Assembly (NCBI RefSeq): GCF_026712245.1
Contig: NZ_JAPPUY010000003.1
Coordinates: 1 to 64,000 of the forward strand
DNA from: Roseateles hydrophilus
GTDB taxonomy: Bacteria; Pseudomonadota; Gammaproteobacteria; Burkholderiales; Burkholderiaceae_C
Length of the DNA stretch: 64,000 bases
Reading direction: 5' to 3'
The number at the start of each line of letters is the position of its first letter. Within the stretch, counting starts at the first letter, position 1. The position numbers and the translations under genes are program-made. Below are positions 1 to 64,000 of this stretch, piece by piece. The notes under the pieces were generated by a model. The model made no database searches. It was not told the origin of the DNA and saw nothing but the letters and a program-made list of their open reading frames with translations.

Positions 1-355
1 TGCCGATGTTGGCGGTGTGGAGCCCATCTCCAAGCGCTTCCAGCATCACAGGTGCGTCGCCATCGCTGAGGGCCTGTTCATATTGCTGCTCGGCCTGGTG
101 CTTGCGGACAACCTGGCCTTGCAAACGGCTGCCGTTCAGTTCGGAAGCAAACCCCAGCAAGACGGCTTGACTTGGCAGCGGGAAGGTGTAGACGACCTCC
201 AGGTTGCTGTCTGACGTGTTGCGGTAGGTCTGGCGAACTGTCATCTCAAACAGCACGCCATCCAACATGCCCTGGGCTTGAACGCCGCAAAGAACTGGCA
301 CAGGCGCGTTGTTGTCGATGCTGCTCAGAAGGAATGCTGAGTGTTCTGTGTTCAT
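1..355 (-). CDS. VIT-domain protein, N-terminal part (cut by window edge)
   Basis: Reading leftward from an ATG at 355, with a good ribosome site (CAGGGAGA) just upstream, the frame is open to the window edge (about 118 residues). It starts MNTEHSAFLLSSIDNNAPVP and continues with features of a vault/inter-alpha-trypsin (VIT) domain: a short beta-rich start, QTYRNTSDSNLEVVYTFPLP, then a charged segment around HQAEQQYEQALSDG. VIT domains usually sit in front of a vWA domain in bacterial surface or stress proteins, but the rest of this protein lies outside the window. The MerR gene just upstream reads in the same direction and is probably its regulator or operon partner. The domain call is from pattern recognition only. 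Confidence 0.7.
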   Translation of the reverse strand, partial: MNTEHSAFLLSSIDNNAPVPVLCGVQAQGMLDGVLFEMTVRQTYRNTSDSNLEVVYTFPLPSQAVLLGFASELNGSRLQGQVVRKHQAEQQYEQALSDGDAPVMLEALGDGLHTANIG

Positions 356-405
356 GTTTTTCTCCCTGTTGATTGATCGAAGGGCATCGCCCCGGGCAGG
401 CGTGA

Positions 406-828
406 TCAGCGGTCGCGAACCTGGTGATACAGCTTGCCCACGCCCTGAAGGAGCGCACGGAGTTGCTCTGGCGAGAGTCCCGCACGCCCTGGTTCAACAT
501 GCAGCTCAAGCCCATCGACGAGCGTCATGCGGCTCCAGACTTCGACAGTGCCTGGCTCGGTGGATCGGCGAGGCGGATCTTCTGGGGCACCTTGGGCAAG
601 CGCGCGGATGCGGTCAAGGCTGTACCCCGCTTCACTCCAGCGTCGGATCTGCAGCAACTGGTCGAGATGGCGTTGCACGTAGTGCGCGCCCCGCTTCTCA
701 CCAACGGGTCGATCCAGCAGGCCTTGGGCGATATAGAAGCGGATCGTGCGCGGGCTGACGCCCGCCAGGCTGGCCAGAGCGTCAATGGACAAGCGCTCCA
801 AGGCGCCGTCTGTGGGGGGCTGATGCAT
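406..828 (-). CDS. MerR-family transcriptional regulator
   Basis: A 140-residue protein whose N-terminal third is a MerR winged helix: LSIDALASLAGVSPRTIRFYIAQG, followed by the wing (LLDRPVGEKRGAHYV) and a leucine-rich helix (HLDQLLQIRRWSEAGYSLDRI) matching the usual linker to the dimerisation helix. The C-terminal part is not a recognisable metal or drug sensor, because no cysteine cluster is present. The stop lies about 50 bases before the start of the VIT-domain gene on the same strand, so the two probably form one transcript. MerR proteins normally act at promoters with a long spacer; no such operator was identified here. The ligand is unknown. Confidence 0.85.
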   Translation of the reverse strand: MHQPPTDGALERLSIDALASLAGVSPRTIRFYIAQGLLDRPVGEKRGAHYVQRHLDQLLQIRRWSEAGYSLDRIRALAQGAPEDPPRRSTEPGTVEVWSRMTLVDGLELHVEPGRAGLSPEQLRALLQGVGKLYHQVRDR

Positions 829-1269
829 GATCGAACTATGCAGCAGTTATTTGCGCCACGCAACTGTCTTAAATGGCGGCCTCAACGCTCACGCGAAGGC
901 AATCAACGGAATCGGTTGGCGCGTAAGCCATCGCTCTCAGACTACCGAGCCCCTGGCTCATGGAATGAGCTACGTCGAACGAACAGAGCGGCATTGCTGC
1001 TACACAGCCGCCCTCGCGGAACTCGGCGGCCAGAGCAACCAACTCAAGGCACTAGCAGTGGCTCACCTTTTGAGCTACTCCGCGCGTACGCTGCCTTCAG
1101 ATCGATGGCACATCACAACCTAGATTCCGTTGTGTAGCCCGATGCACAACAAGACGCGACTGCTGGGCTGGTTGGCCCTCCAAAGAGAAGTGCGCTTTCA
1201 AGATGAGCCGTAGACCAGGCGGACACAAGCTTGGAGGAATGCAGCTTGTTCGCATCGCACATACAACGC
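829..1269. other. intergenic region without convincing gene
   Basis: About 440 bases between divergently oriented genes. Open frames here overlap the MerR gene or have no ribosome site and no recognisable domain. It should hold the promoter of the MerR gene on its left side. Nothing else was recognised. Confidence 0.5.
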
Positions 1270-1298
1270 TTGCAACACATCTGATCGGCTGTTATATT
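1270..1298 (+). promoter_or_regulatory. putative sigma70 promoter giving a leaderless mRNA
   Basis: TTGCAA at 1270-1275 and TATATT at 1293-1298 are separated by exactly 17 bases. The ATG of the next gene begins at 1305, six bases past the -10 box, where transcription would be expected to start. No Shine-Dalgarno sequence precedes this ATG. The boxes and spacing are seen directly; promoter activity and leaderless translation are inferred. Confidence 0.5.
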
Positions 1299-1304
1299 GC
1301 TCAT

Positions 1305-2447
1305 ATGAATGCAAAGACAGACCTTCAAGAGAGCACTGAGGCGCACGCAGCCGAGTCCGCCCTCCAACCGGCCGATCGGAACCAACTCCGCTCGGACATC
1401 GTTACCGTCCTGTGGGCTCAGGCTCACATCCTTGACCGCATCGTTGGCAGAGATCACCGCCAGTACTCGCTTCGCGAGGGTCTAAGGACCACCCTCTTCG
1501 ACGCCGTGGCAGGTCGACCGCTTGGAACGTCAGCGGCTTCGAATCCGCAGAAGTCAGCGAGCGACGCTGGCGTCGAGTGGTCGGATGTTGCACACACGCA
1601 CGTCGCGCAGACCTTGGAAGCGCTTTACGAGTTTGCGTACCACGGGACGTTCGATCCGTGCCTGTATCCCCATGAACTGGGTGATGAGAGCCATGCATGG
1701 TGGCTCGGGATGTACCTCAGGGATCTCGCATCGTCGAGTTCATTGCTGTGGCAAGCGGAGTACAGCGGCCTGTCCGAGGTCCAAGCCGCGCGGCGTTTGC
1801 TTCAGACAGTCGAGATCGCGAACGCGCGGCACCTGCTGGAAGGTGCGACGGAAACGTTCCTAGAAGAGTCCGACCCCGGCTTCCTGACCATTCGAGAGTT
1901 GGCGCTGGTGTCAGGGTTCAAGGAAGAAAGCCTGCGTGCCTTGGCCAATCCCAAGCGAAAAAACCCGCTCCCTACACAAAGCGTCAAGGGAACAACAGTG
2001 GTCGCTGTTGAAGATGCTCGTACCTGGCTGAAGGCAAAGGGGCGCTACCAGCCCATCAAAGCCAAGTGCAACGCTAACGGCATCCTCAACCTCGCTGCAG
2101 CCAAGTTCGACACCATTGAGGAACTCTGTTTTGCGCTGTCTGAGCATGTAAGGGCCCTGGGCACTCATGAGCCGGAAGCTCAAGCGACGCTGCAGGCATT
2201 GAAGACTAGATTCCCCAAGGCACTCTGGCTGGTAGAGGGCCCCAATGCCTCGATGGCAAGGACTGGTCTGGACCTCACCGCAGCCGACCTGGAGGACGAG
2301 TCCCGGATACGCGACCTTGCCACCATCCTCAACTTCAACCCCAACCTGTTGATGCTGAAGGCGGATGAGGCGCGGCTGCGCGGGCAACTGTCAGCCGTGG
2401 AGTCGCAGATCAAGTCGACAGCAGCGCTAGAACGTACACGCGATTAA
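1305..2447 (+). CDS. hypothetical protein with HTH-like segment
   Basis: A 380-residue protein of unknown function. The frame stays open upstream to 1203, but the ATG at 1305 was chosen because it sits directly after a promoter-like -35/-10 pair; the upstream extension has no ribosome site. Around residues 190-245 there is a segment resembling a helix-turn-helix of the MerR/excisionase kind (TIRELALVSGFKEESLRALA) followed by a basic stretch and a wing-like TTVVAVEDARTWLKAKG. The rest is mostly helical and has no catalytic motif that I recognise. It is the first of five plus-strand genes with gaps of about 80-115 bases. It could be the regulator or sensor of that cluster; this is inference from position. 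Confidence 0.6.
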   Translation: MNAKTDLQESTEAHAAESALQPADRNQLRSDIVTVLWAQAHILDRIVGRDHRQYSLREGLRTTLFDAVAGRPLGTSAASNPQKSASDAGVEWSDVAHTHVAQTLEALYEFAYHGTFDPCLYPHELGDESHAWWLGMYLRDLASSSSLLWQAEYSGLSEVQAARRLLQTVEIANARHLLEGATETFLEESDPGFLTIRELALVSGFKEESLRALANPKRKNPLPTQSVKGTTVVAVEDARTWLKAKGRYQPIKAKCNANGILNLAAAKFDTIEELCFALSEHVRALGTHEPEAQATLQALKTRFPKALWLVEGPNASMARTGLDLTAADLEDESRIRDLATILNFNPNLLMLKADEARLRGQLSAVESQIKSTAALERTRD

Positions 2448-2542
2448 GCCGAGTCATAGCCAATTTCAAGCAGGGGCATGCAGTTGCCCATCTGGATAGC
2501 AAATAGGCCACGAACCGATCCACCAGTACCTGGGAGGCAACG

Positions 2543-3016
2543 ATGCCCAAACTTAAAGTTCTTCAACTTGCAGGTTCGCAATATGAGTTCGACGTTGAGG
2601 ACCATGCGCAGCAAACCCATTCGAACCACCGCGAGCGCGTGCGCCGCCTCCCGGCCGGAAGGTCAAAGGCGACTGCCTCGAGCACACCGAATCCCACGCG
2701 GCAGAACTCATCACCAGCAAGCCAAGTACTGAGTGCGGCACTCACCACTCCTGACTTGAGTTGTCACGCAAGGACCCGTCTTCAACAGCGTGGCATCACG
2801 ATCGAGCAAGTGGTCACTGTGATGGACCTCGGCCGCGAACAACACTCGTACGGCGCAACTCGATTTTTCCTTGATCGCAAATCCAGAGATCGACTGGCAG
2901 TCGAGATGCCTCACGCGCTCCGAAACCTGTCGAGCCTCAACATCCTCGTTGTGTTGGGGAACAACGGACATCTCATCACTGCAGCCCACCGGACCAGACG
3001 AACTCGAAATCACTGA
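2543..3016 (+). CDS. DUF4258-like small protein
   Basis: A 157-residue protein with ribosome site GGGAGG about five bases before the ATG. The first 70 residues are low-complexity and Ser/Thr/Arg-rich. The C-terminal half reads like a DUF4258 domain: SCHARTRLQQRGITIEQV, then a glycine turn, RFFLDRKSRDRLAVEM and a terminal strand NILVVLGNNGHLITAAHRTRR. Known DUF4258 and related BrnT-like proteins include toxins or nucleases of the RelE/BrnT fold, but no catalytic assignment is possible here. It follows the HTH-like gene by 95 bases and precedes the GIY-YIG-like gene by 81 bases in the same direction. Confidence 0.65.
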   Translation: MPKLKVLQLAGSQYEFDVEDHAQQTHSNHRERVRRLPAGRSKATASSTPNPTRQNSSPASQVLSAALTTPDLSCHARTRLQQRGITIEQVVTVMDLGREQHSYGATRFFLDRKSRDRLAVEMPHALRNLSSLNILVVLGNNGHLITAAHRTRRTRNH

Positions 3017-3097
3017 GCAGGCCTGCATGGACGCCAGCAGCCAGGCCCACCCTCTTCATGCCGATCAAACGTCCAGCCAACGAGCTACACCTATCTG

Positions 3098-3679
3098 ATG
3101 CACCTCCCCAGCCTCATTCCCGCCGCTGCGTCCGTCGCCGAGCGCTACATCACCTTGAAGCGAGCGCAGCCCTCCCGAACCTATGACTACGCGAAGCGCG
3201 GCATGTTCGGCTTGCCGGTCTTTGAGACTGAACTGCACGCGCCCAAGTGCAAGAGTGGCGAATCCTGGATCTACTTCGCGGTTGCCGAAGGGGCAAATCC
3301 CATGGCACTACAAGCACGCGAGCGCCTGTACGTGGGAGCCCAGACCCAGGATCGCATGTTCCGAGGCGATGGCATGCGCGGCGAGAACTTTCACCACGCA
3401 CAAATGCGTGCTGGCAATGGAAGTGACACGCCGCACGCCTTCCTGCTCAGCGGCAAGTCGATCGTGATCTACCGATCGGCTTCACAGCGACTGGCCTCAG
3501 CAGTCAACGCAGATCCAGCGCTTGCCCGCCTGCGGACGCTCACTGAACAGCCACGAACCGCTAGACAGCACCTGGGCTGGTGGTACGAGCAGTACGTACT
3601 GCTGTCAGAACCAGGCCAATGGCGTTGGAACACGGCCCCTGCTGACTCTACCTTGGCTAGCCTGCTTGGCCGCCAATAG
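3098..3679 (+). CDS. hypothetical protein, possible GIY-YIG-like domain
   Basis: A 193-residue protein. The middle (roughly residues 55-105) has an arrangement reminiscent of the GIY-YIG nuclease fold: a strand [10 protein letters not shown], then [19 protein letters not shown] with YVG in the place of YIG and an arginine shortly after, and NFHHAQMR with a histidine where the family has one. The canonical catalytic glutamate is not obvious, so this is weak similarity. The C-terminal part is tryptophan-rich ([18 protein letters not shown]). No strong ribosome site precedes the ATG. It sits third in the five-gene plus-strand cluster, directly before the DUF2130 gene. Confidence 0.5.
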
Positions 3680-3764
3680 CCAGGTCAAGCTGCGCCGCCT
3701 GAGCCGACTGCCGACAAGAACAGTCCGCCCATCCGCCTCAACCAACCAAAGGGAGTCAATCAAG

Positions 3765-5153
3765 ATGAACGAGATCATTTGCCCGCACTGCAGTAAAGCC
3801 TTCAAAGTTGATGAGGCGGGTTACGCCAACATCTTGAAGCAGGTCCGCGACAAGGAGTTCGAGGCTCAACTGCACGATCGTTTGGCCCAGGCAGAAGTAG
3901 AGAAGAAGTCGACCGTTGCTCTCGCAGAAGCACGACTTCAAGCGCAGTTTCAACAGCAAGTAGCGACCAGGGACGTGGAACTACATGAACTCAAAGCCAA
4001 GCTCGATGCCGTTGAACTACAACGCACGCTCGCGATCAGGGAGGCCACCAGTGATCTGGAAAGGCAGCGTGACGCACTGACCGCGGCGCTCACCGAAGAG
4101 AAACGTCATGCCGAGACTGCCCTGCAACTGGCTGAGGCAAGGAAACTTCATGAGCTTCAGGCGGCAGCAGCCATCAAGGACGCAGAGATTCAAAGCCTCC
4201 GTGCCAAGCTGGACAACGTTGAAGTGACCAAGACGCTCGCACTCTCAGAAGCAGTGGGCACCGTGGAGAAGGAGCGAGAGGCCCTCAAAGCCGAGTTGGC
4301 GCGCGCAGCCCTGGAGAAGTCACTCGCCGAGACCTCCCTCAAGGAGAAGTACGAGACACAGATCAAGGAGCGAGACGACGCCATAGAAAGGCTGCGCGAC
4401 TTGAAGGCAAAGCTGTCGACCAAGATGCTGGGTGAGACCTTGGAGCAGCACTGCGAGACGGAATTCAACCGGCTGCGTGCGACAGCATTTCAGACTGCCT
4501 ACTTCGAGAAGGACAACGACGCCCGTAGCGGCAGCAAGGGTGACTACATCTTTAGGGAATCCGACGCCTCGGGCACCGAGATCGTGTCGATCATGTTCGA
4601 GATGAAGAACGAGGCCGATCGCACCGCGACAAAGGGACGCAACGAGGACTTCCTGAAGGAACTCGACAAAGACCGCACGGAAAAGGGGTGCGAGTACGCG
4701 GTTCTGGTGTCACTGCTGGAGCCGGAGAGCGAGCTTTACAACACTGGCATCGTCGACATGTCGCACCGGCACCCCAAGATGTACGTGGTGCGCCCGCAGT
4801 TCTTCATTCCCATCATTACGCTGTTACGCAATGCGGCGATGAACTCCTTGAAGTTCAAGACCGAGCTTGCGCTGGTTAAGGCCCAGAACATCGACATCAC
4901 CAATTTCGAATCCGAGCTGGACGCGTTCAAGACGGCCTTCGCAAAGAACTACGACCTCGCGTCGAGACGCTTTCAGTTGGCTATCGATGAGATCGACAAG
5001 TCCATTGATCACCTGCAGAAGACCAAGGAGGCCCTCCTTGGAACGGATCGAAACCTTCGACTTGCAAATGACAAGGCCCAGGACGTGACGATCAAGCGAC
5101 TGACCAAGGGCAATCCCACCATGGCCGCGAAGTTCGCCGAGGTCAAGAAGTAG
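3765..5153 (+). CDS. DUF2130-family coiled-coil protein
   Basis: A 462-residue protein; the frame is open further upstream, but the ATG at 3765 has a ribosome site (AAGGGAG) and begins the family's conserved start [20 protein letters not shown]. Residues about 25-215 are a long charged coiled coil. The C-terminal half contains [20 protein letters not shown] followed by [10 protein letters not shown] and [18 protein letters not shown]. The spacing of GD and ExK resembles a PD-(D/E)XK nuclease core, so nuclease activity is possible but not shown. Proteins of this family are usually cytoplasmic and of unknown role. Its position beside GIY-YIG-like and DUF4258-like genes suggests a nucleic-acid-related cluster. 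Confidence 0.85.
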
Positions 5154-5266
5154 TGGGCTTGGAGTTACTACCACGATCAGTTCGGCCAGCATGGAGATCG
5201 GTATGGTTGCGTTGAGCGGCAAGACAGAACCAGCGCTGATACACCAGTAACAACTCAAGAGCAGCA

Positions 5267-5680
5267 ATGAAACTCCTCACAGACATCGCCATTGAGCACG
5301 TTTACCACGGCAAGGGTGCATCCGCGCCAACTAAGTACGTGATGCACCCCTTCGAGAACTCGACGGGTGATGGCAAGGGCAGGTATGAAGTGATTCGAGA
5401 CTTGGCGGGTGATGGCAAAGCCAAAAAGCGGTCTGCCCACCTGACCAAAGCGGAGCTATCCGAGTTGTATGCGCGTGGATTGCACGATCAGTTCGGCATT
5501 CGCCTACGCCTTCGGCCCGCCGGCCAGGACTATCCCGCTGCGCCACCTGGCAAGCGAGTGTCGAGTCGGCATATCACTCCAGGATCCGACTTCGAAAAAC
5601 AGGTTCGCATATTCGACACAAAAAGACCCGTTTCCGCTGGCTTACGCGAGCAGTTGTTTCGTCTATCGGTGGGTATTTAG
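5267..5680 (+). CDS. hypothetical protein
   Basis: A 137-residue protein preceded by a modest ribosome site (AAGAGCAGCA). It begins MKLLTDIAIEHVYHGKGA and includes a helical stretch KAELSELYARGLHDQFGIR. The last 40 residues look less ordered and the gene ends shortly before a MITE, so the C-terminus may have been altered by local rearrangement. It is the last of five plus-strand genes beginning at 1305. No family was recognised. It could be a small accessory subunit of the cluster. Confidence 0.5.
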   Translation: MKLLTDIAIEHVYHGKGASAPTKYVMHPFENSTGDGKGRYEVIRDLAGDGKAKKRSAHLTKAELSELYARGLHDQFGIRLRLRPAGQDYPAAPPGKRVSSRHITPGSDFEKQVRIFDTKRPVSAGLREQLFRLSVGI

Positions 5681-5718
5681 TTCTTCGACACCTGACGCGG
5701 TCTAGAGAGACCGCCTCC

Positions 5719-5876
5719 TGTTGACGCTCGCCGAAAACTGACCCGCAAAACGGGGTCATGCTCGCGCAAAACTAACCCACGCAAACCAACTGACCTGCTC
5801 GACGGATGAGCAGGGGAAGCAGGAGTGATCAGTTCTGCACGAGCGCCCCCGGGTCAGTTCGCTGCAAGCCTCAACA
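5719..5876. mobile_element. 158-bp IS21-derived MITE, copy 1
   Basis: A 158-base element bounded by an imperfect 26-base terminal inverted repeat: the left end begins TGTTGACGCTCGCC and the right end, read on the other strand, begins TGTTGAGGCTTGCAGC; both arms end in AACTGACCC (about 21 of 26 positions match). Inside are further copies of the GCTCG..AAAACT motif, as at IS21-family ends. No transposase frame is present. A second copy in the same orientation lies at 41945-42103. No target duplication is evident at this copy. Confidence 0.75.
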
Positions 5877-6051
5877 CGCAGTGCTTACGTGCATGCGCGC
5901 CGACCCCGACGCGGCCGCGATTTTGCCGGGGTAAGTGGATGCACGGGCTACTTCTTTGCGGCAGATCATCCGCTGCCATCTTCCTTGTGATGGCTGAGGT
6001 GCTTCATTTGTCCCGCCACAAGTCCGAGAGTTTTCGTGATCTGAAGCCGCT

Positions 6052-7554
6052 TCACTGAATGGAACTTCTCGCCACTCCTTTTTGAAAGCCCACCAACTCT
6101 GAAATTTGGTTGCTGTGGGGGTCATAAATCCACTCTTGATCGAACAGCGAGCGCACATCCTGGGCATGGAATCCCCGATTAATTACTAACGAGTGGAATC
6201 TGTTTCCATGGAGGCGCTGTGCTTCAATGGCCTCACAGATCTGGGAGGGCAGATGAGCCATGACAAAATCAGAAATCATGAGCAAATCGGCCTTTGCATA
6301 TTGCTCGCTCTGCATAGTATCTAACGCATGGCCAAGGGCTGGAGCACCATCTGTACCGCCATGGAATGACATCTGCAAAAATCGCATCAATGACTCTATT
6401 CCATTTTCAAGACCGAGGTTCAACGTCTCGATGTTGGTCGAAAAATTGATTAGGTAGCAATTCCGCTTCTGTGTCCGTGCTTTGGTTGCCATGTACAGTG
6501 CAACCGCTTTGGCTATCGTCTCTGGCATGCCGGACATAGACCCACTGGTGTCCATACAAATCACCAGGGGCCCTAATTTGTCAGTTTCGCTGGTGCGTTG
6601 ATTTTTCACGCAGTCGTGATGTTCGCCGACCAATTGCAAGCCGCGCGTATCAAAGCACATCAAACGTGACTCTACGTACTTCATGTCAAACAGAACGGAA
6701 GTGTCAGAGTCGGCCAGTAGTGCCAGTTCGCTCGGCAAAGCGCGCTCCAGATCCCTACCGAGACGTACCCCAATGATCTCTTCCCGTGAATTCGGATCAG
6801 GCCGCCATACCTCATGGATATGAACCGTGTTCACTTGCTCGACCCGCTCCGATAGTTCCATCTGACGGAGTTTCCCCAGCAAATCGCACAAGGCCTTCAC
6901 GCCGGTGTCGTTGGCAAGGTACTGCGCCCAGCGCTTGAACTGACTAATGTCTTGAGGTGAAAGCTGCCCTTGGGACAGGTCTATCAGGATTCCTGGCTCG
7001 AGTCCCATCGCTTCGAGATGTTGCGCCAGTGTGTCTATTAACTTGAGTAGAGTCTCCAATTCATGGCGCAGAGCATCGCGACGCCTAGCAATTTCTTGAA
7101 TCTCCCACTCACTGATGGCCCTGTCCAGTGTTTCACGCCACTGAATACCAAGCAGTCCGGCCGCGCTTTCTATATGTGGGCGTGTCTTTCCTTTGTGTGT
7201 CTTATTGCTTTCTTGCTCTGACGTCTCATCGCTAAACTGTTTGCGCCAAAAGTCTTTATCAAAAGGTTTCCCCCTCGAATGGCACAACTCGCCGAAACAT
7301 TGGACGGCGTTACGCCATTCGTCTTCTGCAAGTGCCCCATGTTCAACCCTGGCTACAAAGTCTTCCCAGGCTTGCTCATGCGGCCCAAACGGGTTATGCG
7401 CGGCCACCTCGATATGTGTACGTTTGGCCCACTCTTCACAGCGGGACCTTACGTGCTCTGCAGCGACCTGGGGCCACAACGGGAACCTGGATCGCAAGTC
7501 ATTCAATAGGGCAATAGTGGCCGCCTTGGCAGCGCTCTCTGGTATCACTGACAC
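6052..7554 (-). CDS. viaA: ViaA-like vWA-domain protein
   Basis: A 500-residue protein, close to the usual ViaA length. The C-terminal third is a vWA domain with an intact metal-ion-dependent adhesion site: VICMDTSGSMSGMPE, a downstream threonine in HGGTDGAPAL, and MISDF. The N-terminal two thirds are helical, as in ViaA. Translation starts at GTG 7554, overlapping the end of the RavA gene by 10 bases, so the two are translationally coupled. In E. coli, ViaA is the partner of the MoxR ATPase RavA at the membrane and affects aminoglycoside sensitivity and respiratory complexes. Base composition is visibly more AT-rich than the flanks, suggesting transfer as a unit with ravA. Confidence 0.9.
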   Translation of the reverse strand: MSVIPESAAKAATIALLNDLRSRFPLWPQVAAEHVRSRCEEWAKRTHIEVAAHNPFGPHEQAWEDFVARVEHGALAEDEWRNAVQCFGELCHSRGKPFDKDFWRKQFSDETSEQESNKTHKGKTRPHIESAAGLLGIQWRETLDRAISEWEIQEIARRRDALRHELETLLKLIDTLAQHLEAMGLEPGILIDLSQGQLSPQDISQFKRWAQYLANDTGVKALCDLLGKLRQMELSERVEQVNTVHIHEVWRPDPNSREEIIGVRLGRDLERALPSELALLADSDTSVLFDMKYVESRLMCFDTRGLQLVGEHHDCVKNQRTSETDKLGPLVICMDTSGSMSGMPETIAKAVALYMATKARTQKRNCYLINFSTNIETLNLGLENGIESLMRFLQMSFHGGTDGAPALGHALDTMQSEQYAKADLLMISDFVMAHLPSQICEAIEAQRLHGNRFHSLVINRGFHAQDVRSLFDQEWIYDPHSNQISELVGFQKGVARSSIQ

Positions 7555-9071
7555 AAGCTCAGAAGCCGATCACAGTCCAGCACTCGAAGATTGAGACGTT
7601 CGACTTGCTCCTGCACGCTTCGGTAGGCGACCGCTGTCTTAATTTCAGGAACGAAGTTGGATGCCATCGATAGGCGGTAGGCGTCGACCCGCTCGTAAGC
7701 TTGGTTTCGGACCTTTTCCAGCTCATTCTTTAGCTCGATCACTTGTTGGGTCAATGCCTTAACGAGTCGCTTGTTGACTCCTGATCTCTTATCCCCTTTG
7801 TGGAATAGAACACTTGGGGTTACTTTGAAAACGCGGCGGCGGCGATTCCAATCTTCAATTGTAATTTCGCACACGCCTTGACTGTCGAATTTACATGAAA
7901 CTTCTTTCAGGATATTTCCCTGAAGGGTGAGCGCCTTGAAAGCACCCGAAGATTTCAGCTCTTTGGATGGAATTAGAATTGATTTAATCCTACCGTGCTC
8001 ATAGCTCTCAAAGCCTTCAAACTCAACTTGAAAGTAGTTTTCTCCATCATGCTCAACCGTTTCGTACAGGTCTTCTGAATAATAGAGTTCTTGATGAACT
8101 TCCTTGTCGAGGGCATCTTTGGCACGATCAAGCGCTGCGAGGTCGGCTTCGCCTTCGAAACCCGATTGCTGAATGGCCGTGGTTACGATCTCAGCAATAG
8201 CCTCCCGATTCTCGTTCGTTGTCCACAGGCAATGCTGCAACAACAATGCATCGCTGTGATTCGTTTCGCTCCGACCATTAAAGAATGCCGCCGCCTTCAT
8301 CAGCACGGCCGCCCTTTGCCAGCGCCGATCAGACACGTAAACCTTTAGTGTTTCGTGCTGAGCATGTAGGGCGCTACGGATAAGGTGGATGATGGTACGT
8401 GTCTCATTGGAAAGTCGTACGGACCCCTGAATATCTCTGCGCCAACAATCCCATTCGGCCGATTTAACAACCAGTTCGGGTGGCACCGCTACGTGGGCTT
8501 CAGTCGGCGGACTGTCAAGTAAGTTGTTGAAGTGGTCCGATTGCGTAATCGGTGGCACCATTAATCGGACGATAAAGCGGTCATACAACGCGTCGAGGCC
8601 CTGGTTTTCGTCCGGCGTTTCGTTCGACGCAGCGATCAATGCTTTTAGCGGGGCTTCCTCGATCTGATCGCCGTTGCGAAATCGTCGCTCGTTGATGAGC
8701 GTGAGCAATGCATTCAGAATCGCTGGACTGGACTTCCAAATTTCATCTAGAAACGCGAACTCGGCCTTGGGCAAGTAGCCCTCGGATTTGCGTACGTACC
8801 TATCTTCTTTCAACTCTTTGATCGACACCGGGCCAAACACCTCTTCGGGTGTGCTGAACCGGTTCATCAGGCATTCGAAATAGGAGGGCTTCTCGAAACC
8901 GCAGGCAATACGTCTCGAAATTAGACTCTTTGCAGTACCTGGAGGCCCGTAAAGGAAGGTGTTCTGCCCACTCAGCGCCCCCAGAAAGGACACGGCAACA
9001 ACCTCCTCGCGCTCATGCATCCCTGCAGCCAGGAGGCGAATCAACTCCTGAATTCGTTTTTTTAGTACCAT
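7545..9071 (-). CDS. ravA: RavA-like MoxR AAA+ ATPase
   Basis: A 508-residue protein. The frame is open further upstream, but the ATG at 9071 is preceded by CAGGGAATTAAA and begins MVLKKRIQELIRLLAAGMHE, as expected for a MoxR ATPase. Walker A is GPPGTAKSLISRRIACG (about residue 40), Walker B EFAFLDEIWKSSPAILNALL and sensor 1 ALIAASNETP. The C-terminal region carries a beta-rich RavA-type module and a helical tail. RavA hexamers act as chaperone-like ATPases with ViaA, encoded immediately downstream with a 10-base overlap. MoxR-vWA pairs also occur in conflict systems with a third effector gene; none was recognised next to this pair. Confidence 0.9.
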   Translation of the reverse strand: MVLKKRIQELIRLLAAGMHEREEVVAVSFLGALSGQNTFLYGPPGTAKSLISRRIACGFEKPSYFECLMNRFSTPEEVFGPVSIKELKEDRYVRKSEGYLPKAEFAFLDEIWKSSPAILNALLTLINERRFRNGDQIEEAPLKALIAASNETPDENQGLDALYDRFIVRLMVPPITQSDHFNNLLDSPPTEAHVAVPPELVVKSAEWDCWRRDIQGSVRLSNETRTIIHLIRSALHAQHETLKVYVSDRRWQRAAVLMKAAAFFNGRSETNHSDALLLQHCLWTTNENREAIAEIVTTAIQQSGFEGEADLAALDRAKDALDKEVHQELYYSEDLYETVEHDGENYFQVEFEGFESYEHGRIKSILIPSKELKSSGAFKALTLQGNILKEVSCKFDSQGVCEITIEDWNRRRRVFKVTPSVLFHKGDKRSGVNKRLVKALTQQVIELKNELEKVRNQAYERVDAYRLSMASNFVPEIKTAVAYRSVQEQVERLNLRVLDCDRLLSLCQ

Positions 9072-9298
9072 TTTAATTCCCTGAAAATCTCGACCGGCAC
9101 GCCCTGCCTCTCTTCTAATACAGCATGGATGTTCAATGCCAAAACCTGCAGAATAGAGGGCCAGCGTGACAGACACATCGACTTTACCGCATGTCTCGAA
9201 GATCCCATTTTTGGGTTTCTGAGGCTGATATTGACTTTCAGCGATTGGTCGAGCCAATTCATAGCATTTTTTGAATCGTGTCGCCACAAACCAGTCAT
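9062..9298 (-). CDS. possible short ORF overlapping the ravA start
   Basis: A 78-residue frame starting MTGLWRHDSKNAMNWL and ending GVPVEIFRELKWY, with its stop overlapping the ravA start codon by 10 bases, the same overlap seen between ravA and viaA. The last 35 residues (LQVLALNIHAVLEERQGVPV) look protein-like. No ribosome site is clear and no family was recognised. It may be a remnant of a longer upstream gene or chance coding. Confidence 0.3.
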   Translation of the reverse strand: MTGLWRHDSKNAMNWLDQSLKVNISLRNPKMGSSRHAVKSMCLSRWPSILQVLALNIHAVLEERQGVPVEIFRELKWY

Positions 9299-10094
9299 TT
9301 CCCGATGCCCGCAACTGCGCGACAGCCGACTCAGAAAGCTGACCAGACGACCGGTTGAATCCGCCGCTGATTGCAGTAATTCACCGGCGACTGCTTTGCG
9401 ACTGCCCAGCTGTGGGCCACGAGGCCGACTACATCGACAACGCGCTGGCCAGGACGCCACCGTCTGGCCTGAACCAATTGGCCTTCGCGGAACCCGGGGC
9501 GGTTAAAGCTTCCAGGCAGCGGCGCTGCGCGGTTCGAAGCCCGTGCGTTAGAACCGACCTGACGCAAGGGCCACCATTGCGACTGTCGCTGAGACGAAAT
9601 GTTTTCACGGCGGCTGAGTGTTGGCTGCTGGACTGACGAAATTTTGCCCAGATCACCCTTAGGGCGTCTTCCCCATCCTCGCGGCCCAAGCGGACCAGTT
9701 ACGGGAAGCGCTGCGGGAAACTTTCTACCCAGAAGCGGGAAACTTGAAAAGAACGACCCTGATCTGCAGCCCGGCAGCAGGAGTGGCCTGCCGGCTCAGC
9801 GCTGCACCACTGAACGGTGCTTACAACCGCATCGGAAAAGGGGCGACGCTTGGCTTCCGCCCTGCCTCAATCTCTACGCCTTGTTTGCGGTAGTCGTTAG
9901 CAACGCACGCTTAACGAAGCGGCCGTATGGGAGCACCAAGCCAGTCGAAGCTCCCGCCCTGCTTCCCCGGTTCGATGCTTCACCGCGAGTGGCAGCGTTG
10001 CGCCCAAACCTGACTCTCAGCAAATGAGCCGCAACCTAAGTTCACGCGAAAGACTGGGTCAAACTGGTAGGCCTTGAAAACAGGTCTAAATTAT
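9299..10094. other. intergenic region, decayed sequence
   Basis: About 800 bases with only weak, overlapping open frames on both strands and no recognisable domains or ribosome sites. It probably contains the promoter of the ravA-viaA pair at its left side. Composition is GC-rich again, in contrast to ravA-viaA. Nothing else can be supported. Confidence 0.5.
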
Positions 10095-10715
10095 TCAGGT
10101 CGATCGTGCGCGCAACTTGACCGCCCCGATCACACTTAGGCCCATGAACATGAATGCATAGCTCGCCGGCTCTGACACAGGAGAAGCCGCTTCATAGACA
10201 TATGTCAATACAGTTTCCGAAGAAATTGAATGTGCGCCAGTTTTGGTACCGCTTTCAAAATAGTACCAAGCACCTCCTGTTCCCTTTCCGGAACTCTGTA
10301 CTCCTGTGTAATACTGGTAGTTCGTGAGTCTCGTTAGAGCTGGTTCGTCTGAATACGTATGCGTGAACGTTTGGGAGAAATCGTTTGAGCCCGGCGCAAT
10401 TGTGTAGGAGCTATAAAACTGATACCGACTTGGATCCCATCCAGTGAAGAACGCTTCTCGGATATCTAGCGCATCCGCGCTGTTCTCACGCGTGCCTGAT
10501 ATTGTTTCGACTACTGAAATTGAAGTCAACTTTCCAAGCGATGAATCAAACGGGGCGTATCCCAGATAATTCCACCGCAGCGCAGAGACATTTCCATAGT
10601 AATCCCATACATTTACAGACCAATTTGACTTAAATGTTTGGGTAATTGTGACTGCGCTTGCGTTGAATGCCAAAAAGAGCGCCGAGATCATTGGCACAAC
10701 AAGTCGAATATGCAT
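10095..10715 (-). CDS. PEP-CTERM sorting-domain protein
   Basis: A 206-residue secreted protein. The ATG at 10715 follows a strong ribosome site (AAAGGGAGG) and starts a signal peptide, MHIRLVVPMISALFLAFNASA. The mature part is rich in Ser, Thr, Tyr and Trp. The C-terminus has the tripartite exosortase signal: VSEPASYAFMFMGLSVIGAV, with SEP in place of the usual PEP, a hydrophobic helix and a basic tail KLRARST. Such proteins are processed by exosortase/EpsH and linked to the cell surface or exopolysaccharide. No exosortase gene lies in the window. The gene is more AT-rich than its surroundings. Mature function unknown. Confidence 0.85.
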   Translation of the reverse strand: MHIRLVVPMISALFLAFNASAVTITQTFKSNWSVNVWDYYGNVSALRWNYLGYAPFDSSLGKLTSISVVETISGTRENSADALDIREAFFTGWDPSRYQFYSSYTIAPGSNDFSQTFTHTYSDEPALTRLTNYQYYTGVQSSGKGTGGAWYYFESGTKTGAHSISSETVLTYVYEAASPVSEPASYAFMFMGLSVIGAVKLRARST

Positions 10716-11083
10716 GGATCCTCCCTTTGATTCGATTGCCTTCGCCAAGGCTGATAACCTGCTTTTTAAGTATAGATCGATCGAGAGCGAAGGCGATTTG
10801 TTTCTTGGCCACTTCGAATTTCAGCAATGGGCACCTTGCTGACGACGGCCTGCCGATCCGCATCTCGGAGGCAGGTCAGTGCCCAAAGCCGAAATTGACC
10901 CGAGATACAGAGCTACCGTGCCTGCCGCTTGCGACAGGCTTGACGGGCTTCGTGATTCACCCCTAGCAGGCTTTCATCGGATCACACTCAATGCCAAAAG
11001 CGGTCGCGTGGCATAGCTTGTCGCCGCAGCAGCATCGCACCGCCTGCGCTTTGACACGTTTCGTCGCCGTCATTTCCTACAAA
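10716..11083. other. intergenic region between PEP-CTERM genes
   Basis: About 370 bases. Contains, near 10875-10892, CAGTGCCCAAAGCCGAAA, the reverse complement of a motif (TTTGGGCAC) also seen near 12070 and 56190. No gene was found. Confidence 0.4.
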
Positions 11084-11842
11084 TCATTTCAGACGATCGG
11101 CACCGGGAATGGTTTGGGCACTACGGAAGAGCACTAGGCAAAGCATGCCTGCAATGAACGATGCCAAAGTTGTGGGCTCTGGGATTGGGGCGACATCACC
11201 ATTGCGAACTGCAACGGCATGAAGGTCGAGAGACTTCAGGGAATGCCCTTGTTCCCCGTAGGTGTTCCAGAAGCGAAAAGCCCTCGAGGGATCTACAGCG
11301 TACAAAGCATCAATCCAGTAGAAGCTACCAGTGGCCATGTTCTCGAACGGACGGTTATCCGAGTTGGATGCGTAGACCTCGGGCGAGAATGCAGCGTGCC
11401 CTAAGGTGACGTAGTAAAGATGACCAATCTCGCTTGCATCTCCCCAACCTTGACCTGGGCGTGAGTAGCCAATGTCCGTTGAACCGTCTGTCGAAAAGCG
11501 ATAGTCGAAGGCAAGACCGTTAACCGGCCTGATGCCGGGTAGCCGCCAGTCCGAGAATCCACCAAAGGTAAGGGATTCCGCCCAATGCTTTGCCTCGATC
11601 CAGTCCATCCCGCCATTGGCATTGGCACCGGCGAACTTGCTGGTTTTCGCCAGATTCCAGTCTTTCAGCCATGTGATGTCCAAAACGGTGTCATAGAACG
11701 CGTCGGTGATCCCGTCTTGATTCAGGTCCCTGCCTTGCAGCGTTGCTTCCCATGTGCCAGGCGAAGCTATCGCATTCTGACCCAGGCCCCCGATCAGCAA
11801 AGCGGCGGCGCCGACGATGCGTGAACCAGCGAGCAGTTTCAT
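11084..11842 (-). CDS. DUF1566-type PEP-CTERM protein
   Basis: A 252-residue secreted protein with ribosome site AAAGGGAGG before the ATG and a signal peptide (MKLLAGSRIVGAAALLIGG...AIA). The central part matches the Lcl/DUF1566 pattern: WIEAKHWAESLTFGGFSDWR, LP, then a variable region and a final GHSLKSLDLHAVAVRNGD strand. The C-terminus carries a PEP-CTERM signal: PIPEPTTLASFIAGMLCLVL followed by basic residues. Family members are surface or exopolysaccharide-associated proteins of unknown biochemical role, sorted by exosortase. It shares its ribosome-site style and orientation with the neighbouring PEP-CTERM gene, but 370 bases separate the two, so a separate promoter is likely. Confidence 0.9.
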   Translation of the reverse strand: MKLLAGSRIVGAAALLIGGLGQNAIASPGTWEATLQGRDLNQDGITDAFYDTVLDITWLKDWNLAKTSKFAGANANGGMDWIEAKHWAESLTFGGFSDWRLPGIRPVNGLAFDYRFSTDGSTDIGYSRPGQGWGDASEIGHLYYVTLGHAAFSPEVYASNSDNRPFENMATGSFYWIDALYAVDPSRAFRFWNTYGEQGHSLKSLDLHAVAVRNGDVAPIPEPTTLASFIAGMLCLVLFRSAQTIPGADRLK

Positions 11843-12119
11843 TGTTCCTCCCTTTGTTTTATGAAGTCACATGGTAGGGGAGTTAACGTGACGATCGCCT
11901 ACAGCCCCCAGGGTTCGGGGGGCGCCGCTTGGTTCACCGGGGATGGTGCAATCTGTAACTCGGCCAACTCGCTGCGAGCCCCTCGGCGACATCGGGCAGT
12001 GCGCCCCGCCTCGACGGATGGCAGATCCCGCTGCAGTGCCGTCTGCCGATGTCCAACTTAGACTTCGGCTGTGGGCACATTGCGACCAGACGGACGCCGG
12101 TCGCGACCGTCAGCATCCG
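11843..12119. other. intergenic region with dispersed repeat
   Basis: No gene. From about 12062 the sequence (GGCTGTGGGCACATTGCGAC and on for about 60 bases) is similar to 56184-56245 (CGCTTTGGGCACATTGCCGC), roughly three quarters of positions matching by eye. This suggests an old dispersed noncoding repeat. Confidence 0.4.
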
Positions 12120-12190
12120 CTGCCATGCTGTCCTTACCACCCATCGCGAAAGGTACCGGCAGGGCAGCAAAGACGTCGCCGCCCGATCTA

Positions 12191-12967
12191 TCAAAGCGTC
12201 TTCGTCAGCAACACCGCCAATCGCGCGGCCGCCGCGCTCAGCCGTTCGGCAAGGACGGGCCGCCACCGCTCGAAGTAGCTGTCCGGAACCATCCGTTCCT
12301 CGGGATAGAAGTCGGGCGCAGCGGCTACCCGGCAAGCTTCCGACGCCCAATCACTGGGTTTGCCAACCGCCTGAGGCGCTGCAGCGGTCGTCACCGCCGC
12401 CCGGAGCTGCTCTTCACCGCCTGGCCAGTTGAGGATGACGCCGCCGTCCCACAAGCTGTGCAGGTTGGTGCCGCGGTTGAAGGCTCGCAGCTGGAACAGG
12501 TTGCCGCCCTTGTCGTCGGCAAATCCTGCGTGCAGCGGCTGATGGACATCACCGACGAGGTGCACGACCCACTTCAAGGCCGTCAGCCGTTCCTCAGCCG
12601 GCTGGACGCTGGCGAGCACGGCCAGGTTGCGCTCCAGCGCCTCGACGACACATTTGCCCTCAGGGCAGTCCCGCGCCTGCTCGTAGGTGCAGTCACCCCC
12701 TCGCGCGAAGTTCACGTAGTGCCATGCCGCCGTGCTGGGCGAACGGGTCTCATCCGCCCATGTCGCGATCGACACCAGCGTCGCCCCCGGCTCCAGCTTC
12801 AGGAGTCCCTGCACCTTGGCTCTGGTGGCGGCCGACAGCTTGGCTTCCGCCAGTTCAGCGATCAGGCGATGTCCGTTGGCGCCCCAGGCGTTCGCCTGGT
12901 CTGGCAGAGAAACCAGGGCAGCAATCCCGGCAGCCATCAAGACACGGATGGCAGAGTTCATCGACAT
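12191..12967 (-). CDS. S1/P1-type secreted nuclease, copy A
   Basis: A 258-residue protein with a signal peptide ending ANA, so that the mature enzyme starts with the tryptophan of WGANGHRLIAELAE, which is itself a zinc ligand in this family. Other ligands are visible: H in GHR, D in TWADETRS, H in AWHYVNF, and H/D in WVVHLVGDVHQPLHAG with D in FADDKGGN. These trinuclear-zinc enzymes cut single-stranded nucleic acids and remove 3'-phosphates outside the cytoplasm. By eye it differs from copy B (22394-23170) at about 15 of 258 residues and keeps every ligand, so it is probably functional. The terminator-like hairpin following copy B is degenerate here. Confidence 0.9.
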   Translation of the reverse strand: MSMNSAIRVLMAAGIAALVSLPDQANAWGANGHRLIAELAEAKLSAATRAKVQGLLKLEPGATLVSIATWADETRSPSTAAWHYVNFARGGDCTYEQARDCPEGKCVVEALERNLAVLASVQPAEERLTALKWVVHLVGDVHQPLHAGFADDKGGNLFQLRAFNRGTNLHSLWDGGVILNWPGGEEQLRAAVTTAAAPQAVGKPSDWASEACRVAAAPDFYPEERMVPDSYFERWRPVLAERLSAAAARLAVLLTKTL

Positions 12968-13005
12968 TTATTCAAGCACTGTTGAGAAGATCCGCTTCGT
13001 ACGCG

Positions 13006-13134
13006 ATGGCTCCGCAGCGTCATCCGAAGCGATGCGTAGTCGAAGGCCACTTCCTCGCCTTAAGGCGCCTGCGGCAACTCCAGGTATTCCTCATGCACCG
13101 GCGCATCCCTGAGCAAGGTCGGCGTGCTCCTGAG
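13006..13134 (-). pseudogene. fragment of dnaE2
   Basis: About 130 bases closely matching 23605-23731, inside dnaE2 (about residues 869-911, including VHEDYLELPQAPEGEE). It is detached from any start or stop and carries substitutions. It is the remnant of a duplicated nuclease-dnaE2 junction, now truncated on both sides. Confidence 0.8.
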
Positions 13135-13430
13135 GAACTGACGCTGTCCATAGGCGACGCCGCTGTCGGCAAGCATTGAAATTGGTCGGACGCTCTTGCC
13201 CAAGGCGTTCGAGGCGGTCCATGTCTGGGGGTGGCAGGCCCCTGAATGGAAGCCGGCGCTGCGACTTAACTAGCAAAGGTCGTCAGTCTCCCGGTCTGAC
13301 TCGTTTCGGGCTGGATACGTCATAGCAACGCATTGTGTGGAGGCCCTCACCGGACCTTGCTACTCTCGTGCCTCTTGAGGCCGTACTAACAACTCAAAGA
13401 CACGTCGGCGGACGCTGTGGTGGAGGGAAT

Positions 13431-16400
13431 ATGGGCGAGGGTAATCCCTATAAATCAGAAGATGCCAGCAAGCTTGCTGGCGAACTTTTCAACGGCAAGC
13501 TTTCGGTAGCCCAGGCGCTGGAGCGGTTGCGCACGAGGCTCCTCGACCTGACTATGCGCAATCGCCTGCTGAACTATCGGCACCCAAAGGCGCTCTCCGT
13601 TCAGTTCACAGACGATCCTGACCTCAGCGTTTTGTTTGAGCGGCTGGTGGAGGGCAAGTCAGTCCCGCTGGCTTACGTGCCGGACCCGCCTCACGAGCGG
13701 TACGACAACGGCAGGAAGCCTGACGTGCGCGTCTACGCCCGTGAAGTCGGTATCGGCACATCGGTAGACATTGGGCCTTCCGCGGCTAGCACTGCCTACA
13801 AGCGCGTTGGCGGACTGCAGGTGCTTCAGTACCCGGTCGAACTGGAAAAGCTCGCTCGCAAGATTTCATCCGAAGCGCGCACGGTCGTCGAAGAGACCGG
13901 AACGAACATGCTGTACCTCATGTTCGGCTTCCTCGAGTACTTCGACCGCGAGGACTCGGAGAAGCCGGTTCACGCACCTCTGCTTTCTGTGCCGGTGAAC
14001 CTCGTCCGAGGCCGTATTGACCCGGAGTCGCGCACCTATCTCTACGAGTTGCAGCACTCGGGTGAAGATGTTGCTGAAAACTTCACCCTTCGCGAGAAGT
14101 TCCGCCAGCAGTTTCGTCTCGAGCTGCCGATGCTGGAGGAAGACGACTCACCGGAAACCTACTTCGCGAAGATCACAGCTGCGGTCTCCAAGCGTGCAAA
14201 GTGGAGCGTGAAGCGGCGGCTTTCACTGGGGTTCCTGTCCTTCGGCAAGCTCGCTATCTGGGCGGACCTGGATCCGGAGAAGTCAGCAAACCTTCTGGAG
14301 AGCGAGCTGCTGCGCAGCATCTTTGAGGGTGCGCGAGCAAGCCCTACCGATGCGTTTCATGCCGAGGATTACGTCATCGATGAGCATCCCGATGGCGAGC
14401 TGCCTCTCATCTACGACGCTGATTCATCCCAGCACAGCGCCATCATTGACGTCAAACACGGCAAGAGCCTTGTCATCAACGGCCCACCGGGGACCGGAAA
14501 GTCGCAGACCATCACGAACATCATCGCCACCGCTATGGCGGCAGGCAAGAAAGTCCTGTTCGTATCTGAGAAGCTGGCTGCCCTGGAGGTCGTGAAGCAG
14601 CGACTTGAAGCGGCTGGGCTGGGGGACTTCTGCCTCGAGCTGCACAGCCACAAGACGCAAAAGAAGCAATTGCTGGAGAGCATCCAGCAGCGGATGACAC
14701 GTACGTACCGGCATCCAGCTGGGTATGAAAAGAGCCTGGAGGTGCTGCGCGAACGCCGCGGGACGTTGAACAGATACGCACAGTTACTCGGGAGCCGCAT
14801 CGGGAACAAGCTCGATCTCACGGTTCACGAGCTCTTTTGGGCTGCCGAGCGGCGCAGGCGTGAGCTCGGCTCGGAAGTCGACGGTGTGTCGGGTCTCATC
14901 CTGACTCGGGCTGCTTCATGGAGTGCGGAGGTCATCGATAGGCACCGTATGACCCTCCGTGACGCTGCAGTGGCCCTTGGCGAGCTTGGGTGCTTGCCAA
15001 AGGACTGCGGTTGGCTTGGGTTCAAGCCGCGTCTGCTGGTCAAGGGCGATGAGCTCGTCATTCTGGAAGCCCTTGAAGAGGCGCTGAAGTTTGCCGGCGC
15101 GATGGAGAGGGACTCAGACGAGCTGAAGATAGTCTTCTCGAGCTCGCCCTGGAGCATGAATCAGCTGCGCAATGCGTACGAGCCAGTAAGGGCGCTTGCA
15201 GACGTAGCGCGTCCTCGGGAAGGTGAGCTCCTGGAGCGGATGTTCGACGGCGGTCTCGAAAGCTTAATTCGTGCACGCGCTGAGGTGTCCCGCTTAAGCG
15301 GTGCGCTGCTCAAGGCCCGAGCATTGGAGAAGACTGCAGACGCAGCTTTGCTGAGGCGTGACTTTGCTGACGCAGACCAGCTCCCGCAAGCGATTTCTGA
15401 CGCCAATGAGGCATTGAGCTCCGAGGGGGCCAGCCGGGGCCTCAAAGAGCTTTTGGGGCTCTCATCGCAGGTCGCCGAAGCGGTTTGCGCAGCGCAATCG
15501 AGCCTCGAAGGGTTTCAAGCCATCGTTCCGAGCAATCCTGAAGTCCTACTTAGCAAGCTTCAGCAGGCCAGGGACACGCCAGCAACTGCGCCTTGGGCGA
15601 CAGTCCCAGCGAGTGAGCTGGAAGGTCTGGCGGCGCAAGCTGAGGCCGTCGCCCGTGAGACCCAGGCCGGACTGGACCAGGTTCATGGTGTGCTCGGTGA
15701 AAGTCGAATCAAGTTCGATGGCCGGGTCGAGGAACTGCAGGCACTTCTGGACGGAAGGGGATTGCCGGAACTGTTGCCCGAGGCCCCCGTTGATGCAGCC
15801 ACGCTCGATGAACTTCGCCGGCTATCGTCTAGTGGTTGGCAGGACTGGACCGCCGAACAGTTCACCCAGACGGCTCGAGAGATAGGGGAGTTGACGGCAA
15901 ACGCTGGGGAAGCGTCAGAGGAGCTGAAGGCTTTCTTCTCTCGAATCGGGATTCCGGTCGACCTCACTCGAGCCGGGCTTGAGGCGATCGAGGCGTTACT
16001 AACGGTTTCGGTCGAGGCGCCCCAGGAGTTGTTGTCCTTCCGGGGGCCTGGGCTCGAGCGGCCCGACTTTCCTGACTTGGCGATTCGTGCCGAGGAGGCG
16101 AACAAGGCCGTGGCTGCCAAGGCATCCAAGGTTGCGGCATCGTTCCACATGGATGCTCTGCCGGACGATGAGGAACTGCAGACCCACCTGCGTGTACTCC
16201 GCCGGGGCGATGGCTTCTTCAACTTCATGAAGAAGGACTGGCGCCTGGCTAGGGCGGCCTTCCGAAGCTGCTTCAAGGGGGAGGCCAAGCTCAACGCCTC
16301 GGGGATGGCGGCACATTTCGGCTCCGTTCTTGCTTGGCGGACCGCCCAGGAAGAGTTTGTCCATAGTGAGACGTTCCGAAACGCGCTTGGGTCCCTGTTC

Positions 16401-19400
16401 CTTGGCGTCAAGACTGACTTCAACAAGGTCCGAAGACTGAACGGATGGTTGCGCGCTGGCACGCCAGCGTTGATGGCAACTGACCTTGCCGGCCAGGTGA
16501 ATCTAAATACCGTGGCTGAAGCGCATCTCTCACTGTTGTCAAGCAACGCCCCGCGGATCCGCGTGTGGCTCTCAAGGCTTCGAGATGTTTCCAAAAGGGC
16601 AGCATTGCTGCCCGGAGTCGACCCTGCTTTGGCGCGGGCGCGTCGTATCGAGGATTTGGTCAAGCCGCTGGAGGCGTATGCACGGTCCCTGGGCGCCAGC
16701 GCCGAGCTTCTGAAGTCAACCGTGCGCCCCATTGCCTCGGTTGGTCGGGCGATTGAGCTGCTGGAGATCCGTCGTAGGCTCAATGAGCACGAAGGCGTTC
16801 TCCGTGCACTCCTGTCTGCCCCTGCTCGCCTGGCGCATGCCGGCGCCGCACTGGGTTTGTCAGGCTCGCCCTTGTCCTATTACGCGGTTGCCGAAGGCGT
16901 TCAGCACCTTGCAGGCAAGGCGTCAGTGGCATCCCAACTGGCAGGCTTTCTGAGCGCAGAGGTGGGCCAGAAAGCCAGCGTCACCTCGTCCTTGCGGTTT
17001 GTCGAATCGTTCCTGACGGTGGAGCACCTGGCGCGTGCGTTCCTGGCCAGCGATGTGGCTGAATCGATGGGCGCACATGCGTTTTTGGCCCGAAGGCTGG
17101 CCCAAGCGCGCTCAGTGGCCGCTGCAGCCCGTCTGCTGGAACCGTACTCAAGACCGTTGATTCCGCTGCGAGCAGTGGTTGAGTCGATGACAGCGTCGAT
17201 GGAGTCGACAAAGGCGCTTGCCGGCATCACGGCTGACCCAAGCTTCCAGAAGTTCTTTGGTTCCTTTCTAGACGGGCTGAACACCGACGAGGCGGCTTTG
17301 GAGGCTTGCATCACCTGGGCCACAGCCGTTGCTGGTGTCGCAGAGAAGCTGCCTGCGGGCGTGGCGAACCGCCTACTCCAGCGAGATGCAGAGGACTTGA
17401 TGTCAGTTCTGCTCAAGTGCGTGGTGTCAGGGAACGAGTCGTTCGGCCTTTACAAAGCCGCGATGGACGCGTTCGCCGACAAGGGAAACCTGGACTGGAA
17501 GGTCTGGGGTGGCGCTCCTTGCCCAACTGACGCGGTGACTAGGTTGAACAAAGCCATTGCTGCAGCGCCTGCGCTAATCCCATGGTCTAAGTTCCACGCA
17601 GCAAAAGACGACGCCAGTGGGGCTGGCCTCGCTGAAGTGCTGGCTCGCGCTGAGCAGGGCAGGCTGAACCCCACAGCTTTGGTCCGCGGCTTCGAGTACG
17701 TTGTCTACCGGAGCATCGCGCGTGGCATCCTGACTGAGCATAAGGAACTCGCACGCTTCGCCGGGGCCGGCCATGAGCGGCTGAGAGGAGAGTTCGCTTC
17801 GCTCGATTTAGAACTCGTCAAGCTGAACGGCGCGATGTACGCGGCCAAGGTGGACAAGGCCAAGAAGGTGGAGCGGGGTGTTGCTGGGGGCAGGGCGGGT
17901 GACCTGACGGAGATGGCCCTCCTCACGAAGGAGACAAACAAGCAGAAGCGTCACGTGCCAATCCGCCAGTTGCTGAAGCGTGCGGGAAAGTCCCTGCAGG
18001 AGCTCAAGCCGTGTTTCATGATGGGCCCGCTGTCGGTCGCCCAGTACCTGGAGCCCGGCTACCTTAAGTTCGACCTAATCGTGATGGACGAGGCATCGCA
18101 GCTAAGGCCGGAGGATGCCCTTGGCGCCATCGCGCGGGGCAGCCAGTTGGTGGTTGTCGGTGACCCCAAGCAGTTGCCGCCAACGAACTTCTTTGACCGG
18201 TTGCTGGATGCAGATGACGAAGACCCCGAGGACACACCGTCAGTTGTGGACGGTGTGGAGAGCATCTTGGGCATCTGTGAGCATCTCTACCGCCCGGTGC
18301 GCACGTTGAGGTGGCACTACCGCTCGAAGCACGAGTCGCTCATTGCGTTCTCGAACGCGCAGTTCTACGACGGACGCCTGGTCGTGTTCCCGTCGCCCTA
18401 TCAGCGCAACCGCCGCCTGGGGGTGAACTACCGCTATGTCCAGAACGGCCTGTACCAGGGCCGGCGCAACGTACCTGAGGCTCAGCGAGTAGTTGATGCC
18501 GTCGTCGAGCACATGCTCTCGGCGCCCGAGGAATCGCTTGGCGTTGTCACGCTGAACCAGACTCAGCGCGAGTTGATTGAAGACCTGCTCGACCAGAAGT
18601 CGCGCGACGTGAAGGGCGTGGCCGAGTACTTGGAGCGGCACGAGAAAGCCGGCTGGAAGTTCTTTGTCAAAAACCTCGAGAACGTCCAAGGCGACGAACG
18701 GGACGTCATCTTTGTGTCCTCGACCTTCGGGAAGGCGCCCGGCGCGAAAGAGGTTGCCCAGTACTTCGGCCCCATCAACTTGCCAGATGGCTGGCGCCGC
18801 TTAAACGTGCTCTTCACCCGTGCGCGACGTCGCATCGACCTCTTCACTTCGATGCTGCCTTCGGACGTGAGGGTGGATGAGAAGGCAAGCCTTGGTCGGA
18901 GGGCTTTCCGTGAGTATCTGGAGTACGCGAAGACCGGACTCTTGCCTGGTCCGAAGCCAACAGAGACGACGCGAGACGCGGACAGTGACTTCGAGCTTGC
19001 GGTCGCAGATGCGCTCCGGGGCGCAAACTACGACGTGCAGTTGCAAGTCGGTGTAGCGGGCTACTTCATCGACCTCGGCGTTCGCCACCCGGACCGCAGC
19101 GGGGAGTACTTGGCCGGTATCGAGTGCGACGGAGTGATGTACCACTCCAGTTTGTCCGCGAGGGACCGAGACCGGATCCGCCAGGAAATTCTTGAGCTGA
19201 TGGGGTGGCGTGGCCGGCTCATCCGAGTGTGGTCCACAGACTGGTTCGCCGACCCCGCGGGGCAGTTGGCTCGCTTGCAGGCATTCCTTGAGCAACGCAA
19301 GGTTGAGGACCAAGGGCAGCCTCCACCGTTCAATGATGCGGACTTCCTGCCCGAAGTCGAATTGCCTGCGGAAACCGCCGCGACGGAGAACGTAGGTAGC

Positions 19401-19685
19401 GATCCCTCGGATGAGGGTGGCGAGGTTGTCATCGTTGCGCCGCCCCCGAAGACGCAGATATTCGTCGAGTTGGGAGACCGGGTGACGTACGAGGTTCTTG
19501 TCCAGCCTCCAGAGCGTCACACCGTCCAACTCGTCGACAGTGCAAGCAACCTACGGCTTGGTCTCCTCAATGAGGAAACGCCGTTGGCCCGCGCTCTGCT
19601 TGGATTGGCTGAGGGCGAGCAGGCGACGCTAAAGATCGCCGACAAGCCAAGTCGTGAACTTCGGGTTGTGAAGGTCGAGAGGTAG
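13431..19685 (+). CDS. giant DUF4011-type SF1 helicase with C-terminal nuclease domain
   Basis: A 2084-residue protein starting at the ATG at 13431 behind TGGAGGGAAT. Residues 1-330 look like the DUF4011 module (RLRTRLLDLTMRNRLLNYRH). Walker A NGPPGTGKSQTITNIIA is at about 350, then some 1150 residues of helical insertion. The helicase resumes at about 1540 with LIVMDEASQLRPEDALGAI, VVVGDPKQLPPTNFF, LRWHYRSKHESLI and ENVQGDERDVIFVSSTFG. About residues 1845-1950 form a Vsr/DUF559-like PD-(D/E)XK domain (FELAVADALRGANYDV, GYFIDLGVRHP, IECDG, DRIRQEIL). The last 70 residues resemble a Gre-factor C-terminal fold. It probably unwinds and cuts nucleic acid in the cytoplasm. Relatives are common in defence islands; that role here is inferred. 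Confidence 0.9.
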   Translation: MGEGNPYKSEDASKLAGELFNGKLSVAQALERLRTRLLDLTMRNRLLNYRHPKALSVQFTDDPDLSVLFERLVEGKSVPLAYVPDPPHERYDNGRKPDVRVYAREVGIGTSVDIGPSAASTAYKRVGGLQVLQYPVELEKLARKISSEARTVVEETGTNMLYLMFGFLEYFDREDSEKPVHAPLLSVPVNLVRGRIDPESRTYLYELQHSGEDVAENFTLREKFRQQFRLELPMLEEDDSPETYFAKITAAVSKRAKWSVKRRLSLGFLSFGKLAIWADLDPEKSANLLESELLRSIFEGARASPTDAFHAEDYVIDEHPDGELPLIYDADSSQHSAIIDVKHGKSLVINGPPGTGKSQTITNIIATAMAAGKKVLFVSEKLAALEVVKQRLEAAGLGDFCLELHSHKTQKKQLLESIQQRMTRTYRHPAGYEKSLEVLRERRGTLNRYAQLLGSRIGNKLDLTVHELFWAAERRRRELGSEVDGVSGLILTRAASWSAEVIDRHRMTLRDAAVALGELGCLPKDCGWLGFKPRLLVKGDELVILEALEEALKFAGAMERDSDELKIVFSSSPWSMNQLRNAYEPVRALADVARPREGELLERMFDGGLESLIRARAEVSRLSGALLKARALEKTADAALLRRDFADADQLPQAISDANEALSSEGASRGLKELLGLSSQVAEAVCAAQSSLEGFQAIVPSNPEVLLSKLQQARDTPATAPWATVPASELEGLAAQAEAVARETQAGLDQVHGVLGESRIKFDGRVEELQALLDGRGLPELLPEAPVDAATLDELRRLSSSGWQDWTAEQFTQTAREIGELTANAGEASEELKAFFSRIGIPVDLTRAGLEAIEALLTVSVEAPQELLSFRGPGLERPDFPDLAIRAEEANKAVAAKASKVAASFHMDALPDDEELQTHLRVLRRGDGFFNFMKKDWRLARAAFRSCFKGEAKLNASGMAAHFGSVLAWRTAQEEFVHSETFRNALGSLFLGVKTDFNKVRRLNGWLRAGTPALMATDLAGQVNLNTVAEAHLSLLSSNAPRIRVWLSRLRDVSKRAALLPGVDPALARARRIEDLVKPLEAYARSLGASAELLKSTVRPIASVGRAIELLEIRRRLNEHEGVLRALLSAPARLAHAGAALGLSGSPLSYYAVAEGVQHLAGKASVASQLAGFLSAEVGQKASVTSSLRFVESFLTVEHLARAFLASDVAESMGAHAFLARRLAQARSVAAAARLLEPYSRPLIPLRAVVESMTASMESTKALAGITADPSFQKFFGSFLDGLNTDEAALEACITWATAVAGVAEKLPAGVANRLLQRDAEDLMSVLLKCVVSGNESFGLYKAAMDAFADKGNLDWKVWGGAPCPTDAVTRLNKAIAAAPALIPWSKFHAAKDDASGAGLAEVLARAEQGRLNPTALVRGFEYVVYRSIARGILTEHKELARFAGAGHERLRGEFASLDLELVKLNGAMYAAKVDKAKKVERGVAGGRAGDLTEMALLTKETNKQKRHVPIRQLLKRAGKSLQELKPCFMMGPLSVAQYLEPGYLKFDLIVMDEASQLRPEDALGAIARGSQLVVVGDPKQLPPTNFFDRLLDADDEDPEDTPSVVDGVESILGICEHLYRPVRTLRWHYRSKHESLIAFSNAQFYDGRLVVFPSPYQRNRRLGVNYRYVQNGLYQGRRNVPEAQRVVDAVVEHMLSAPEESLGVVTLNQTQRELIEDLLDQKSRDVKGVAEYLERHEKAGWKFFVKNLENVQGDERDVIFVSSTFGKAPGAKEVAQYFGPINLPDGWRRLNVLFTRARRRIDLFTSMLPSDVRVDEKASLGRRAFREYLEYAKTGLLPGPKPTETTRDADSDFELAVADALRGANYDVQLQVGVAGYFIDLGVRHPDRSGEYLAGIECDGVMYHSSLSARDRDRIRQEILELMGWRGRLIRVWSTDWFADPAGQLARLQAFLEQRKVEDQGQPPPFNDADFLPEVELPAETAATENVGSDPSDEGGEVVIVAPPPKTQIFVELGDRVTYEVLVQPPERHTVQLVDSASNLRLGLLNEETPLARALLGLAEGEQATLKIADKPSRELRVVKVER

Positions 19686-19784
19686 GTCCTTTGCTCAGCG
19701 CGAGATCCATCGGCGGAAGCGGCCAGCGAAGTCATGCTGATCCGCTGAGCCGTGCCTAGGATGCTCGTATCCAACGACGGCTTG

Positions 19785-19945
19785 ATGGATACGTACGCAC
19801 TATTGACCAAGCAGCGCCGGGCCGCCCACGGCGAGTTCACAGCGCCGAGTTCAAGGCGCAGATAGTGCAGGCCTCGCAGCAGCCAAGTGTCTCGATGGCG
19901 ACCCGAATGTCGCTGCACCATTATGGTCGACGGGCGCATAGGTTC
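19785..19945 (+). pseudogene. IS66-family orfA remnant
   Basis: The reading starts MDTYALLTKQRR in one frame and continues in another as RRVHSAEFKAQIVQASQQPS, the conserved N-terminus of IS66-type OrfA. One frameshift separates the parts and the homology ends near 19945. No other IS66 gene or end was found nearby, so it is a scar between the helicase and the HNH gene. Confidence 0.6.
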
Positions 19946-20119
19946 TGCTTCAGAATCCCCGAGCCGCTGAATCCAACCTTGGCCGACATTCAGGCCAAAG
20001 TGGATGCTGAAGATGACGCGACTCTGTTTGCCGACGACGCGGCAAACCGATAGCGGCGACACAACCAGGGGTGCTGCGCGCCGGCAGTCCTCGTTGCAAT
20101 GTAGCCTCCTCGGCGACTG

Positions 20120-21082
20120 CTACCCGCGAGTTACAGCAAGCCGTCGCCACTCCGCGTAATGCGCTTCCAAGCGTTGCGCGCACGGGTACTGGGCTCCGTC
20201 AGCGGGTAGCCGAAGCGGCTGACCGTTCCACGCTCCATAGTCCGCCAACAAAGACAGCGCGACACGCACCGTGTATGTCGCCGGGTCCACCGATATGAGA
20301 TGAAGATCAAACAGGGTGTGGACGTCGGCGCGCAGCAGCACCCCATCCGTCACCTCGTACACAGCGTCATGCGAGTACGGCGTTACGTGAGCCGCTTCCA
20401 GCGCTGCCTCGACGGAGCAACCGGTTACTGCGCAGCGACCGTCGTAAGCACGCATCAGTCGTTGACGGAACTTCTGCTGCCCGCGTCGGGGCCTGATTTG
20501 AGCCCAAACCTTGGGGTCTACGCCCGGTGGCGCACTGTCAGCGTCCCACGTCAGCAGTGAAGTTTCAGACGACTTCTTCTTCCGCCCTCCCCTTTGCGTG
20601 GGATCGTACGGAGCAAATGCGCGCGTTCCAAGTCGGTCGAAGGCATCTCCGACGAACTGGTCGAGGGCACGGATCACTGCGAGGCCGTCGCTAACGGTGA
20701 CGAAGCCGATGGCTTCAGACGGATAGTTGCCGTTATTCAACACTGTCTCACCCGTCATCCGCTGCAAGTCACGGAGAAGCTTCGTGAACTCGGGGCGCAG
20801 TTCGTCGCTGACCCTGGCCGGGTCGAAGGAGATGGCACCCAGCCCGCGCTTCTTGTCGGCCAAACGCTCCACCCAGAAGGCGAACAAGTCCTCCTTTCGC
20901 CCATCAAGCCGGAAGGTGATCCCTCGAGGCGTGCTTCCCGAGGAACCAACGCTCGTACACCTGACGCGGTTGGCGAAGTCAACAACCGGCTGCTGCAGCG
21001 CGCTCAGCAGCGCCTCCGTGCCAGCATACCGAGCGATAGCTCGCGCGCCTTCGATAAATCTATGGTTTGTGCTGATCGGCAT
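20120..21082 (-). CDS. HNH endonuclease
   Basis: A 320-residue protein. The C-terminal third is an HNH nuclease of the HNH_2 kind: FRQRLMRAYDGRCAVTGCSV, then EAAHVTPYSHDAV with the catalytic histidine, and DGVLLRADVHTLFDLHLISV supplying the asparagine/histidine positions as D and H. The N-terminal two thirds are unassigned; segments such as RKEDLFAFWVERLADKKRGL suggest a binding domain. Its start lies 22 bases after the stop of the PD-(D/E)XK gene, so the two form an operon. Several HNH proteins with this architecture act in restriction-like defence; that role is inferred. It converges on the giant helicase across a 434-base gap holding the IS66 scar. Confidence 0.85.
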   Translation of the reverse strand: MPISTNHRFIEGARAIARYAGTEALLSALQQPVVDFANRVRCTSVGSSGSTPRGITFRLDGRKEDLFAFWVERLADKKRGLGAISFDPARVSDELRPEFTKLLRDLQRMTGETVLNNGNYPSEAIGFVTVSDGLAVIRALDQFVGDAFDRLGTRAFAPYDPTQRGGRKKKSSETSLLTWDADSAPPGVDPKVWAQIRPRRGQQKFRQRLMRAYDGRCAVTGCSVEAALEAAHVTPYSHDAVYEVTDGVLLRADVHTLFDLHLISVDPATYTVRVALSLLADYGAWNGQPLRLPADGAQYPCAQRLEAHYAEWRRLAVTRG

Positions 21083-21103
21083 CGTGCTTTGGAGGTCCCG
21101 CTG

Positions 21104-21679
21104 TCAAGGCTGCTTCGGAAGCCTGCAGACTCGCAAGCAAGCGGCTTCGTAGTGCCGAGTCCTGTCGTTGTCCAAAGGAGAGGAGAACTCCTGCACGCCG
21201 GACCTGTCAACGAGTTTGACGCCGTTGGTCTTCGCGGCGAACTCGATGCGCCGAACAACCGTGTCGGGGCGCTTCGCGTCCGCGTAGATGATGACCAAAC
21301 CTTGGCGAGTGGTTCCACCCCGCTTGAGGATTCCGCGGATGCGCTTGATGTCCGCAGTGACGGCTTCCTTGTGCCGCAACTTCTTGACCTCGATGATGTG
21401 CCGTGGCTTGCCGTTCTTCCACCAGGTAACCAAGTCAAGCCTGCCCTTCCCTCGTTTCATCGGCTTACCGCGCATCTCCGCACCGGCCTCCATGAGGGTT
21501 TCGTAGACCTTCGACTCAAGCGTCACAAACAAGCCCAGCTTGTGTAGTGCTTGCGCGATCTGCCCCTGAATGAATGCCTCCGGCGCGAAGGTGAGGGGAA
21601 GTCCGCCAGTGAATTCCCAGTGCAGTTTGAATGCACGTTGAACCGCATTGACGGATGCTTTTTCGTACTTTGTGGCCAT
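21104..21679 (-). CDS. PD-(D/E)XK nuclease-like protein
   Basis: A 191-residue protein with a strong ribosome site (CAGGGAGGAAAG). The core GRLDLVTWWKNGKPRHIIEV followed by KK gives the D-x(n)-ExK pattern of restriction-endonuclease folds, preceded by the helix FIQGQIAQALHKLGLFVTLE that typically carries an upstream acidic residue. The next helix (AVTADIKRIRGILKRG) and strand (QGLVIIYADAK) fit the fold. It is the first gene of a two-gene operon with the HNH endonuclease. The likely role is DNA cleavage in a restriction or defence setting, inferred from fold and context. Confidence 0.75.
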   Translation of the reverse strand: MATKYEKASVNAVQRAFKLHWEFTGGLPLTFAPEAFIQGQIAQALHKLGLFVTLESKVYETLMEAGAEMRGKPMKRGKGRLDLVTWWKNGKPRHIIEVKKLRHKEAVTADIKRIRGILKRGGTTRQGLVIIYADAKRPDTVVRRIEFAAKTNGVKLVDRSGVQEFSSPLDNDRTRHYEAACLRVCRLPKQP

Positions 21680-22360
21680 CTTTCCTCCCTGTTGTTCTTC
21701 AGTAGCGGTGCCCCGCAGTCCTCCGGCGCACCCTATCGCCAGCAGTCAACTCGCTGCTGGTCCGGGCGCGGAGGTTATGCGATGTCTGCCGTCCCGTTCT
21801 GGACGCCCTGCCTCGCCCTGATGAAAAGTGGAAAAGCGTCTGGGCGGTTTGCTGTGACCGTGGGTCCGTAGCCGCCTTAACCACGGTGTCTTGAGCACAC
21901 ATGAGCACAAGCAGACGTCAGCCGAGCCAAGCCGACCATGACAACCGCTCGCGCCAACTGAATGACTAGCACGACGCCTACTGGCAGTCTCTTGGCTACG
22001 ACGAGAGGCCTGATGACTGGGAGGAACAGCGCAGCGCTGACCAGGAATATGACTGAGCCATAAGCCAACTTGGCCACCTCCCCGAGCCTGACACGTTGAG
22101 GCGTTCACGCCATCGGGAGAGGTGGCCCTTCCACAGAGCATGGCCCGCTGGCTCGGGCAGCGCCCAATGCTCGATGAGATCGCCTTGTGCGCGCGGCGCA
22201 GCCAGGCTTTCCTGCATCCACGCGCCCAGGACGATCCAGAGCCATGCAGCATGGGCGCTTCAGCGACCGCGTTGTTTCCTTGAGCGTGAAGTCGCGGTCC
22301 GGTGGTCAGGGACCGCAACCGCTGCAACGCTGACCTTGCCCACCCGCGGCGAAAGGCACT
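21680..22360. other. intergenic region upstream of the nuclease operon
   Basis: About 680 bases on the 5' side of the PD-(D/E)XK/HNH operon and the 3' side of the second S1/P1 nuclease gene. It holds one candidate small membrane protein (21877-22071). The remainder has no supported gene. The promoter of the nuclease operon should lie near 21690-21780; no clear -35/-10 pair was picked out. Confidence 0.4.
21877..22071 (-). CDS. possible small two-helix membrane protein
   Basis: A frame of about 64 residues with two hydrophobic stretches (YGSVIFLVSAALFLPVI and VGVVLVIQLARAVVMVGLA) separated by a basic turn. A TTG at 22071 lies 8 bases after GGGGAGG; a GTG at 22077 overlaps that site. No family was recognised and the coding evidence is modest. 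Confidence 0.35.
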   Translation of the reverse strand, partial: KLAYGSVIFLVSAALFLPVIRPLVVAKRLPVGVVLVIQLARAVVMVGLARLTSACAHVCSRHRG

Positions 22361-22391
22361 GACAGGGCAGCAAGTACCTTGCTGCCCTGTC
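22361..22391 (-). terminator. hairpin directly after the S1/P1 nuclease stop
   Basis: A perfect 14-base stem GACAGGGCAGCAAG with a three-base loop TAC and the complementary arm, starting two bases beyond the nuclease stop codon. There is no long U-tract, so it may act as a terminator or an mRNA 3'-end stabiliser. In the paralogous copy A the stem is broken. Confidence 0.6.
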
Positions 22392-22393
22392 CA

Positions 22394-23170
22394 TCAAAGC
22401 GTCTTCGCCAGCAACACCGCCAGACGCGCGGCCGCCGCGTTCAGCCGTTCGGCAATGACGGGCCGCCACCGCTCGAAGTAGCTGTCCGGAACCATCCGCT
22501 CCTCGGGATAGAAGTCTGGCGCAGCAGCCACCCGGCAGGCCTCCGACGCCCACTCACTGGGCTTGCCAACCGCCTGAGGCGCTGCAGCGGTCGTCACCGC
22601 GGCCCGGAGTTGCTCTTCACCGCCTGGCCAGTTAAGGATGACGCCGCCGTCCCACAAGCTGTGCAGGTTGGTGCCGCGGTTGAAGGCTCGCAACTGGAAC
22701 AGGTTGCCGCCCTTGTCGTCCGCAAATCCTGCGTGCAGCGGCTGATGGACATCACCGACGAGGTGCACGACCCACTTCAAGGCTGTTAGCCGTTCCTCAG
22801 CCGGCTGGGCGCTGGCGAGCACGGCCAGGTTGCGCTCCAGCGCCACTACGACACATTTGCCCTCAGGGCAGTCCCGCGGCTGCTCGTAGGTGCAGTCACC
22901 CCCTCGCGCGAAGTTCACGTAGTGCCACGCCGCCGTGCTGGGCGAACGGGTCTCATCCGCCCATGTCGCGATCGACACCAGCGTCGCCCCCGGCTCCAGC
23001 TTCAGGAGTTCCTGCACCTTGGCTCTGGTGGCGGCCGGCAGCTTGGCTTCCGCCAGTTCAGCGATCAGGCGATGTCCGTTGGCACCCCAGGCATGCGCCT
23101 GGTGCGGCGTGGCCACGAGCGCAGCAAATCCAGCAGCCATCAAGACACGGACGGCAGAGTTCATCGACAT
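22394..23170 (-). CDS. S1/P1-type secreted nuclease, copy B
   Basis: A 258-residue zinc nuclease with a signal peptide ending AHA and a mature start WGANGHRLIAELAEAKL. It has the same metal ligands as copy A: W1, H of GHR, D of TWADE, H of WHYVNF, H and D of VHLVGDVHQPLH, and D of FADD. Predicted to hydrolyse single-stranded DNA and RNA in the periplasm or outside the cell. The gene follows dnaE2 by 56 bases on the same strand and ends at a perfect hairpin, so it may be co-transcribed with the SOS mutasome. An SOS link for a secreted nuclease would be unusual and is inference. Confidence 0.92.
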   Translation of the reverse strand: MSMNSAVRVLMAAGFAALVATPHQAHAWGANGHRLIAELAEAKLPAATRAKVQELLKLEPGATLVSIATWADETRSPSTAAWHYVNFARGGDCTYEQPRDCPEGKCVVVALERNLAVLASAQPAEERLTALKWVVHLVGDVHQPLHAGFADDKGGNLFQLRAFNRGTNLHSLWDGGVILNWPGGEEQLRAAVTTAAAPQAVGKPSEWASEACRVAAAPDFYPEERMVPDSYFERWRPVIAERLNAAAARLAVLLAKTL

Positions 23171-23226
23171 TTATCCAAGCACGGTTGAGAAGGTCCGCTT
23201 TGTACGCGAGCCGCTGGGTCTTGGGC

Positions 23227-26200
23227 TCACTTGAAGTCCCGACTCTTCGTCGGGAGTTCGCCCAGCATCGGCGTCAGATCCTCCAGGTGCTTGGCGATGA
23301 TGTTGCACACCGCGCCTTGCCGCTGCCAGCGCCCCTTCACCGCCATCAGCCGCGCGCCCAGCACCACAGGCCTGAGGTGCGGCTTCTCCGCGATCACGCT
23401 GTAGACGATCAACTGGATCTCGCCTTCCTCGTCCTCCAGCGACACAAAGATCACGCCGTTGGCGGTCTCCGGTCGCTGCCGGGTGGTCACCAGGCCTACG
23501 GTCTGCACCTCGGCGCCATCTGGCACGTCCATGAGCTGCCGTGACGTCAACAGTCGGCGGTTGGGAAGCGCCTGCAGCGTGGGCCGCAGCAAGAGCAGGG
23601 GATGGCTGCGCAGCGTCATGCGAAGCGAGGCGTAGTCGAAGGTCACTTCCTCGCCCTCAGGGGCCTGCGGCAATTCCAGGTAGTCCTCATGCACCGGCGC
23701 ATCCCTGAGCAAGGGCGGCGTACTCCTGAGGGCGGATGCCGTCCAGACCTGCTGGCGACGATGACCGCTCAAGCTGGCCAGCGCGTCTGCCGACGCGAGC
23801 ACCGTCATCTGCTGCTGATTCAAGCCCGCACGACGGGCGAGATCCTCGGCGCTGGTGAAGAGCTGAGTCGCTCTGACCCGGCACAGCGCCTCGACCGAGG
23901 CCTGCTGCAAGCCCTTGATGATCTTCAGGCCCAGCCGCACGGCCGTGCCGCCGTCATGGGGCTCCAGCGTGCACTCCCAGTCACTGTGCAGCACGTCAGG
24001 CGGCAGGACCGTCACGCCGTTGCGCTGGGCGTCCTGCAGCAACTGGCTGGTGCTGTAAAAGCCCAGCGGCTGGGCGTTCACCATCGCCGCGAAGAACTCC
24101 ATCGGGTGGTGGCACTTGAGCCAGCAGCTGGCGTAGACCAGCAGCGCAAACGACGCCGCGTGGGATTCCGGAAACCCATACTCGCTGAAGCCCTGGATCT
24201 GCTTGAAGATGGACTCCGCAAACGCTGCGTCGTAGCCCCGGGCGGCCATGCCCTTGGTGATCTTGTCGTAGTGCTTCTGCAAGCCGCCCTTGCGCTTCCA
24301 GGCCGCCATGTCACGACGCAGGCCATCGGCTTCACCCCCCGTGTAGCCGGCCGCGATCATCGCGATCTGCATGACCTGCTCCTGAAAGATCGGCACGCCC
24401 AGGGTGCGCTCAAGCGCAGGGCGGAGTTCCTCGCTGGGGATCACCACCGACTCCAGCCCCTGCCGGCGGTTCAGGTAGGGATGCACCATGCCGCCTTGGA
24501 TGGGGCCGGGGCGCACGATGGCGACTTCCACCACCAGGTCGTAGAAGCAGCGCGGCTGCATACGCGGCAAGCTCGCCCGCTGGGCCCTGCTCTCGATCTG
24601 GAACACGCCGATGGTCTCGGCACGGCAGATCATGTCGTAGGTCTGCGGGTCCTCGGGCGGGATGTCCTGCATGAGGAACTCGTAGCCCTTGGTCTGGCTG
24701 ACCAGGTTGAGCGTCTTGCGGATCGCCGTGAGCATGCCCAGGCCCAGCACGTCGACCTTCATGAGGCCGACTGCATCGATGTCATCCTTGTCCCACTGGA
24801 TGATGGTGCGGTCCTCCATCGATGCGTTCTCCACCGGCACAAGCCGCGTGAGTGGGCCGTTGCTGAGCACGAAGCCGCCCGGGTGCTGGGACATGTGGCG
24901 CGGCATGTTGAGGATCTGACGCACCAGCGCGATGAGCTGCTGCACGCCCAGGTCCTCGACATCGATCCCGACCTCGCGCAGCCGCTGTGGATCGACCTCG
25001 TTCTCCCACCAGGGAAAGTTGTCGTTGAGCCGCTGCAAGAACTCCAGCTCGAAGCCCAAGGCCTTGCCCACGTCCTTGAGGGCACTCTTGATGCGGTACG
25101 AGATCACGACGGCGGTCAGGGCAGCACGCGCGCGGCCGTACTTCTCGTAGAGGTACTGGATCACCTCCTCGCGCCGCTCGTGCTCGAAGTCGATGTCGAT
25201 GTCTGGCGGCTCATCGCGCTCCCGGCTGATGAAGCGCTCCAGAAGCGTAGACAGCCGCGCCGGGTCGACCTCAGTCACGCCGGTGGCGTAGCAGACCACC
25301 GAGTTCGCGGCCGAGCCGCGGCCCTGGCAGAGGATGTGCCGGCTGCGCGCAAACTGCACGATGTCGGCGACTGTCAGGAAGTAGTGCTCGTAGCGGAGCT
25401 CGCTGATCAGCTCCAGCTCCTTCTCGATCTGCTCGCTCACCGCAGCGGGGATGCCATCCGGCCAGCGCCGGCCGGCTCCTTCGTAGGTGATGCGGCGCAG
25501 GTGGCTCGCGGGCGTCTCGCCCTCCGGCACGACCTCGCTGGGGTAGTGGTACCGGATCTCATCCAGGCTGAAGTCGCAGCGGTCGGCCACGACCACGGTC
25601 TGGGCGATGAGGTCCGCCGGAAAGGTTCTGGCCAGGCGTCCACGCGTGCGCAGGTGGCGCTCGGCATTGATGTCCAGCGCCTTGCCGCACTCGGTCAGTG
25701 GCTTGCGCAGGCGTACGGCCGTCATGACGTCCATCAGCGCCTTGCGACCGCGGACATGCATGGTGGAGTCGCCAACTGCCACCAGCGGAATCTCGGTCTC
25801 CGCGCTCACGGCACGCAGCCGCTCCAGGCGGATCTCGTCATCACTGCGGCGCAACTGGTCCAGCCCCAGCCAGGCACGGCCGATGAAGTGGGTCAGCAGC
25901 CAGCGGCCCAGCTGCAGCAAGGCCTCGGCCTTGGCGTGGCGCTGTGGGCAGGCGATGACGACACAGTCATCCAGCACGCCGCCCAGAAGATCCTCCAGCG
26001 CCAGCCGGTAGCTGCCCTTCGCCGCAGCACGGCGCAGCTGCGAGATGAACTGGCAGAGGTTGCCGTAGCCGTTGATGTTGCAGGCCAGCACCACGAGCGT
26101 GAACGGGAATGCACAGTCGACGTCGAACTGGCTGCCCACCAGCAGCTTGATGCCCCGGGCCTTGGCCTCGACATGCGCGCGCACGATGCCCGCCACCGAG

Positions 26201-26337
26201 CACTCATCGGTGATTGCGATGGCGGCGTAGCCCAGTTGGTGCGCGCGCTCGACCAACTCCTGGGGCCAACTGGCCCCCTTGAGAAAGGAAAAGTTGCTGA
26301 TGCAACGCAGCTCGGCGTAGGCGGGAAGCTCGGCCAT
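23227..26337 (-). CDS. dnaE2: error-prone DNA polymerase III alpha subunit DnaE2
   Basis: A 1036-residue protein, the usual length for DnaE2/ImuC. It starts MAELPAYAELRCISNFSFLK, the PHP-domain beginning typical of the family. The palm aspartates are in EPPDIDIDFEHERREEVIQY, followed by YEKYGRARAALTAVVISYR; further family blocks are MSQHPGGFVLSNGPLTRLVP, KVDVLGLGMLTAIRKTL and GVPIFQEQVMQIAMIAAGYT. The C-terminus carries an OB-fold (TVGLVTTRQRPETANGVIFV). It performs error-prone synthesis past lesions, recruited by ImuB. Its start is 15 bases after the imuB stop. A long open frame on the opposite strand is a high-GC shadow. Confidence 0.97.
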   Translation of the reverse strand: MAELPAYAELRCISNFSFLKGASWPQELVERAHQLGYAAIAITDECSVAGIVRAHVEAKARGIKLLVGSQFDVDCAFPFTLVVLACNINGYGNLCQFISQLRRAAAKGSYRLALEDLLGGVLDDCVVIACPQRHAKAEALLQLGRWLLTHFIGRAWLGLDQLRRSDDEIRLERLRAVSAETEIPLVAVGDSTMHVRGRKALMDVMTAVRLRKPLTECGKALDINAERHLRTRGRLARTFPADLIAQTVVVADRCDFSLDEIRYHYPSEVVPEGETPASHLRRITYEGAGRRWPDGIPAAVSEQIEKELELISELRYEHYFLTVADIVQFARSRHILCQGRGSAANSVVCYATGVTEVDPARLSTLLERFISRERDEPPDIDIDFEHERREEVIQYLYEKYGRARAALTAVVISYRIKSALKDVGKALGFELEFLQRLNDNFPWWENEVDPQRLREVGIDVEDLGVQQLIALVRQILNMPRHMSQHPGGFVLSNGPLTRLVPVENASMEDRTIIQWDKDDIDAVGLMKVDVLGLGMLTAIRKTLNLVSQTKGYEFLMQDIPPEDPQTYDMICRAETIGVFQIESRAQRASLPRMQPRCFYDLVVEVAIVRPGPIQGGMVHPYLNRRQGLESVVIPSEELRPALERTLGVPIFQEQVMQIAMIAAGYTGGEADGLRRDMAAWKRKGGLQKHYDKITKGMAARGYDAAFAESIFKQIQGFSEYGFPESHAASFALLVYASCWLKCHHPMEFFAAMVNAQPLGFYSTSQLLQDAQRNGVTVLPPDVLHSDWECTLEPHDGGTAVRLGLKIIKGLQQASVEALCRVRATQLFTSAEDLARRAGLNQQQMTVLASADALASLSGHRRQQVWTASALRSTPPLLRDAPVHEDYLELPQAPEGEEVTFDYASLRMTLRSHPLLLLRPTLQALPNRRLLTSRQLMDVPDGAEVQTVGLVTTRQRPETANGVIFVSLEDEEGEIQLIVYSVIAEKPHLRPVVLGARLMAVKGRWQRQGAVCNIIAKHLEDLTPMLGELPTKSRDFK

Positions 26338-26352
26338 CGCGACACCATGGGC

Positions 26353-27690
26353 TCAGGCGTAGACGCCATCGAGGAACCAGGCCAACTCGCCGCTGTCGAG
26401 TTGCTCGCAGAAGATCGACAACGTGCCAGCCGTCTCCGACACCGCCACCCAGTAGTCGCGCTGAACGCTGTTCGTCGTTCCCACACCGGGTACCCGGTCC
26501 CACCAGCCGCACTCCACCAACTCGGGCCCGACCAACAAGGTCAACGGGCCTTGGTAATGCGGGCATCCATCCCGCACGGCCAGTCGCAAGGGGGCCTCCT
26601 GCAGCATGGTCGGCGCAGGAAGCTCTGGCACAGGCTCTGGCTTGCGAGGCCTTCGCTTGGCCGCCGGCGACCAACGGGCAGCAAAGCCGGAGCGGTGGTC
26701 GTCACAGCGGTAGGGCGTCAGGACGCACTCGGCCCCAAACCGCGCAGCCAGGCGCTCAGCCAGCAGGATCAGTGATTCGCCGCTGCCCAGGCTCTGCGGC
26801 AGCAGCGACAGGGACTGCTCGGTCACGCGCTCGACGCCCACCGCCGCCAGTTGCAACTCACCCACCGGTGCGGGCAGTTGCACCTGCGCCAGGTGCTCCG
26901 CCAACAGCCGCGTGAAGTGCTCCAGATCGCGCATGGGCTCGGCTGACCGGATCGTCACCGCGCCCCCGTCGCCAGCGTCTTTGGCCCGCATGGCGTCGTG
27001 CACCCAGCGCAGCGTGTAGCCCTCGGCACCCGCGTGCTTGGCTGTGAGCCAGCCGCACATCTGCATCAGCATGGGTCGCGCATACGTGAGCAGCGCTGAT
27101 GCGTTGTCTTCCCTGGCCGGCAACTCGTAGCGGATGTGAAAGGTCTCGGGGATGACCTCCCACTTGAAGGCCTCGGGCATGCGGCCATAGGCCTGGTCCA
27201 AGGCCAGGAGCAGCCGGTCACCCCAGCGTCGGCTGACGCCGTCGCGGGGGAGCCGGCGCAACTGCCCCAGCGTGGTCACCCCCATGCGGGCCAGCACCTC
27301 GGCGTGCTGGGCCGCCTCGGTGAGCTCGGTCAGCGGCAGTGCGTCCAGGACGGTCTGCAGGTCTTGCTCGCCGAGATCATGGACGCCGCATCTGGCCAGC
27401 ACCAGCGCAGCCAGGGCATGAGGCGCCCACCCCATGCCGATGACACCCAGGTCCGGCGCTTCATCGCGGATGCGGGCCTTGAGTGCAGCCTCTCCCTTGA
27501 AGAGCTTCAGGCTTGCCTGGACCTCCGCCACGACCGCACAGCCTTCCAGCTTGGCCACCCGGGGCGTGAACTGCAGGCACCACAGCGCCAGGCCGTCCAG
27601 GGGATCAGGCGAGGCTGGCTGCTCGGGCGATGGCGTCTGCGGCGGTTCTGGCGGTGGCGTGGGCGAGATGACGAGGGCGACCCAGAGCAC
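26353..27690 (-). CDS. imuB: ImuB, inactive Y-family polymerase-like mutasome protein
   Basis: A 445-residue protein. The GTG at 27690 was chosen because it follows GGAGG by six bases and begins VLWVALVISPTPPPEPPQ, the usual ImuB start; the frame is open further upstream. Y-polymerase-like palm, thumb and little-finger regions follow (FTPRVAKLEGCAVVAEVQAS, GMGWAPHALAALVLARCG, RLPRDGVSRRWGDRLLLALD). The catalytic carboxylates of active Y polymerases are not evident, as expected. ImuB bridges DnaE2 and the sliding clamp. The gene overlaps the end of imuA by 86 bases and is followed after 15 bases by dnaE2. Confidence 0.95.
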   Translation of the reverse strand: MLWVALVISPTPPPEPPQTPSPEQPASPDPLDGLALWCLQFTPRVAKLEGCAVVAEVQASLKLFKGEAALKARIRDEAPDLGVIGMGWAPHALAALVLARCGVHDLGEQDLQTVLDALPLTELTEAAQHAEVLARMGVTTLGQLRRLPRDGVSRRWGDRLLLALDQAYGRMPEAFKWEVIPETFHIRYELPAREDNASALLTYARPMLMQMCGWLTAKHAGAEGYTLRWVHDAMRAKDAGDGGAVTIRSAEPMRDLEHFTRLLAEHLAQVQLPAPVGELQLAAVGVERVTEQSLSLLPQSLGSGESLILLAERLAARFGAECVLTPYRCDDHRSGFAARWSPAAKRRPRKPEPVPELPAPTMLQEAPLRLAVRDGCPHYQGPLTLLVGPELVECGWWDRVPGVGTTNSVQRDYWVAVSETAGTLSIFCEQLDSGELAWFLDGVYA

Positions 27691-28519
27691 GTTGGGCCTC
27701 CATGAGGGCGATGAGCTGGCTGGGACGACGCATGCGCCGGGTGAGCACATGGTCCAAACCGCCGGGGATGGAAGGGAGCGTCAGCGGTGCCTCCAAAGGC
27801 GCACCGCGGCGCTTGAAGACTTCAACCCGCATCTGCCAGTCGACCAGCAGGGACGCGAACACGCGCAGAGGGGCTGGTGACGGGTCGTGCCGAGCGTGCA
27901 CAGGTCGGATGATGAAGACAGGGCCTTCGCAGCCTTGGGCCAAGACCTGCAAGCGGCGGAGTTGCTCTGGCCTGGCCTGCGGCAGCCAGGTCAAGATGGC
28001 AGCTGCAGCGTTGGAGCGGATGGCCTGCTCGGTGGCCCACAGCCGCTGGGACGGCGGGTCGACCTTGACCCAAAGCAGGTTGTCTTCCTCGATACCCAGG
28101 TGGCGAAGACCGTCCGGGTTGGGGCGCTTGGGGTGGCCGATGACCACCACCGAGCGGCCGCCGCTGACCAGGGGGCGCAGGCTCGGCCCAACCAGTCGCC
28201 ACTCCAGCAAGGAGGGCTGTGGCTGCAGGATCTCGATGAGGCAGCCCAAGGGCCAGCCGCCGTCCACCAGCGCCGCATCCAAGGCCGCAAAGCCGGTGGA
28301 GACGAAACCCGCGCGGCTGCCGCCCAACTGGTTGGCGCGCCACACGGTATCGAGCAACTGGGGTGGAACCTCGGGGGGCGCGCCATCAACCACGGGGGCG
28401 GGGTCCTGCACAGGCACGGCCCTAACCGTCTCAGCCGGGACAACCGGGGTGAGGGGCTTGGGTTCGGGGGCAGAGCTCAGGATGAGCTCCGTCTGGGTGG
28501 GCGCGAGCATGTGCGGCAT
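27605..28519 (-). CDS. imuA: ImuA, RecA-like mutasome protein
   Basis: About 304 residues from the ATG at 28519; an ATG at 28510 is equally possible and neither has a clear ribosome site. The N-terminal 45 residues are Pro/Val-rich. The RecA/SulA-like core follows: STGFAALDAALVDGGWPLGC, LIEILQP, GRSVVVIGHPKRPNPDGL, LWVKVDPPSQRLWATEQAI and AAAILTWLPQARPEQLRRLQ. In the family, ImuA supports DnaE2-dependent mutagenesis after DNA damage. It is the first gene of imuA-imuB-dnaE2 and lies immediately behind a perfect LexA box, so it should be induced by the SOS response. Confidence 0.92.
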   Translation of the reverse strand: MPHMLAPTQTELILSSAPEPKPLTPVVPAETVRAVPVQDPAPVVDGAPPEVPPQLLDTVWRANQLGGSRAGFVSTGFAALDAALVDGGWPLGCLIEILQPQPSLLEWRLVGPSLRPLVSGGRSVVVIGHPKRPNPDGLRHLGIEEDNLLWVKVDPPSQRLWATEQAIRSNAAAAILTWLPQARPEQLRRLQVLAQGCEGPVFIIRPVHARHDPSPAPLRVFASLLVDWQMRVEVFKRRGAPLEAPLTLPSIPGGLDHVLTRRMRRPSQLIALMEAQRALGRPRHLAHATARTAADAIARAASLA

Positions 28520-28520
28520 A

Positions 28521-28540
28521 TACTGTTTATTTATACAGTA
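28521..28540 (-). promoter_or_regulatory. LexA (SOS) box of imuA-imuB-dnaE2
   Basis: The 20 bases TACTGTTTATTTATACAGTA contain the consensus CTGT-N8-ACAG core with fully palindromic outer bases. The box ends one base upstream of the imuA start, so LexA binding would block both transcription and access to the start region. Typical for SOS mutasome operons. Confidence 0.92.
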
Positions 28541-28546
28541 CACCAT

Positions 28547-29106
28547 CCCAGCGCCTGCCGTCCACCCTTGCGTGCAGGCCGCCGATGCTTCCGTGGCCAG
28601 GCCGATGGGCGGGGCTCGGTGGGCTGGCGCCGGCAGATTCCGATGCTGCTGAGCGCTCAGTCCAGCGACTTGATCACCGGGTCCGCTGGTCTCGCACCCT
28701 CAGCACACTGGGTCAATTGCTTGGCGGGGGGCAGCCCTCAAGCGGGGACAAACTGACCGACAGCTGTAGGGCGCGAAGTTCCGAGACCTGTCAGGCCGCA
28801 CCCGGCCAGCAGCCGTCGTACGGACCGCCGGATGGAACAGCCGACAGCCGACGTTCATTCACTGCAGGACTAGGGCCAACTTTCAGAGGTTGGGATGGTT
28901 GGTGCGACCTGACTCTGTATCACGAGACCAGCTTTGCAGCCCCTGCTTGCCATCATGAGCTTGTACCTGGGGCTTTCACGGTGGCTGGGCCCGCGAGGAA
29001 AGTTTCCCCACAAAGTTGACGCGATTTTTGCTCCTTGAGGCTGAAGATTTCACCGTCGTCGACTCATTCAGAACGGCGGCAACATCCTCAACCTTAGGAG
29101 TTCGCA
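28547..29106. other. intergenic region between imuA and an envelope gene
   Basis: About 560 bases. Overlapping open frames exist but none has a ribosome site or recognisable domain. A TTGACG at 29016-29021 may belong to a promoter for the next plus-strand gene, but no good -10 partner was found. Confidence 0.4.
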
Positions 29107-29529
29107 ATGAAAGTCGCTCACCAGCTAACGGGTCACGCCACGCCCGCTCTGGCAATCCTCGCCACCGCGCTGTTCACGCTGTCCCCTGCTCACGCTCAGC
29201 AGTACACCGGTGCGGGGAGTACGCTTCAACCGAGCGTGCAGTACCAGCAGATGCAGCGCGAGCAGGCTCGTCGGGCGCAGCAGTACTACTACGTGCAAGC
29301 CCCCCCCGCCCCCCAGCAGCGCCAAGCCGAACAGAGCAAGTTCATGTATCCGGATTCCTCGCTGCGCGCGATTGGCTTCCCGCCGGTTCCTGTTCAGATG
29401 TCGCCTCAGGCAATTGATCGGATCTCGGAGCGCATGCCTCGTTGCATGGCGGGAGCGGCATTCGGCTACGCACAAGGGGGCCGTCGTGGAGCCGCTGTGG
29501 GGTTCGTCCAGGGCTGCTCTGGCTGGTAG
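29107..29529 (+). CDS. secreted protein with glycine-rich C-terminus
   Basis: A 140-residue protein with ribosome site TTAGGAG and a signal peptide (HATPALAILATALFTLSPAH, then AQ). The mature part is Gln-rich at its start (SVQYQQMQREQARRAQQYYY, then a proline stretch), and ends with GAAFGYAQGGRRGAAVGFVQ and a final cysteine, a glycine-zipper-like pattern seen in small envelope proteins. Two cysteines (PRCM and QGCSGW) could form a disulphide. No enzymatic motif. It is 81 bases upstream of another signal-peptide protein, in the same direction. Function unknown. Confidence 0.75.
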   Translation: MKVAHQLTGHATPALAILATALFTLSPAHAQQYTGAGSTLQPSVQYQQMQREQARRAQQYYYVQAPPAPQQRQAEQSKFMYPDSSLRAIGFPPVPVQMSPQAIDRISERMPRCMAGAAFGYAQGGRRGAAVGFVQGCSGW

Positions 29530-29610
29530 CTACTCAACAGGGCGCTAGTTCAGCTCCAAGTTGATCTAGCGTCCTCCCCCGATTTCTCACATCCAAGCAG
29601 GAGGTCTGCT

Positions 29611-30288
29611 ATGAAGCGTCGTGCATTGATTTTTAGCGGTGCGGCTATGGTCTTGGCCCCGTTGCCTGCACTCGCGATCGCGCCTGCGGTCCTTGCGATC
29701 TACCTCAGTCTGATTTCAGCCGGAGGTCTCGTTCTCTCCGCAAAGGTCGCGGCCGATCGCAATGCGGAGTCCAACCGAGAAACAGCAAACATTCAGATGG
29801 CAATTGAGCGCATGCGTCAGGAATTTCAGTTCAGAATCCTTTCCTACCAAGTGGGTAGCCATGGCGTTCGCCAAGAAGCAGCATTCAATCGAGATGTTCC
29901 TGCTCGGCAAGGGTGGACAGACGATGTCGATGATCAAGGCACATACATGGGCCTCTCGAACGGTTTGATTGCGGCCGAGCGCGGCAAGTTCAGCGGCACG
30001 ATATCCACTGCCGAAGTCTCCAAGTTCACTGAAAAGACTCGCCACGGTTTAATCATGCCCGTGCCGGTCGAGGACGGTTATCACGACTATTCCGCGCGTG
30101 ATGCCGATCGAGTTGCCGCAATGCTTCGTCCTACCATGGGCGAGGATTCCCGAGTCATTGCAGGTCGACGCTACTCGGTGGCATCGAAGCCGACTACCGC
30201 CGGATGGGACCTCGAAACCGTGCTTTATGCCGACGGCAAGAATGATGTGAAGGCCGCGACCTTGATGCGGTCAAAGCTTTATGGCTGA
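29611..30288 (+). CDS. secreted protein of unknown function
   Basis: A 225-residue protein with a strong ribosome site (CAGGAGGTC) and an N-terminus MKRRALIFSGAAMVLAPLPA with a twin-arginine-free signal peptide or membrane anchor, followed by a second hydrophobic stretch (APAVLAIYLSLISAGGLVLS). A helical region (NRETANIQMAIERMRQEFQF) and a beta-rich C-terminal half follow. No recognisable domain. Its stop overlaps the next gene's start by eight bases, indicating translational coupling with the PDZ-like lipoprotein. Probably an envelope protein. Confidence 0.75.
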   Translation: MKRRALIFSGAAMVLAPLPALAIAPAVLAIYLSLISAGGLVLSAKVAADRNAESNRETANIQMAIERMRQEFQFRILSYQVGSHGVRQEAAFNRDVPARQGWTDDVDDQGTYMGLSNGLIAAERGKFSGTISTAEVSKFTEKTRHGLIMPVPVEDGYHDYSARDADRVAAMLRPTMGEDSRVIAGRRYSVASKPTTAGWDLETVLYADGKNDVKAATLMRSKLYG

Positions 30289-30814
30289 AGCGCCGTGCTC
30301 ACGGGGTCTGCAGTTCCTGGTCATCGCATTGGCCCTACAAGCTTGTGCGTCCTCTGGTGGCGGGCCGAATGCCCGATCACCAGAGACAAATCGCCCTGCC
30401 GTAGTTGCAGCAAGAGACATACCAAACAACTCGAACCTTAGCGCTATATCTTGTGGGATGCACCAGCCCAGTTCGGACGGACGAAGAGCCTTTTTTGGGA
30501 TTGAGCTCGCCCCCGGAACCACAACTGTCTCAGGGTACTTTTACTGCGGCTCGGCTTCTCCGGCGAAAAGTGCTGGAGTTCAGATCGGAGACAGAATTGC
30601 GAAAGTGAAGGGGTGCAGCGTCAGAAGCGCGGAAGAGGTCGCACAACAGTTCAGTGAAGCCGCTCCGAGTACGCTTGTCTTCATTGAGGTCGAGCGGCTC
30701 GGAATGGCTGGGACGAAGTCGATTGCAGTACCGGTCTTGAGCCAAATTCCCAACAACTTGAATCGACCGGGAAGAGATCCGGCGAGCAATCGCTGTCAGC
30801 TGACATCACGATGA
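30281..30814 (+). CDS. lipoprotein with degenerate PDZ domain
   Basis: A 177-residue protein whose N-terminus ends in a lipobox, FLVIALALQACASSG, predicting lipidation of the cysteine. From about residue 85 a PDZ-like module is visible: GYFYCGSASPAKSAGVQIGD, RIAKVKGCSVRSAEEVAQQF and STLVFIEVERLG, where the SPAKSAGVQIGDRI block matches the usual peptide-groove segment. No protease domain is attached. The start overlaps the end of the preceding secreted-protein gene, so the two are probably made together and may interact at the envelope. Confidence 0.75.
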   Translation: MAEAPCSRGLQFLVIALALQACASSGGGPNARSPETNRPAVVAARDIPNNSNLSAISCGMHQPSSDGRRAFFGIELAPGTTTVSGYFYCGSASPAKSAGVQIGDRIAKVKGCSVRSAEEVAQQFSEAAPSTLVFIEVERLGMAGTKSIAVPVLSQIPNNLNRPGRDPASNRCQLTSR

Positions 30815-31112
30815 TTTGTCTTTTGACAGAGCATAGGGAAGTTGCCGCGCATCCCCTGCCGTGCCGACTCCCGAAGTCCAACCTGCAACTTTCCCTACAG
30901 ATCCGAGCGATGCTCCGGGTCGGCTGCGGCAACATCGCAGCCACGCCTAGCTGGTGTCTTGCATCAGGCAGCGGCAGTGGTGGTTGTACCGCATTTCAGT
31001 GATGGCGTGGACTTGAAAGTGCGGCGGTCATCAACATGCGCCTGGCTATGCTGAAAGAGAAAGGCTTCGTGTCATCCATCGTGATCGAGCAGCCATACAG
31101 GAAGAAGTTTTC
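30815..31112. other. intergenic region upstream of the TPR-CHAT operon
   Basis: About 300 bases with no supported gene. It must contain the promoter of the TPR-CHAT gene; no unambiguous -35/-10 pair was found. The ribosome site of that gene is CAGGAAGAAG. Confidence 0.4.
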
Positions 31113-34100
31113 ATGGATAAGGTTTTGGAGGCGCGGGCTGAAGCGTTGTTCGAGGCAGGGCTGAGTGCCTATGAGGCTGGTCGGGTTCAGGAGGCTGTGG
31201 CGGATTGGAGCGCTGCCTTGGCTATGTTTGAGGAGTTGATTGGGAGGGGCGAGGCTCGGTTTGCATGCCAGCGCGCTGTCATGCTGAACCTCTTGGGTCT
31301 GGCCTCCAAAACTAGCGGTGCGCTGCAGCAGGCGGCGGGTTACGTCGATCAGGCTCTGACCGCCTATGACGAATTGATCAAGGCCGACCAGAGCCAATCC
31401 GCGTACGTTCGTGTCGGCATGCTGGTGCAATTGGGCCACTGGTTCTTCGGAAGGCGCGAGGTGCTGAAGGCCAAGAACTACTACGAGCAGGCCATGGTCG
31501 CAACTGAGGGAATGATCAAGGCCGGGCAGATCAAAGGTGCCATCGAGCGCATCTATGAGCTAGACGGTCTGGGTGGTCTCATACACGGCATTGACGAGCT
31601 ACCGCGCATGAGGGCACGCTACGAGCAAGCCGTGGCCGCTTGTGATGAACTGATCCGGTCCGGCCAAATTCAGTTTGCGTCCGATCGAGCTGGGATGCTG
31701 ATAGAACTGGGCCGTAATTTGTCCGCCAGCGGCGAGCTACCGAAGGCTGTGGAGCACTTTGAGCAGGCCCTGGCTGCCTATGACGAACTGATCCGGCCCG
31801 ACCAAACCCGGTTCGCGGCCGAACGCGCTCACACGCTGCGCGATCTGGCCGAAACCTTGTTGAATAGCAGAGGCGGGCTGCCACAAGCGATGGACCGCTA
31901 TAGGCAAGCCCTGACTGCCTATGAAGAATTGATCCGGTCCGGCCAGAGTCGGCTCGCGTCCGATTGCGCCGACATGCTGGCTCGACTGGGAGCAACCCTG
32001 TGCGCCATGCGGCAGTTCCACGCCGCGGCTGAAGCTCACGACTTGGCTTTGGAATTTGGTTGCCGGGCATTGCGGGCGGAGCATTGGCATCATTTGGTGA
32101 GTTGGGTCGAAACAGCGTCAATACGCTGGCGTTCGGTCTGGAGTAAGGCGGGGTCGACGCAAGGAACCAACATGCTGACGCAGTTGACGGATCTGGCGGC
32201 GCAGATGAAGCAGTTCCTGCGGGCCCCGGGTGTTGACGATGTATTTGGCTGGTACAGCCTAGGACCTCTAATGGAGTTGCTAACCTCCGCGGCGCCTGGT
32301 ACTCCGCCGGCACAAGGTCTGGATGCCGGGGCGTTGGAGGCTTATGACAGCGTGCTTGCGACTGCGCTGAGCTGCGTGCATCGCGCGTCTCTCAATAGTT
32401 CCCCGGAGGCAGATCAAACGCGGCGGGCTAATCTGCAGCGTTACGTGGCCGAGCTTCAGCACCTATGTGCTGCACGCAGCGCGAACCTGTTGGCGGAATG
32501 GTTTCTTCGCAGCCAGGGCCTGCGTGCGCAGCGTGCCGCCATGGCCGGCAGCCGCGACCCGGAACTGCAGGAATTGGAACGACGCTATCAGGCACTTGAC
32601 TCCCTGGGCCGCACGCTGCTGGGCACGAAGGGGCGTGATGACGACTCTCGCCTGGGTGGCAATGGTCATACAGATTCGGACAGCCGGCAGCATGTACAGG
32701 CGCCGAAGGAAACCATGCGCAAGGAGCGGCGTGCGTACGCGTATGCGCTAAACCAGGTCCGTCTGTTCCAAACTGAACTGCGCAAGCGCGGCAAACTACC
32801 GAACGAAACGCAGGCGCTTGAACTTGCCGAGTTGCGCCGCTGCTTGCGGCCAAGACAGGTCCTTTTGATGCTGGCGCCGGACCTTGCTAAGGAAGCTGCC
32901 AACGTCTGGGCCATCTCGCTGCTCCCACCTTCGGCCAATCCAGAGCCGGACGCCCAGGCGACGGCCCTGAAGATTCCCCTGCACTGTCAGGCACGCCTGC
33001 CCGACTTGCTCGCTCGCGTGAGTGCCTTGGCTGCACGAGGCGGGCGATCCGTCCGCGAAGGTCCGGCAGGCCGGGGCGATAGCACGGCGGTCCGGGCGAC
33101 GAGCGCTGACCCGGAGGCCGCCGCGAACCTGGACCATGCGCTCAGGCAGGAGCTTGAGCAAGCCCTGCGCCCTGTCTGGCAGGCATTGCAGCAGCATGCG
33201 GTGGATGAAGTCGTGCTGGTGCCGACCGGCCTGCTTCACCAGGTGCCGTGGACGCGCTGGCTGGCGGATTGCGGAATCGCCATCCGGGTGCTTCCCAGCG
33301 TCGGCGCTTTTGTCCGCAGTTGCCAGGCACCTGCGCCCCAACTTGAGGTCGATGCTGCGTTGCGTGTGGCCGTGCTCGGCCATGATGCGACGGACCACAA
33401 TGACCCGCGTAAGCACTTGCCCCTGGTCAATGCGGAAATCAGCCTCAGCCTGGCGCAATGGAATCAGGCAGCCACGGCGTCGGGGATCAGGTTGCAGAGC
33501 GATCGCGCCGAATGGCAGCCCGCCGATGCAGCCGCCTCGACCAGGCTGCTAGTGGGCATGGGTCACGGCGGCGCCGCCGAGGGCAACCCGGCGCATTCCG
33601 GTCTGGTGCTGGCCTATGACGAGGAAGCGACGCCCCGCCTCTTCACCGCCTACGATTTGCCCGCCATCCACCATGCTCATTGGCTGCTGCTGAGTTGCTG
33701 CGTCCTGGCCCGGACCGATGAAATCATGGGCGAGCCCATGGGCATGGCCGCCAATGCATTCGACTTCCAGTCGCGTTGCGTGATGGGCTCCTTGGTCACC
33801 GTCGGGGACCTGGATGCGAGCCTGGTGAGCCTGGCGCTGCAATGGGCGCTGGGTCGCCAGCGCGAGGCCTTGGCCCGCGGCTCGCCGATCGAAGTGTTCA
33901 ATGCGACGCAGGCCGCGCTGTGCGCCGGCCGGTGGCCGGAGGGCTTCGGTGCCTGGCTGCAAGGGCATCTCCCCACGGCCCTGGCGCAGGCTCCCCGGCA
34001 AGCTAGGCAAGCGAATGGCGCTGGCGTGACCTTGGCGCGGAATCTGCGTGCGGCAGTTGCAAGCATGGGCTTGCCGGACCTGGGCTTCAAAAGTGATATG

Positions 34101-34205
34101 GACCCGCGGCACCCGGCCTTGTTGGCCTTCGCCGAAGTGCTTGCGCAGCGCCCGCCCGCCTCGGTGCAGGTGGCGGCGGCCTGGTTTGTTGGACTGGGTC
34201 TTTGA
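31113..34205 (+). CDS. TPR-CHAT caspase-like protease
   Basis: A 1030-residue protein. Residues about 1-320 hold at least five TPR-like modules of 46-47 residues with the shared phrase (A)xAYDELIRxxQxxFA. The C-terminal region is a CHAT domain (caspase/separase clan): VDEVVLVPTGLLHQVPWTRW, the catalytic histidine in LLVGMGHGGAAEGN (about 817) and the catalytic cysteine in HWLLLSCCVLART (about 861), then EPMGMAANAFDFQSRCVMGS. Both dyad residues are present, so it should be an active cysteine protease. It is followed after 23 bases by an unrecognised partner and then an alarmone hydrolase. TPR-CHAT proteins are often effectors cleaving a co-encoded partner; that role is inferred. Confidence 0.92.
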   Translation: MDKVLEARAEALFEAGLSAYEAGRVQEAVADWSAALAMFEELIGRGEARFACQRAVMLNLLGLASKTSGALQQAAGYVDQALTAYDELIKADQSQSAYVRVGMLVQLGHWFFGRREVLKAKNYYEQAMVATEGMIKAGQIKGAIERIYELDGLGGLIHGIDELPRMRARYEQAVAACDELIRSGQIQFASDRAGMLIELGRNLSASGELPKAVEHFEQALAAYDELIRPDQTRFAAERAHTLRDLAETLLNSRGGLPQAMDRYRQALTAYEELIRSGQSRLASDCADMLARLGATLCAMRQFHAAAEAHDLALEFGCRALRAEHWHHLVSWVETASIRWRSVWSKAGSTQGTNMLTQLTDLAAQMKQFLRAPGVDDVFGWYSLGPLMELLTSAAPGTPPAQGLDAGALEAYDSVLATALSCVHRASLNSSPEADQTRRANLQRYVAELQHLCAARSANLLAEWFLRSQGLRAQRAAMAGSRDPELQELERRYQALDSLGRTLLGTKGRDDDSRLGGNGHTDSDSRQHVQAPKETMRKERRAYAYALNQVRLFQTELRKRGKLPNETQALELAELRRCLRPRQVLLMLAPDLAKEAANVWAISLLPPSANPEPDAQATALKIPLHCQARLPDLLARVSALAARGGRSVREGPAGRGDSTAVRATSADPEAAANLDHALRQELEQALRPVWQALQQHAVDEVVLVPTGLLHQVPWTRWLADCGIAIRVLPSVGAFVRSCQAPAPQLEVDAALRVAVLGHDATDHNDPRKHLPLVNAEISLSLAQWNQAATASGIRLQSDRAEWQPADAAASTRLLVGMGHGGAAEGNPAHSGLVLAYDEEATPRLFTAYDLPAIHHAHWLLLSCCVLARTDEIMGEPMGMAANAFDFQSRCVMGSLVTVGDLDASLVSLALQWALGRQREALARGSPIEVFNATQAALCAGRWPEGFGAWLQGHLPTALAQAPRQARQANGAGVTLARNLRAAVASMGLPDLGFKSDMDPRHPALLAFAEVLAQRPPASVQVAAAWFVGLGL

Positions 34206-34228
34206 ACGGAATTCTTCGGGAGCGCCCT

Positions 34229-35776
34229 ATGCCGGGTTCAAGTGCGTTGGAAATCATCAAGGCTGGTCTGCGCGAGAGGCTTTGGCAGGAGCCGGACTCG
34301 GCGGCGACCAATGACTACTACTGGCGGCGTAAAACGCGTGCGGACGACGAAGGCGTGCATCGCTTCGTGGCGCCCGATGTTGCGGGGCCCCAGGGCCAGC
34401 GGTTGTGGGCGTGGTTGGCAGGCTTTGGCCAGGCGTGGAACTTGCCGCGTGGGCCGGAGAATGCGGAGCAGGCTCGGCGTGATTTCAACTGGCTCGGCAG
34501 TCCTGGCAGCCCTGTGGCGCAGACGTCCTACCACATGGCCTGCGCGCTTGAGCTTCTGGGCGTTTCTCTCGTTAGCAAAGAATCTATCGCTCGATTGCTG
34601 GAGATCGGCGCACCGAGTGATCCTGCAAAGGTGTTTCATGGGCCCGATCGTGAATGGATCAAGCGGGTCTGGAACGGCATCTACGCGCTCATGGAGCAGT
34701 GCCTTCTGGCCGTGGACGCGAAGGTCGAAGACCTGCCTGAAGCATGCTTCGCGCCACTTCGACGTGACGGCACTGATCGGACCGTGCAGGCATTCAAGCG
34801 TTGGGGCAAGGGCGGCTACGCTGACTGGCGCGAGTTCACGGCAGCCTTGGGCAAGGACGATGTGTGGTGCCTCAATCTGAAGAGCACACCGAACGCCTAC
34901 TGGCACCCGATCATCCGGATCTGGGCCTGCCATCGCCCGTATCACACAGTTGCTGTGCCCTTTCAGCCTGTCTTGGCCGAAAGCTGGGTCGGCCGTTGTC
35001 GACGGCCCGAAGGCGAAGTTGGCTTCCCACAGAAAGACGCGCCCTGGGGCCGGCAGCCAAGCTTCGTGTCCCCCATCGCCCTTTTGATCGCGGCCATGGC
35101 GATGGACAAATACATTTCATCCGACAAGGCAAAGCTTCGGCGTCTGGAGGAATTCATGAAAAACCAGAATGCGTTGTTCGGCGTGGTGCGCATCGGTGAC
35201 AACTGGGCTCCGGACGACGTCTTTGCGCGCATCAGCCAGTTGCGCCTGCTGGCGCAGGGCCGTGTGATGGGCGCTCCCTTGAATCCGGCAGGGCCGCAGG
35301 AGCGACCCGGTGCGCGCTTCTTGGCCAGCCCCGAGAAGCAGTCGAATCAATCGATGCTCGCTGGCGCACAGGGCGTCGTCCAGGCCGTTAGGCTCAGGCC
35401 GCCCACCTTCCATGGGAACGACCGCTCCACTTTGGCGGTCAGAATTCCATACGCGGCGCTGGGTACGGCGTTGGACGACGTCCTGGCGCAATGGGTGCTG
35501 GACGGCCCCGCTTGTTTCGTGGACGTTCTAGACGATGCGACCCTGGTGCACGAAGCCGTGTTCCTGGCGGAGGTGGAAGCTGTAGACCGCGCGGAACCTG
35601 CCGCCGACGCCATTGAACTGCTCCTGCGGCCTCGCCCACCGGCATGCAGCCGCTTGCTGCGGCATTGGGAAGGGACAATCCCCGACCATGCCCTGCAGTA
35701 CGAATGCTGGCTTGTCAACGCCGCTGCAAATCCGCAAGTCATGCAGCCGATGCTGCTGCTGCGGGTCACGATGTAG
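34229..35776 (+). CDS. unrecognised partner of the TPR-CHAT protease
   Basis: A 515-residue protein from the ATG at 34229 (GGGAG seven bases upstream); a TTG at 34202 overlapping the CHAT stop is an alternative. It begins MPGSSALEIIKAGLRERLWQ. No signal peptide or known motif. It is tryptophan-rich in the first 260 residues (RLWAWLAGFGQAWNLP, DREWIKRVWNGIYALMEQCL) and has a helix SPIALLIAAMAMDKYISSDK near the middle; the last 130 residues look beta-rich (STLAVRIPYAALGTALDDVL). Tight spacing behind the CHAT gene suggests a substrate, regulator or effector. Several arginine-rich loops could be protease sites, but none can be assigned. Confidence 0.7.
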   Translation: MPGSSALEIIKAGLRERLWQEPDSAATNDYYWRRKTRADDEGVHRFVAPDVAGPQGQRLWAWLAGFGQAWNLPRGPENAEQARRDFNWLGSPGSPVAQTSYHMACALELLGVSLVSKESIARLLEIGAPSDPAKVFHGPDREWIKRVWNGIYALMEQCLLAVDAKVEDLPEACFAPLRRDGTDRTVQAFKRWGKGGYADWREFTAALGKDDVWCLNLKSTPNAYWHPIIRIWACHRPYHTVAVPFQPVLAESWVGRCRRPEGEVGFPQKDAPWGRQPSFVSPIALLIAAMAMDKYISSDKAKLRRLEEFMKNQNALFGVVRIGDNWAPDDVFARISQLRLLAQGRVMGAPLNPAGPQERPGARFLASPEKQSNQSMLAGAQGVVQAVRLRPPTFHGNDRSTLAVRIPYAALGTALDDVLAQWVLDGPACFVDVLDDATLVHEAVFLAEVEAVDRAEPAADAIELLLRPRPPACSRLLRHWEGTIPDHALQYECWLVNAAANPQVMQPMLLLRVTM

Positions 35777-35884
35777 CCAGGACGAGGGTTTTGGCCAGGC
35801 AGCGGGTTTCCCCACACGAGGCCAGACGACGCGCATCCCAATTCTCAAAATCTGCTGTGCCCTTTCACCCTCAGGAGCACAGCC

Positions 35885-36562
35885 ATGAAAACCGACCAAA
35901 CCCCGCGACGTCGGGTCGACTCGAACATCCTCCTTTACGCCGCCCAACTGATCAACACCTGCCTACGGCACGGCCACGATACCGACACGGTCCTCGCCGC
36001 TCTGCTGCTTGCCGCCGATGCCCATGCGGGTCAGACGCGCGAGTCCGACGGGCGTCCGTACGTCAGCCATTCGATCGTCGTGGCAACCCTGGTTGCTACG
36101 TGGGGTGCGTCTACTACTGCAGTGGTCGTGGGCTTGTTGCACGACGTCGTCGAGGACGCGCCCGGCTTCGAGCCCTGTATCGAGACCATGTTCGGCGAGA
36201 AGGTCGCCGCGATGGTCAGCGCGCTTTCCAAGAAGAGCAAGGAAGTCCTGGCGACGCGTCGTGAAAGGATTGAGGAGCAAAGGAGCCGCTTCGCGGTTGC
36301 GCTGGCCGTTCACGGCCAAGAATTGGCCTTAGTGAAGCTCGCGGATCGCCTTCACAACCTGTCGACCAGCGCCACTCTGGAGCCTGCCCGCCAGCAGCGG
36401 CTCCTCGATGAAAGCCGGGAGTACTACGCGCCGCTGGCGCTGCAACTCGGCATGTCGGAACTGGCCGGCTTGATGCTGCGTCCGGAGGCATGGAGCCAGG
36501 ACGCTCCAGCCTTGGCCCGAGTCGGCGCCGCTCATGCTAGGCACCATTCAATGGCGAGTTGA
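35885..36562 (+). CDS. small HD-domain (p)ppGpp hydrolase-like protein
   Basis: A 225-residue protein with ribosome site CTCAGGAG. It reads as the hydrolase half of RelA/SpoT or a small alarmone hydrolase: ADAHAGQTRESDGRPYVSHS, then VVVGLLHDVVEDAPGFEPCI with the HD pair and the following ED, and ALVKLADRLHNLSTSATLEP with the conserved KxADRxxN. No synthetase, TGS or ACT domains are present. It would degrade (p)ppGpp or a related pyrophosphorylated nucleotide. It follows the CHAT partner by 108 bases on the same strand and ends just before a strong hairpin, so it is probably the third gene of that operon. Confidence 0.88.
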   Translation: MKTDQTPRRRVDSNILLYAAQLINTCLRHGHDTDTVLAALLLAADAHAGQTRESDGRPYVSHSIVVATLVATWGASTTAVVVGLLHDVVEDAPGFEPCIETMFGEKVAAMVSALSKKSKEVLATRRERIEEQRSRFAVALAVHGQELALVKLADRLHNLSTSATLEPARQQRLLDESREYYAPLALQLGMSELAGLMLRPEAWSQDAPALARVGAAHARHHSMAS

Positions 36563-36602
36563 AGTTTCCTTCTCACTCACCTCACCCCGCAGCCTGTTCT
36601 CT

Positions 36603-36647
36603 GGTCGCGGTAGGGGCGGGGAGTAATTCACCGTCCCTACCGCGACC
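36603..36647 (+). terminator. 17-base-pair hairpin after the alarmone hydrolase
   Basis: GGTCGCGGTAGGGGCGG (36603-36619) pairs with CCGTCCCTACCGCGACC (36631-36647) with a single G-U and an 11-base loop. It lies 40 bases past the stop. There is no U-tract, so it may be a terminator, a 3'-end stabiliser or a protein-binding palindrome. Confidence 0.6.
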
Positions 36648-37039
36648 CGCGAAGTCGCCCAGGGCGCATACGCACTCCTGAGCCAACCGACCGCACGAGG
36701 GAATGCGCACCGTTTTGCCGTGCCTACATCTAGTACATCAACGAGCAGGCCGCTCCCAAGTAGATCGGAAAGAGCCGGCGAACGAGGACGCCCGGACCGG
36801 ACCTTCGTGGATACCTGCTTTGGGTCGATTGCTACCAGACGCGACTGGCTGCTTCCTTGCCAAGCGGCCGCGGCGGGTCCCCGCCGCTCCTCGCTGTTCC
36901 GGTCCCGCTGTTCAGGTCGGACCAGTTCGGCTGTTCATCTTGGATCGAGCTAGCGGCTAAAGTCGGGGTGAAGCACACAGCGCTGCTTTGCCTTCCCGGT
37001 ATTGGCGCAGGCGAGGTGCTCTGGGGCGCTTGAGTGACC
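36648..37039. other. intergenic region
   Basis: About 390 bases with only weak overlapping open frames; no supported gene. Confidence 0.4.
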
Positions 37040-37231
37040 ATGGAGGCCCACTTTGCCAACCCGGTCTTGGTGGTCACCTTCACCTTCGAATTGTGTGAAG
37101 TGAACCGGGTGCCGGAGCCGTTTTCGCCGGCGCTCATCGCGGTCGCTGGGCTGACCGCGGCATGGGGACGACGCGCCGCCCGGAGACCGGCCGAGGCTCA
37201 GCAGTTCGCGGCGGGGCAATCGAACCGCTAG
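37040..37231 (+). pseudogene. PEP-CTERM protein C-terminal remnant
   Basis: The frame encodes a strand FANPVLVVTFTFELCEVNR followed by VPEPFSPALIAVAGLTAAWG and RRAARR: the tripartite exosortase sorting signal (PEP, hydrophobic helix, basic tail). There is no signal peptide or body upstream in frame, so this is the tail of a deleted PEP-CTERM gene. A read-through tail of about 16 residues follows the basic motif. Confidence 0.65.
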
Positions 37232-37446
37232 TCGCTACTTGGCTGCAGGCTTGCCAGCCAATCGAGCCAGTCATGGTGGAGCGCTGCGGGCTCAACACCT
37301 TCGACAAGCAAACGAGCCTGTCGGCTCGACAACCACGACCAGAGTTCCTCGCGCCAAGGCTGAGGCACATCGCTCAGGACGACATACTGGGTCCCCAGCG
37401 AGGTGCTTCGAGTTGGGACCAGTTCAAGCGCATCGATGGATCGCAT
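37228..37446 (-). CDS. hypothetical 72-residue protein
   Basis: The protein begins MRSIDALELVPTRSTSLGTQ and contains VPQPWREELWSWLSSRQARL and HDWLDWLASLQP, a compact Trp-rich helical pattern that I associate with small conserved Burkholderiales proteins of unknown function. The ATG at 37446 lies immediately after the U-tract of a factor-independent terminator that closes the two upstream minus-strand genes, so the gene would be expressed only by read-through or from a promoter inside those genes. The frame remains open upstream through the terminator, but that part looks non-coding. Confidence 0.55.
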   Translation of the reverse strand: MRSIDALELVPTRSTSLGTQYVVLSDVPQPWREELWSWLSSRQARLLVEGVEPAALHHDWLDWLASLQPSSD

Positions 37447-37474
37447 AAAAGAAAGCCCCGGACGAGCCGGGGCT
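37447..37474 (-). terminator. factor-independent terminator
   Basis: On the minus strand: AGCCCCGG, loop CTCGT, CCGGGGCT, then TTCTTTT. An eight-base GC stem with a U-rich tail is a textbook intrinsic terminator for the minus-strand small genes at 37502-37928. Its T-tract ends directly at the ATG of the next gene (37446). Confidence 0.85.
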
Positions 37475-37501
37475 GTAAATTGCCCTGGGAAGGGCTCCTG
37501 C

Positions 37502-37726
37502 TCAGGGAGGAAAAGCAGGGGGCCGAAGCCCAAGGGTACTGTAGCGAGGGTGTGTATCCCGCGTGGTGTGGAAAGCCGCAGCCAGACGAGGGGCAAAGTT
37601 GGGGCCGGCGGTGAGGGTCATGACCACGCCGCCCAGCGCGTCGAGCGCGTTGATCTGGTTGGTCGCAGGCTCGCGGGCCCAGCGGCTCACGGGCAACCGT
37701 TCATGGCAATAGCGCTGCTCAAGCAT
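37502..37726 (-). CDS. hypothetical 74-residue protein
   Basis: Starts MLEQRYCHERLPVSRWAREP and its start overlaps the stop of the upstream 69-residue gene (eight bases shared), indicating coupled translation. The segment NQINALDALGGVVMTLTAGP is followed by a Pro/Arg-rich tail. No domain recognised. The transcript is closed 28 bases later by the terminator at 37447-37474. Confidence 0.5.
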   Translation of the reverse strand: MLEQRYCHERLPVSRWAREPATNQINALDALGGVVMTLTAGPNFAPRLAAAFHTTRDTHPRYSTLGLRPPAFPP

Positions 37727-37928
37727 GCTGCACCTCCTGGGCGATCTGGCGCACGTCGAAGGCGGTGTCCACCCAGTCGCCCCAGCTGGATTCCTTCACC
37801 ACGACGCTATCCAGGAATCGCTCAGCATCGCGACTGTCGGTAGCCACATGCGTCAGCGTGACGCGCCTGATGGTGTCTCGGAGCTGGATCACTGAGGCAT
37901 GGGCGAGCGAGGCGAGTTGGGTGCGCAT
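37719..37928 (-). CDS. hypothetical 69-residue protein
   Basis: Begins MRTQLASLAHASVIQLRDTI behind a ribosome site (CCGGAGAC). It is helical with an acidic C-terminal part (KESSWGDWVDTAFDVRQIAQ). First gene of a small coupled pair. Its upstream region contains the G-run cluster at 37991-38017. Function unknown; the size and pairing would fit a small regulatory or toxin-antitoxin-like pair, but no family was recognised. Confidence 0.55.
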   Translation of the reverse strand: MRTQLASLAHASVIQLRDTIRRVTLTHVATDSRDAERFLDSVVVKESSWGDWVDTAFDVRQIAQEVQHA

Positions 37929-37990
37929 GGCTGTCTCCGGGCGATGGAGTCAGTCTCGGCGCCGGTGCTCGCGGGGGATATCGCCCTGAA

Positions 37991-38017
37991 GGGGGAATGA
38001 AGGGGGATGGGGGCGGG
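37991..38017 (+). promoter_or_regulatory. G-quadruplex-type G-run cluster
   Basis: Runs of 5, 5, 5 and 3 guanines with spacers of 6, 2 and 1 bases on the plus strand, followed at 38021-38035 by C-runs that could pair with the G-runs (GGGGGAT at 38002 with ATCCCCC at 38021). It lies between the yedK-like gene and the start of the 69-residue gene, both on the minus strand. Confidence 0.5.
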
Positions 38018-38052
38018 CGTATCCCCCTGTCTCCCCCTTTTGGGGGGGCGCG

Positions 38053-38763
38053 CTAGAAGAGCGGTGGCTCAGCGTCGAGGTTGCCGGCTTCCGGCAGCGG
38101 CCTCGGCTTGGCTTTGGCCCGCGGCGCCAGCGGCTTGGGCTCAGCCTCCAGCAGCTCGGCGGGGAACTGCTTCATGAAGCTGGGGGCGGCTTCGACGGAG
38201 CAATTCAGCCAGGCGTCGAAGTCTGCCGGGTGCAGGATGACAGGCATGCGCTTCTCGTCTTCCGGCCGGTGGAAGCGGCGGTACAGCGCATGGTCATCGG
38301 CGTTGACGGTGAGCATCGTGTACGTCGGCACGCGCTCGCCTGTCTTGGGGTCAATCCACATGCCCCACAGGCCAGCGACGCCCATCGGGCCGCTGACAGG
38401 GCGAATCGCCCAGCGAACTGCCTTGCCAGTCTCCCAGCAGGGCTCGTACAGCTCTTCGGCGGGGATGATGCACCAGCGCCGCTTGCGCCAGGCCTCGCGG
38501 AAGCTGGGTTTCTCCGCGGCCGTCTCCGAGCGGCAGTTGTAGGTCTTGCGCCCGAGCAGCATGTCCTTCGACCAGTGCGGCAGCAACCCGTACTGGCCGG
38601 CCATCGCCTCGCGCCCAGCTGCTTCTTTGTCGTCAGCGCGCACGATGAACGGAGCTCGGTAGCCAGGCCATGTTTCGACCGGCGTCTCATCGTCTGGACG
38701 TACGACCCCGAAGTGCGCCAGCAGGCGGTCCTCAAGGGTCACAGGCTTGTAGTTCGAGCACAT
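38053..38763 (-). CDS. yedK: SRAP-domain protein YedK/HMCES-like
   Basis: A 236-residue protein beginning MCSNYKPVTLEDRLLAHFGV; removal of Met exposes the catalytic Cys2, which forms a thiazolidine link to abasic sites in single-stranded DNA. Other family blocks: NCRSETAAEKPSFREAWRKR, RWCIIPAEELYEP with the active-site glutamate, GLWGMWIDPKTGE, TMLTVNADDHALYRRFH and RMPVILHPADFDAWL with the conserved histidine. It shields abasic sites during replication. The C-terminal 25 residues are a Pro/Lys tail. It is divergent from the BLUF gene. No LexA box was found at its start although relatives are often SOS-linked. Confidence 0.95.
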   Translation of the reverse strand: MCSNYKPVTLEDRLLAHFGVVRPDDETPVETWPGYRAPFIVRADDKEAAGREAMAGQYGLLPHWSKDMLLGRKTYNCRSETAAEKPSFREAWRKRRWCIIPAEELYEPCWETGKAVRWAIRPVSGPMGVAGLWGMWIDPKTGERVPTYTMLTVNADDHALYRRFHRPEDEKRMPVILHPADFDAWLNCSVEAAPSFMKQFPAELLEAEPKPLAPRAKAKPRPLPEAGNLDAEPPLF

Positions 38764-38925
38764 AGCGTGGAGTTTGGCTGTTCCGTCTGCCGATTCAACC
38801 GCCCACCATCGCCCTCAGACGCAGCTCAACAGGCCAGGCTCAAACAACCTCACGGCTGCCAGCCTGACAACGAACCCCTAGCATCCCCAGCCCGAAAGAC
38901 TTGGTGCTGTTCACAGGAGCCCCGC

Positions 38926-39357
38926 ATGTTGATCCGCATGATCTACGCCAGCCGCAGCGCCGGTGTTCTGGGGCCAGCCGATGTCAAGGACATCGTGCGC
39001 AGCTCCGTTCGCAACAACGCACCGCTGGGAGTCACCGGCGCGCTGATTCTGTCCAACGGGATCTTCCTGCAGTGCCTGGAGGGCGACCACCTGGCCGTGA
39101 ATGCGCTCTACCACCGCATCCTGCTCGACCCGCGCCATCGCGAGCCTGCCATCCTGGCGTTCAGCGAAGTGGACGCGCGCCTCTACGGAGCCTGGAACAT
39201 GGGCTTGGTGCCCACGACCGATGCAAACCGTCGGGTGTTTCTCAAATACTCCCCTCAGGCTGAATTCGACCCGTACGGCATGCGGCCGCAGGCTCTAGAG
39301 GCGCTGTTTGCCGAGCTCGTCGCAGAAGCGCGCGTGATCACTGCCCTGGGAGCGTGA
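38926..39357 (+). CDS. short BLUF-domain blue-light photoreceptor
   Basis: A 143-residue protein from the ATG at 38926 with ribosome site ACAGGAG; the long upstream open frame is antisense to yedK. It is essentially one BLUF domain: MLIRMIYASRS (Tyr7), RNNAPLGVTGALILSNG (Asn31), IFLQCLEGDHLAVNALYHRI (Gln49) and LYGAWNMGLVP (Trp90, Met92). The Tyr-Asn-Gln-Trp-Met spacing (24, 42, 83 and 85 residues from the Tyr) is the same as in AppA. It should bind FAD and sense blue light, passing the signal by protein-protein contact because no output domain is attached. No dedicated partner is evident; yedK is divergent, 162 bases away. Confidence 0.95.
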   Translation: MLIRMIYASRSAGVLGPADVKDIVRSSVRNNAPLGVTGALILSNGIFLQCLEGDHLAVNALYHRILLDPRHREPAILAFSEVDARLYGAWNMGLVPTTDANRRVFLKYSPQAEFDPYGMRPQALEALFAELVAEARVITALGA

Positions 39358-39473
39358 CGCGGCGGCCGTCAACTAACAGCCGTAGCCATCTGTTGAGCTG
39401 TTGGCGCGGCATCGCTGGCCGCTGTCCTTTAGGAATGACGGTCCCGCAACTGCCGGGCAGGTCACTTGCTCAA

Positions 39474-39830
39474 TCAGGACTCAACCCTGAACTCTTCACG
39501 CTGCCGTCCGGCGGCCACATACTGGGCCAGCCATCTCGCGGGCTGGCCTCGGCCGCTCCATGTATTGGCAGGGTTGGCGGGGTCGCGATAGAGGACACGC
39601 ACGTTCGACGTCGATGCGTTGGTCGTACCCCGCTGCTTGGCCTCGGTGTAAGGAAGCAGGGCCTTGATGCCCTCTTCGACGCTGAATGCAGCGGCTTGCA
39701 ACTTCTTGGCATAGCCATCCGCTAGAACTTTCAGCTCTTCATCGCGCTTACCGGCGATCTCCTGCTCCAGCTTGGCCCTCAGGGATACCAGCTCGGCATA
39801 CGACATCTTGCCAACGTCAACGTCTGCCAT
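39474..39830 (-). CDS. H-NS-family nucleoid protein
   Basis: A 118-residue protein starting at the ATG at 39830 (GGAAGAAG just upstream): MADVDVGKMSYAELVSLRAK. An N-terminal coiled coil for oligomerisation (LEQEIAGKRDEELKVLADGY) is joined by a Thr/Ser-rich linker to the H-NS DNA-binding domain, VRVLYRDPANPANTWSGRGQ PARWL, where SGRGQ is the minor-groove-reading loop. It should silence AT-rich foreign DNA. One of four H-NS-type genes in the window. Confidence 0.92.
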   Translation of the reverse strand: MADVDVGKMSYAELVSLRAKLEQEIAGKRDEELKVLADGYAKKLQAAAFSVEEGIKALLPYTEAKQRGTTNASTSNVRVLYRDPANPANTWSGRGQPARWLAQYVAAGRQREEFRVES

Positions 39831-40192
39831 CTTCTTCCAAGTTAGGCCGTCACATGACGGCGCCTGATCGTACGCTGGGCGGGGCAAGCGCTTTAGGCTG
39901 GCTGCTGACGGTCGGACTCCGCTAGCGAATGGCGGCGGTAGCGGTGGCGGTAAGCCGACTTTCACCCCTCAGCCGACCGTCCGACGGCTGCACTTCGAAA
40001 CCGAACCTTCGTCCCCAACGTTGATGACGAGCGGCACGAAGTCGATCGACGCGAATTCGATGACTGCTTCCTCACCCGCTGGCCGACCGTGGCCGACCCA
40101 AAGCGGAAGCAATCATCAGCGGAATGAGCAGCCCTAAAGCAGCCACTAAACATCGAGGCGAGCACGGCAAAAGTGCAGTTCACCGGCGGGGG
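39831..40192. other. intergenic region
   Basis: About 360 bases; the upstream in-frame extension of the H-NS gene looks non-coding. No gene supported. Confidence 0.4.
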
Positions 40193-40798
40193 TCAATGGT
40201 CGCCGTATAGGTTGTGGCTTTGCGCGAACCCCGTGCAGCGGTCATCGAGACTCTCAGGATCGGACCAGAACCTTTGCTCTACAAGGCGAAGTTCTTCGGC
40301 GAGGCCGCGGAAGCTAGAACCGAATAATTCGATGTCGGGAAGCATTCTGTCCCGCTCAGTTTGATCAAGTGGCACTGGCTGCTCACCAAGCAAAAGCTCC
40401 TTCGCACGAGTAAGAAGCTGAAGGGTCTGTGTAGCCTCCAACTCGAGAAGCCCATCGATCGCATGGGCATACATGTTTCCCGAGCTGTTTGCGAAGTATT
40501 GGTAGAAGCCGCCGTTGTAGACCTCGCCAATCAGGCACCTGATTGCGTAGTAGGTCTTCTCCTCCGGCCGCAATCTTGAGAAGCCATTCGGCTCGCCGTG
40601 AACTCGGCCAACAAGTCCGCGCCAGTAGATCCGTCCAGGACTCTTCTCGATTTCCCGTTCGCGTACGCGTTGCCGCTTACCTTCTTCAATTCGCTCACGG
40701 TAGCCGCCATTGCACGGCATACACAGACCGGCGTTCTTCGACGCCGTGTCAGGATGAATTAACTCACCGCAAGCAGAGCAAGGTAGGCGTTGGATCAT
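40193..40798 (-). CDS. zinc-ribbon protein with DUF4375/DMP19-like domain
   Basis: A 201-residue protein. The N-terminus has two CxxC knuckles (LPCSACGELIHPD and AGLCMPCNGGY), probably a zinc ribbon. A basic linker leads to a helical domain: EKTYYAIRCLIGEVYNGGFY, QYFANSSGNMYAHAIDGLLE and LLTRAKELLLGEQPVP. The NGGFYQYF motif is typical of DUF4375/DMP19-like proteins, a family related to a viral DNA mimic, but no biochemical role can be assigned. It is isolated, with 265 bases to the next plus-strand gene. Confidence 0.75.
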   Translation of the reverse strand: MIQRLPCSACGELIHPDTASKNAGLCMPCNGGYRERIEEGKRQRVREREIEKSPGRIYWRGLVGRVHGEPNGFSRLRPEEKTYYAIRCLIGEVYNGGFYQYFANSSGNMYAHAIDGLLELEATQTLQLLTRAKELLLGEQPVPLDQTERDRMLPDIELFGSSFRGLAEELRLVEQRFWSDPESLDDRCTGFAQSHNLYGDH

Positions 40799-41091
40799 GC
40801 GGCTTCAGTGTTCTTGCAGACAGATGCCCATCAAGTTTGCCACCGGATAGCCGCCCTTCGCCACCGGAAGCTCCTGGCCGAGTCCGGGTGCCGGCGTGCG
40901 CGCCCGGCAGCTGTCGGCCGAGCACGAATGAGCGCAACCTGGATTCGCGCGGCGGGCGCCCCCCCTAAGTCGAAGGTCCGCTGACTGCATGGCTGCCATA
41001 AATGCAAGCTATTCCAAACGCAAGGGGCCGGTTTCGCTTACGCGCAACTGGCCCCTGATGTCGAGCATTGGAACTATATACACTGACTACT

Positions 41092-41637
41092 ATGGCTGGT
41101 GACTCCTTTGAATACATTGTCCGGACTCTGTTGGAGCAAGATGGCTACTGGGTTAGGCAATCCTTCAAGGTGGACTTGACCACCAGCGAGAAGGCGTCTG
41201 TAGGAAAGCCGAACATGCCTCGTCCCGAGATTGATCTCTTGGCGCTCGACTTCAAGAGGAATCGAGTGATCTTGGTCGAGGTCAAGTCGTACCTCGACTC
41301 GTCCGGCGTCTCACTCGCAGACGTAAACCAAACTCATGCAGTGCCGCAGGGAAGATACAAGCTGTTCACGTGCAAAGCCTACGAGCAAGTTGTCATTTCT
41401 CGCGTTCATAGCATGCTTATGGCAGATGGCATGGCAGATGCGAACACTACATTTCAACTAGGCCTTGTCTTTGGTCGAATAGCAGGCAAGGATGCAGCCG
41501 CTCTTGCACACCTTGCGCGATCGAGGAAGTGGTTTTTCTGGTCGTCTAGACAGGTGAAACGACGCCTTACGGCTCAATCGCTCCGAAAGTACGAGAACGA
41601 CGCAGCGATCATTAGTGCAAAGGTCTTGCTGCGGTAA
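41092..41637 (+). CDS. PD-(D/E)XK nuclease-like protein
   Basis: A 181-residue protein from the ATG at 41092; a TTG at 41068 in frame is the alternative. TATATACACT just upstream resembles a -10 box, and no ribosome site is visible, so a very short leader is possible. The core is GDSFEYIVRTLLEQDGYWVR, then MPRPEIDLLALDFKRNRVIL and VEVKSYLDSS: acidic residue, D and ExK of the restriction-endonuclease fold. The following helix and strand fit. Stand-alone; probably a Holliday-resolvase- or restriction-type nuclease of unknown specificity. It is directly upstream of IS3 debris. Confidence 0.75.
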   Translation: MAGDSFEYIVRTLLEQDGYWVRQSFKVDLTTSEKASVGKPNMPRPEIDLLALDFKRNRVILVEVKSYLDSSGVSLADVNQTHAVPQGRYKLFTCKAYEQVVISRVHSMLMADGMADANTTFQLGLVFGRIAGKDAAALAHLARSRKWFFWSSRQVKRRLTAQSLRKYENDAAIISAKVLLR

Positions 41638-41764
41638 GGCCTTGGCTCACTAGTCATCTGTAATTCACCGCAGCCATAGCGCATTGCCGCGTGCGGCCTG
41701 ACCTGCAACCCGCCATCCGTACCAAGGCAATAGAGAAGAATCCGCGCACCCGAGAGGAAGCGCG

Positions 41765-41944
41765 ATGCGCAAAAGCAGGTACTCAGACGAACAGATCATC
41801 GGGTTCAACAAGCAGGCCGACGCCGGCATGATTGTGGCGGACCTGTGCCGCCGAGAGGGCTTCAGCTCCTTCTACAAATGGCGGGCCAAGTTCGGTGGCA
41901 TGGAGGCCAGCGACGCCAAGCGGCTGCGCGAGCTGGAAGCTGAG
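41765..41944 (+). pseudogene. truncated IS3-family orfA
   Basis: Codes for MRKSRYSDEQIIGFNKQADA, then DLCRREGFSSFYKWRAKFGG and RLRELEAE, the N-terminal HTH and leucine-zipper start of an IS3-family OrfA. Two residues expected between GFS and SFYKW (DA in common relatives) appear missing. The frame is cut at 41945 by the left end of the second MITE, and no orfA or orfB continuation follows it. Confidence 0.85.
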
Positions 41945-42103
41945 TGTTGACGCTCGCCGAAAACTGCCCCCAAAAAACGTGGTCATGCTCGCGCAAAACT
42001 GACCCACACAAAACACACTGACCTGCTCGACGGATGAGCAGGGGAAGCAGGAGTGATCAGTTCTGCACGAGCGCCCCGGGCCACCTAGCTGCGAGCCTCA
42101 ACA
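41945..42103. mobile_element. 159-bp IS21-derived MITE, copy 2
   Basis: Same element and orientation as 5719-5876. The left end is TGTTGACGCTCGCC and the right end, on the other strand, TGTTGAGGCTCGCAGC. It splits the IS3 orfA remnant. Flanks read AGCTGAG on the left and AGCTGAT on the right, a candidate 6-7 base target duplication. Confidence 0.8.
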
Positions 42104-42321
42104 AGCTGATCCCATGATGGTCTCCCATCGAGTTGAAGGCCAACCAAGATGCGCCTTAAAGCGACAAGGGGCTTGCTCTGAGTTAAGACGCTGTCGCACT
42201 GGCACACCATGCCGAAAGGCTGCTGTCGGGATCAGGTCCAGACTGACACTGCCGGCCAGAAGAAGATGCCGGGTAGTGTCTGCAAGGCCTCGTCAGAATG
42301 AGTCTCTGACAGATCCATCAG

Positions 42322-42972
42322 ATGAATATTCTCCACGAATCTCGCGCAGGGTTAAAGTCTCAAAGAGGGAAGAAATGGAGCGAGCGATTGGGTGCAAAAC
42401 GATTGGGCATGCGCAAGATGGCGCGGGCAGCCTTCGAGGGTGTAGGCGCCCTGTACGAGCAACAGTTGATCAATTCCGAGCGCAGCCTGCAGGCTGCGAT
42501 GTGGCACGAATTGCGGCAGCGTTTTGAGGCGGAAGGCAAGTCCACCTTCAAGATATACGTAGAGCCGCGCATTCGCCTGCCAAAAGAGGGGCGTCTCGAT
42601 TCGCGCACGATCATCCCCGACTTGGTCGTGTGCAACGATCGGAGCGTCATCGCAGTGATCGAGTTGAAGTTCTCACCCAAGGGCGCGCCAGGAAGCGCCA
42701 AGGACTTCGCATCGTTCGAGCGCATGTCCATTCAACACGACTTGGTGAAGGTGCAGCACACCCGCTGGTTTGGAGAGAAGCCGGTGAGCAAGCCCTACCC
42801 TTTTGCAAACAGTGTGCTGTTCGTGTGGGCTGCGGTCGGAAAGCGAACCAGCCGCGCGGGCAGCCAGCCGGATCTGGAGTTGTTACCAGGGAAGAACGCA
42901 ATGTTCATGCGAATGTTCCTGAACACGGCGAACGGCACGATTTCGTGTGATAGAGGGGGCGAGGAAGAATAG
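42322..42972 (+). CDS. putative PD-(D/E)XK nuclease-like protein
   Basis: Up to 216 residues; the start is uncertain (ATGs at 42322, 42409 or 42418, none with a strong ribosome site). The segment SRTIIPDLVVCNDRSVIAVI followed by ELKFSPKG has the D-x(n)-ExK layout of restriction-like nucleases. The upstream helix LINSERSLQAAMWHELRQRF could supply the first acidic residue. The C-terminus ends in an acidic tail. It lies 218 bases after the MITE. Function unknown; possibly an orphan nuclease of a defence system. Confidence 0.6.
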   Translation: MNILHESRAGLKSQRGKKWSERLGAKRLGMRKMARAAFEGVGALYEQQLINSERSLQAAMWHELRQRFEAEGKSTFKIYVEPRIRLPKEGRLDSRTIIPDLVVCNDRSVIAVIELKFSPKGAPGSAKDFASFERMSIQHDLVKVQHTRWFGEKPVSKPYPFANSVLFVWAAVGKRTSRAGSQPDLELLPGKNAMFMRMFLNTANGTISCDRGGEEE

Positions 42973-43791
42973 TCCCGCTCTTGACGCTCTCCCAATCGCA
43001 GACAGCCTGCGAACTGCATCGCCTCGGATATCGCGGCGCCCTGTCGGCTCAGTTGTGTCAGACGGGCGCGGTCTGACCAGCAAGTTCGCACTGGTAGTTG
43101 ACGCGAACTGAGCAGTGGGTGTTGCCCGATGGCACCACCAGCCGGTGGTTATTGAACTACGCAACCTACTCTGTCGCTGCCAGTTCCATCGACTGCTGGT
43201 TGCCCAAGGCGCACATTGGCCTGGTCTGGTACAGCGCCGTCGATCCCAACTAAGACACCGGGTGGGCGACCGCTTTCCGTCGACGAAATCGGCGTAGGCG
43301 ATGGCGGCAACGGATCGGCGGCGTGAGTTCTCAGCTTTCCGAGCAGTCTTTGGAGGTTGCGACATATGGCGCCAGCATGTGCCGTTTGCCCACCACCAGC
43401 CATTGTCAGGTTCCGGGGCACAGCTGACCGCCCCGCGCACTCTCGTCGTGCCGCCCAACGGCCGGTTGGTGGCGATCAGCGTGAGTTCGGCTCGAAGCAA
43501 TGACGGGCAGCAAACGCTGCCAAACTGCCATCGGCAGGGCTACGACCGCTTTCAGTGGCAGAAGCTCACGTTCAGCTATTGCCACAAAGACTCGCCCGCC
43601 AGCTCAGTCGCCCTTCGCCCCGAGCAGTCGGGTGTGCCATTACAAGCTGCTTTCATCAGCATCCGCATGCTGCGCCTGGTGCAGCTGCGGCTCTCCGGTG
43701 CCGCGAATTTCAATTCCCCGGATACATTTGAGCAGGGAGCTATTGGACGTATCGAGCAGGCCCAGACCTGAGTAACGCCGGGAGTTATCTA
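42973..43791. other. long intergenic region
   Basis: About 820 bases with short overlapping frames on both strands. None has a ribosome site or recognisable motif. Probably decayed genes and the promoter of the H-NS-like gene at 43792. Confidence 0.45.
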
Positions 43792-44157
43792 ATGCCAAAG
43801 TCTTACAAGCAAGTTCTCGCACAGATTCAGAAGCTGCAAAAGGAAGCGGAGTCGCTGCGCTCCAAGGAAGTACAAGGCGTCATTGCACGTATCAAAGAGG
43901 CCATCTCTCACTACGGGCTGACTGCAGAGGATCTGTTCGGCGGCACGCGTGCCCGCAAGTCAAAGGCCCCGGCTGTTGCTCCGGTTGAGGGACGCAAGCA
44001 ACGTAAGTCAGCGGCGAAGACGGTCAAGGTTGCCCGCCCCGCGAAGTTCCGAGATGAGGCCGGGAATACCTGGTCCGGCATCGGCAAGCGTCCAGAGTGG
44101 TTCAAGGCAGCCCTGGCTGCTGGCAAGACTGCGGACGACCTGCTGATTCGCGACTGA
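43792..44157 (+). CDS. H-NS-family nucleoid protein
   Basis: A 121-residue protein with ribosome site CCGGGAG. N-terminal coiled coil: MPKSYKQVLAQIQKLQKEAE and RSKEVQGVIARIKEAISHYG. A Lys/Ala-rich linker precedes the H-NS DNA-binding domain PAKFRDEAGNTWSGIGKRPE WFKAALAAGK. Here the loop is SGIGKRPEW rather than SGRGQ, a common betaproteobacterial variant. Predicted xenogeneic silencer or nucleoid organiser. It precedes the methyltransferase-HNH gene by 141 bases on the same strand. Confidence 0.92.
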   Translation: MPKSYKQVLAQIQKLQKEAESLRSKEVQGVIARIKEAISHYGLTAEDLFGGTRARKSKAPAVAPVEGRKQRKSAAKTVKVARPAKFRDEAGNTWSGIGKRPEWFKAALAAGKTADDLLIRD

Positions 44158-44298
44158 GCGCGAATCGACCACCTACTCAGCCGCTTGAACCACATCTAGC
44201 GGGTCCTCGCGATCCGCTGGGAGTTTCCAACAGCCGTGACTTACAGCATCGTGCAGCATGCTGCGCAGCCTCGTCACGGAGGTAGCTGACAATGTGGC

Positions 44299-46026
44299 GT
44301 GGACATCCAAACCGCTGAGTTCTACGACAAGAACGCCGCCGAGCTCGCGGCGTCGTATGAGTCAGTTTCCAGCCCAATCCAGCGGTACTTCCCTCTCGCA
44401 TTTGCCGCGAACAGCCGAGTTTTGGATGTCGGCGCAGGCTCAGGCAGGGACCTTGCTGCACTCTTGGATGCAGGCTACGACGCCTACGGGGTAGAGCCTT
44501 GTGCGGGCTTGCGCGCTGCTGCCCTAGCGGCGCATCCGGCCCTCGAGGGACGCCTTGCCGATGGCGCGTTGCCAGCGCTCAGCACACCCTTCGCAGGTGG
44601 GTTCGACGGCATCGTCTGCTGTGCCGTCTTCATGCATGTGCCGCAGGCCGAACTGTTCGATGCTGCCATGGGACTGCGCAGCTTGCTCAAACCCCACGGC
44701 CGCCTGCTGCTCTCCGTTCCGACGGGCCGCACGGATATCCAGCAGAACAACCGAGATGCAAACGGTCGGCTGTTTGAGCCGTACGCGCCGGAAGAGTTGC
44801 TCCTGCTCTTCGAACGCCTTGGATTCCAGCAGATTGGGCGCTGGGACACGCATGATGCCCTCCAGCGCGTCGGCACCACATGGGTCACGCTGTTGCTGGA
44901 GCTGCGCACAACTGGCCAGCTGAGAGCTGTGGACCAGATCGAGGGCATCCTCAACCGCGATCGCAAAGTTGCCACCTACAAGCTCGCCCTGTTCCGTGCC
45001 CTAGCCGAGATTGCTACACAGGAGCCAAGAGCAGCACGGTGGCTCCATGGGGGGCGGGTCGCCATCCCCCTCGATCGCCTTGCACGGCGATGGCTGGTGT
45101 ACTACTGGCCCATCGTGGCAAGCCCCATCTTCGTTCCACAGACTCAAGCTGAAGGCGCAGGGAATCGCCAGCAGCCGATGGCTTTTCGTGCGGCGCTCCA
45201 GAACCTGATTCAGCGGTTTTCGAGCCTAGGAGCCCACGGCGGACTGACTGCTTGGCACCTGGCCTCCACATCGGGCCGACTTCCTGCGGAAACAGCCACG
45301 GCGGAGCGCGAGGCGCTGCGGGCCATCGCTCACGCCATCCGCTCAGGCCCCGTGACGTATTCGGGCGGTGCGCTCGAAACTGGGCGAGTCTTCGAGTACG
45401 ACGCGTCGTCGAGGAGCGTTCTGCTATCGGATGGGCTGTGGCGTGAGTTGTGTCTGTTGGGACACTGGATCATCGATGCCGTGATCGTCCGATGGGCCGC
45501 ACTGACCGAGCGTTTTTCCTTCCGCCAGGGTTTGCGCTCCGGCGACATCTTGCCCTTGCTACTGGCCGGCCCGGAACCAGATCGCGCGACTGCACAAGCC
45601 AGGTCGGTTTACCTTGCATCCGGCGTCGGAAGCTGCGCCTGGTCCGGTCGATCGCTGACCCAGCGCACTCTGGCTGTCGACCATGTGATCCCGTTCTCGC
45701 TTTGGGGCAACAACGATCTCTGGAACTTGGTGCCCGCCCACAGCGCCGTCAACAACCACAAGTCCGACAAACTTCCCGCCAGTGCGTTGCTACTTGAACG
45801 CCGTGGGGCGATTCTGGAGAGCTGGGGCTTGTTGCACGAGGCCATGCCTGATGCCTTCAGCAATCAGGCACTGCATCTGCTCGGCACACAGCACGCCAGT
45901 TGGGGCAAGCTCGCCGACGAACTGTTCGCACGGCTGCGAGAGGCCGTCGAGATCACTGCGTTGCAGCGGGGAGTCGAGCGATGGACGCCACGCTCCGGCG
46001 ATGGCTCGACCACCTCTGCGCACTGA
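44299..46026 (+). CDS. SAM methyltransferase-HNH endonuclease fusion
   Basis: A 575-residue protein. The GTG at 44299 is the only start near the preceding in-frame stop and gives the family-like beginning MDIQTAEFYDKNAAELAASY. Residues about 1-160 are a class I methyltransferase: SRVLDVGAGSGRDLAALLDA, YGVEPCAGLRAAALAAHPAL and PHGRLLLSVPTGR. After some 230 residues of linker comes an HNH domain (about 430-500): GSCAWSGRSLTQRTLAVDHV, IPFSLWGNNDLWNLVPAHSA and VNNHKSDKLP. One chain thus combines a modification-type and a cleavage-type domain. The methyltransferase resembles small-molecule or tRNA-type enzymes rather than a DNA methylase, so a restriction-modification role is open. A nine-codon frame starting at 44292 overlaps the start. 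Confidence 0.88.
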   Translation: MDIQTAEFYDKNAAELAASYESVSSPIQRYFPLAFAANSRVLDVGAGSGRDLAALLDAGYDAYGVEPCAGLRAAALAAHPALEGRLADGALPALSTPFAGGFDGIVCCAVFMHVPQAELFDAAMGLRSLLKPHGRLLLSVPTGRTDIQQNNRDANGRLFEPYAPEELLLLFERLGFQQIGRWDTHDALQRVGTTWVTLLLELRTTGQLRAVDQIEGILNRDRKVATYKLALFRALAEIATQEPRAARWLHGGRVAIPLDRLARRWLVYYWPIVASPIFVPQTQAEGAGNRQQPMAFRAALQNLIQRFSSLGAHGGLTAWHLASTSGRLPAETATAEREALRAIAHAIRSGPVTYSGGALETGRVFEYDASSRSVLLSDGLWRELCLLGHWIIDAVIVRWAALTERFSFRQGLRSGDILPLLLAGPEPDRATAQARSVYLASGVGSCAWSGRSLTQRTLAVDHVIPFSLWGNNDLWNLVPAHSAVNNHKSDKLPASALLLERRGAILESWGLLHEAMPDAFSNQALHLLGTQHASWGKLADELFARLREAVEITALQRGVERWTPRSGDGSTTSAH

Positions 46027-46092
46027 CGATGCGCGGCGCATCCTGCTTTGCCAAGAAGTCTCTCCTGCAGTTCCTCCTGTTCACCCGGACCG

Positions 46093-46884
46093 ATGTTCCA
46101 CCGCACCCTAGCTTGTCTCGCAGTTGTCGCCGTCTCGATCGCCAAGGCGAATGCTGACCCCTATGCCGCGCTCAACCGGCTGGAGGGCGCAGACCTCAAG
46201 CGAGCTGTGTCAGCCATCGCCGCGCGCGGCCACCGACCGCTGAGCTACCGAGATCTTTGGGATGTGCTCAAAGAAGCTGACCGCCATCCGTCCCGGCCTG
46301 ACTATGTTGTCGGCATCTACAGCCGCGCCGCAATCCCTGCGCAGTGCACGGAGGGCAAGACCCCCAGCGGCTGCAGCATGACGTGGAATCGAGAGCACGT
46401 CTGGCCCAAGTCCAAGGTTTTCCCCCGGCGCGAACAGTGGGCTCACACAGATGCCCATCACATCGCTGCTGAGCTCGCCAGGTGCAACTCCCTCCGTGGC
46501 AACCTGGACGTCGATGCTGGCGGGCAACTTCACCCTGAGTGTGGCTCGCGTAGAGGCAAAGGCGCATCAGCGACTTGGGAGCCGGGCGACGCGGCAAAGG
46601 GTCAGGTCGCACGCATGCTGATGTACGTCGCCGTGCGCTACGAGGGGGACCCGGCGGGTGACAAGACCCCCAACCTGGAACTTGTTTCGCGCGTCACGCG
46701 TGACGGAGAGCCCAACTTGGGCAACCTCTGCGTTCTGCTGCGCTGGAACCAAACCTTTCCAGTTACCCAGCAAGAGCGTGATCGCCACGCCACCGTTGTG
46801 CGGCGTCAGGGCAACAGGAACCCGTTCATCGACCGCCCAGATCTCGCGCAGCGGATCTGGGGAAGGGAGTGCAGCGCCCGGTAA
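46093..46884 (+). CDS. endA: secreted endonuclease I (EndA/NucM-like)
   Basis: A 263-residue protein from the ATG at 46093, which begins a signal peptide MFHRTLACLAVVAVSIAKAN with cleavage before DPYAALNRLEG. The beta-beta-alpha metal nuclease core is clear: CSMTWNREHVWPKSKVFPRR (the catalytic histidine), DAHHIAAELARCNSLRGNLD, and the C-terminal EPNLGNLCVLLRWNQTFPVT with ERDRHATVVRRQGNRNPFID. The enzyme cuts DNA nonspecifically in the periplasm or outside the cell. It lies 66 bases after the methyltransferase-HNH gene, but the two are probably functionally separate. Confidence 0.93.
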   Translation: MFHRTLACLAVVAVSIAKANADPYAALNRLEGADLKRAVSAIAARGHRPLSYRDLWDVLKEADRHPSRPDYVVGIYSRAAIPAQCTEGKTPSGCSMTWNREHVWPKSKVFPRREQWAHTDAHHIAAELARCNSLRGNLDVDAGGQLHPECGSRRGKGASATWEPGDAAKGQVARMLMYVAVRYEGDPAGDKTPNLELVSRVTRDGEPNLGNLCVLLRWNQTFPVTQQERDRHATVVRRQGNRNPFIDRPDLAQRIWGRECSAR

Positions 46885-47301
46885 CCCCCACCAGAAAGTA
46901 GACCTAGGGGCAGATCGCAGAGGCGTACGTGGCGGCGCTGTCTCGGGAGGTATGCAACGCATCCTCGCGAAGTTCTCCAACAGCAAGCGGACGAGCTCAT
47001 CCAGGGCTTTCAGCGCGACCGGGATGCATTCCCGCTCAGCCTCGTAACGGGCATCCTTGGTGAAGCCGCAAGTGCTGACGTACGGGTCTTTGTTGTTGTT
47101 GTGAAAGTCGCCCAGGAAGCTTCCGATCTCCTGCGAGCCCCCGTCGGCACGCCGGGACAAACTCCCACACAAGAAGGCTGAAATGCCTATTCTGGCTCGC
47201 GTCTTATGCACTGATGCTCAGACTAGTGCCCTGTCACTTCGTGACAGCACCCAAACGCTGAGGCAGGATATGGCCCTGAATCAGGGACCCAACAACAAAA
47301 A
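46885..47301. other. intergenic region with palindrome
   Basis: About 415 bases. The minus-strand frame spanning 46567-47211 includes a somewhat protein-like stretch (PYVSTCGFTKDARYEAEREC, LDELVRLLLENFARM) and may be a gene remnant, but it runs antisense into endA and is not called. A palindrome CTGTCAC-TTC-GTGACAG sits at 47231-47247, about 55 bases upstream of the NERD-helicase start, a plausible operator. Confidence 0.4.
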
Positions 47302-49122
47302 ATGGCGACTGTCATCCCAGCGCTGAGCACCTGCGTCTCACGCATGACACAGGGGGAACGCAGAACCTCAGAGCGTCTGGAGCAAAAGCTCGATGACGAC
47401 TATCTGGTTTGGTACGACGTGCCGGTCGGCCCGAAGCACGCCCACCCTGACTTTGTTGTTCTCCACCCTCGCCGCGGTCTGCTCATCCTGGAGGTCAAGG
47501 ACTGGCGCCTGGAAACAATCCAGTCTGCCAACAAGCAGACCTGGGAGATCCTGGCTCATGGGGCTCCAAAGACCGTCCCAAATCCTATCGAGCAGGCTCG
47601 GCACTACGCTCATCAGGTCGTCGATGCGCTCGCCAAGGACCAACGACTGACAAATGCCGACGGCAAGGTTGCGTTTCCCTGGAGCTACGGTGTCGTCTTG
47701 ACGCACATCACCCGCAGGCAGTTCGAAGCCGCTGAGTTGCACTTCGCCATTGAGCCCCATCGCGTCATTTGCAGCGACGAGATGACCGCCACCGTGGAGG
47801 CGGAGGACTTTCAAAGCCGACTGTGGGCGATGTTCCCGACGCTCATGCGCGGCGTTCTCTCGCTTCCGCAAATCGACCGGGTGCGTTGGATCCTCTTCCC
47901 CGAAGTACGGGTCAACACCCAGATCGGCCTCTTCTCCGTCGACGAGGAAGCCAACGAGGTCCTGCCTGACATCATGCGGGTGATGGACCTTCAGCAGGAG
48001 CAGCTCGCGCGGAGCCTAGGTGAAGGCCACCGCGTCATCCATGGCGTGGCCGGCTCCGGCAAGACCATGATCCTGAGCTATAGGGCGGAGTACCTCGCCA
48101 AGGCAGCCTCCGGCAGCAAACCCATTCTGGTGCTCTGCTACAACCAGCCGCTGGCGGTGAAGCTGGAAGCCGTGATGACCGCCAAAGGCCTAGCCGCCAA
48201 GGTCCATGTCAGGAACTTTCACAAATGGTGCCGGCAACAGCTCGTGGCGTTCGGGCAGGCACTACCACCCCAAGGGCCGGACATGTTCGACCAAATGGTC
48301 GCCGGCGTTATCCGCGGCGTGGATCGAGGCCAGATCCCGTCCGGGCAGTACCAAGCCGTGCTGATAGATGAGGGCCATGACTTCGAGGCCGCTTGGCTCA
48401 AGCTGGCCGCCCAGATGGTTGATCCGGCCACCAACAGCCTTCTGCTGCTCTACGACGACGCGCAAAGCATCTACCAGCGACGCCGTGCTCAGCAGTTCAG
48501 CTTCAAGAGCCTCGGCATCCAGGCGCAGGGGCGCACGACGATCCTCAAGATCAACTACCGCAACACACGACAAATCCTGCAGACCGCCAGCATGGTGGCG
48601 GCCGACCTGCTCCGGTCCGAGGACAGCGCTGAGGACAGCGCTGAGGACAGCGTACCGCTGGTACAGCCTGTGAGCTGTGGACGTGACGGTTATGAGCCAG
48701 TGATCATCCGCCTGCCCAGTCTTCGCGACGAGGCCGTCAAGATCGCTGAACTTCTCAGCGCCGCGCATCAGGAGGGCTACGCCTGGGGAGACATGGCCAT
48801 CATCTGTAGGCATTACGCCGAGATGGAGCGCTGCGCCGCCGTTCTCCGTTACCGCCAGCTACCACACGAGGTGCGCAAAGGATCGGGCACCTTCAATCCG
48901 CTGGCCGACACGATCAAGATCCTGACCATGCACGTGAGTAAAGGGCTGGAGTTTCCGATAGTCGCGGTTTCCGGTGCCGGCCACATGCCCGAGGAGGGGC
49001 ACGACGAGGCCGAGGAGGCACGCCTCTTCTATGTCGCTGCAACGCGGGCTACTCAGCGCCTGATCATTCCGCTGAGCGGTTCCGGCAAGTTCGCGGCACG
49101 ACTTGCCACCGGAACGGCTTGA
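47302..49122 (+). CDS. NERD-domain SF1 (UvrD/Rep-like) helicase
   Basis: A 606-residue protein. The N-terminus is a NERD nuclease-related domain: TQGERRTSERLEQKLDDDYL, VGPKHAHPDFVVLHPRRGLL and ILEVKDWRLE, with D and ExK of the PD-(D/E)XK fold. The helicase follows: Walker A HRVIHGVAGSGKTMILSYRA (about residue 245), Walker B QAVLIDEGHDFEAAWLKLAA, LLYDDAQSIYQRRR, LKINYRNTRQILQTA, ILTMHVSKGLEFPIVAVSGA and RLFYVAATRATQRLIIPL. Predicted DNA helicase with an attached nuclease-like domain. Such fusions are frequent in mobile and defence regions; no partner gene is evident. A 12-base tandem repeat lies inside (48619-48652). Confidence 0.92.
   Translation: MATVIPALSTCVSRMTQGERRTSERLEQKLDDDYLVWYDVPVGPKHAHPDFVVLHPRRGLLILEVKDWRLETIQSANKQTWEILAHGAPKTVPNPIEQARHYAHQVVDALAKDQRLTNADGKVAFPWSYGVVLTHITRRQFEAAELHFAIEPHRVICSDEMTATVEAEDFQSRLWAMFPTLMRGVLSLPQIDRVRWILFPEVRVNTQIGLFSVDEEANEVLPDIMRVMDLQQEQLARSLGEGHRVIHGVAGSGKTMILSYRAEYLAKAASGSKPILVLCYNQPLAVKLEAVMTAKGLAAKVHVRNFHKWCRQQLVAFGQALPPQGPDMFDQMVAGVIRGVDRGQIPSGQYQAVLIDEGHDFEAAWLKLAAQMVDPATNSLLLLYDDAQSIYQRRRAQQFSFKSLGIQAQGRTTILKINYRNTRQILQTASMVAADLLRSEDSAEDSAEDSVPLVQPVSCGRDGYEPVIIRLPSLRDEAVKIAELLSAAHQEGYAWGDMAIICRHYAEMERCAAVLRYRQLPHEVRKGSGTFNPLADTIKILTMHVSKGLEFPIVAVSGAGHMPEEGHDEAEEARLFYVAATRATQRLIIPLSGSGKFAARLATGTA
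48619..48652 (+). repeat. 12-base tandem repeat in the NERD-helicase
   Basis: GAGGACAGCGCT occurs twice in full and once in part (10 of 12 bases), encoding repeated (S)EDSA. It lies in an acidic loop between helicase motifs. The unit is in frame, so copy-number change would alter loop length without shifting the frame. Confidence 0.85.
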
Positions 49123-49297
49123 GCGTCACCGCTCGGCCTCGGTGGTAGCAGGTACTTCCTGCATCATCCTCCAGCCACCATTCCGGTGCCCACGACGACC
49201 ACGAGGTCCTTCAAGGAGCCCGAGATGGTCTGCCGCCAGCCGACCAACGAGGCCGTCCAGAGTGAGCGAGGACTCCTGATCTGGTCTACCAAGTGGG

Positions 49298-49564
49298 CTA
49301 TGGCCCGAGAGTTTCCTCGCGCTCACGTGACTTGGTCGGACCCAGCGAGTCATCGCCCAAGCTTTCCGAGGACGAGCCCAGGTTCAGCCTCGCCTTCCAG
49401 TTGTCGGCAAGTTTCTCTCCCCGAAATAGAGCCTGCTTCAGCCAAGTCGGACGGCGGCTGCGACCGCGCCAGACCTCGCCGTTCGGGCCGAGATATCCAA
49501 ATTTCATGCAACGAGCGGGTAGCCACGATGAACCAACCCGCACCAGTCGTTCCTCGGTGCGCAT
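49298..49564 (-). CDS. small H-NS C-terminal-domain-like protein
   Basis: An 88-residue protein from the ATG at 49564 (weak site CGAGG). It lacks the usual coiled coil and consists mostly of an H-NS-like DNA-binding module: CMKFGYLGPNGEVWRGRSRR PTWLKQALFRGEKLADNW, with RGRSRRPTW in the position of SGxGxxPxW. The tail is acidic and Ser-rich. It follows the larger H-NS-like gene (49600-50154) by 35 bases in the same direction. It could modulate its neighbour by competing for DNA; that is inference. Confidence 0.65.
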   Translation of the reverse strand: MRTEERLVRVGSSWLPARCMKFGYLGPNGEVWRGRSRRPTWLKQALFRGEKLADNWKARLNLGSSSESLGDDSLGPTKSREREETLGP

Positions 49565-49599
49565 ATCGACCTCGAGGGAAAAAGGGTTTGAAAGTCTGT

Positions 49600-50154
49600 T
49601 CAGTCGGCCGAATCTAGGATTCGGGATGCCAGCAGATCGTCGACGTGCCCGCCTGTGGCAATGAACTCCTTCATCCACTTCGGTCGCCGGCCATTGCCCA
49701 ACCAGACTTGCCCCTGCGGGCCAATGACGGGCACACGTAGCCGAGCGGTGGGCCTCCTTTGCTCCCCAGATGGGTGGGCGACTTCCATCATCTCCTCGCC
49801 GACCACGTCTTGTAACGTGATGCCAAGCCGCTGCATCACCACAGAGATCGCAGCCGTCGCACACTGCCGCTCCAGTTGGCGCGCTTCGAGCAGTTTTCGC
49901 TGTTGACGGGCAAGTTCCCGTTCCAGGGATCGGATGGACTGAACCAGCTCGGCGCTACGGAGAGTCGCTCTCGTGAGCCACTGGGTGGCCAAGTCTGGAG
50001 GGAGTCCACAAGGGTGCTTCGGGCAACGGGCGTCGGCGGACGCCCTGGCATCCTGATTCAGCCTGTTCCACTCTGCGAGCCGTCTGGCAAAACCGTCCAA
50101 CTCAGTCAAGGCGAGTACTGCACCTTGATTCGCTTCCTGTACGTGTTCAGCCAT
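49600..50154 (-). CDS. H-NS-like protein with atypical N-terminus
   Basis: A 184-residue protein with ribosome site CAGGAGA. The central part is helical (ATLRSAELVQSIRSLERELA, RQQRKLLEARQLERQCATAA) and probably oligomerises. The C-terminus is the H-NS-type DNA-binding module LRVPVIGPQGQVWLGNGRRP KWMKEFIATGGHVDDLLAS. The N-terminal 75 residues have two cysteines (ARCPKHPCG) and no recognised fold. Longer than ordinary H-NS. First gene of a tandem pair with 49298-49564. Predicted DNA-binding silencer, possibly for the surrounding foreign genes. Confidence 0.8.
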   Translation of the reverse strand: MAEHVQEANQGAVLALTELDGFARRLAEWNRLNQDARASADARCPKHPCGLPPDLATQWLTRATLRSAELVQSIRSLERELARQQRKLLEARQLERQCATAAISVVMQRLGITLQDVVGEEMMEVAHPSGEQRRPTARLRVPVIGPQGQVWLGNGRRPKWMKEFIATGGHVDDLLASRILDSAD

Positions 50155-50681
50155 CGAGATCTCCTGGTGTCATTGACGAAATGGTCTTGCCGTCGGCGGC
50201 CGATTCCACAAAGTACTGCCGGCAGCCGTCGATCGTTGGTCCGCTTACGATGCGGTATCCACGCGCCAAGGCCCAATCGACTACGCCTCTGGAACCGACG
50301 CCAGCGCTTCGTGCGAGCTTGCTGAGCGGCGAGTAGCGACGAGATGCAGAGAGCGGGCAGTCTTGGACAGCGAGTTCGCTTGGCCCTGGACAGGCTGATC
50401 AGTTGGAGTTCAGCAAGCCGTTCAGCACGACTGACAGGTTGCAAGCTTTCAGCACGGCTCACAAGCGTTCGGCAAGGTGGTCCGGGCGCATGCGTGTTGC
50501 AGCTCGAAAACCGAGACCGGTGGCAGCGGTGTCAGCGAAGGTAGACACGCGTCCCGGCCATGACCGCCCGGCGTGTGGCATTCCGCGTGGCGGATGACAG
50601 GAGAAGGCTGGGTGCTGTCGCCGGCAGTCGGCGCCCGAGGGTCAGCAATGTGCCCGAAGCGGAAGCTCGCCAGTGTCCGCT
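50155..50681. other. intergenic region
   Basis: About 530 bases with no supported gene; presumably contains the promoter of the tandem H-NS-like genes near its left end. Confidence 0.4.
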
Positions 50682-50873
50682 TCAGAGCGCCCCGGTGACG
50701 GGCAGTGTGTCCAGCGGACTTCGCACTGCACCGCCGCCAACTTTGAGCACATGGGTGTAAATCATGGTCGTCGCAACGTCGGCGTGGCCGAGCAAATGCT
50801 GCACGGTCCGAATATCGCTGCCCGCTTGAAGGAGGTGGGTCGCAAAACAGTGGCGCCTACGTCGAGCTGGCAA
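50682..50873 (-). pseudogene. integron-integrase (IntI-type) C-terminal remnant
   Basis: The frame encodes [37 protein letters not shown] and a tail [10 protein letters not shown]. The box II histidine, the LGH block and the YTHVL tyrosine are present, and the GGxxVRSPLD tail is characteristic of integron integrases. The N-terminal 80 per cent of the gene, including the box I arginine and the IntI-specific insertion, is absent. No attI or attC site was recognised nearby. Confidence 0.8.
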
Positions 50874-50951
50874 CAGGCGGAACTATGTCCTGTCCGGAAT
50901 ACGGCACCCTCGTATCGCGCCGGTCGACGACGGCACATAGTCCGCGCTCGG

Positions 50952-51260
50952 TCACAGGCTTGTTAGGAACGCGAGCAATTTGTCGACCGGTCGATACCGA
51001 CCGGCCTTTGCGCCGGGCGGCGTTGTCCTCGCCAGCACCTGTTCCTTCAATGCGAGGTTCGCATCCAGGTACTGCTGCGTTGTCTCGATCGACTCGTGCC
51101 CGAGCCACAGTGCAATCAGCGCCTGCTCGACGCCGGCCTGAAGCAAGTCCATGGCCGTCGTTTGCCGCAGCACGTGCGGCGTCACGCGCTTGGTCCCCAG
51201 CGAGGGGCAGGTGCCGCTCGCCACTACAACCACCACATCCCGCAACGGCCGCTCGATCAC
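50952..51260 (-). pseudogene. tyrosine-recombinase C-terminal remnant
   Basis: A 102-residue frame with RVTPHVLRQTTAMDLLQAGV (HxxR box), ALIALWLGHESIETTQQYLD (LGH and the nucleophilic tyrosine) and a tail PPGAKAGRYRPVDKLLAFLT. This tail resembles that of recombinases from multi-recombinase (RIT-like) elements. The N-terminus and box I are missing, so it is truncated. It lies 78 bases from the IntI remnant on the same strand but belongs to a different family. Confidence 0.75.
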
Positions 51261-51450
51261 TGCTCACCAGTGCAAGCCCTTCCGGCTTAGCGGGTATCCA
51301 AGCCCCGTTTGTTCAAGCGCGCCGTACAAAAATAGGCGGGCCTTGACACTTAGCCACTTTGATCGGGTGAATATTCCCAAACATCGAGTCTTCCCGCAGT
51401 CGTGTACATTTTCCAGCAACTACGGAAAAACTTTAGATTTTAGGGCTGTT

Positions 51451-54400
51451 ATGAGATATTCATGCGCTGGGATCTTCATTCTTTGCATGTTGAACCATTA
51501 CGGCGCTATGGCTGCGACCGCACTAGAGAGGGTCGAGGTTGATGGTGAACGAACGCGGCCACCGTTTGAATGGGCAACTTACACCCAAGTTTCTACTCGC
51601 GTATTGACGAGGGATCTGCCATCGGCTCCGTTACACCACGGCGCAGGGGATCCTGGCTCCGGAAATCAGAGTACGAAAAGAAACTGCCAGGGGATCGGCG
51701 CAATGCCGGTAATTTATGCAACCGGCGAAAAATTACTGCAGCATACTGACTTCGAGATTCCTGGCCTAAACGGCTTCAAGCTTACGAGAACCTATAGAAG
51801 TAACGCCAGTGATGCGCCCATGGCAAAGAAGTGGTATTTGGAAATACTCGGGCCGTCAGTAAAAGTATCTTACAGCTTATGCGGTGGAGAGCCTTGCGTT
51901 CCGACAAGCGTCCAATTGCGCGAAGCCGATGGCACAAGTTACACGTACCAGCGGGTGAGCCCTTTTACAAACCCAGAACTCGGCGTATATGAAATCCGCG
52001 GCTCCAAAGGCACTGGAACTATAACCGTGGAAACTCAGCACACCTCGGGTACTGTCAAGCTGGTTCGGAATGGCGTGACTTATCGGTTTTCAAACGATAC
52101 AGCAGGGCGCTTGCTCTCGATTATCGATCGCAGTGGGGTGATTCAATACACTTATCCCACGCGAAATGTCGTTAGAAATGCGGCCGGGCATACCGTGACG
52201 ATTGGGTATGATGGCATGGGTCGGATCAATCGCATTACTCTTCCTGACGGGAGATTCTGGACTTATGAGCATGATGCTCAGCACCGGTTAAGCAGGGTGC
52301 TGCCTCCTGCAGGAAGTTTAGGCATTTACTCATATCACTATGAGGATTCGTCCAAACCCAATCACATCACTGGATACTCCATTGATGGAGTTCGCCGTGC
52401 AAGCTATGCCTTCTACGCGGATGGCAAAGTGCGCATGAGCGGCGATGCGATCGGTGAGAAACGAGAAGATATAACCTATGCAACAAATCAGACTACCGTT
52501 GTTGACCAAAATGGTCAATCGTCCGTCTACAACTTTTCGATCATCCAGGGCTCTTCAAAGCTAACAAGTGTTTCGCGCGCGGCGACTTCGAGTTGCGGAG
52601 CTTCTGCTTCCTCTTATATCTACGATGGCAATGGATATTTGCTTCAGACCCGTGATTGGAATAATGTTCCTACCAACTATATGCATGCAGCTGATGGGCG
52701 CTTGCTAAGTAAAACTGTCGCTGCCGGCACCTCTGCCGCGTCGACAACGGAATACTCATGGGTTGGAGACGATATTGTCGCAGAACTGCTAAAGGATGCC
52801 AACAATGTTGCTTATCGGAGATTGGATCGGCAGTTTGTTGGTGGCGGAGTGGGCGCCGGCCGACTCAGCGCGTTGATAGATACCGACCTCTCAACCGGCG
52901 AAACGCGTCGTGCGGACTTCAGTTACACATTTCACGGCAATGGCGTGCTGGCAAGTTCTACTGTGACTCGCTCGGGGGTATCAGGATCAGAAGTACTGCG
53001 ATATGACACCGCCGGCAACCTCGTCGAACATGCAAACGCGTTGGGCCAGTCAAAATACTGGCAAAACTACACTGCTGCAGGATTGCCGGGCCGCGCCATT
53101 GATTTGAACGGCATTGCGACGGACTTGATTCATGATGCTCGCGGTTTGCTCAAAACCGTCATTCAGCGGTTGCCTGATGGTGACCGCCAGACCAGCTACG
53201 ACTATGCTGGTGATGGACAGGTGAGCTACGTTGCGCTGCCTGATGGGCGTACCACTCTCCACAGGTTCAATAGTGCCGGCCGAGTAATTGCAACCGCCAA
53301 CGCTGCAGGCGCAGAGATCAAGTCCGACTACGACATCGCATCACGTACGTTTAGGACGCGCTCTGATCGGCACGTCCCTGTGGCGAGCAGCGGCCTCCCC
53401 GCAGCGGTGGCGGGCGGCGAATTCTTGAGCACCTTACAACTCGACAGTCTCGGTCGCCCATGGAAGCGATCAGGCAACAACGGGCAACTGGCAACGTACA
53501 GTTACGACGGCAATGGCAACCTGCGGACCGCGCAAGATGCCCAAGGCCGCACCACGACATTCACTTATGACGCGCAAGGTCGGCTGAGCACGCATCGAGC
53601 GCCTGATGGCGGCCTGACGACGCTCGGGTATGACCCCCGCGGCAACCTGGCCTTTGTGGAAGACCCGCGCGGCTTGAGGACCACCTACACCTCGAACGCC
53701 TTCGGCGACCGGCTCACGCAAAATAGTCCGGACACCGGCATGACGACCTACGCCTATGACGCATCCGGGCAGATGGTCACAGAAAGCAATGCCAACGGCA
53801 ACGTGATTCAATATGCGTGGGACGCGTTGGGCCGTCGGCTGTCTCGCACCTCCGCAGGCGTGACCGAAAGCTTTGGCTATGACACTGGCGCCCAAGGCAT
53901 CGGCCGGTTGACCAGCATGGCCGACGCTTCCGGCACGACCGCATATTCCTACCACGCTGACGGCCAACTCGCCCAGCAGACCAACACCATCGCCGGTACG
54001 AGCTACAGCACCAGCTGGAGGTACGACGTCGTCGGCCGTCTGCGCAACATGACTTACCCGACCGGCTTTGCGCTGTCCTATAGCTACGACGCTTACGGCC
54101 GTCTCGTGAGCGTCGCCGGCAACCACCGCGGCGGTTGGACCACACTAGCTGATTCCTTTCTCCACCAACCCGCCACCGACCGCCGCTACGCCTGGCGCCT
54201 GCCCACTAGCGGCGCGGCGCGCATGGTCACACTCGACACCGATGGCCGCATCAGTCAGCTCGAAACTACAGGTGTCCACCGGCTGAGCTACGACTACAGC
54301 ACCACCGATGCCGTCACTCGTATCACTGACTGGCTGTATGGCACACAAACCTCGACCCACGGCTTCGATGCCAACGACCGCGTGGCAAGCGCCGGCAGCG

Positions 54401-55596
54401 GGGTATTCGGCAACCAAAGTTTCGGGTGGGATACCGTGGGCAACCGGACCTCGCAAACAACGATGGACGGGTATCTAAGCCACACGCTACAAGGTGGCAG
54501 CAACCGCCTGCTTGCCGTCAGCGGCAGTCAGTGGCGCAACTTCACCTACGACGCGGTCGGTAATGTCGTCCAGGAGAGCCGATGGGACGGCGGCCGCAGC
54601 TACGCCTATGACGCTTTCAACCGCTTGAGCAGCGCCACTGTCAACGGTAGTCTCTATCTCTACGTCAGCAATGCACTAAACCAGCGCGTCGTGAAGGCCA
54701 CGCCCACCCAAAACACCCGCTTTATCTATGGCCCTGGCGGCAAACTGCTGTCGGAGATCGTGGTGGCGGGCGGCAGTGCTTCTAGCAACTACACATGGAT
54801 TGACGGGCAATTGTTTGGCAACACCAGCAGCGATAGCCCAACCGAGTTTTACCTAAGCCACAATGACCACCTTGGGCGGCCAGAGGTCGTGACTCGCTCA
54901 TCGGGAGAAGTCAATTGGCGCGCCGCGAACACCGTGTTCGATCGCAGGGTCGCACAGGGCAGCCCTGGTGGGCTGCTTCAGGGCTACCCTGGCCAATACC
55001 TCGATTTGGAAACAGGCCTTTGGTACAATTGGAACCGATATTACGATGGGCAGTTGGGCCGATATATACAAAGTGACCCGATGGGGATTGCTGGCGGTCT
55101 TAACACCTATCTTTATGGAGAGGCAAACCCACTGAAATTTATTGATCCGCTTGGATTGGCAGCTATTTGCACACAAGACGGAGATGTGCTGAAGGTTGAA
55201 ATTCCGATAACCTTTACCGGAGATACTGCGGCGGTCCCTAGGATTAAGGCTGCAATCGAAGCTGCGTGGTCTTCGAAAAATTTCCAAGTCACCGTTACGT
55301 CAGGGCCGCAGAATCAGATTGAACTGTATGCCGGTTCTGGCACGTCCGCGGTCAATTCTGCCGGCAATGGGGGGCGATTCTTCACTGGGGTCGACCCATG
55401 GGTCTGGGCCCACGAGGCCGGACATTTGATGGGCTTGAAAGACGCCTACTTTCAACGGACAGTCGGCGGCAGACGTAAGACTCTAGTATTTCCTGGAATG
55501 GAACGAAGCATTATGGGTGGATATGGTACGCCCGTAAGCGATGACGACAGAAGGGCGGCTGTCAGTGCGGCCTGTGGGTGCGGGGGTATAAAATGA
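51451..55596 (+). CDS. RHS-repeat polymorphic toxin with metzincin-like tip
   Basis: A 1381-residue protein from the ATG at 51451, starting with a signal-like MRYSCAGIFILCMLNHYGAM. A DUF6531-like block (PVIYATGEKLLQHTDFEIPG) is at about residue 82, followed by many YD/RHS repeats. The conserved junction GRYIQSDPMGIAGGLNTYLY then KFIDPLGL is near 1200-1235. The variable tip (about 1236-1381) contains WAHEAGHLMGLKD (about 1320), an HExxHxxGxxD zinc site, and MERSIMGGYG as a Met-turn, together a metzincin-type protease signature. The RHS shell would encapsulate and release the tip toxin after secretion. No type VI VgrG or PAAR is nearby. The overlapping next gene is the expected immunity gene. 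Confidence 0.92.
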   Translation: MRYSCAGIFILCMLNHYGAMAATALERVEVDGERTRPPFEWATYTQVSTRVLTRDLPSAPLHHGAGDPGSGNQSTKRNCQGIGAMPVIYATGEKLLQHTDFEIPGLNGFKLTRTYRSNASDAPMAKKWYLEILGPSVKVSYSLCGGEPCVPTSVQLREADGTSYTYQRVSPFTNPELGVYEIRGSKGTGTITVETQHTSGTVKLVRNGVTYRFSNDTAGRLLSIIDRSGVIQYTYPTRNVVRNAAGHTVTIGYDGMGRINRITLPDGRFWTYEHDAQHRLSRVLPPAGSLGIYSYHYEDSSKPNHITGYSIDGVRRASYAFYADGKVRMSGDAIGEKREDITYATNQTTVVDQNGQSSVYNFSIIQGSSKLTSVSRAATSSCGASASSYIYDGNGYLLQTRDWNNVPTNYMHAADGRLLSKTVAAGTSAASTTEYSWVGDDIVAELLKDANNVAYRRLDRQFVGGGVGAGRLSALIDTDLSTGETRRADFSYTFHGNGVLASSTVTRSGVSGSEVLRYDTAGNLVEHANALGQSKYWQNYTAAGLPGRAIDLNGIATDLIHDARGLLKTVIQRLPDGDRQTSYDYAGDGQVSYVALPDGRTTLHRFNSAGRVIATANAAGAEIKSDYDIASRTFRTRSDRHVPVASSGLPAAVAGGEFLSTLQLDSLGRPWKRSGNNGQLATYSYDGNGNLRTAQDAQGRTTTFTYDAQGRLSTHRAPDGGLTTLGYDPRGNLAFVEDPRGLRTTYTSNAFGDRLTQNSPDTGMTTYAYDASGQMVTESNANGNVIQYAWDALGRRLSRTSAGVTESFGYDTGAQGIGRLTSMADASGTTAYSYHADGQLAQQTNTIAGTSYSTSWRYDVVGRLRNMTYPTGFALSYSYDAYGRLVSVAGNHRGGWTTLADSFLHQPATDRRYAWRLPTSGAARMVTLDTDGRISQLETTGVHRLSYDYSTTDAVTRITDWLYGTQTSTHGFDANDRVASAGSGVFGNQSFGWDTVGNRTSQTTMDGYLSHTLQGGSNRLLAVSGSQWRNFTYDAVGNVVQESRWDGGRSYAYDAFNRLSSATVNGSLYLYVSNALNQRVVKATPTQNTRFIYGPGGKLLSEIVVAGGSASSNYTWIDGQLFGNTSSDSPTEFYLSHNDHLGRPEVVTRSSGEVNWRAANTVFDRRVAQGSPGGLLQGYPGQYLDLETGLWYNWNRYYDGQLGRYIQSDPMGIAGGLNTYLYGEANPLKFIDPLGLAAICTQDGDVLKVEIPITFTGDTAAVPRIKAAIEAAWSSKNFQVTVTSGPQNQIELYAGSGTSAVNSAGNGGRFFTGVDPWVWAHEAGHLMGLKDAYFQRTVGGRRKTLVFPGMERSIMGGYGTPVSDDDRRAAVSAACGCGGIK

Positions 55597-56033
55597 AAGT
55601 AAGCGGATTGCAGATCGTACTCCTTTTGTTTTCAACACATGCTGCAGCAATCGGATGCAATGCGGCGTCTGACGCCCCCCCTGATTTCGAGAAATTTTGG
55701 AGTGCGCCGACCTTCGAGCATTTCTCGGAGTTGCCAAGGCAGAATAGAAATCGCGCTCTTGCTATTCTGGGCTCTAGGCGCGTGGCTGAAGTTTCCGCGC
55801 AACAGTATGAGTTGCTGACGAATTCCAAACCGCTCGGTTCATTTGCCTACCTTATTCGTTCAGTGCAAATAAAGGACGCTGAGGGGAAGTATGTGTTGCG
55901 AAAACGGGGGGCGGAGTTGCTTGTATTTTTCGGGGCTATGGGTGATGCGGATGAGTGCGAATACTCAATACTAGCTGTCAATTCGAATGAGCGTATTGGG
56001 CGAATATATCTAGGCGCGGGGGGCGCCCGGTAG
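55593..56033 (+). CDS. putative immunity protein for the RHS metzincin toxin
   Basis: A 146-residue protein whose ATG overlaps the RHS stop (ATGA). It starts with a signal peptide MKVSGLQIVLLLFSTHAAAI and a cysteine soon after (GCNAAS), so it is exported and perhaps lipidated. The remainder is mixed alpha/beta (EHFSELPRQNRNRALAILGS, GAELLVFFGAMGDADECEYS, RIGRIYLGAGGAR). No known family. Periplasmic location would suit protection against a protease toxin that acts in the cell envelope. The immunity role is inferred from position, overlap and size. Like the toxin tip, it is AT-richer than the RHS core. Confidence 0.7.
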   Translation: MKVSGLQIVLLLFSTHAAAIGCNAASDAPPDFEKFWSAPTFEHFSELPRQNRNRALAILGSRRVAEVSAQQYELLTNSKPLGSFAYLIRSVQIKDAEGKYVLRKRGAELLVFFGAMGDADECEYSILAVNSNERIGRIYLGAGGAR

Positions 56034-56301
56034 CGAGCACAGAGGCGTCTGTTCAAGAGAACAGCGCAGAATATGGGACTAACTGTAGCGACGTAGTTTG
56101 CGTCCGGTTCGGCCTTTGGGCTGCTACGCACCGATCCGGTTGACGTATGGCCGCTCTAAGCCTGTTGCTAAGCTCGGCGAGTTTCCGCTTTGGGCACATT
56201 GCCGCCCTACACACGCCGGCCGCGAGCACCAGCAGTCGCTGCGGATCGGCCGCTCAGTCACCGATCAGGACGAAACATCGGAATTGGATTTGTTCCTGCC
56301 T

Positions 56302-56571
56302 TCATTCGGGCGAGCCCGCCACGTAGCCGGCCCGAGCCCACGGGGCTGGTGCGATGCGCAGCCAAGGCCCCAAGGTCTGCTTCAGGCACGCATGGCAGAT
56401 GTCCAGTTCGACATGATTCCCATCCCCGAGCTCTGAGCCCCAACTGGTGTCGAACTCGATCTGCAGGAAGTTGTTGAAGCCGTCGCCGTCGTTGTGCTGC
56501 GCCTCGGTTCCGCAGCGGTCGCAGCGCAGCTGAGCAACGAACGACAGTGGCTTGACATCTTTGATCCTCAT
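56302..56571 (-). CDS. zinc-finger-like small protein
   Basis: An 89-residue protein from the ATG at 56571 (GGAG about five bases upstream): MRIKDVKPLSFVAQLRCDRC. Two CxxC pairs (RCDRCGTE and ICHACLKQ) bracket a beta-rich insert (NNFLQIEFDTSWGSELGDGN), suggesting one zinc-binding site. The C-terminus is Pro/Ala-rich. No enzyme motif. Function unknown. Confidence 0.65.
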   Translation of the reverse strand: MRIKDVKPLSFVAQLRCDRCGTEAQHNDGDGFNNFLQIEFDTSWGSELGDGNHVELDICHACLKQTLGPWLRIAPAPWARAGYVAGSPE

Positions 56572-56673
56572 AGTCGCTCCGGTCGGCGCTGGCGCCGTCT
56601 GCAAGTGGGACTCGGTTCGCAGAGCTTCAGCATGTTTCTGTTGACGTCGACTTTGAAGCCCTCTCGGGTCGTA

Positions 56674-57078
56674 TCAATGGCTTTCGGCAAGGCCCGCTCG
56701 CAGAACTGCGTGCAGATCGCCCTGCTCGATAGCTTGTCTAGGCGTCCGCCCGCTCAATGCGCCGCAAGCGCCTTCGAGGAAGTTCAGCAGCGACCAACCT
56801 TGGGTCGTGCCGAGCGCCGCGGCCACATGAGGAATCGCATCCCAGATCGCCGGTTCAAACTGCCATCGGGGCAGCCGACAGCCGTGTCGGCCCGTCTTAA
56901 GGGCAATGGCACGGCCGGCCGCAACCCAGCGCCGCATCGTCGCGACCTCTGTTTGCGCACAGCTGGCAGCCTGCGCGACGGTGAGCATGTCCGCCGCCGA
57001 CAACCGCGCTTTCAACCACGGTGAGCTGCGAGCCAGCAGTTCCTTCGTCTGCTTCGCAGCGAGGTAGGGCGACCTCAT
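56674..57078 (-). CDS. HTH protein with MbcA/ParS-like C-terminal domain
   Basis: A 134-residue protein. The N-terminal half is an excisionase/MerR-like HTH (MLTVAQAASCAQTEVATMRR, WVAAGRAIAL). The C-terminal half, QGWSLLNFLEGACGALSGRT then PRQAIEQGDLHAVLRAGL, resembles the toxin-binding domain of MbcA/ParS/Xre antitoxins. Its start overlaps the stop of the 169-residue upstream gene (ATGA), so the two are coupled. A toxin-antitoxin arrangement is possible, but the partner lacks a RES-type signature. Confidence 0.65.
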   Translation of the reverse strand: MRSPYLAAKQTKELLARSSPWLKARLSAADMLTVAQAASCAQTEVATMRRWVAAGRAIALKTGRHGCRLPRWQFEPAIWDAIPHVAAALGTTQGWSLLNFLEGACGALSGRTPRQAIEQGDLHAVLRAGLAESH

Positions 57079-57584
57079 GCCTTTGAAGCGGCCCGACGCC
57101 GTGAGGTACCCGCGTTCCCTGACCGCGCGCGTGTGGGACCGGACTTGAACGGTGGCAACCGCAGCAGCAACTCCGACGCCCCCCGACTCTTTGACGGCTC
57201 GCTGCGCATGGCGCCGTCGAAGACCTTGCCAGAGTCGTCCATCAGCGTCACAAACTTGCCGTTGTCATCGGCCTCCAGCCAAACCTCGGTGACCTGCCTT
57301 GACGACCATTGGCCGGTTGGAGACGCCCAGCCCGGCATCATGGCCACGAGGCCGCGAACGCGCTTGGCCTCGATTGCTTTGAGCGCTTCGGCCAAGTCCA
57401 GTTCCCAGGCGATGCACAAGGTGTCGCTCATGCCAAAACCATCGCCGTCTGGATCAGGGTGCTCGACCGTCAACAGGAACCAAGGTGCATGCAGTGGTAT
57501 CTCGACCACCCGCCAATGCTTGCTGCCTGGTTCTCCGAGGCCCTGTGGCACCTGGAACTCGTACTGGGGAAGCGAAAGGAACAC
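57075..57584 (-). CDS. hypothetical protein coupled to the HTH/ParS-like gene
   Basis: A 169-residue protein read from a GTG at 57584 without a good ribosome site; the true start is uncertain. It is beta-rich (HWRVVEIPLHAPWFLLTVEH, TEVWLEADDNGKFVTLMDDS) with a helix CIAWELDLAEALKAIEAKRV and a basic C-terminal tail (RARSGNAGTSRRRAASKA). No RES, GNAT or nuclease motif. Coupled by an ATGA overlap to the HTH/ParS-like gene downstream, so it may be the toxin or partner of that protein; unproven. Confidence 0.55.
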   Translation of the reverse strand: MFLSLPQYEFQVPQGLGEPGSKHWRVVEIPLHAPWFLLTVEHPDPDGDGFGMSDTLCIAWELDLAEALKAIEAKRVRGLVAMMPGWASPTGQWSSRQVTEVWLEADDNGKFVTLMDDSGKVFDGAMRSEPSKSRGASELLLRLPPFKSGPTRARSGNAGTSRRRAASKA

Positions 57585-57718
57585 TGGGCGCTTGCCGCGG
57601 GCAGCGACGCGCTGCGCGGCGGGATTGTTGACCTGCTAGCAATTGTTCGTGCCCTGCTTCCATATCCAGATTTTTGATACGGGGCCGGCTCGGCTACGGT
57701 GGAGGCTGAGAGAAATCC

Positions 57719-58072
57719 ATGGCCAAAACCCTTCACAGCCGGCACAACGAGATATTTCTGGACAAGCTCCGCAAGCTTCGGGAGTCCCGCGGCTTGCGCC
57801 AGGCCGATCTTGCCCACTTGCTGGGGCGCAGCCAGGGCGCAGTTAGCTACGTCGAGTGCGGCCAGACGCGCCTGGACATCATCGGTCTGCGAGACTGGCT
57901 GGAAGCGTTGGACTACGGCTTCCTGCGCTTCCTGAAGGAACTTGACGCCGAGTTGCGTCGGCTCGACGCCTTGCGACTGCGCCCGAAACCGGGCAAGGCG
58001 CCAAAACGGCCGGGGCGGGCCGCCAGGTCAAGCGTAAACCCGGTAATTCTGCTTGGCCTGAACGACAAGTAA
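57719..58072 (+). CDS. Xre-type HTH regulator
   Basis: A 117-residue protein. A cro/cI-type HTH fills residues 12-70: FLDKLRKLRESRGLRQADLA, HLLGRSQGAVSYVECGQTRL, DIIGLRDWLEALDYGFLRFL. A basic Pro/Arg-rich tail follows. It is a DNA-binding regulator of unknown target, divergent from the 57075-57584 gene (135 bases between starts) and followed after 34 bases by a small plus-strand gene. Confidence 0.85.
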   Translation: MAKTLHSRHNEIFLDKLRKLRESRGLRQADLAHLLGRSQGAVSYVECGQTRLDIIGLRDWLEALDYGFLRFLKELDAELRRLDALRLRPKPGKAPKRPGRAARSSVNPVILLGLNDK

Positions 58073-58106
58073 GCACAACAGTGCATCGGCCAGAGCAAAG
58101 GAACCC

Positions 58107-58355
58107 ATGAAACGAGTTCGAGTTGCCCCCGGAAAGCATGTCGTTGTCTCTGCCGAGCTTGCCGAAAACGCTGCACGAGTGGGCTCAGCCGGTTTGACCC
58201 TGGACCAGGTCCGCGATCTAGCGGCGGCCGAGCCAGCGCAAGCCACTGGCGTGATGTTGGGCGGCATCAAGCCTCTGCCGCTATCTAGGGCGAAAGCCAG
58301 AAGGGACGGCAACAGGCCTCGCAACGGTTCCCCGACTCGCGAGGACTTGACATAG
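58107..58355 (+). CDS. hypothetical 82-residue protein
   Basis: Begins MKRVRVAPGKHVVVSAELAE behind a modest ribosome site (AAAGGAAC). It has a short helix TLDQVRDLAAAEPAQATGV and a basic, Pro-rich C-terminus. It may be a small partner of the Xre regulator just upstream. No family recognised. Confidence 0.45.
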   Translation: MKRVRVAPGKHVVVSAELAENAARVGSAGLTLDQVRDLAAAEPAQATGVMLGGIKPLPLSRAKARRDGNRPRNGSPTREDLT

Positions 58356-58390
58356 GGCAGGCGCTACCGGATCAGAAGCCGAGCGCGCAG

Positions 58391-58657
58391 TCACAACAGG
58401 CTTGGCAGTTGGTGGCGCTGAATGCGCTCGTCGAGCTTCTTCACGAAGGCCTCGAGCGTGGTGCCGCAGGCGTGGGCCCATATCGCCAGCTCGAACACGT
58501 CGACGCGTCGGCGCCCGGCCTCGCAGCGGCTGACGACGTCTTGGCCGATCTGCATCCGCGCCGCCAGCTCCACCTGACTGAGCCCAGCATCCGCCCTGAG
58601 GGTGTTGAGCTCCTCAAGGAACAGCTGGTACTTGTCACTGTGAAGCGGGCTTCTCAT
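58391..58657 (-). CDS. Xre-type HTH regulator
   Basis: An 88-residue single-domain cro/cI HTH: YQLFLEELNTLRADAGLSQV, ELAARMQIGQDVVSRCEAGR and VDVFELAIWAHACGTTLEAF. It is convergent with the small gene at 58107-58355 and resembles the Xre at 57719 in size and layout, though not in sequence. DNA-binding regulator; target unknown. Its start side is joined directly to the dead MFS transporter. Confidence 0.85.
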   Translation of the reverse strand: MRSPLHSDKYQLFLEELNTLRADAGLSQVELAARMQIGQDVVSRCEAGRRRVDVFELAIWAHACGTTLEAFVKKLDERIQRHQLPSLL

Positions 58658-58744
58658 CCTGCAGCGGGTGCTTACGCGGCCGCGCAGGATCAGAGGGAAG
58701 TCAAATTATGTGAAAGCGCCATAATTTGGGCGCCCGACACTGCC

Positions 58745-59420
58745 GACTTCGTCTCGCTCGTTCGGCTGTATGGCCGCGATACGCGCGGCGCCATCACCGG
58801 CATCACGCTGATCGCTGGCTTCGCGAGAACGGTCGGTTGGCCGTTTTCGGCGGCCCTGGACCATGTGTGGGGCTGGCGCGGCGCATGCTGGGTCTGGGCC
58901 GGACTGGACGTGCTCGTGGGCCTGACACTCAATGCATAGCTGCCGCAGGCCAAGCAGCTTGTGGAGCCAATAGAGGCCAGCCGGACGAGCACCGCAGCGC
59001 CGCAGTAGAGGGAACCGTCTGTGGCTACTGCCGTGCTGCTGGCCTGGGTGTTCGCCATGACCAGGTTCGTCAGCACCGCCATGACAGCCCACCTGCCCGG
59101 TCTGCTGGCAGCCGTCGGCGCGGCGCCGGGCATCGTTGTCGCTATCGATGCCTTGGTGAGACCAGCTCAGGTCGCCGAGCGCTTGCTGGAGTTGGGGTTC
59201 CTGCGCCGGCTGCCCCCGCTCTACTCAGCGCGTCTGGCCGCGTTGATGCACCCGCTAGGTGCGGTGCTGCTCGCGGTGCTGGGGGCGCCGGTCACCGCCG
59301 TGTTCGCCTTGCTGCACGGCGCGGGCGACGGCATCCTCATCATCGCCAAGGGCACGCTGCCGTTGTCGCTCTTTGGGCCCGCGGGCTAGGGGCACTGATG
59401 CGCCGACCACGCCCCTGTCC
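58745..59420 (+). pseudogene. MFS transporter pseudogene
   Basis: One reading frame carries DFVSLVRLYGRDTRGAITGI, FSAALDHVWGWRGACWVWAG, then TAVLLAWVFAMTRFVSTAMT and LLHGAGDGILIIAKGTLPLS, transmembrane pieces of a major-facilitator transporter. In-frame stops occur at about 58937, 59006 and 59387. The N-terminal half is missing at the junction with the Xre gene. Clearly inactive. Confidence 0.8.
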
Positions 59421-59428
59421 TTTCGGGG

Positions 59429-59875
59429 TTAGCTGGCTGAGCGGCGACGCATCTCAGCGGGGTAGTCTTCGAAGCCGAGTGAGCGGTACAGCGAGCGCCC
59501 CTCCCGCGTCGCGCCGAGGTTGAATTCGCGAACACCGAGAGCCTCGCACTGGCGCAGAACGGCAGCCACCAGTTCGCGTGCAACGCCCTGTCGACGCCAT
59601 TCCTCCACCGTGAACACGTTGACGATGCGGGCCATCTGTCCTCTTGGATTGGCGCGCGTTGGCCCCCAGTCCAGCAGCACCGCACCGGCGCCGCCGACAA
59701 CCACCTCGCCCTGCACAGCGAAGCACCCGATGTAATGGCCCGAAGCAATGCGCGGCGACACCCAGTCCGCATATGCAGGGCGTCGATCAGCATCGTCGAC
59801 GCGGTAGCAACCGTGGGCCGCAACCTGCGCGGCATCGCCGACCAGGGCAGGCCTGATAGTCCAAGAGACCGCCAT
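59429..59875 (-). CDS. GNAT-family N-acetyltransferase
   Basis: A 148-residue protein from the ATG at 59875 (MAVSWTIRPALVGDAAQVAA). GNAT core: GCFAVQGEVVVGGAGAVLLD, MARIVNVFTVEEWRRQGVAR with the acetyl-CoA-binding Q/RxxGxA loop, ELVAAVLRQCEALGVREFNL and RSLYRSLGFEDYPAEMR. It would transfer an acetyl group from acetyl-CoA to an unknown amine. Its start is two bases after the stop of the PD-(D/E)XK gene, making it the last of four tightly packed genes. The acceptor may be a small molecule, or a component of the operon. Confidence 0.9.
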   Translation of the reverse strand: MAVSWTIRPALVGDAAQVAAHGCYRVDDADRRPAYADWVSPRIASGHYIGCFAVQGEVVVGGAGAVLLDWGPTRANPRGQMARIVNVFTVEEWRRQGVARELVAAVLRQCEALGVREFNLGATREGRSLYRSLGFEDYPAEMRRRSAS

Positions 59876-59877
59876 CA

Positions 59878-60546
59878 CTAGCCGCCTGCGGCGGCCTTCT
59901 TGCCGGCCTTCTTGGCCGCCGAGATCCGCGCTGATTTGTCCTGCGGCTTGTGGTACAGGCTCACGCCCATGGTTCGGACTTTGAAATTCGTCCCCGAGCT
60001 CGCGTACTTGTGGTCCGAGTAGAACGCCAACCGATTGCGGGTGCAGTCCACGCAGGCGTGCCCTTGGGAAACCAGCTTGTCGCGCCATGTGTCGAGCTTG
60101 CCGCGCGCGTCAGGCGTCTCGATCAGGTAGAAGATCAAGCCTCCCTGGTTGTGCGAGAAGTTCCCCGACGCGGGGACGTATCGCGTGGTGAGCTGAAGGA
60201 AGCCCTCATGGAAGTTGCCATCCTTCTTGGCCTCGCCGACCCATGAGAACTGCCCCATCTTCACGGAGAGGTCGACGTGTCCACCCGTCTTGCCGTCCGC
60301 AACGGCGTCGTAGCCCATGATGCTGAGCCCACCAAGGACTTCAGAACTCAAGCGGTCCTCGCTGTCGCTTTGCCGGACCTCAGGGCCAGCCTGCATTCGG
60401 TAGATCAGCTGGTCGATGTCGTCGTATAGCTGTTCCACGAACTCTTCGTAGGAGCCTTCCTCGCTGATCTTGACGCGACGCAGCGTGGCTTGGATGGCTT
60501 TCCTCGACGAGTACCGCTCAAAATCCTTCAGAGAAATCTGGGTCAT
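59878..60546 (-). CDS. PD-(D/E)XK nuclease-like protein of the coupled operon
   Basis: A 222-residue protein. N-terminal helices (LKDFERYSSRKAIQATLRRV, YEEFVEQLYDDIDQLIYRMQ) lead to a restriction-like core: SSEVLGGLSIMGYDAVADGK with an upstream glutamate, GGHVDLSVKMGQFSWVGEAK K giving D and ExK, and FHEGFLQLTTRYVPASGNFS. A strand QGGLIFYLIETPDARGKLDT and a basic Lys/Ala tail follow. Predicted nuclease. Its start overlaps the stop of the 129-residue gene (four bases). Confidence 0.75.
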   Translation of the reverse strand: MTQISLKDFERYSSRKAIQATLRRVKISEEGSYEEFVEQLYDDIDQLIYRMQAGPEVRQSDSEDRLSSEVLGGLSIMGYDAVADGKTGGHVDLSVKMGQFSWVGEAKKDGNFHEGFLQLTTRYVPASGNFSHNQGGLIFYLIETPDARGKLDTWRDKLVSQGHACVDCTRNRLAFYSDHKYASSGTNFKVRTMGVSLYHKPQDKSARISAAKKAGKKAAAGG

Positions 60547-60932
60547 GAGGCGGCCTTCTGCTGAAGACCAGCACCTGGCGTGAAGCAGACCAGGATTTCG
60601 GATTCGTCGATGGGCTCGCCGTACTCAGGGTGGACCACTCCTTCGCCCTTTGAGTAGTGCTCGACCTCTTCTGCCGGCAGCTCAAAGTAGCCGCCGTTGA
60701 ACTCGTACATCAGGCAGGTTCTGAGCACCCGGAGCTTCGGATTCGACAGGTACAGAAGCGCTTGGGCGACCACCGCGTGGTCTGCCACTTCAGCAAACTT
60801 CTGAAGATCGTCAAAGGTGTAGTGATCGAGGTGGGACTCCTTCTCCGACAAGGCTTGCCAGAGATGCAGGCACGCGTCCCTGACGCTGGGCTCGCAAGCC
60901 CAGTCGTCGTGGATGATGCCGGTCACGTTCAC
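60543..60932 (-). CDS. hypothetical middle protein of the coupled operon
   Basis: A 129-residue protein beginning MNVTGIIHDDWACEPSVRDA. It is helical in the first half (HYTFDDLQKFAEVADHAVVA) with a likely beta end (LRVLRTCLMYEFNGGYFELP, then ESEILVCFTPGAG). The pattern suggests a small adaptor; a winged-helix-like reading of residues 30-85 is possible but weak. Start and stop both overlap neighbouring genes by four bases, so it is translated together with them. No family recognised. Confidence 0.65.
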   Translation of the reverse strand: MNVTGIIHDDWACEPSVRDACLHLWQALSEKESHLDHYTFDDLQKFAEVADHAVVAQALLYLSNPKLRVLRTCLMYEFNGGYFELPAEEVEHYSKGEGVVHPEYGEPIDESEILVCFTPGAGLQQKAAS

Positions 60933-62092
60933 TTTTTCCTTCGCGGCAGCCGACGCAAGACTTGGTCGGCGATGAAGTCGTAGTCTGCGCCGTCAAGGCA
61001 GCCCAGGAATTCTGCAGTGGTGACAGCGCGTAGCTTGCCCGAATAGATCGCCCTCACGCTGCCTTTCAGCTCGAGGTACAGGTCACCCTTTGACGGCTTG
61101 GCCGGCCAGGTGATGCCGATGGTGTACGGGTCCACCTTGTCGACATGCTGCTTGCCGCCAACATGGAAGCTGTCTTTGCGGAAATCCTGCGTCTTGGTGC
61201 GGTGGATCTGGCCGTGATTGTTCGACGATGACGCTTTGCTAGTGGCCACAAAGCCCAGCGCCGTTACTCGGCCGCACGCGGCATCCTGGTACATCGGGTT
61301 GATCGCCGGATGAAGATTCATGAGGCCAACACCGACGGCGCCCTGACCGATGAACTTGGTGGTGGCGCGGTTGAACTCGTTCATCACCCGGACAAAAGCG
61401 GGCGAGTTCTTGTCTTCGGTCATGCCCGGCTGGAAATCGACACGCAGCTCGACGAGGTCGTTCGCCGTGTCGACGACCACCGTGTCGAAACACGGCACGA
61501 GGCGGGTCCGTACACCGATGACCTCTTCGTACTCTTCAAAGAGCCTGGCCTGCGCCGCACTCATGCGCGTGATATCGAGCGGCTCACGCATCGTGTAGGC
61601 CCGCGTACTGAAGAACTGAAGGTACAGCTTGCCGCCTTGAAATTCTGCGGCGAGCAGCTTGGGTTCGGCGTTCTTGTACGGCTCGAGGTCTGCCTTGCGC
61701 GTCGGCGCTTCCAGGATGTTGAACGGGCGCCGTCGCACGACGCCTTTCAAATCTTCGACCGCCCGATTGCGCGCCCAGTCCAACACCAAGGCCTTGGCAT
61801 CCTCGTTTTGCTCGCGCAGATCGAAGAAGCTGACATGCTTATTGCCGACGTAGGTGTGCCACCTGGCGACAACGGAAAGGGACTTGTACGCGCTTGCCCA
61901 GATGGCGTCGCTGTAGGAGTCTCCACGGGCCTGCGCGATAGTCTCGCGCCACCCGCGGCTGGTGTGGATGCCCGTGGCCGAAATGATCGGCTTCGCGGTC
62001 GACCACAGCATCCGAGTCTCCAGCAACTCCAAGATGGCAACGACTTGTTCCCGGGTAGCGCCAGCTCCCGGGTTCGACGGCAATGCACTCAT
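60929..62092 (-). CDS. hypothetical first protein of the coupled operon
   Basis: A 387-residue protein with a strong ribosome site (CAGGGAGGAAC). It starts MSALPSNPGAGATREQVVAI and has a helix LELLETRMLWSTAKPIISAT. The middle is beta-rich (KLLAAEFQGGKLYLQFFSTR, FDTVVVDTANDLVELRVDFQ). A segment SSSNNHGQIHRTKTQDFRKD precedes a C-terminal domain ending LPRRKK. No ATPase, helicase or nuclease motif is visible. It is the first gene of a four-gene coupled operon. An IS21 element begins about 28 bases upstream of its start, so its native promoter may be lost or displaced. Confidence 0.65.
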   Translation of the reverse strand: MSALPSNPGAGATREQVVAILELLETRMLWSTAKPIISATGIHTSRGWRETIAQARGDSYSDAIWASAYKSLSVVARWHTYVGNKHVSFFDLREQNEDAKALVLDWARNRAVEDLKGVVRRRPFNILEAPTRKADLEPYKNAEPKLLAAEFQGGKLYLQFFSTRAYTMREPLDITRMSAAQARLFEEYEEVIGVRTRLVPCFDTVVVDTANDLVELRVDFQPGMTEDKNSPAFVRVMNEFNRATTKFIGQGAVGVGLMNLHPAINPMYQDAACGRVTALGFVATSKASSSNNHGQIHRTKTQDFRKDSFHVGGKQHVDKVDPYTIGITWPAKPSKGDLYLELKGSVRAIYSGKLRAVTTAEFLGCLDGADYDFIADQVLRRLPRRKK

Positions 62093-62392
62093 GTTCCTCC
62101 CTGAAGGTTTTTTATTGAGTGTTTGCGCGGATGGTAGCGGACATGCCGAAGTGCGTCATTCCACCGCCGGCTGGCGTGATGTCGCGGGCTCTCTGGCGCT
62201 GAAACGATGTTCTTGCAGGTGCTGCACGCCGCAGGAACTGACGAACAACGACAGGTTCGGCAACTTGATCGACCGAGCAACCACGCGCGCAAATCCGGTA
62301 GCCAGCCATGTTCAACGCCGGGCAATATGGGAGACGAACGGCGAGGCGCCAATGTCCGGGGCCCGCCCGGGCATTGGCCAACCGCATCAACG

Positions 62393-63145
62393 CTACGGTG
62401 TATCCGAATCCAGCTTCGCCCGCAGCTTGCGCATCGACTCGCCCTTCAAGTTCAGCCGATGAGACGTGTGCACGAACCGGTCCAGCGTGGCGTCGGCCAC
62501 GGTCTGGTCCGGGAACAGCCCGTGCCATTTGTCAACCGGGTACTGGCTCGTGATCAACAGCGAACCGCGGTGCTGGCGGCTGTCGATGACGTCCAGCAGC
62601 AGCTGAGCAGCAGTGGTCGACATATCGCCGATGCCGAAATCGTCCAAGATCAGCAAGTTCGGCTTCGTGAGCGCCAGTTTCAGCCTGGGCAGCGTCCCGT
62701 CGTGTTGGGCATCGGCGATCTGGTCGTAGAGCTCGCTGAGCCTGTAGAACTGCACCGTCAGGCCTTGCCTGCAGGCCTGGTTGCCCATCGCGCATCCGAT
62801 CCAGGTCTTGCCAACGCCGGTCGGGCCGACGATGAGTAGGCCCTGGTGCTTGGTGATCCAGGTGCAGGTGGCAAGCGATGCCACCTGCGACTTGTCCAGG
62901 CCGCGGCCAGCACGGTCGTCGAGGTCTTCCAGCGCCGCGCTTTCGCGAAGGTTGGCCTGTCGGATGAGCCTGCTGAGCTTGCGGTTGCGTCGGTCAGACT
63001 CCTCGGACTCCAGCAGCAGCGCCAGCCTGTCGTCGAAACCCAGCTCATGGAGCTTGGGCTGCTGGAGCTGCGTCTCGTAGGCCCTGGCCATTGAGGACAG
63101 CTTGAGCGCGCGCATCTGCGCGGTGTTTTGCGTCGTGACACCCAT
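62393..63145 (-). CDS. istB: IstB, IS21-family helper ATPase
   Basis: A 250-residue AAA+ ATPase. Walker A is GLLIVGPTGVGKTWIGCAMG (about residue 105), Walker B LLILDDFGIGDMSTTAAQLL and sensor-type LLITSQYPVDKWHGLFPDQT. The N-terminal helical domain (MRALKLSSMARAYETQLQQP, FDDRLALLLESEESDRRNRK) is the usual IstB_IS21 N-domain. It assists IstA in target selection and transposition. Two bases separate it from the istA stop. Intact, so the element may be active if istA is complete outside the window. Confidence 0.96.
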   Translation of the reverse strand: MGVTTQNTAQMRALKLSSMARAYETQLQQPKLHELGFDDRLALLLESEESDRRNRKLSRLIRQANLRESAALEDLDDRAGRGLDKSQVASLATCTWITKHQGLLIVGPTGVGKTWIGCAMGNQACRQGLTVQFYRLSELYDQIADAQHDGTLPRLKLALTKPNLLILDDFGIGDMSTTAAQLLLDVIDSRQHRGSLLITSQYPVDKWHGLFPDQTVADATLDRFVHTSHRLNLKGESMRKLRAKLDSDTP

Positions 63146-63147
63146 GC

Positions 63148-64000
63148 TTAGCCCCCGTAGTACTCAGCGCCGCGCAGGTTCTCGTGCGGCGGGCGGGATT
63201 TCGTGCCGTCCTGCGGGGCTTGGCCAGCGCGGCGGTCGGTGGAGTCACTGAAGATGGACTTCAGGGCACGCAGAGTGCGGATGTTCAGGCGCAACGCGTA
63301 GGCGCAGACCTCCTCGAAGCGCTGGTTCCCATAGGCGCGGGCCAGGTCGCGCAGCGCGCGTGCCGTCCGCAGGCCATTGAACTCGTCGGACCGCTGCTCC
63401 AGGTGGTATCGCATCATCTCGCGCGTTTGGGCCCCAACGGTTTCGGCCCAGGCCAGCAGCGCCTTGGGTTCGCCTTCCAGCACGCGGACATGCGAGATCG
63501 GCCGGTGCTCATCGGACGTGATGGTTTGCCCCGTGCTCGCCGCGAGCGCATGAACCGCGACGCGACGGCCGCGGGTGAACAGCTCGATCAGGCTTCGGGT
63601 GGCCCGCACGTCGACACGCTGGTGAGCCAGCTGAAAAGGCACCGAGTAGTAGGAGCCGAGATGCTCAACGTGGTAGTCGGCGCCGACCTTCACCTCGTAG
63701 CGCCATTCGCAGACCTCGTAGGGCGTGGCGGGCAGCGCCATCAGTGCGGCACGCTCACCATCCTCGAAGCGCTGGCGCCGGTTGCCGGCGCGGTTGCGAA
63801 AGGGACGGCCGTTCATCTCCTCGCACAGGCGACGGATCTCGGCATTGAGTTCGGCCAGGCTGAAGAAGACCCGGTCGCGCAGCCTGAACAGAATCCAGCG
63901 CTGGGCGATCTGGACCCCGACCTCCGCCTTGCCTTTGTCGCGCGGGCGGCGCGGCCGCGCCGGTGCCGCCGCGGTGCGGAAGTGCCGGAGCGCGTCGGCA
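63148..64000 (-). CDS. istA: IstA, IS21-family DDE transposase (C-terminal part)
   Basis: The frame is open from the right edge to the stop at 63148, about 284 residues. Visible parts: [20 protein letters not shown], which holds the catalytic glutamate of the DDE triad, [20 protein letters not shown], then [20 protein letters not shown] and the C-terminal Mu-like beta domain, ending [12 protein letters not shown]. The N-terminal HTH and first two catalytic aspartates lie beyond the window. Followed immediately by istB. Confidence 0.95.

Follow-up and report, generated by a model that had tools for sequence, protein, structure and literature searches.

Caspases and separase have ancestral cousins in the TPR-CHAT proteases, of which, to our knowledge, few bacterial representatives have a known substrate. 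In Craspase, according to portions of its published account (PMC10028731), the protease Csx29 has the catalytic residues H615 and C658, and Csx30, a soluble and non-toxic protein of 565 residues, receives a single cut from its TPR-CHAT protease. In CHAT-gasdermin pairs, too, a caspase-like CHAT protease adjoins the gene of a possible substrate. The canu (caspase-nuclease) and related loci, as presented in parts of PMC12799240, bring together caspase-like proteases, TPR repeats and uncharacterised genes in defence islands. Small alarmone hydrolases such as XccSAH and Mesh1, and the HD domain of long RSH enzymes, are the nearest known counterparts of the HD protein described below, which keeps the residues of the HD fold and stands alone, with no synthetase alongside.

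We analysed a window of 64,000 nucleotides from Roseateles hydrophilus, the whole stretch of DNA under study, in which a TPR-CHAT protease gene is followed by a gene for an orphan protein, here called the partner, and by a gene for a stand-alone HD protein (Table 1). As originally predicted, the literature searched holds no described system with such a trio. The explanation that we tentatively place first is that the protease and partner genes form a two-gene unit within a defence-type island, fast-evolving on our best reading, with the HD gene more probably lying next to this unit than belonging to it.

Table 1. Features of the protease locus, in window coordinates
Feature	Position	Strand	Description
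TPR-CHAT cysteine protease gene	31113..34205	+	1030 aa; Pfam TPR_12 and CHAT, structure comparison
Protease domain layout			TPR array, about residues 1-370 (46-residue units); CHAT, about residues 580-960; dyad H818/C863
Orphan partner gene	34229..35776	+	515 aa; no transmembrane stretch; 19 Trp
Stand-alone RelA/SpoT-type HD gene	35885..36562	+	225 aa; candidate small alarmone hydrolase
Inverted repeat	36603..36647	.	perfect 17-bp arms (36603-36619 and 36631-36647); 11-base loop; no T tract

The protease and its partner

The first gene apparently encodes an intact TPR-CHAT enzyme, as its domains and dyad indicate. Both Pfam families score above their cut-offs (TPR_12, 32.6 bits versus 30.1; CHAT, PF12770, 28.5 bits versus a curated 24), and a His/Cys dyad, 39-50 residues apart, is kept in all 13 aligned sequences. 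The original prediction of an intact protease with such a dyad held; its positions, given as about 817 and 861, are exactly 818 and 863. Residue 862 is a cysteine too, and in each of the 13 rows the conserved cysteine is C863. The TPR array is built in the DNA from 138-nt units with similarity of up to 71-73%, as in a sensor that may be under diversification. A second aligner, VIA-align, tested only the TPR part, and its rows included no CHAT protein.

An AF2 model of the protease (pLDDT 72) is poor right after the catalytic cysteine, where residues 864-895 fall below pLDDT 50. Its best Foldseek match is human separase (3.6e-9), in which a long helical repeat array is likewise followed by a caspase-type protease; separase is, however, eukaryotic, and the overall superposition is poor (TM-score 0.29/0.19). 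Craspase (7xsq_B) ranks 17th (E 3.4e-5), also with low TM-scores (0.24/0.33), and the TPR array with C-terminal CHAT domain and His/Cys dyad is the architecture of Csx29.

The partner gene lies 23 bases behind the protease gene, as had been predicted, and looks like a real coding frame: it contains no stops, versus 3 to 19 in each of the five other frames, and its GC content by codon position is 0.67/0.48/0.73. Its ATG stands at 34229, the listed open reading frame opening earlier with a TTG at 34202. The highest 19-residue hydropathy mean is 1.43, and the protein resembles Csx30, as described in excerpts of PMC10028731, in being co-encoded, soluble and of comparable size.

The absence of any recognised family, another part of the original prediction, was borne out. 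In both searches of 5.8 billion proteins the partner found itself alone, on the window's own 744,268-base contig, the first of these searches having scored only 7993 word-sharing candidates. There was no family match in Pfam (even at E 10), NCBIfam, PADLOC or PHROG, none among PDB sequences at E up to 10, none in plasmids and phages, and no pattern match in viral contigs. Its own genome was the only one of 60 related genomes with a match. At class level, 4 of 369 genomes gave a match at E 0.01; we rejected the three non-self ones (14.9-19.1 bits), two being interrupted by stops and one being a 54-residue stretch within an 892-residue frame. The structure prediction (pLDDT 34) was too low for use. 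In sequence searches, Pfam (E 10) and PADLOC did not recognise the partner as a gasdermin, an apparent difference from CHAT-gasdermin pairs. The locus differs from canu in that no nuclease was recognised in the 515-residue protein, and the term CHAT has 0 occurrences in the text of PMC12799240.

Craspase also differs in co-encoding Cas7-11 and a CRISPR array. Within the window no 20-mer occurs in at least three copies, no Cas family was found among 15 proteins (8 and 7) scanned against PADLOC, and the two open reading frames above 1400 aa encode a DUF4011 helicase and an RHS protein. A further difference is that an HD protein follows here; the partner, having no PDB sequence match, may also differ from Csx30.

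The HD protein and the surroundings of the locus

The third gene apparently encodes an intact stand-alone hydrolase, in agreement with its original description as (p)ppGpp-hydrolase-like. The protein matches HD_4 in Pfam (4.2e-25) and aligns to the first 153 of the 687 positions of TIGR00691 spoT_relA (1.7e-36). Residues H62, H86, D87, E90, D91, D154 and N158, which we take to be metal-binding or catalytic, are as in 29/29 RSH proteins compared. These RSH-type HD residues occur with no synthetase domain, the combination that characterises small alarmone hydrolases, and a full-length RSH query aligned to this HD segment alone across the whole window. Unlike the short hydrolases of the PDB, to which it scores 33-53 bits, the protein is nearer to the HD domains of long RSH enzymes (up to 89 bits).

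In principle the HD protein could act like an antitoxin paired with a toxic synthetase, the toxin being the 515-residue protein or having been lost, since bacterial small alarmone hydrolases often accompany toxic alarmone synthetases, according to sections of PMC9765508. We regard this as very improbable: only the HD segment answers to RSH in the window, the same sections record orphan hydrolases that have no synthetase, and the 515-residue protein lacks a Pfam match even at the permissive threshold, which a very divergent short synthetase might also do.

The three genes lie on the + strand, with a 108-base gap between partner and HD gene in which the latter is preceded by a ribosome-binding-like AGGAG of its own. 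GC3 is 0.72 in the protease gene, 0.73 in the partner gene and 0.75 in the HD gene. The two genes immediately before them have values of 0.54-0.59, and SRAP has 0.84. The 23-base gap and similar codon composition of protease and partner genes favour the pair; the value of the HD gene resembles the other two and would fit a three-gene unit. A common transcript is plausible for protease and partner genes, a claim that we do not extend to the HD gene. A scan of positions 30500-37200 gave 0 sigma-70-type promoter-like sites, a result that is uninformative for this organism.

None of the three genes matched PADLOC. Defence-type genes nearby encode an Hhe/PDC-S37-like helicase-nuclease, a NERD-UvrD protein and a methyltransferase-HNH protein. 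Within the genus, the trio is absent from six regions around an SRAP homologue in five genomes. These share SRAP only, except that one region also has two more genes of the window; the surroundings are not syntenic, so that no empty site could be demonstrated.

Relatives of the locus and its interpretation

Twelve metagenomic relatives of the protease, on contigs of at most 41,953 bases, show 25-28% identity over the alignment. The search of genome contigs gave one true relative among 151 stretches; this, the sole relative with readable neighbours, lies in a Piscinibacter metagenome-assembled genome (locus L037), and a search of that genus gave 1 of 8, the relative itself. Neither a partner homologue nor an HD homologue stands beside its CHAT gene; upstream of this gene lies another uncharacterised one (569 aa), and scpA follows downstream in convergent orientation. 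We considered whether the 569-residue protein might be a diverged version of the partner and rejected this (best BLASTP E 1.2).

Other searches returned fragments or the locus itself. At family level 5 of 200 genomes matched the protease, four of them non-self matches of 18-28 bits over short pieces, which were rejected; at order level ten of the 11 matches in 300 were rejected as covering the TPR half alone (profile positions 23-409). The CHAT part alone as query found only its own genome (1/399). No relatives were found in viral contigs and phages, and the plasmid search gave one Acaryochloris CHAT protein with a TPR-only match (residues 6-301), rejected likewise; HD and partner genes are absent from its listed neighbours, in a gene table that is incomplete.

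The locus in Piscinibacter is what one would expect if the protease acted alone on host or phage proteins, with the partner and HD genes as island passengers. Consistent with this, 40 further CHAT neighbourhoods contained no tblastn match (E 1e-3) to the partner or the upstream genes. Against a lone protease stand, however, the close spacing of the CHAT and partner genes, their matching codon composition and the co-encoded substrates frequent among described CHAT proteases (Csx30 and gasdermins, in passages of PMC10028731 and PMC10197012), and we consider this reading rather unlikely. Because the Piscinibacter locus has no partner homologue, conservation is lacking for the pair too.

The original prediction had joined all three genes in one protease-alarmone system, in which the protease would act on the orphan and the HD protein would remove or limit the alarmone, coupling proteolysis to (p)ppGpp. 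The shared strand, short gaps and similar GC3, the hairpin downstream of the third gene, and the intact HD residues with no synthetase domain beside them would fit such a system, and the relevant parts of PMC10197012 list RelA/SpoT hydrolases and CHAT peptidases alike as fungal NLR effector domains. Against it stand the longer gap and separate ribosome-binding-like motif before the HD gene and the want of any such combination in the literature searched. The proposed co-occurrence, as far as it was checked, also failed: both companions are missing in Piscinibacter, and an HD profile found an RSH-type HD gene in 0 of 41 CHAT neighbourhoods, the single weak tblastn match (L132, E 2.7e-4) not being detected by the profile. 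This favours the HD gene as a neighbour. We therefore judge the three-gene system improbable, and on these sequence comparisons it is not supported beyond the locus of this one genome. Its more specific form, an immune module in which the protease switches the orphan and the HD protein removes (p)ppGpp or some nucleotide akin to it, is slightly less probable again; if true, the cell cannot, or need not, sustain the stringent response during attack.

For the preferred protease/partner unit, we infer a sequence of events from Csx29-Csx30 and other CHAT systems. The TPR superhelix would sense or dock a trigger, whose engagement would activate the caspase/separase-type H818-C863 site. The protease might then cut, or hold and release, the partner encoded directly behind it, and the altered partner would set off a cell response in the form of dormancy, death or transcriptional change. 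The HD gene would encode a working small alarmone hydrolase outside this switch. Compact, and with a clearly defined dyad, such a protease/partner pair lends itself to direct testing; for now it contributes one candidate substrate family, of which a single member is known. Should the HD gene belong to the unit after all, it would provide the first link from a caspase-like switch to an alarmone.

The strong hairpin predicted after the HD gene was recovered: the RNA fold of positions 36560-36720 has a z-score of -3.58, with 0/200 shuffles equally good. It did not appear in the output of a terminator scan, which requires a T run. The hairpin is single-copy in the genome, and is either the end of the unit or an unrelated element.

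Results and Discussion

The TPR-CHAT protease gene, the orphan ("partner") gene and the RelA/SpoT-type HD gene lie head to tail, with gaps of 23 bases (protease/partner) and 108 bases (partner/HD). Their third-position GC (0.72, 0.73 and 0.75, respectively) is unlike that of the two genes just ahead of them (0.59, 0.54) or the downstream SRAP gene (0.84); shared strand, short gaps and similar composition favor the three belonging together. The inverted repeat behind them has one copy in the genome and no T tract, and is therefore no classical intrinsic terminator. The original observation of a TPR-CHAT protease, a protein of no recognised family, a stand-alone HD (p)ppGpp-hydrolase-like protein and a hairpin holds. 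The non-coding stretch beyond the hairpin contains a match to an anti-hemB small RNA family, and a 19-base direct repeat, inside the partner gene and just ahead of the HD start, may be chance.

Locations of the trio and other features (window positions unless prefixed)
Feature	Position	Strand	Remarks
TPR-CHAT protease gene	31113-34205	+	1030 aa
Orphan partner gene	34229-35776	+	515 aa
RelA/SpoT-type HD gene	35885-36562	+	225 aa
Perfect 17-bp inverted repeat, 11-base loop	36603-36647		fold z -3.58
19-base direct repeat	34951-34969, 35853-35871		95%
Anti-hemB small RNA match	37446-37521	-	RF02837, 59.9 bits vs gathering 49.5
SRAP gene	38053-38763	-	
297-base piece at SRAP	38522-38818		
DUF4011/helicase/MTES_1575 nuclease	13335-19685	+	2116 aa; matches PADLOC PDC-S37 and Hhe
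ImuA-ImuB-DnaE2-like cassette	23227-28546	-	
Three small genes	29107-30814	+	
Methyltransferase-HNH_4, endonuclease I, NERD-UvrD helicase genes, in a row	44299-49122	+	
RHS gene	51151-55596		
Second CHAT gene	G000:C7:359194-359997	-	163 bits
569-aa protein gene	L037 6772-8481	+	

The first protein matches Pfam TPR_12 (32.6 bits) and CHAT (28.5 bits, cut-off 24). Pfam CHAT is generally widespread (57 of the 369 class genomes); among 399 genomes in its GTDB-type family, the CHAT part of this protease matched one, its own, and 84,980 species genomes added one relative, at L037 in a Piscinibacter MAG (32% identity across residues 428-949). The window's own genome carries another CHAT gene, which is a much stronger Pfam match and has no partner or HD homologue within the surrounding 13 kb.

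The partner is remarkable. It matches no family in Pfam, NCBIfam, PADLOC, PHROGs or PDB, and nothing in plasmids, phages or viral contigs; among 5.8 billion proteins it found itself alone, as did a repeat with residues 1-240 at E up to 10, a search that relies on shared five-residue words and that very distant relatives could therefore escape. Four of 369 class genomes matched at E 0.01, its own and three taken for chance. The frame is coding (0 stops against 3-19 in the five other frames, with codon composition in agreement); the protein has 19 tryptophans and lacks any transmembrane-like stretch (its 19-residue mean peaks at 1.43), and its predicted structure is useless (pLDDT 34). We tentatively put forward, as the best-supported mechanism though still a doubtful one, that the TPR part would trigger the CHAT protease, which would then act on the product of the gene that immediately follows, or be held by that product.

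Gene neighborhoods bear on whether the trio travels together. At L037, tblastn of partner and HD yielded nothing above chance level (E 0.43 and 1.1 at best), and the partner is missing throughout that genome at E 10. The CHAT gene there is flanked downstream by a convergent scpA and directly upstream by the gene for the 569-aa protein, its end overlapping the first possible CHAT start; that protein has no Pfam match and is perhaps the L037 protease's own partner. This neighborhood counts against the trio as a unit. We also took 40 CHAT regions from 29 genomes (497,529 bases; 42 of 115 CHAT matches among those listed), hand-picked for long contigs, five of them truncated where their contig ends. 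A profile built from 29 RSH HD domains, which excluded the window's HD and recovered it at 111.6 bits, found no RSH-type HD in these regions or L037 (0/41), so CHAT and HD do not co-travel in this sample; as most sampled CHAT genes are distant from the window's, the count bears on general association rather than closest kin. One region's weak tblastn match to HD (L132, E 2.7e-4) was unconfirmed by the profile. The further claim that the trio forms one system fared less well. That the HD enzyme is a component of the protease switch is improbable, its support consisting of proximity and composition.

The HD protein itself is RelA/SpoT-type (HD_4, 4.2e-25; aligned to the first 153 of 687 spoT_relA positions), and its segment is the sole match to a long RSH query across the window. 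It retains R52, H62, H86, D87, E90, D91, D154 and N158, presumably metal and catalytic residues, which are identical in 29/29 long RSH enzymes compared, and it shares 49 of the 99 columns that reach at least 95% conservation among these enzymes. It is likely an active hydrolase. In PDB it matches long RSH chains at up to 89 bits, against 33-53 bits for short hydrolases and Mesh1. Its best matches outside its own genome are distant: among those listed, 38-40% identity to the first-ranked long RSH enzymes of the family, at most 40% in plasmids and 38.8% in phages. PMC9765508 describes orphan SAHs whose broad substrate range takes in NADPH. Among the open-licence papers covered we found no system pairing TPR-CHAT with an alarmone hydrolase; the figure-legend section of PMC10910872 has "CHAT" and "ppGpp" once each, apart from one another, and PMC10197012 names two distinct kinds of effector in fungal NLRs, RelA/SpoT hydrolases and CHAT peptidases.

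Defense-type genes abound in the window: the 2116-aa helicase/nuclease, the methyltransferase-HNH protein, the endonuclease I and the NERD-UvrD helicase. Around SRAP homologues (six regions in five same-genus genomes) the trio is absent and gene order is not shared, compatible with a variable island. The 297-base piece recurs at 96% identity on C11, a small contig of the same genome that also carries a stretch resembling the RHS gene. The 2116-aa protein ends in a GreA/GreB C-terminal domain (residues 2043-2115, E 3e-7). The three small genes upstream of the protease have signal-peptide-like starts by eye, one with a PDZ domain; two have GC 0.56, below the trio. The resemblance to an ImuA-ImuB-DnaE2 mutagenesis cassette was likewise named by eye, from translations.
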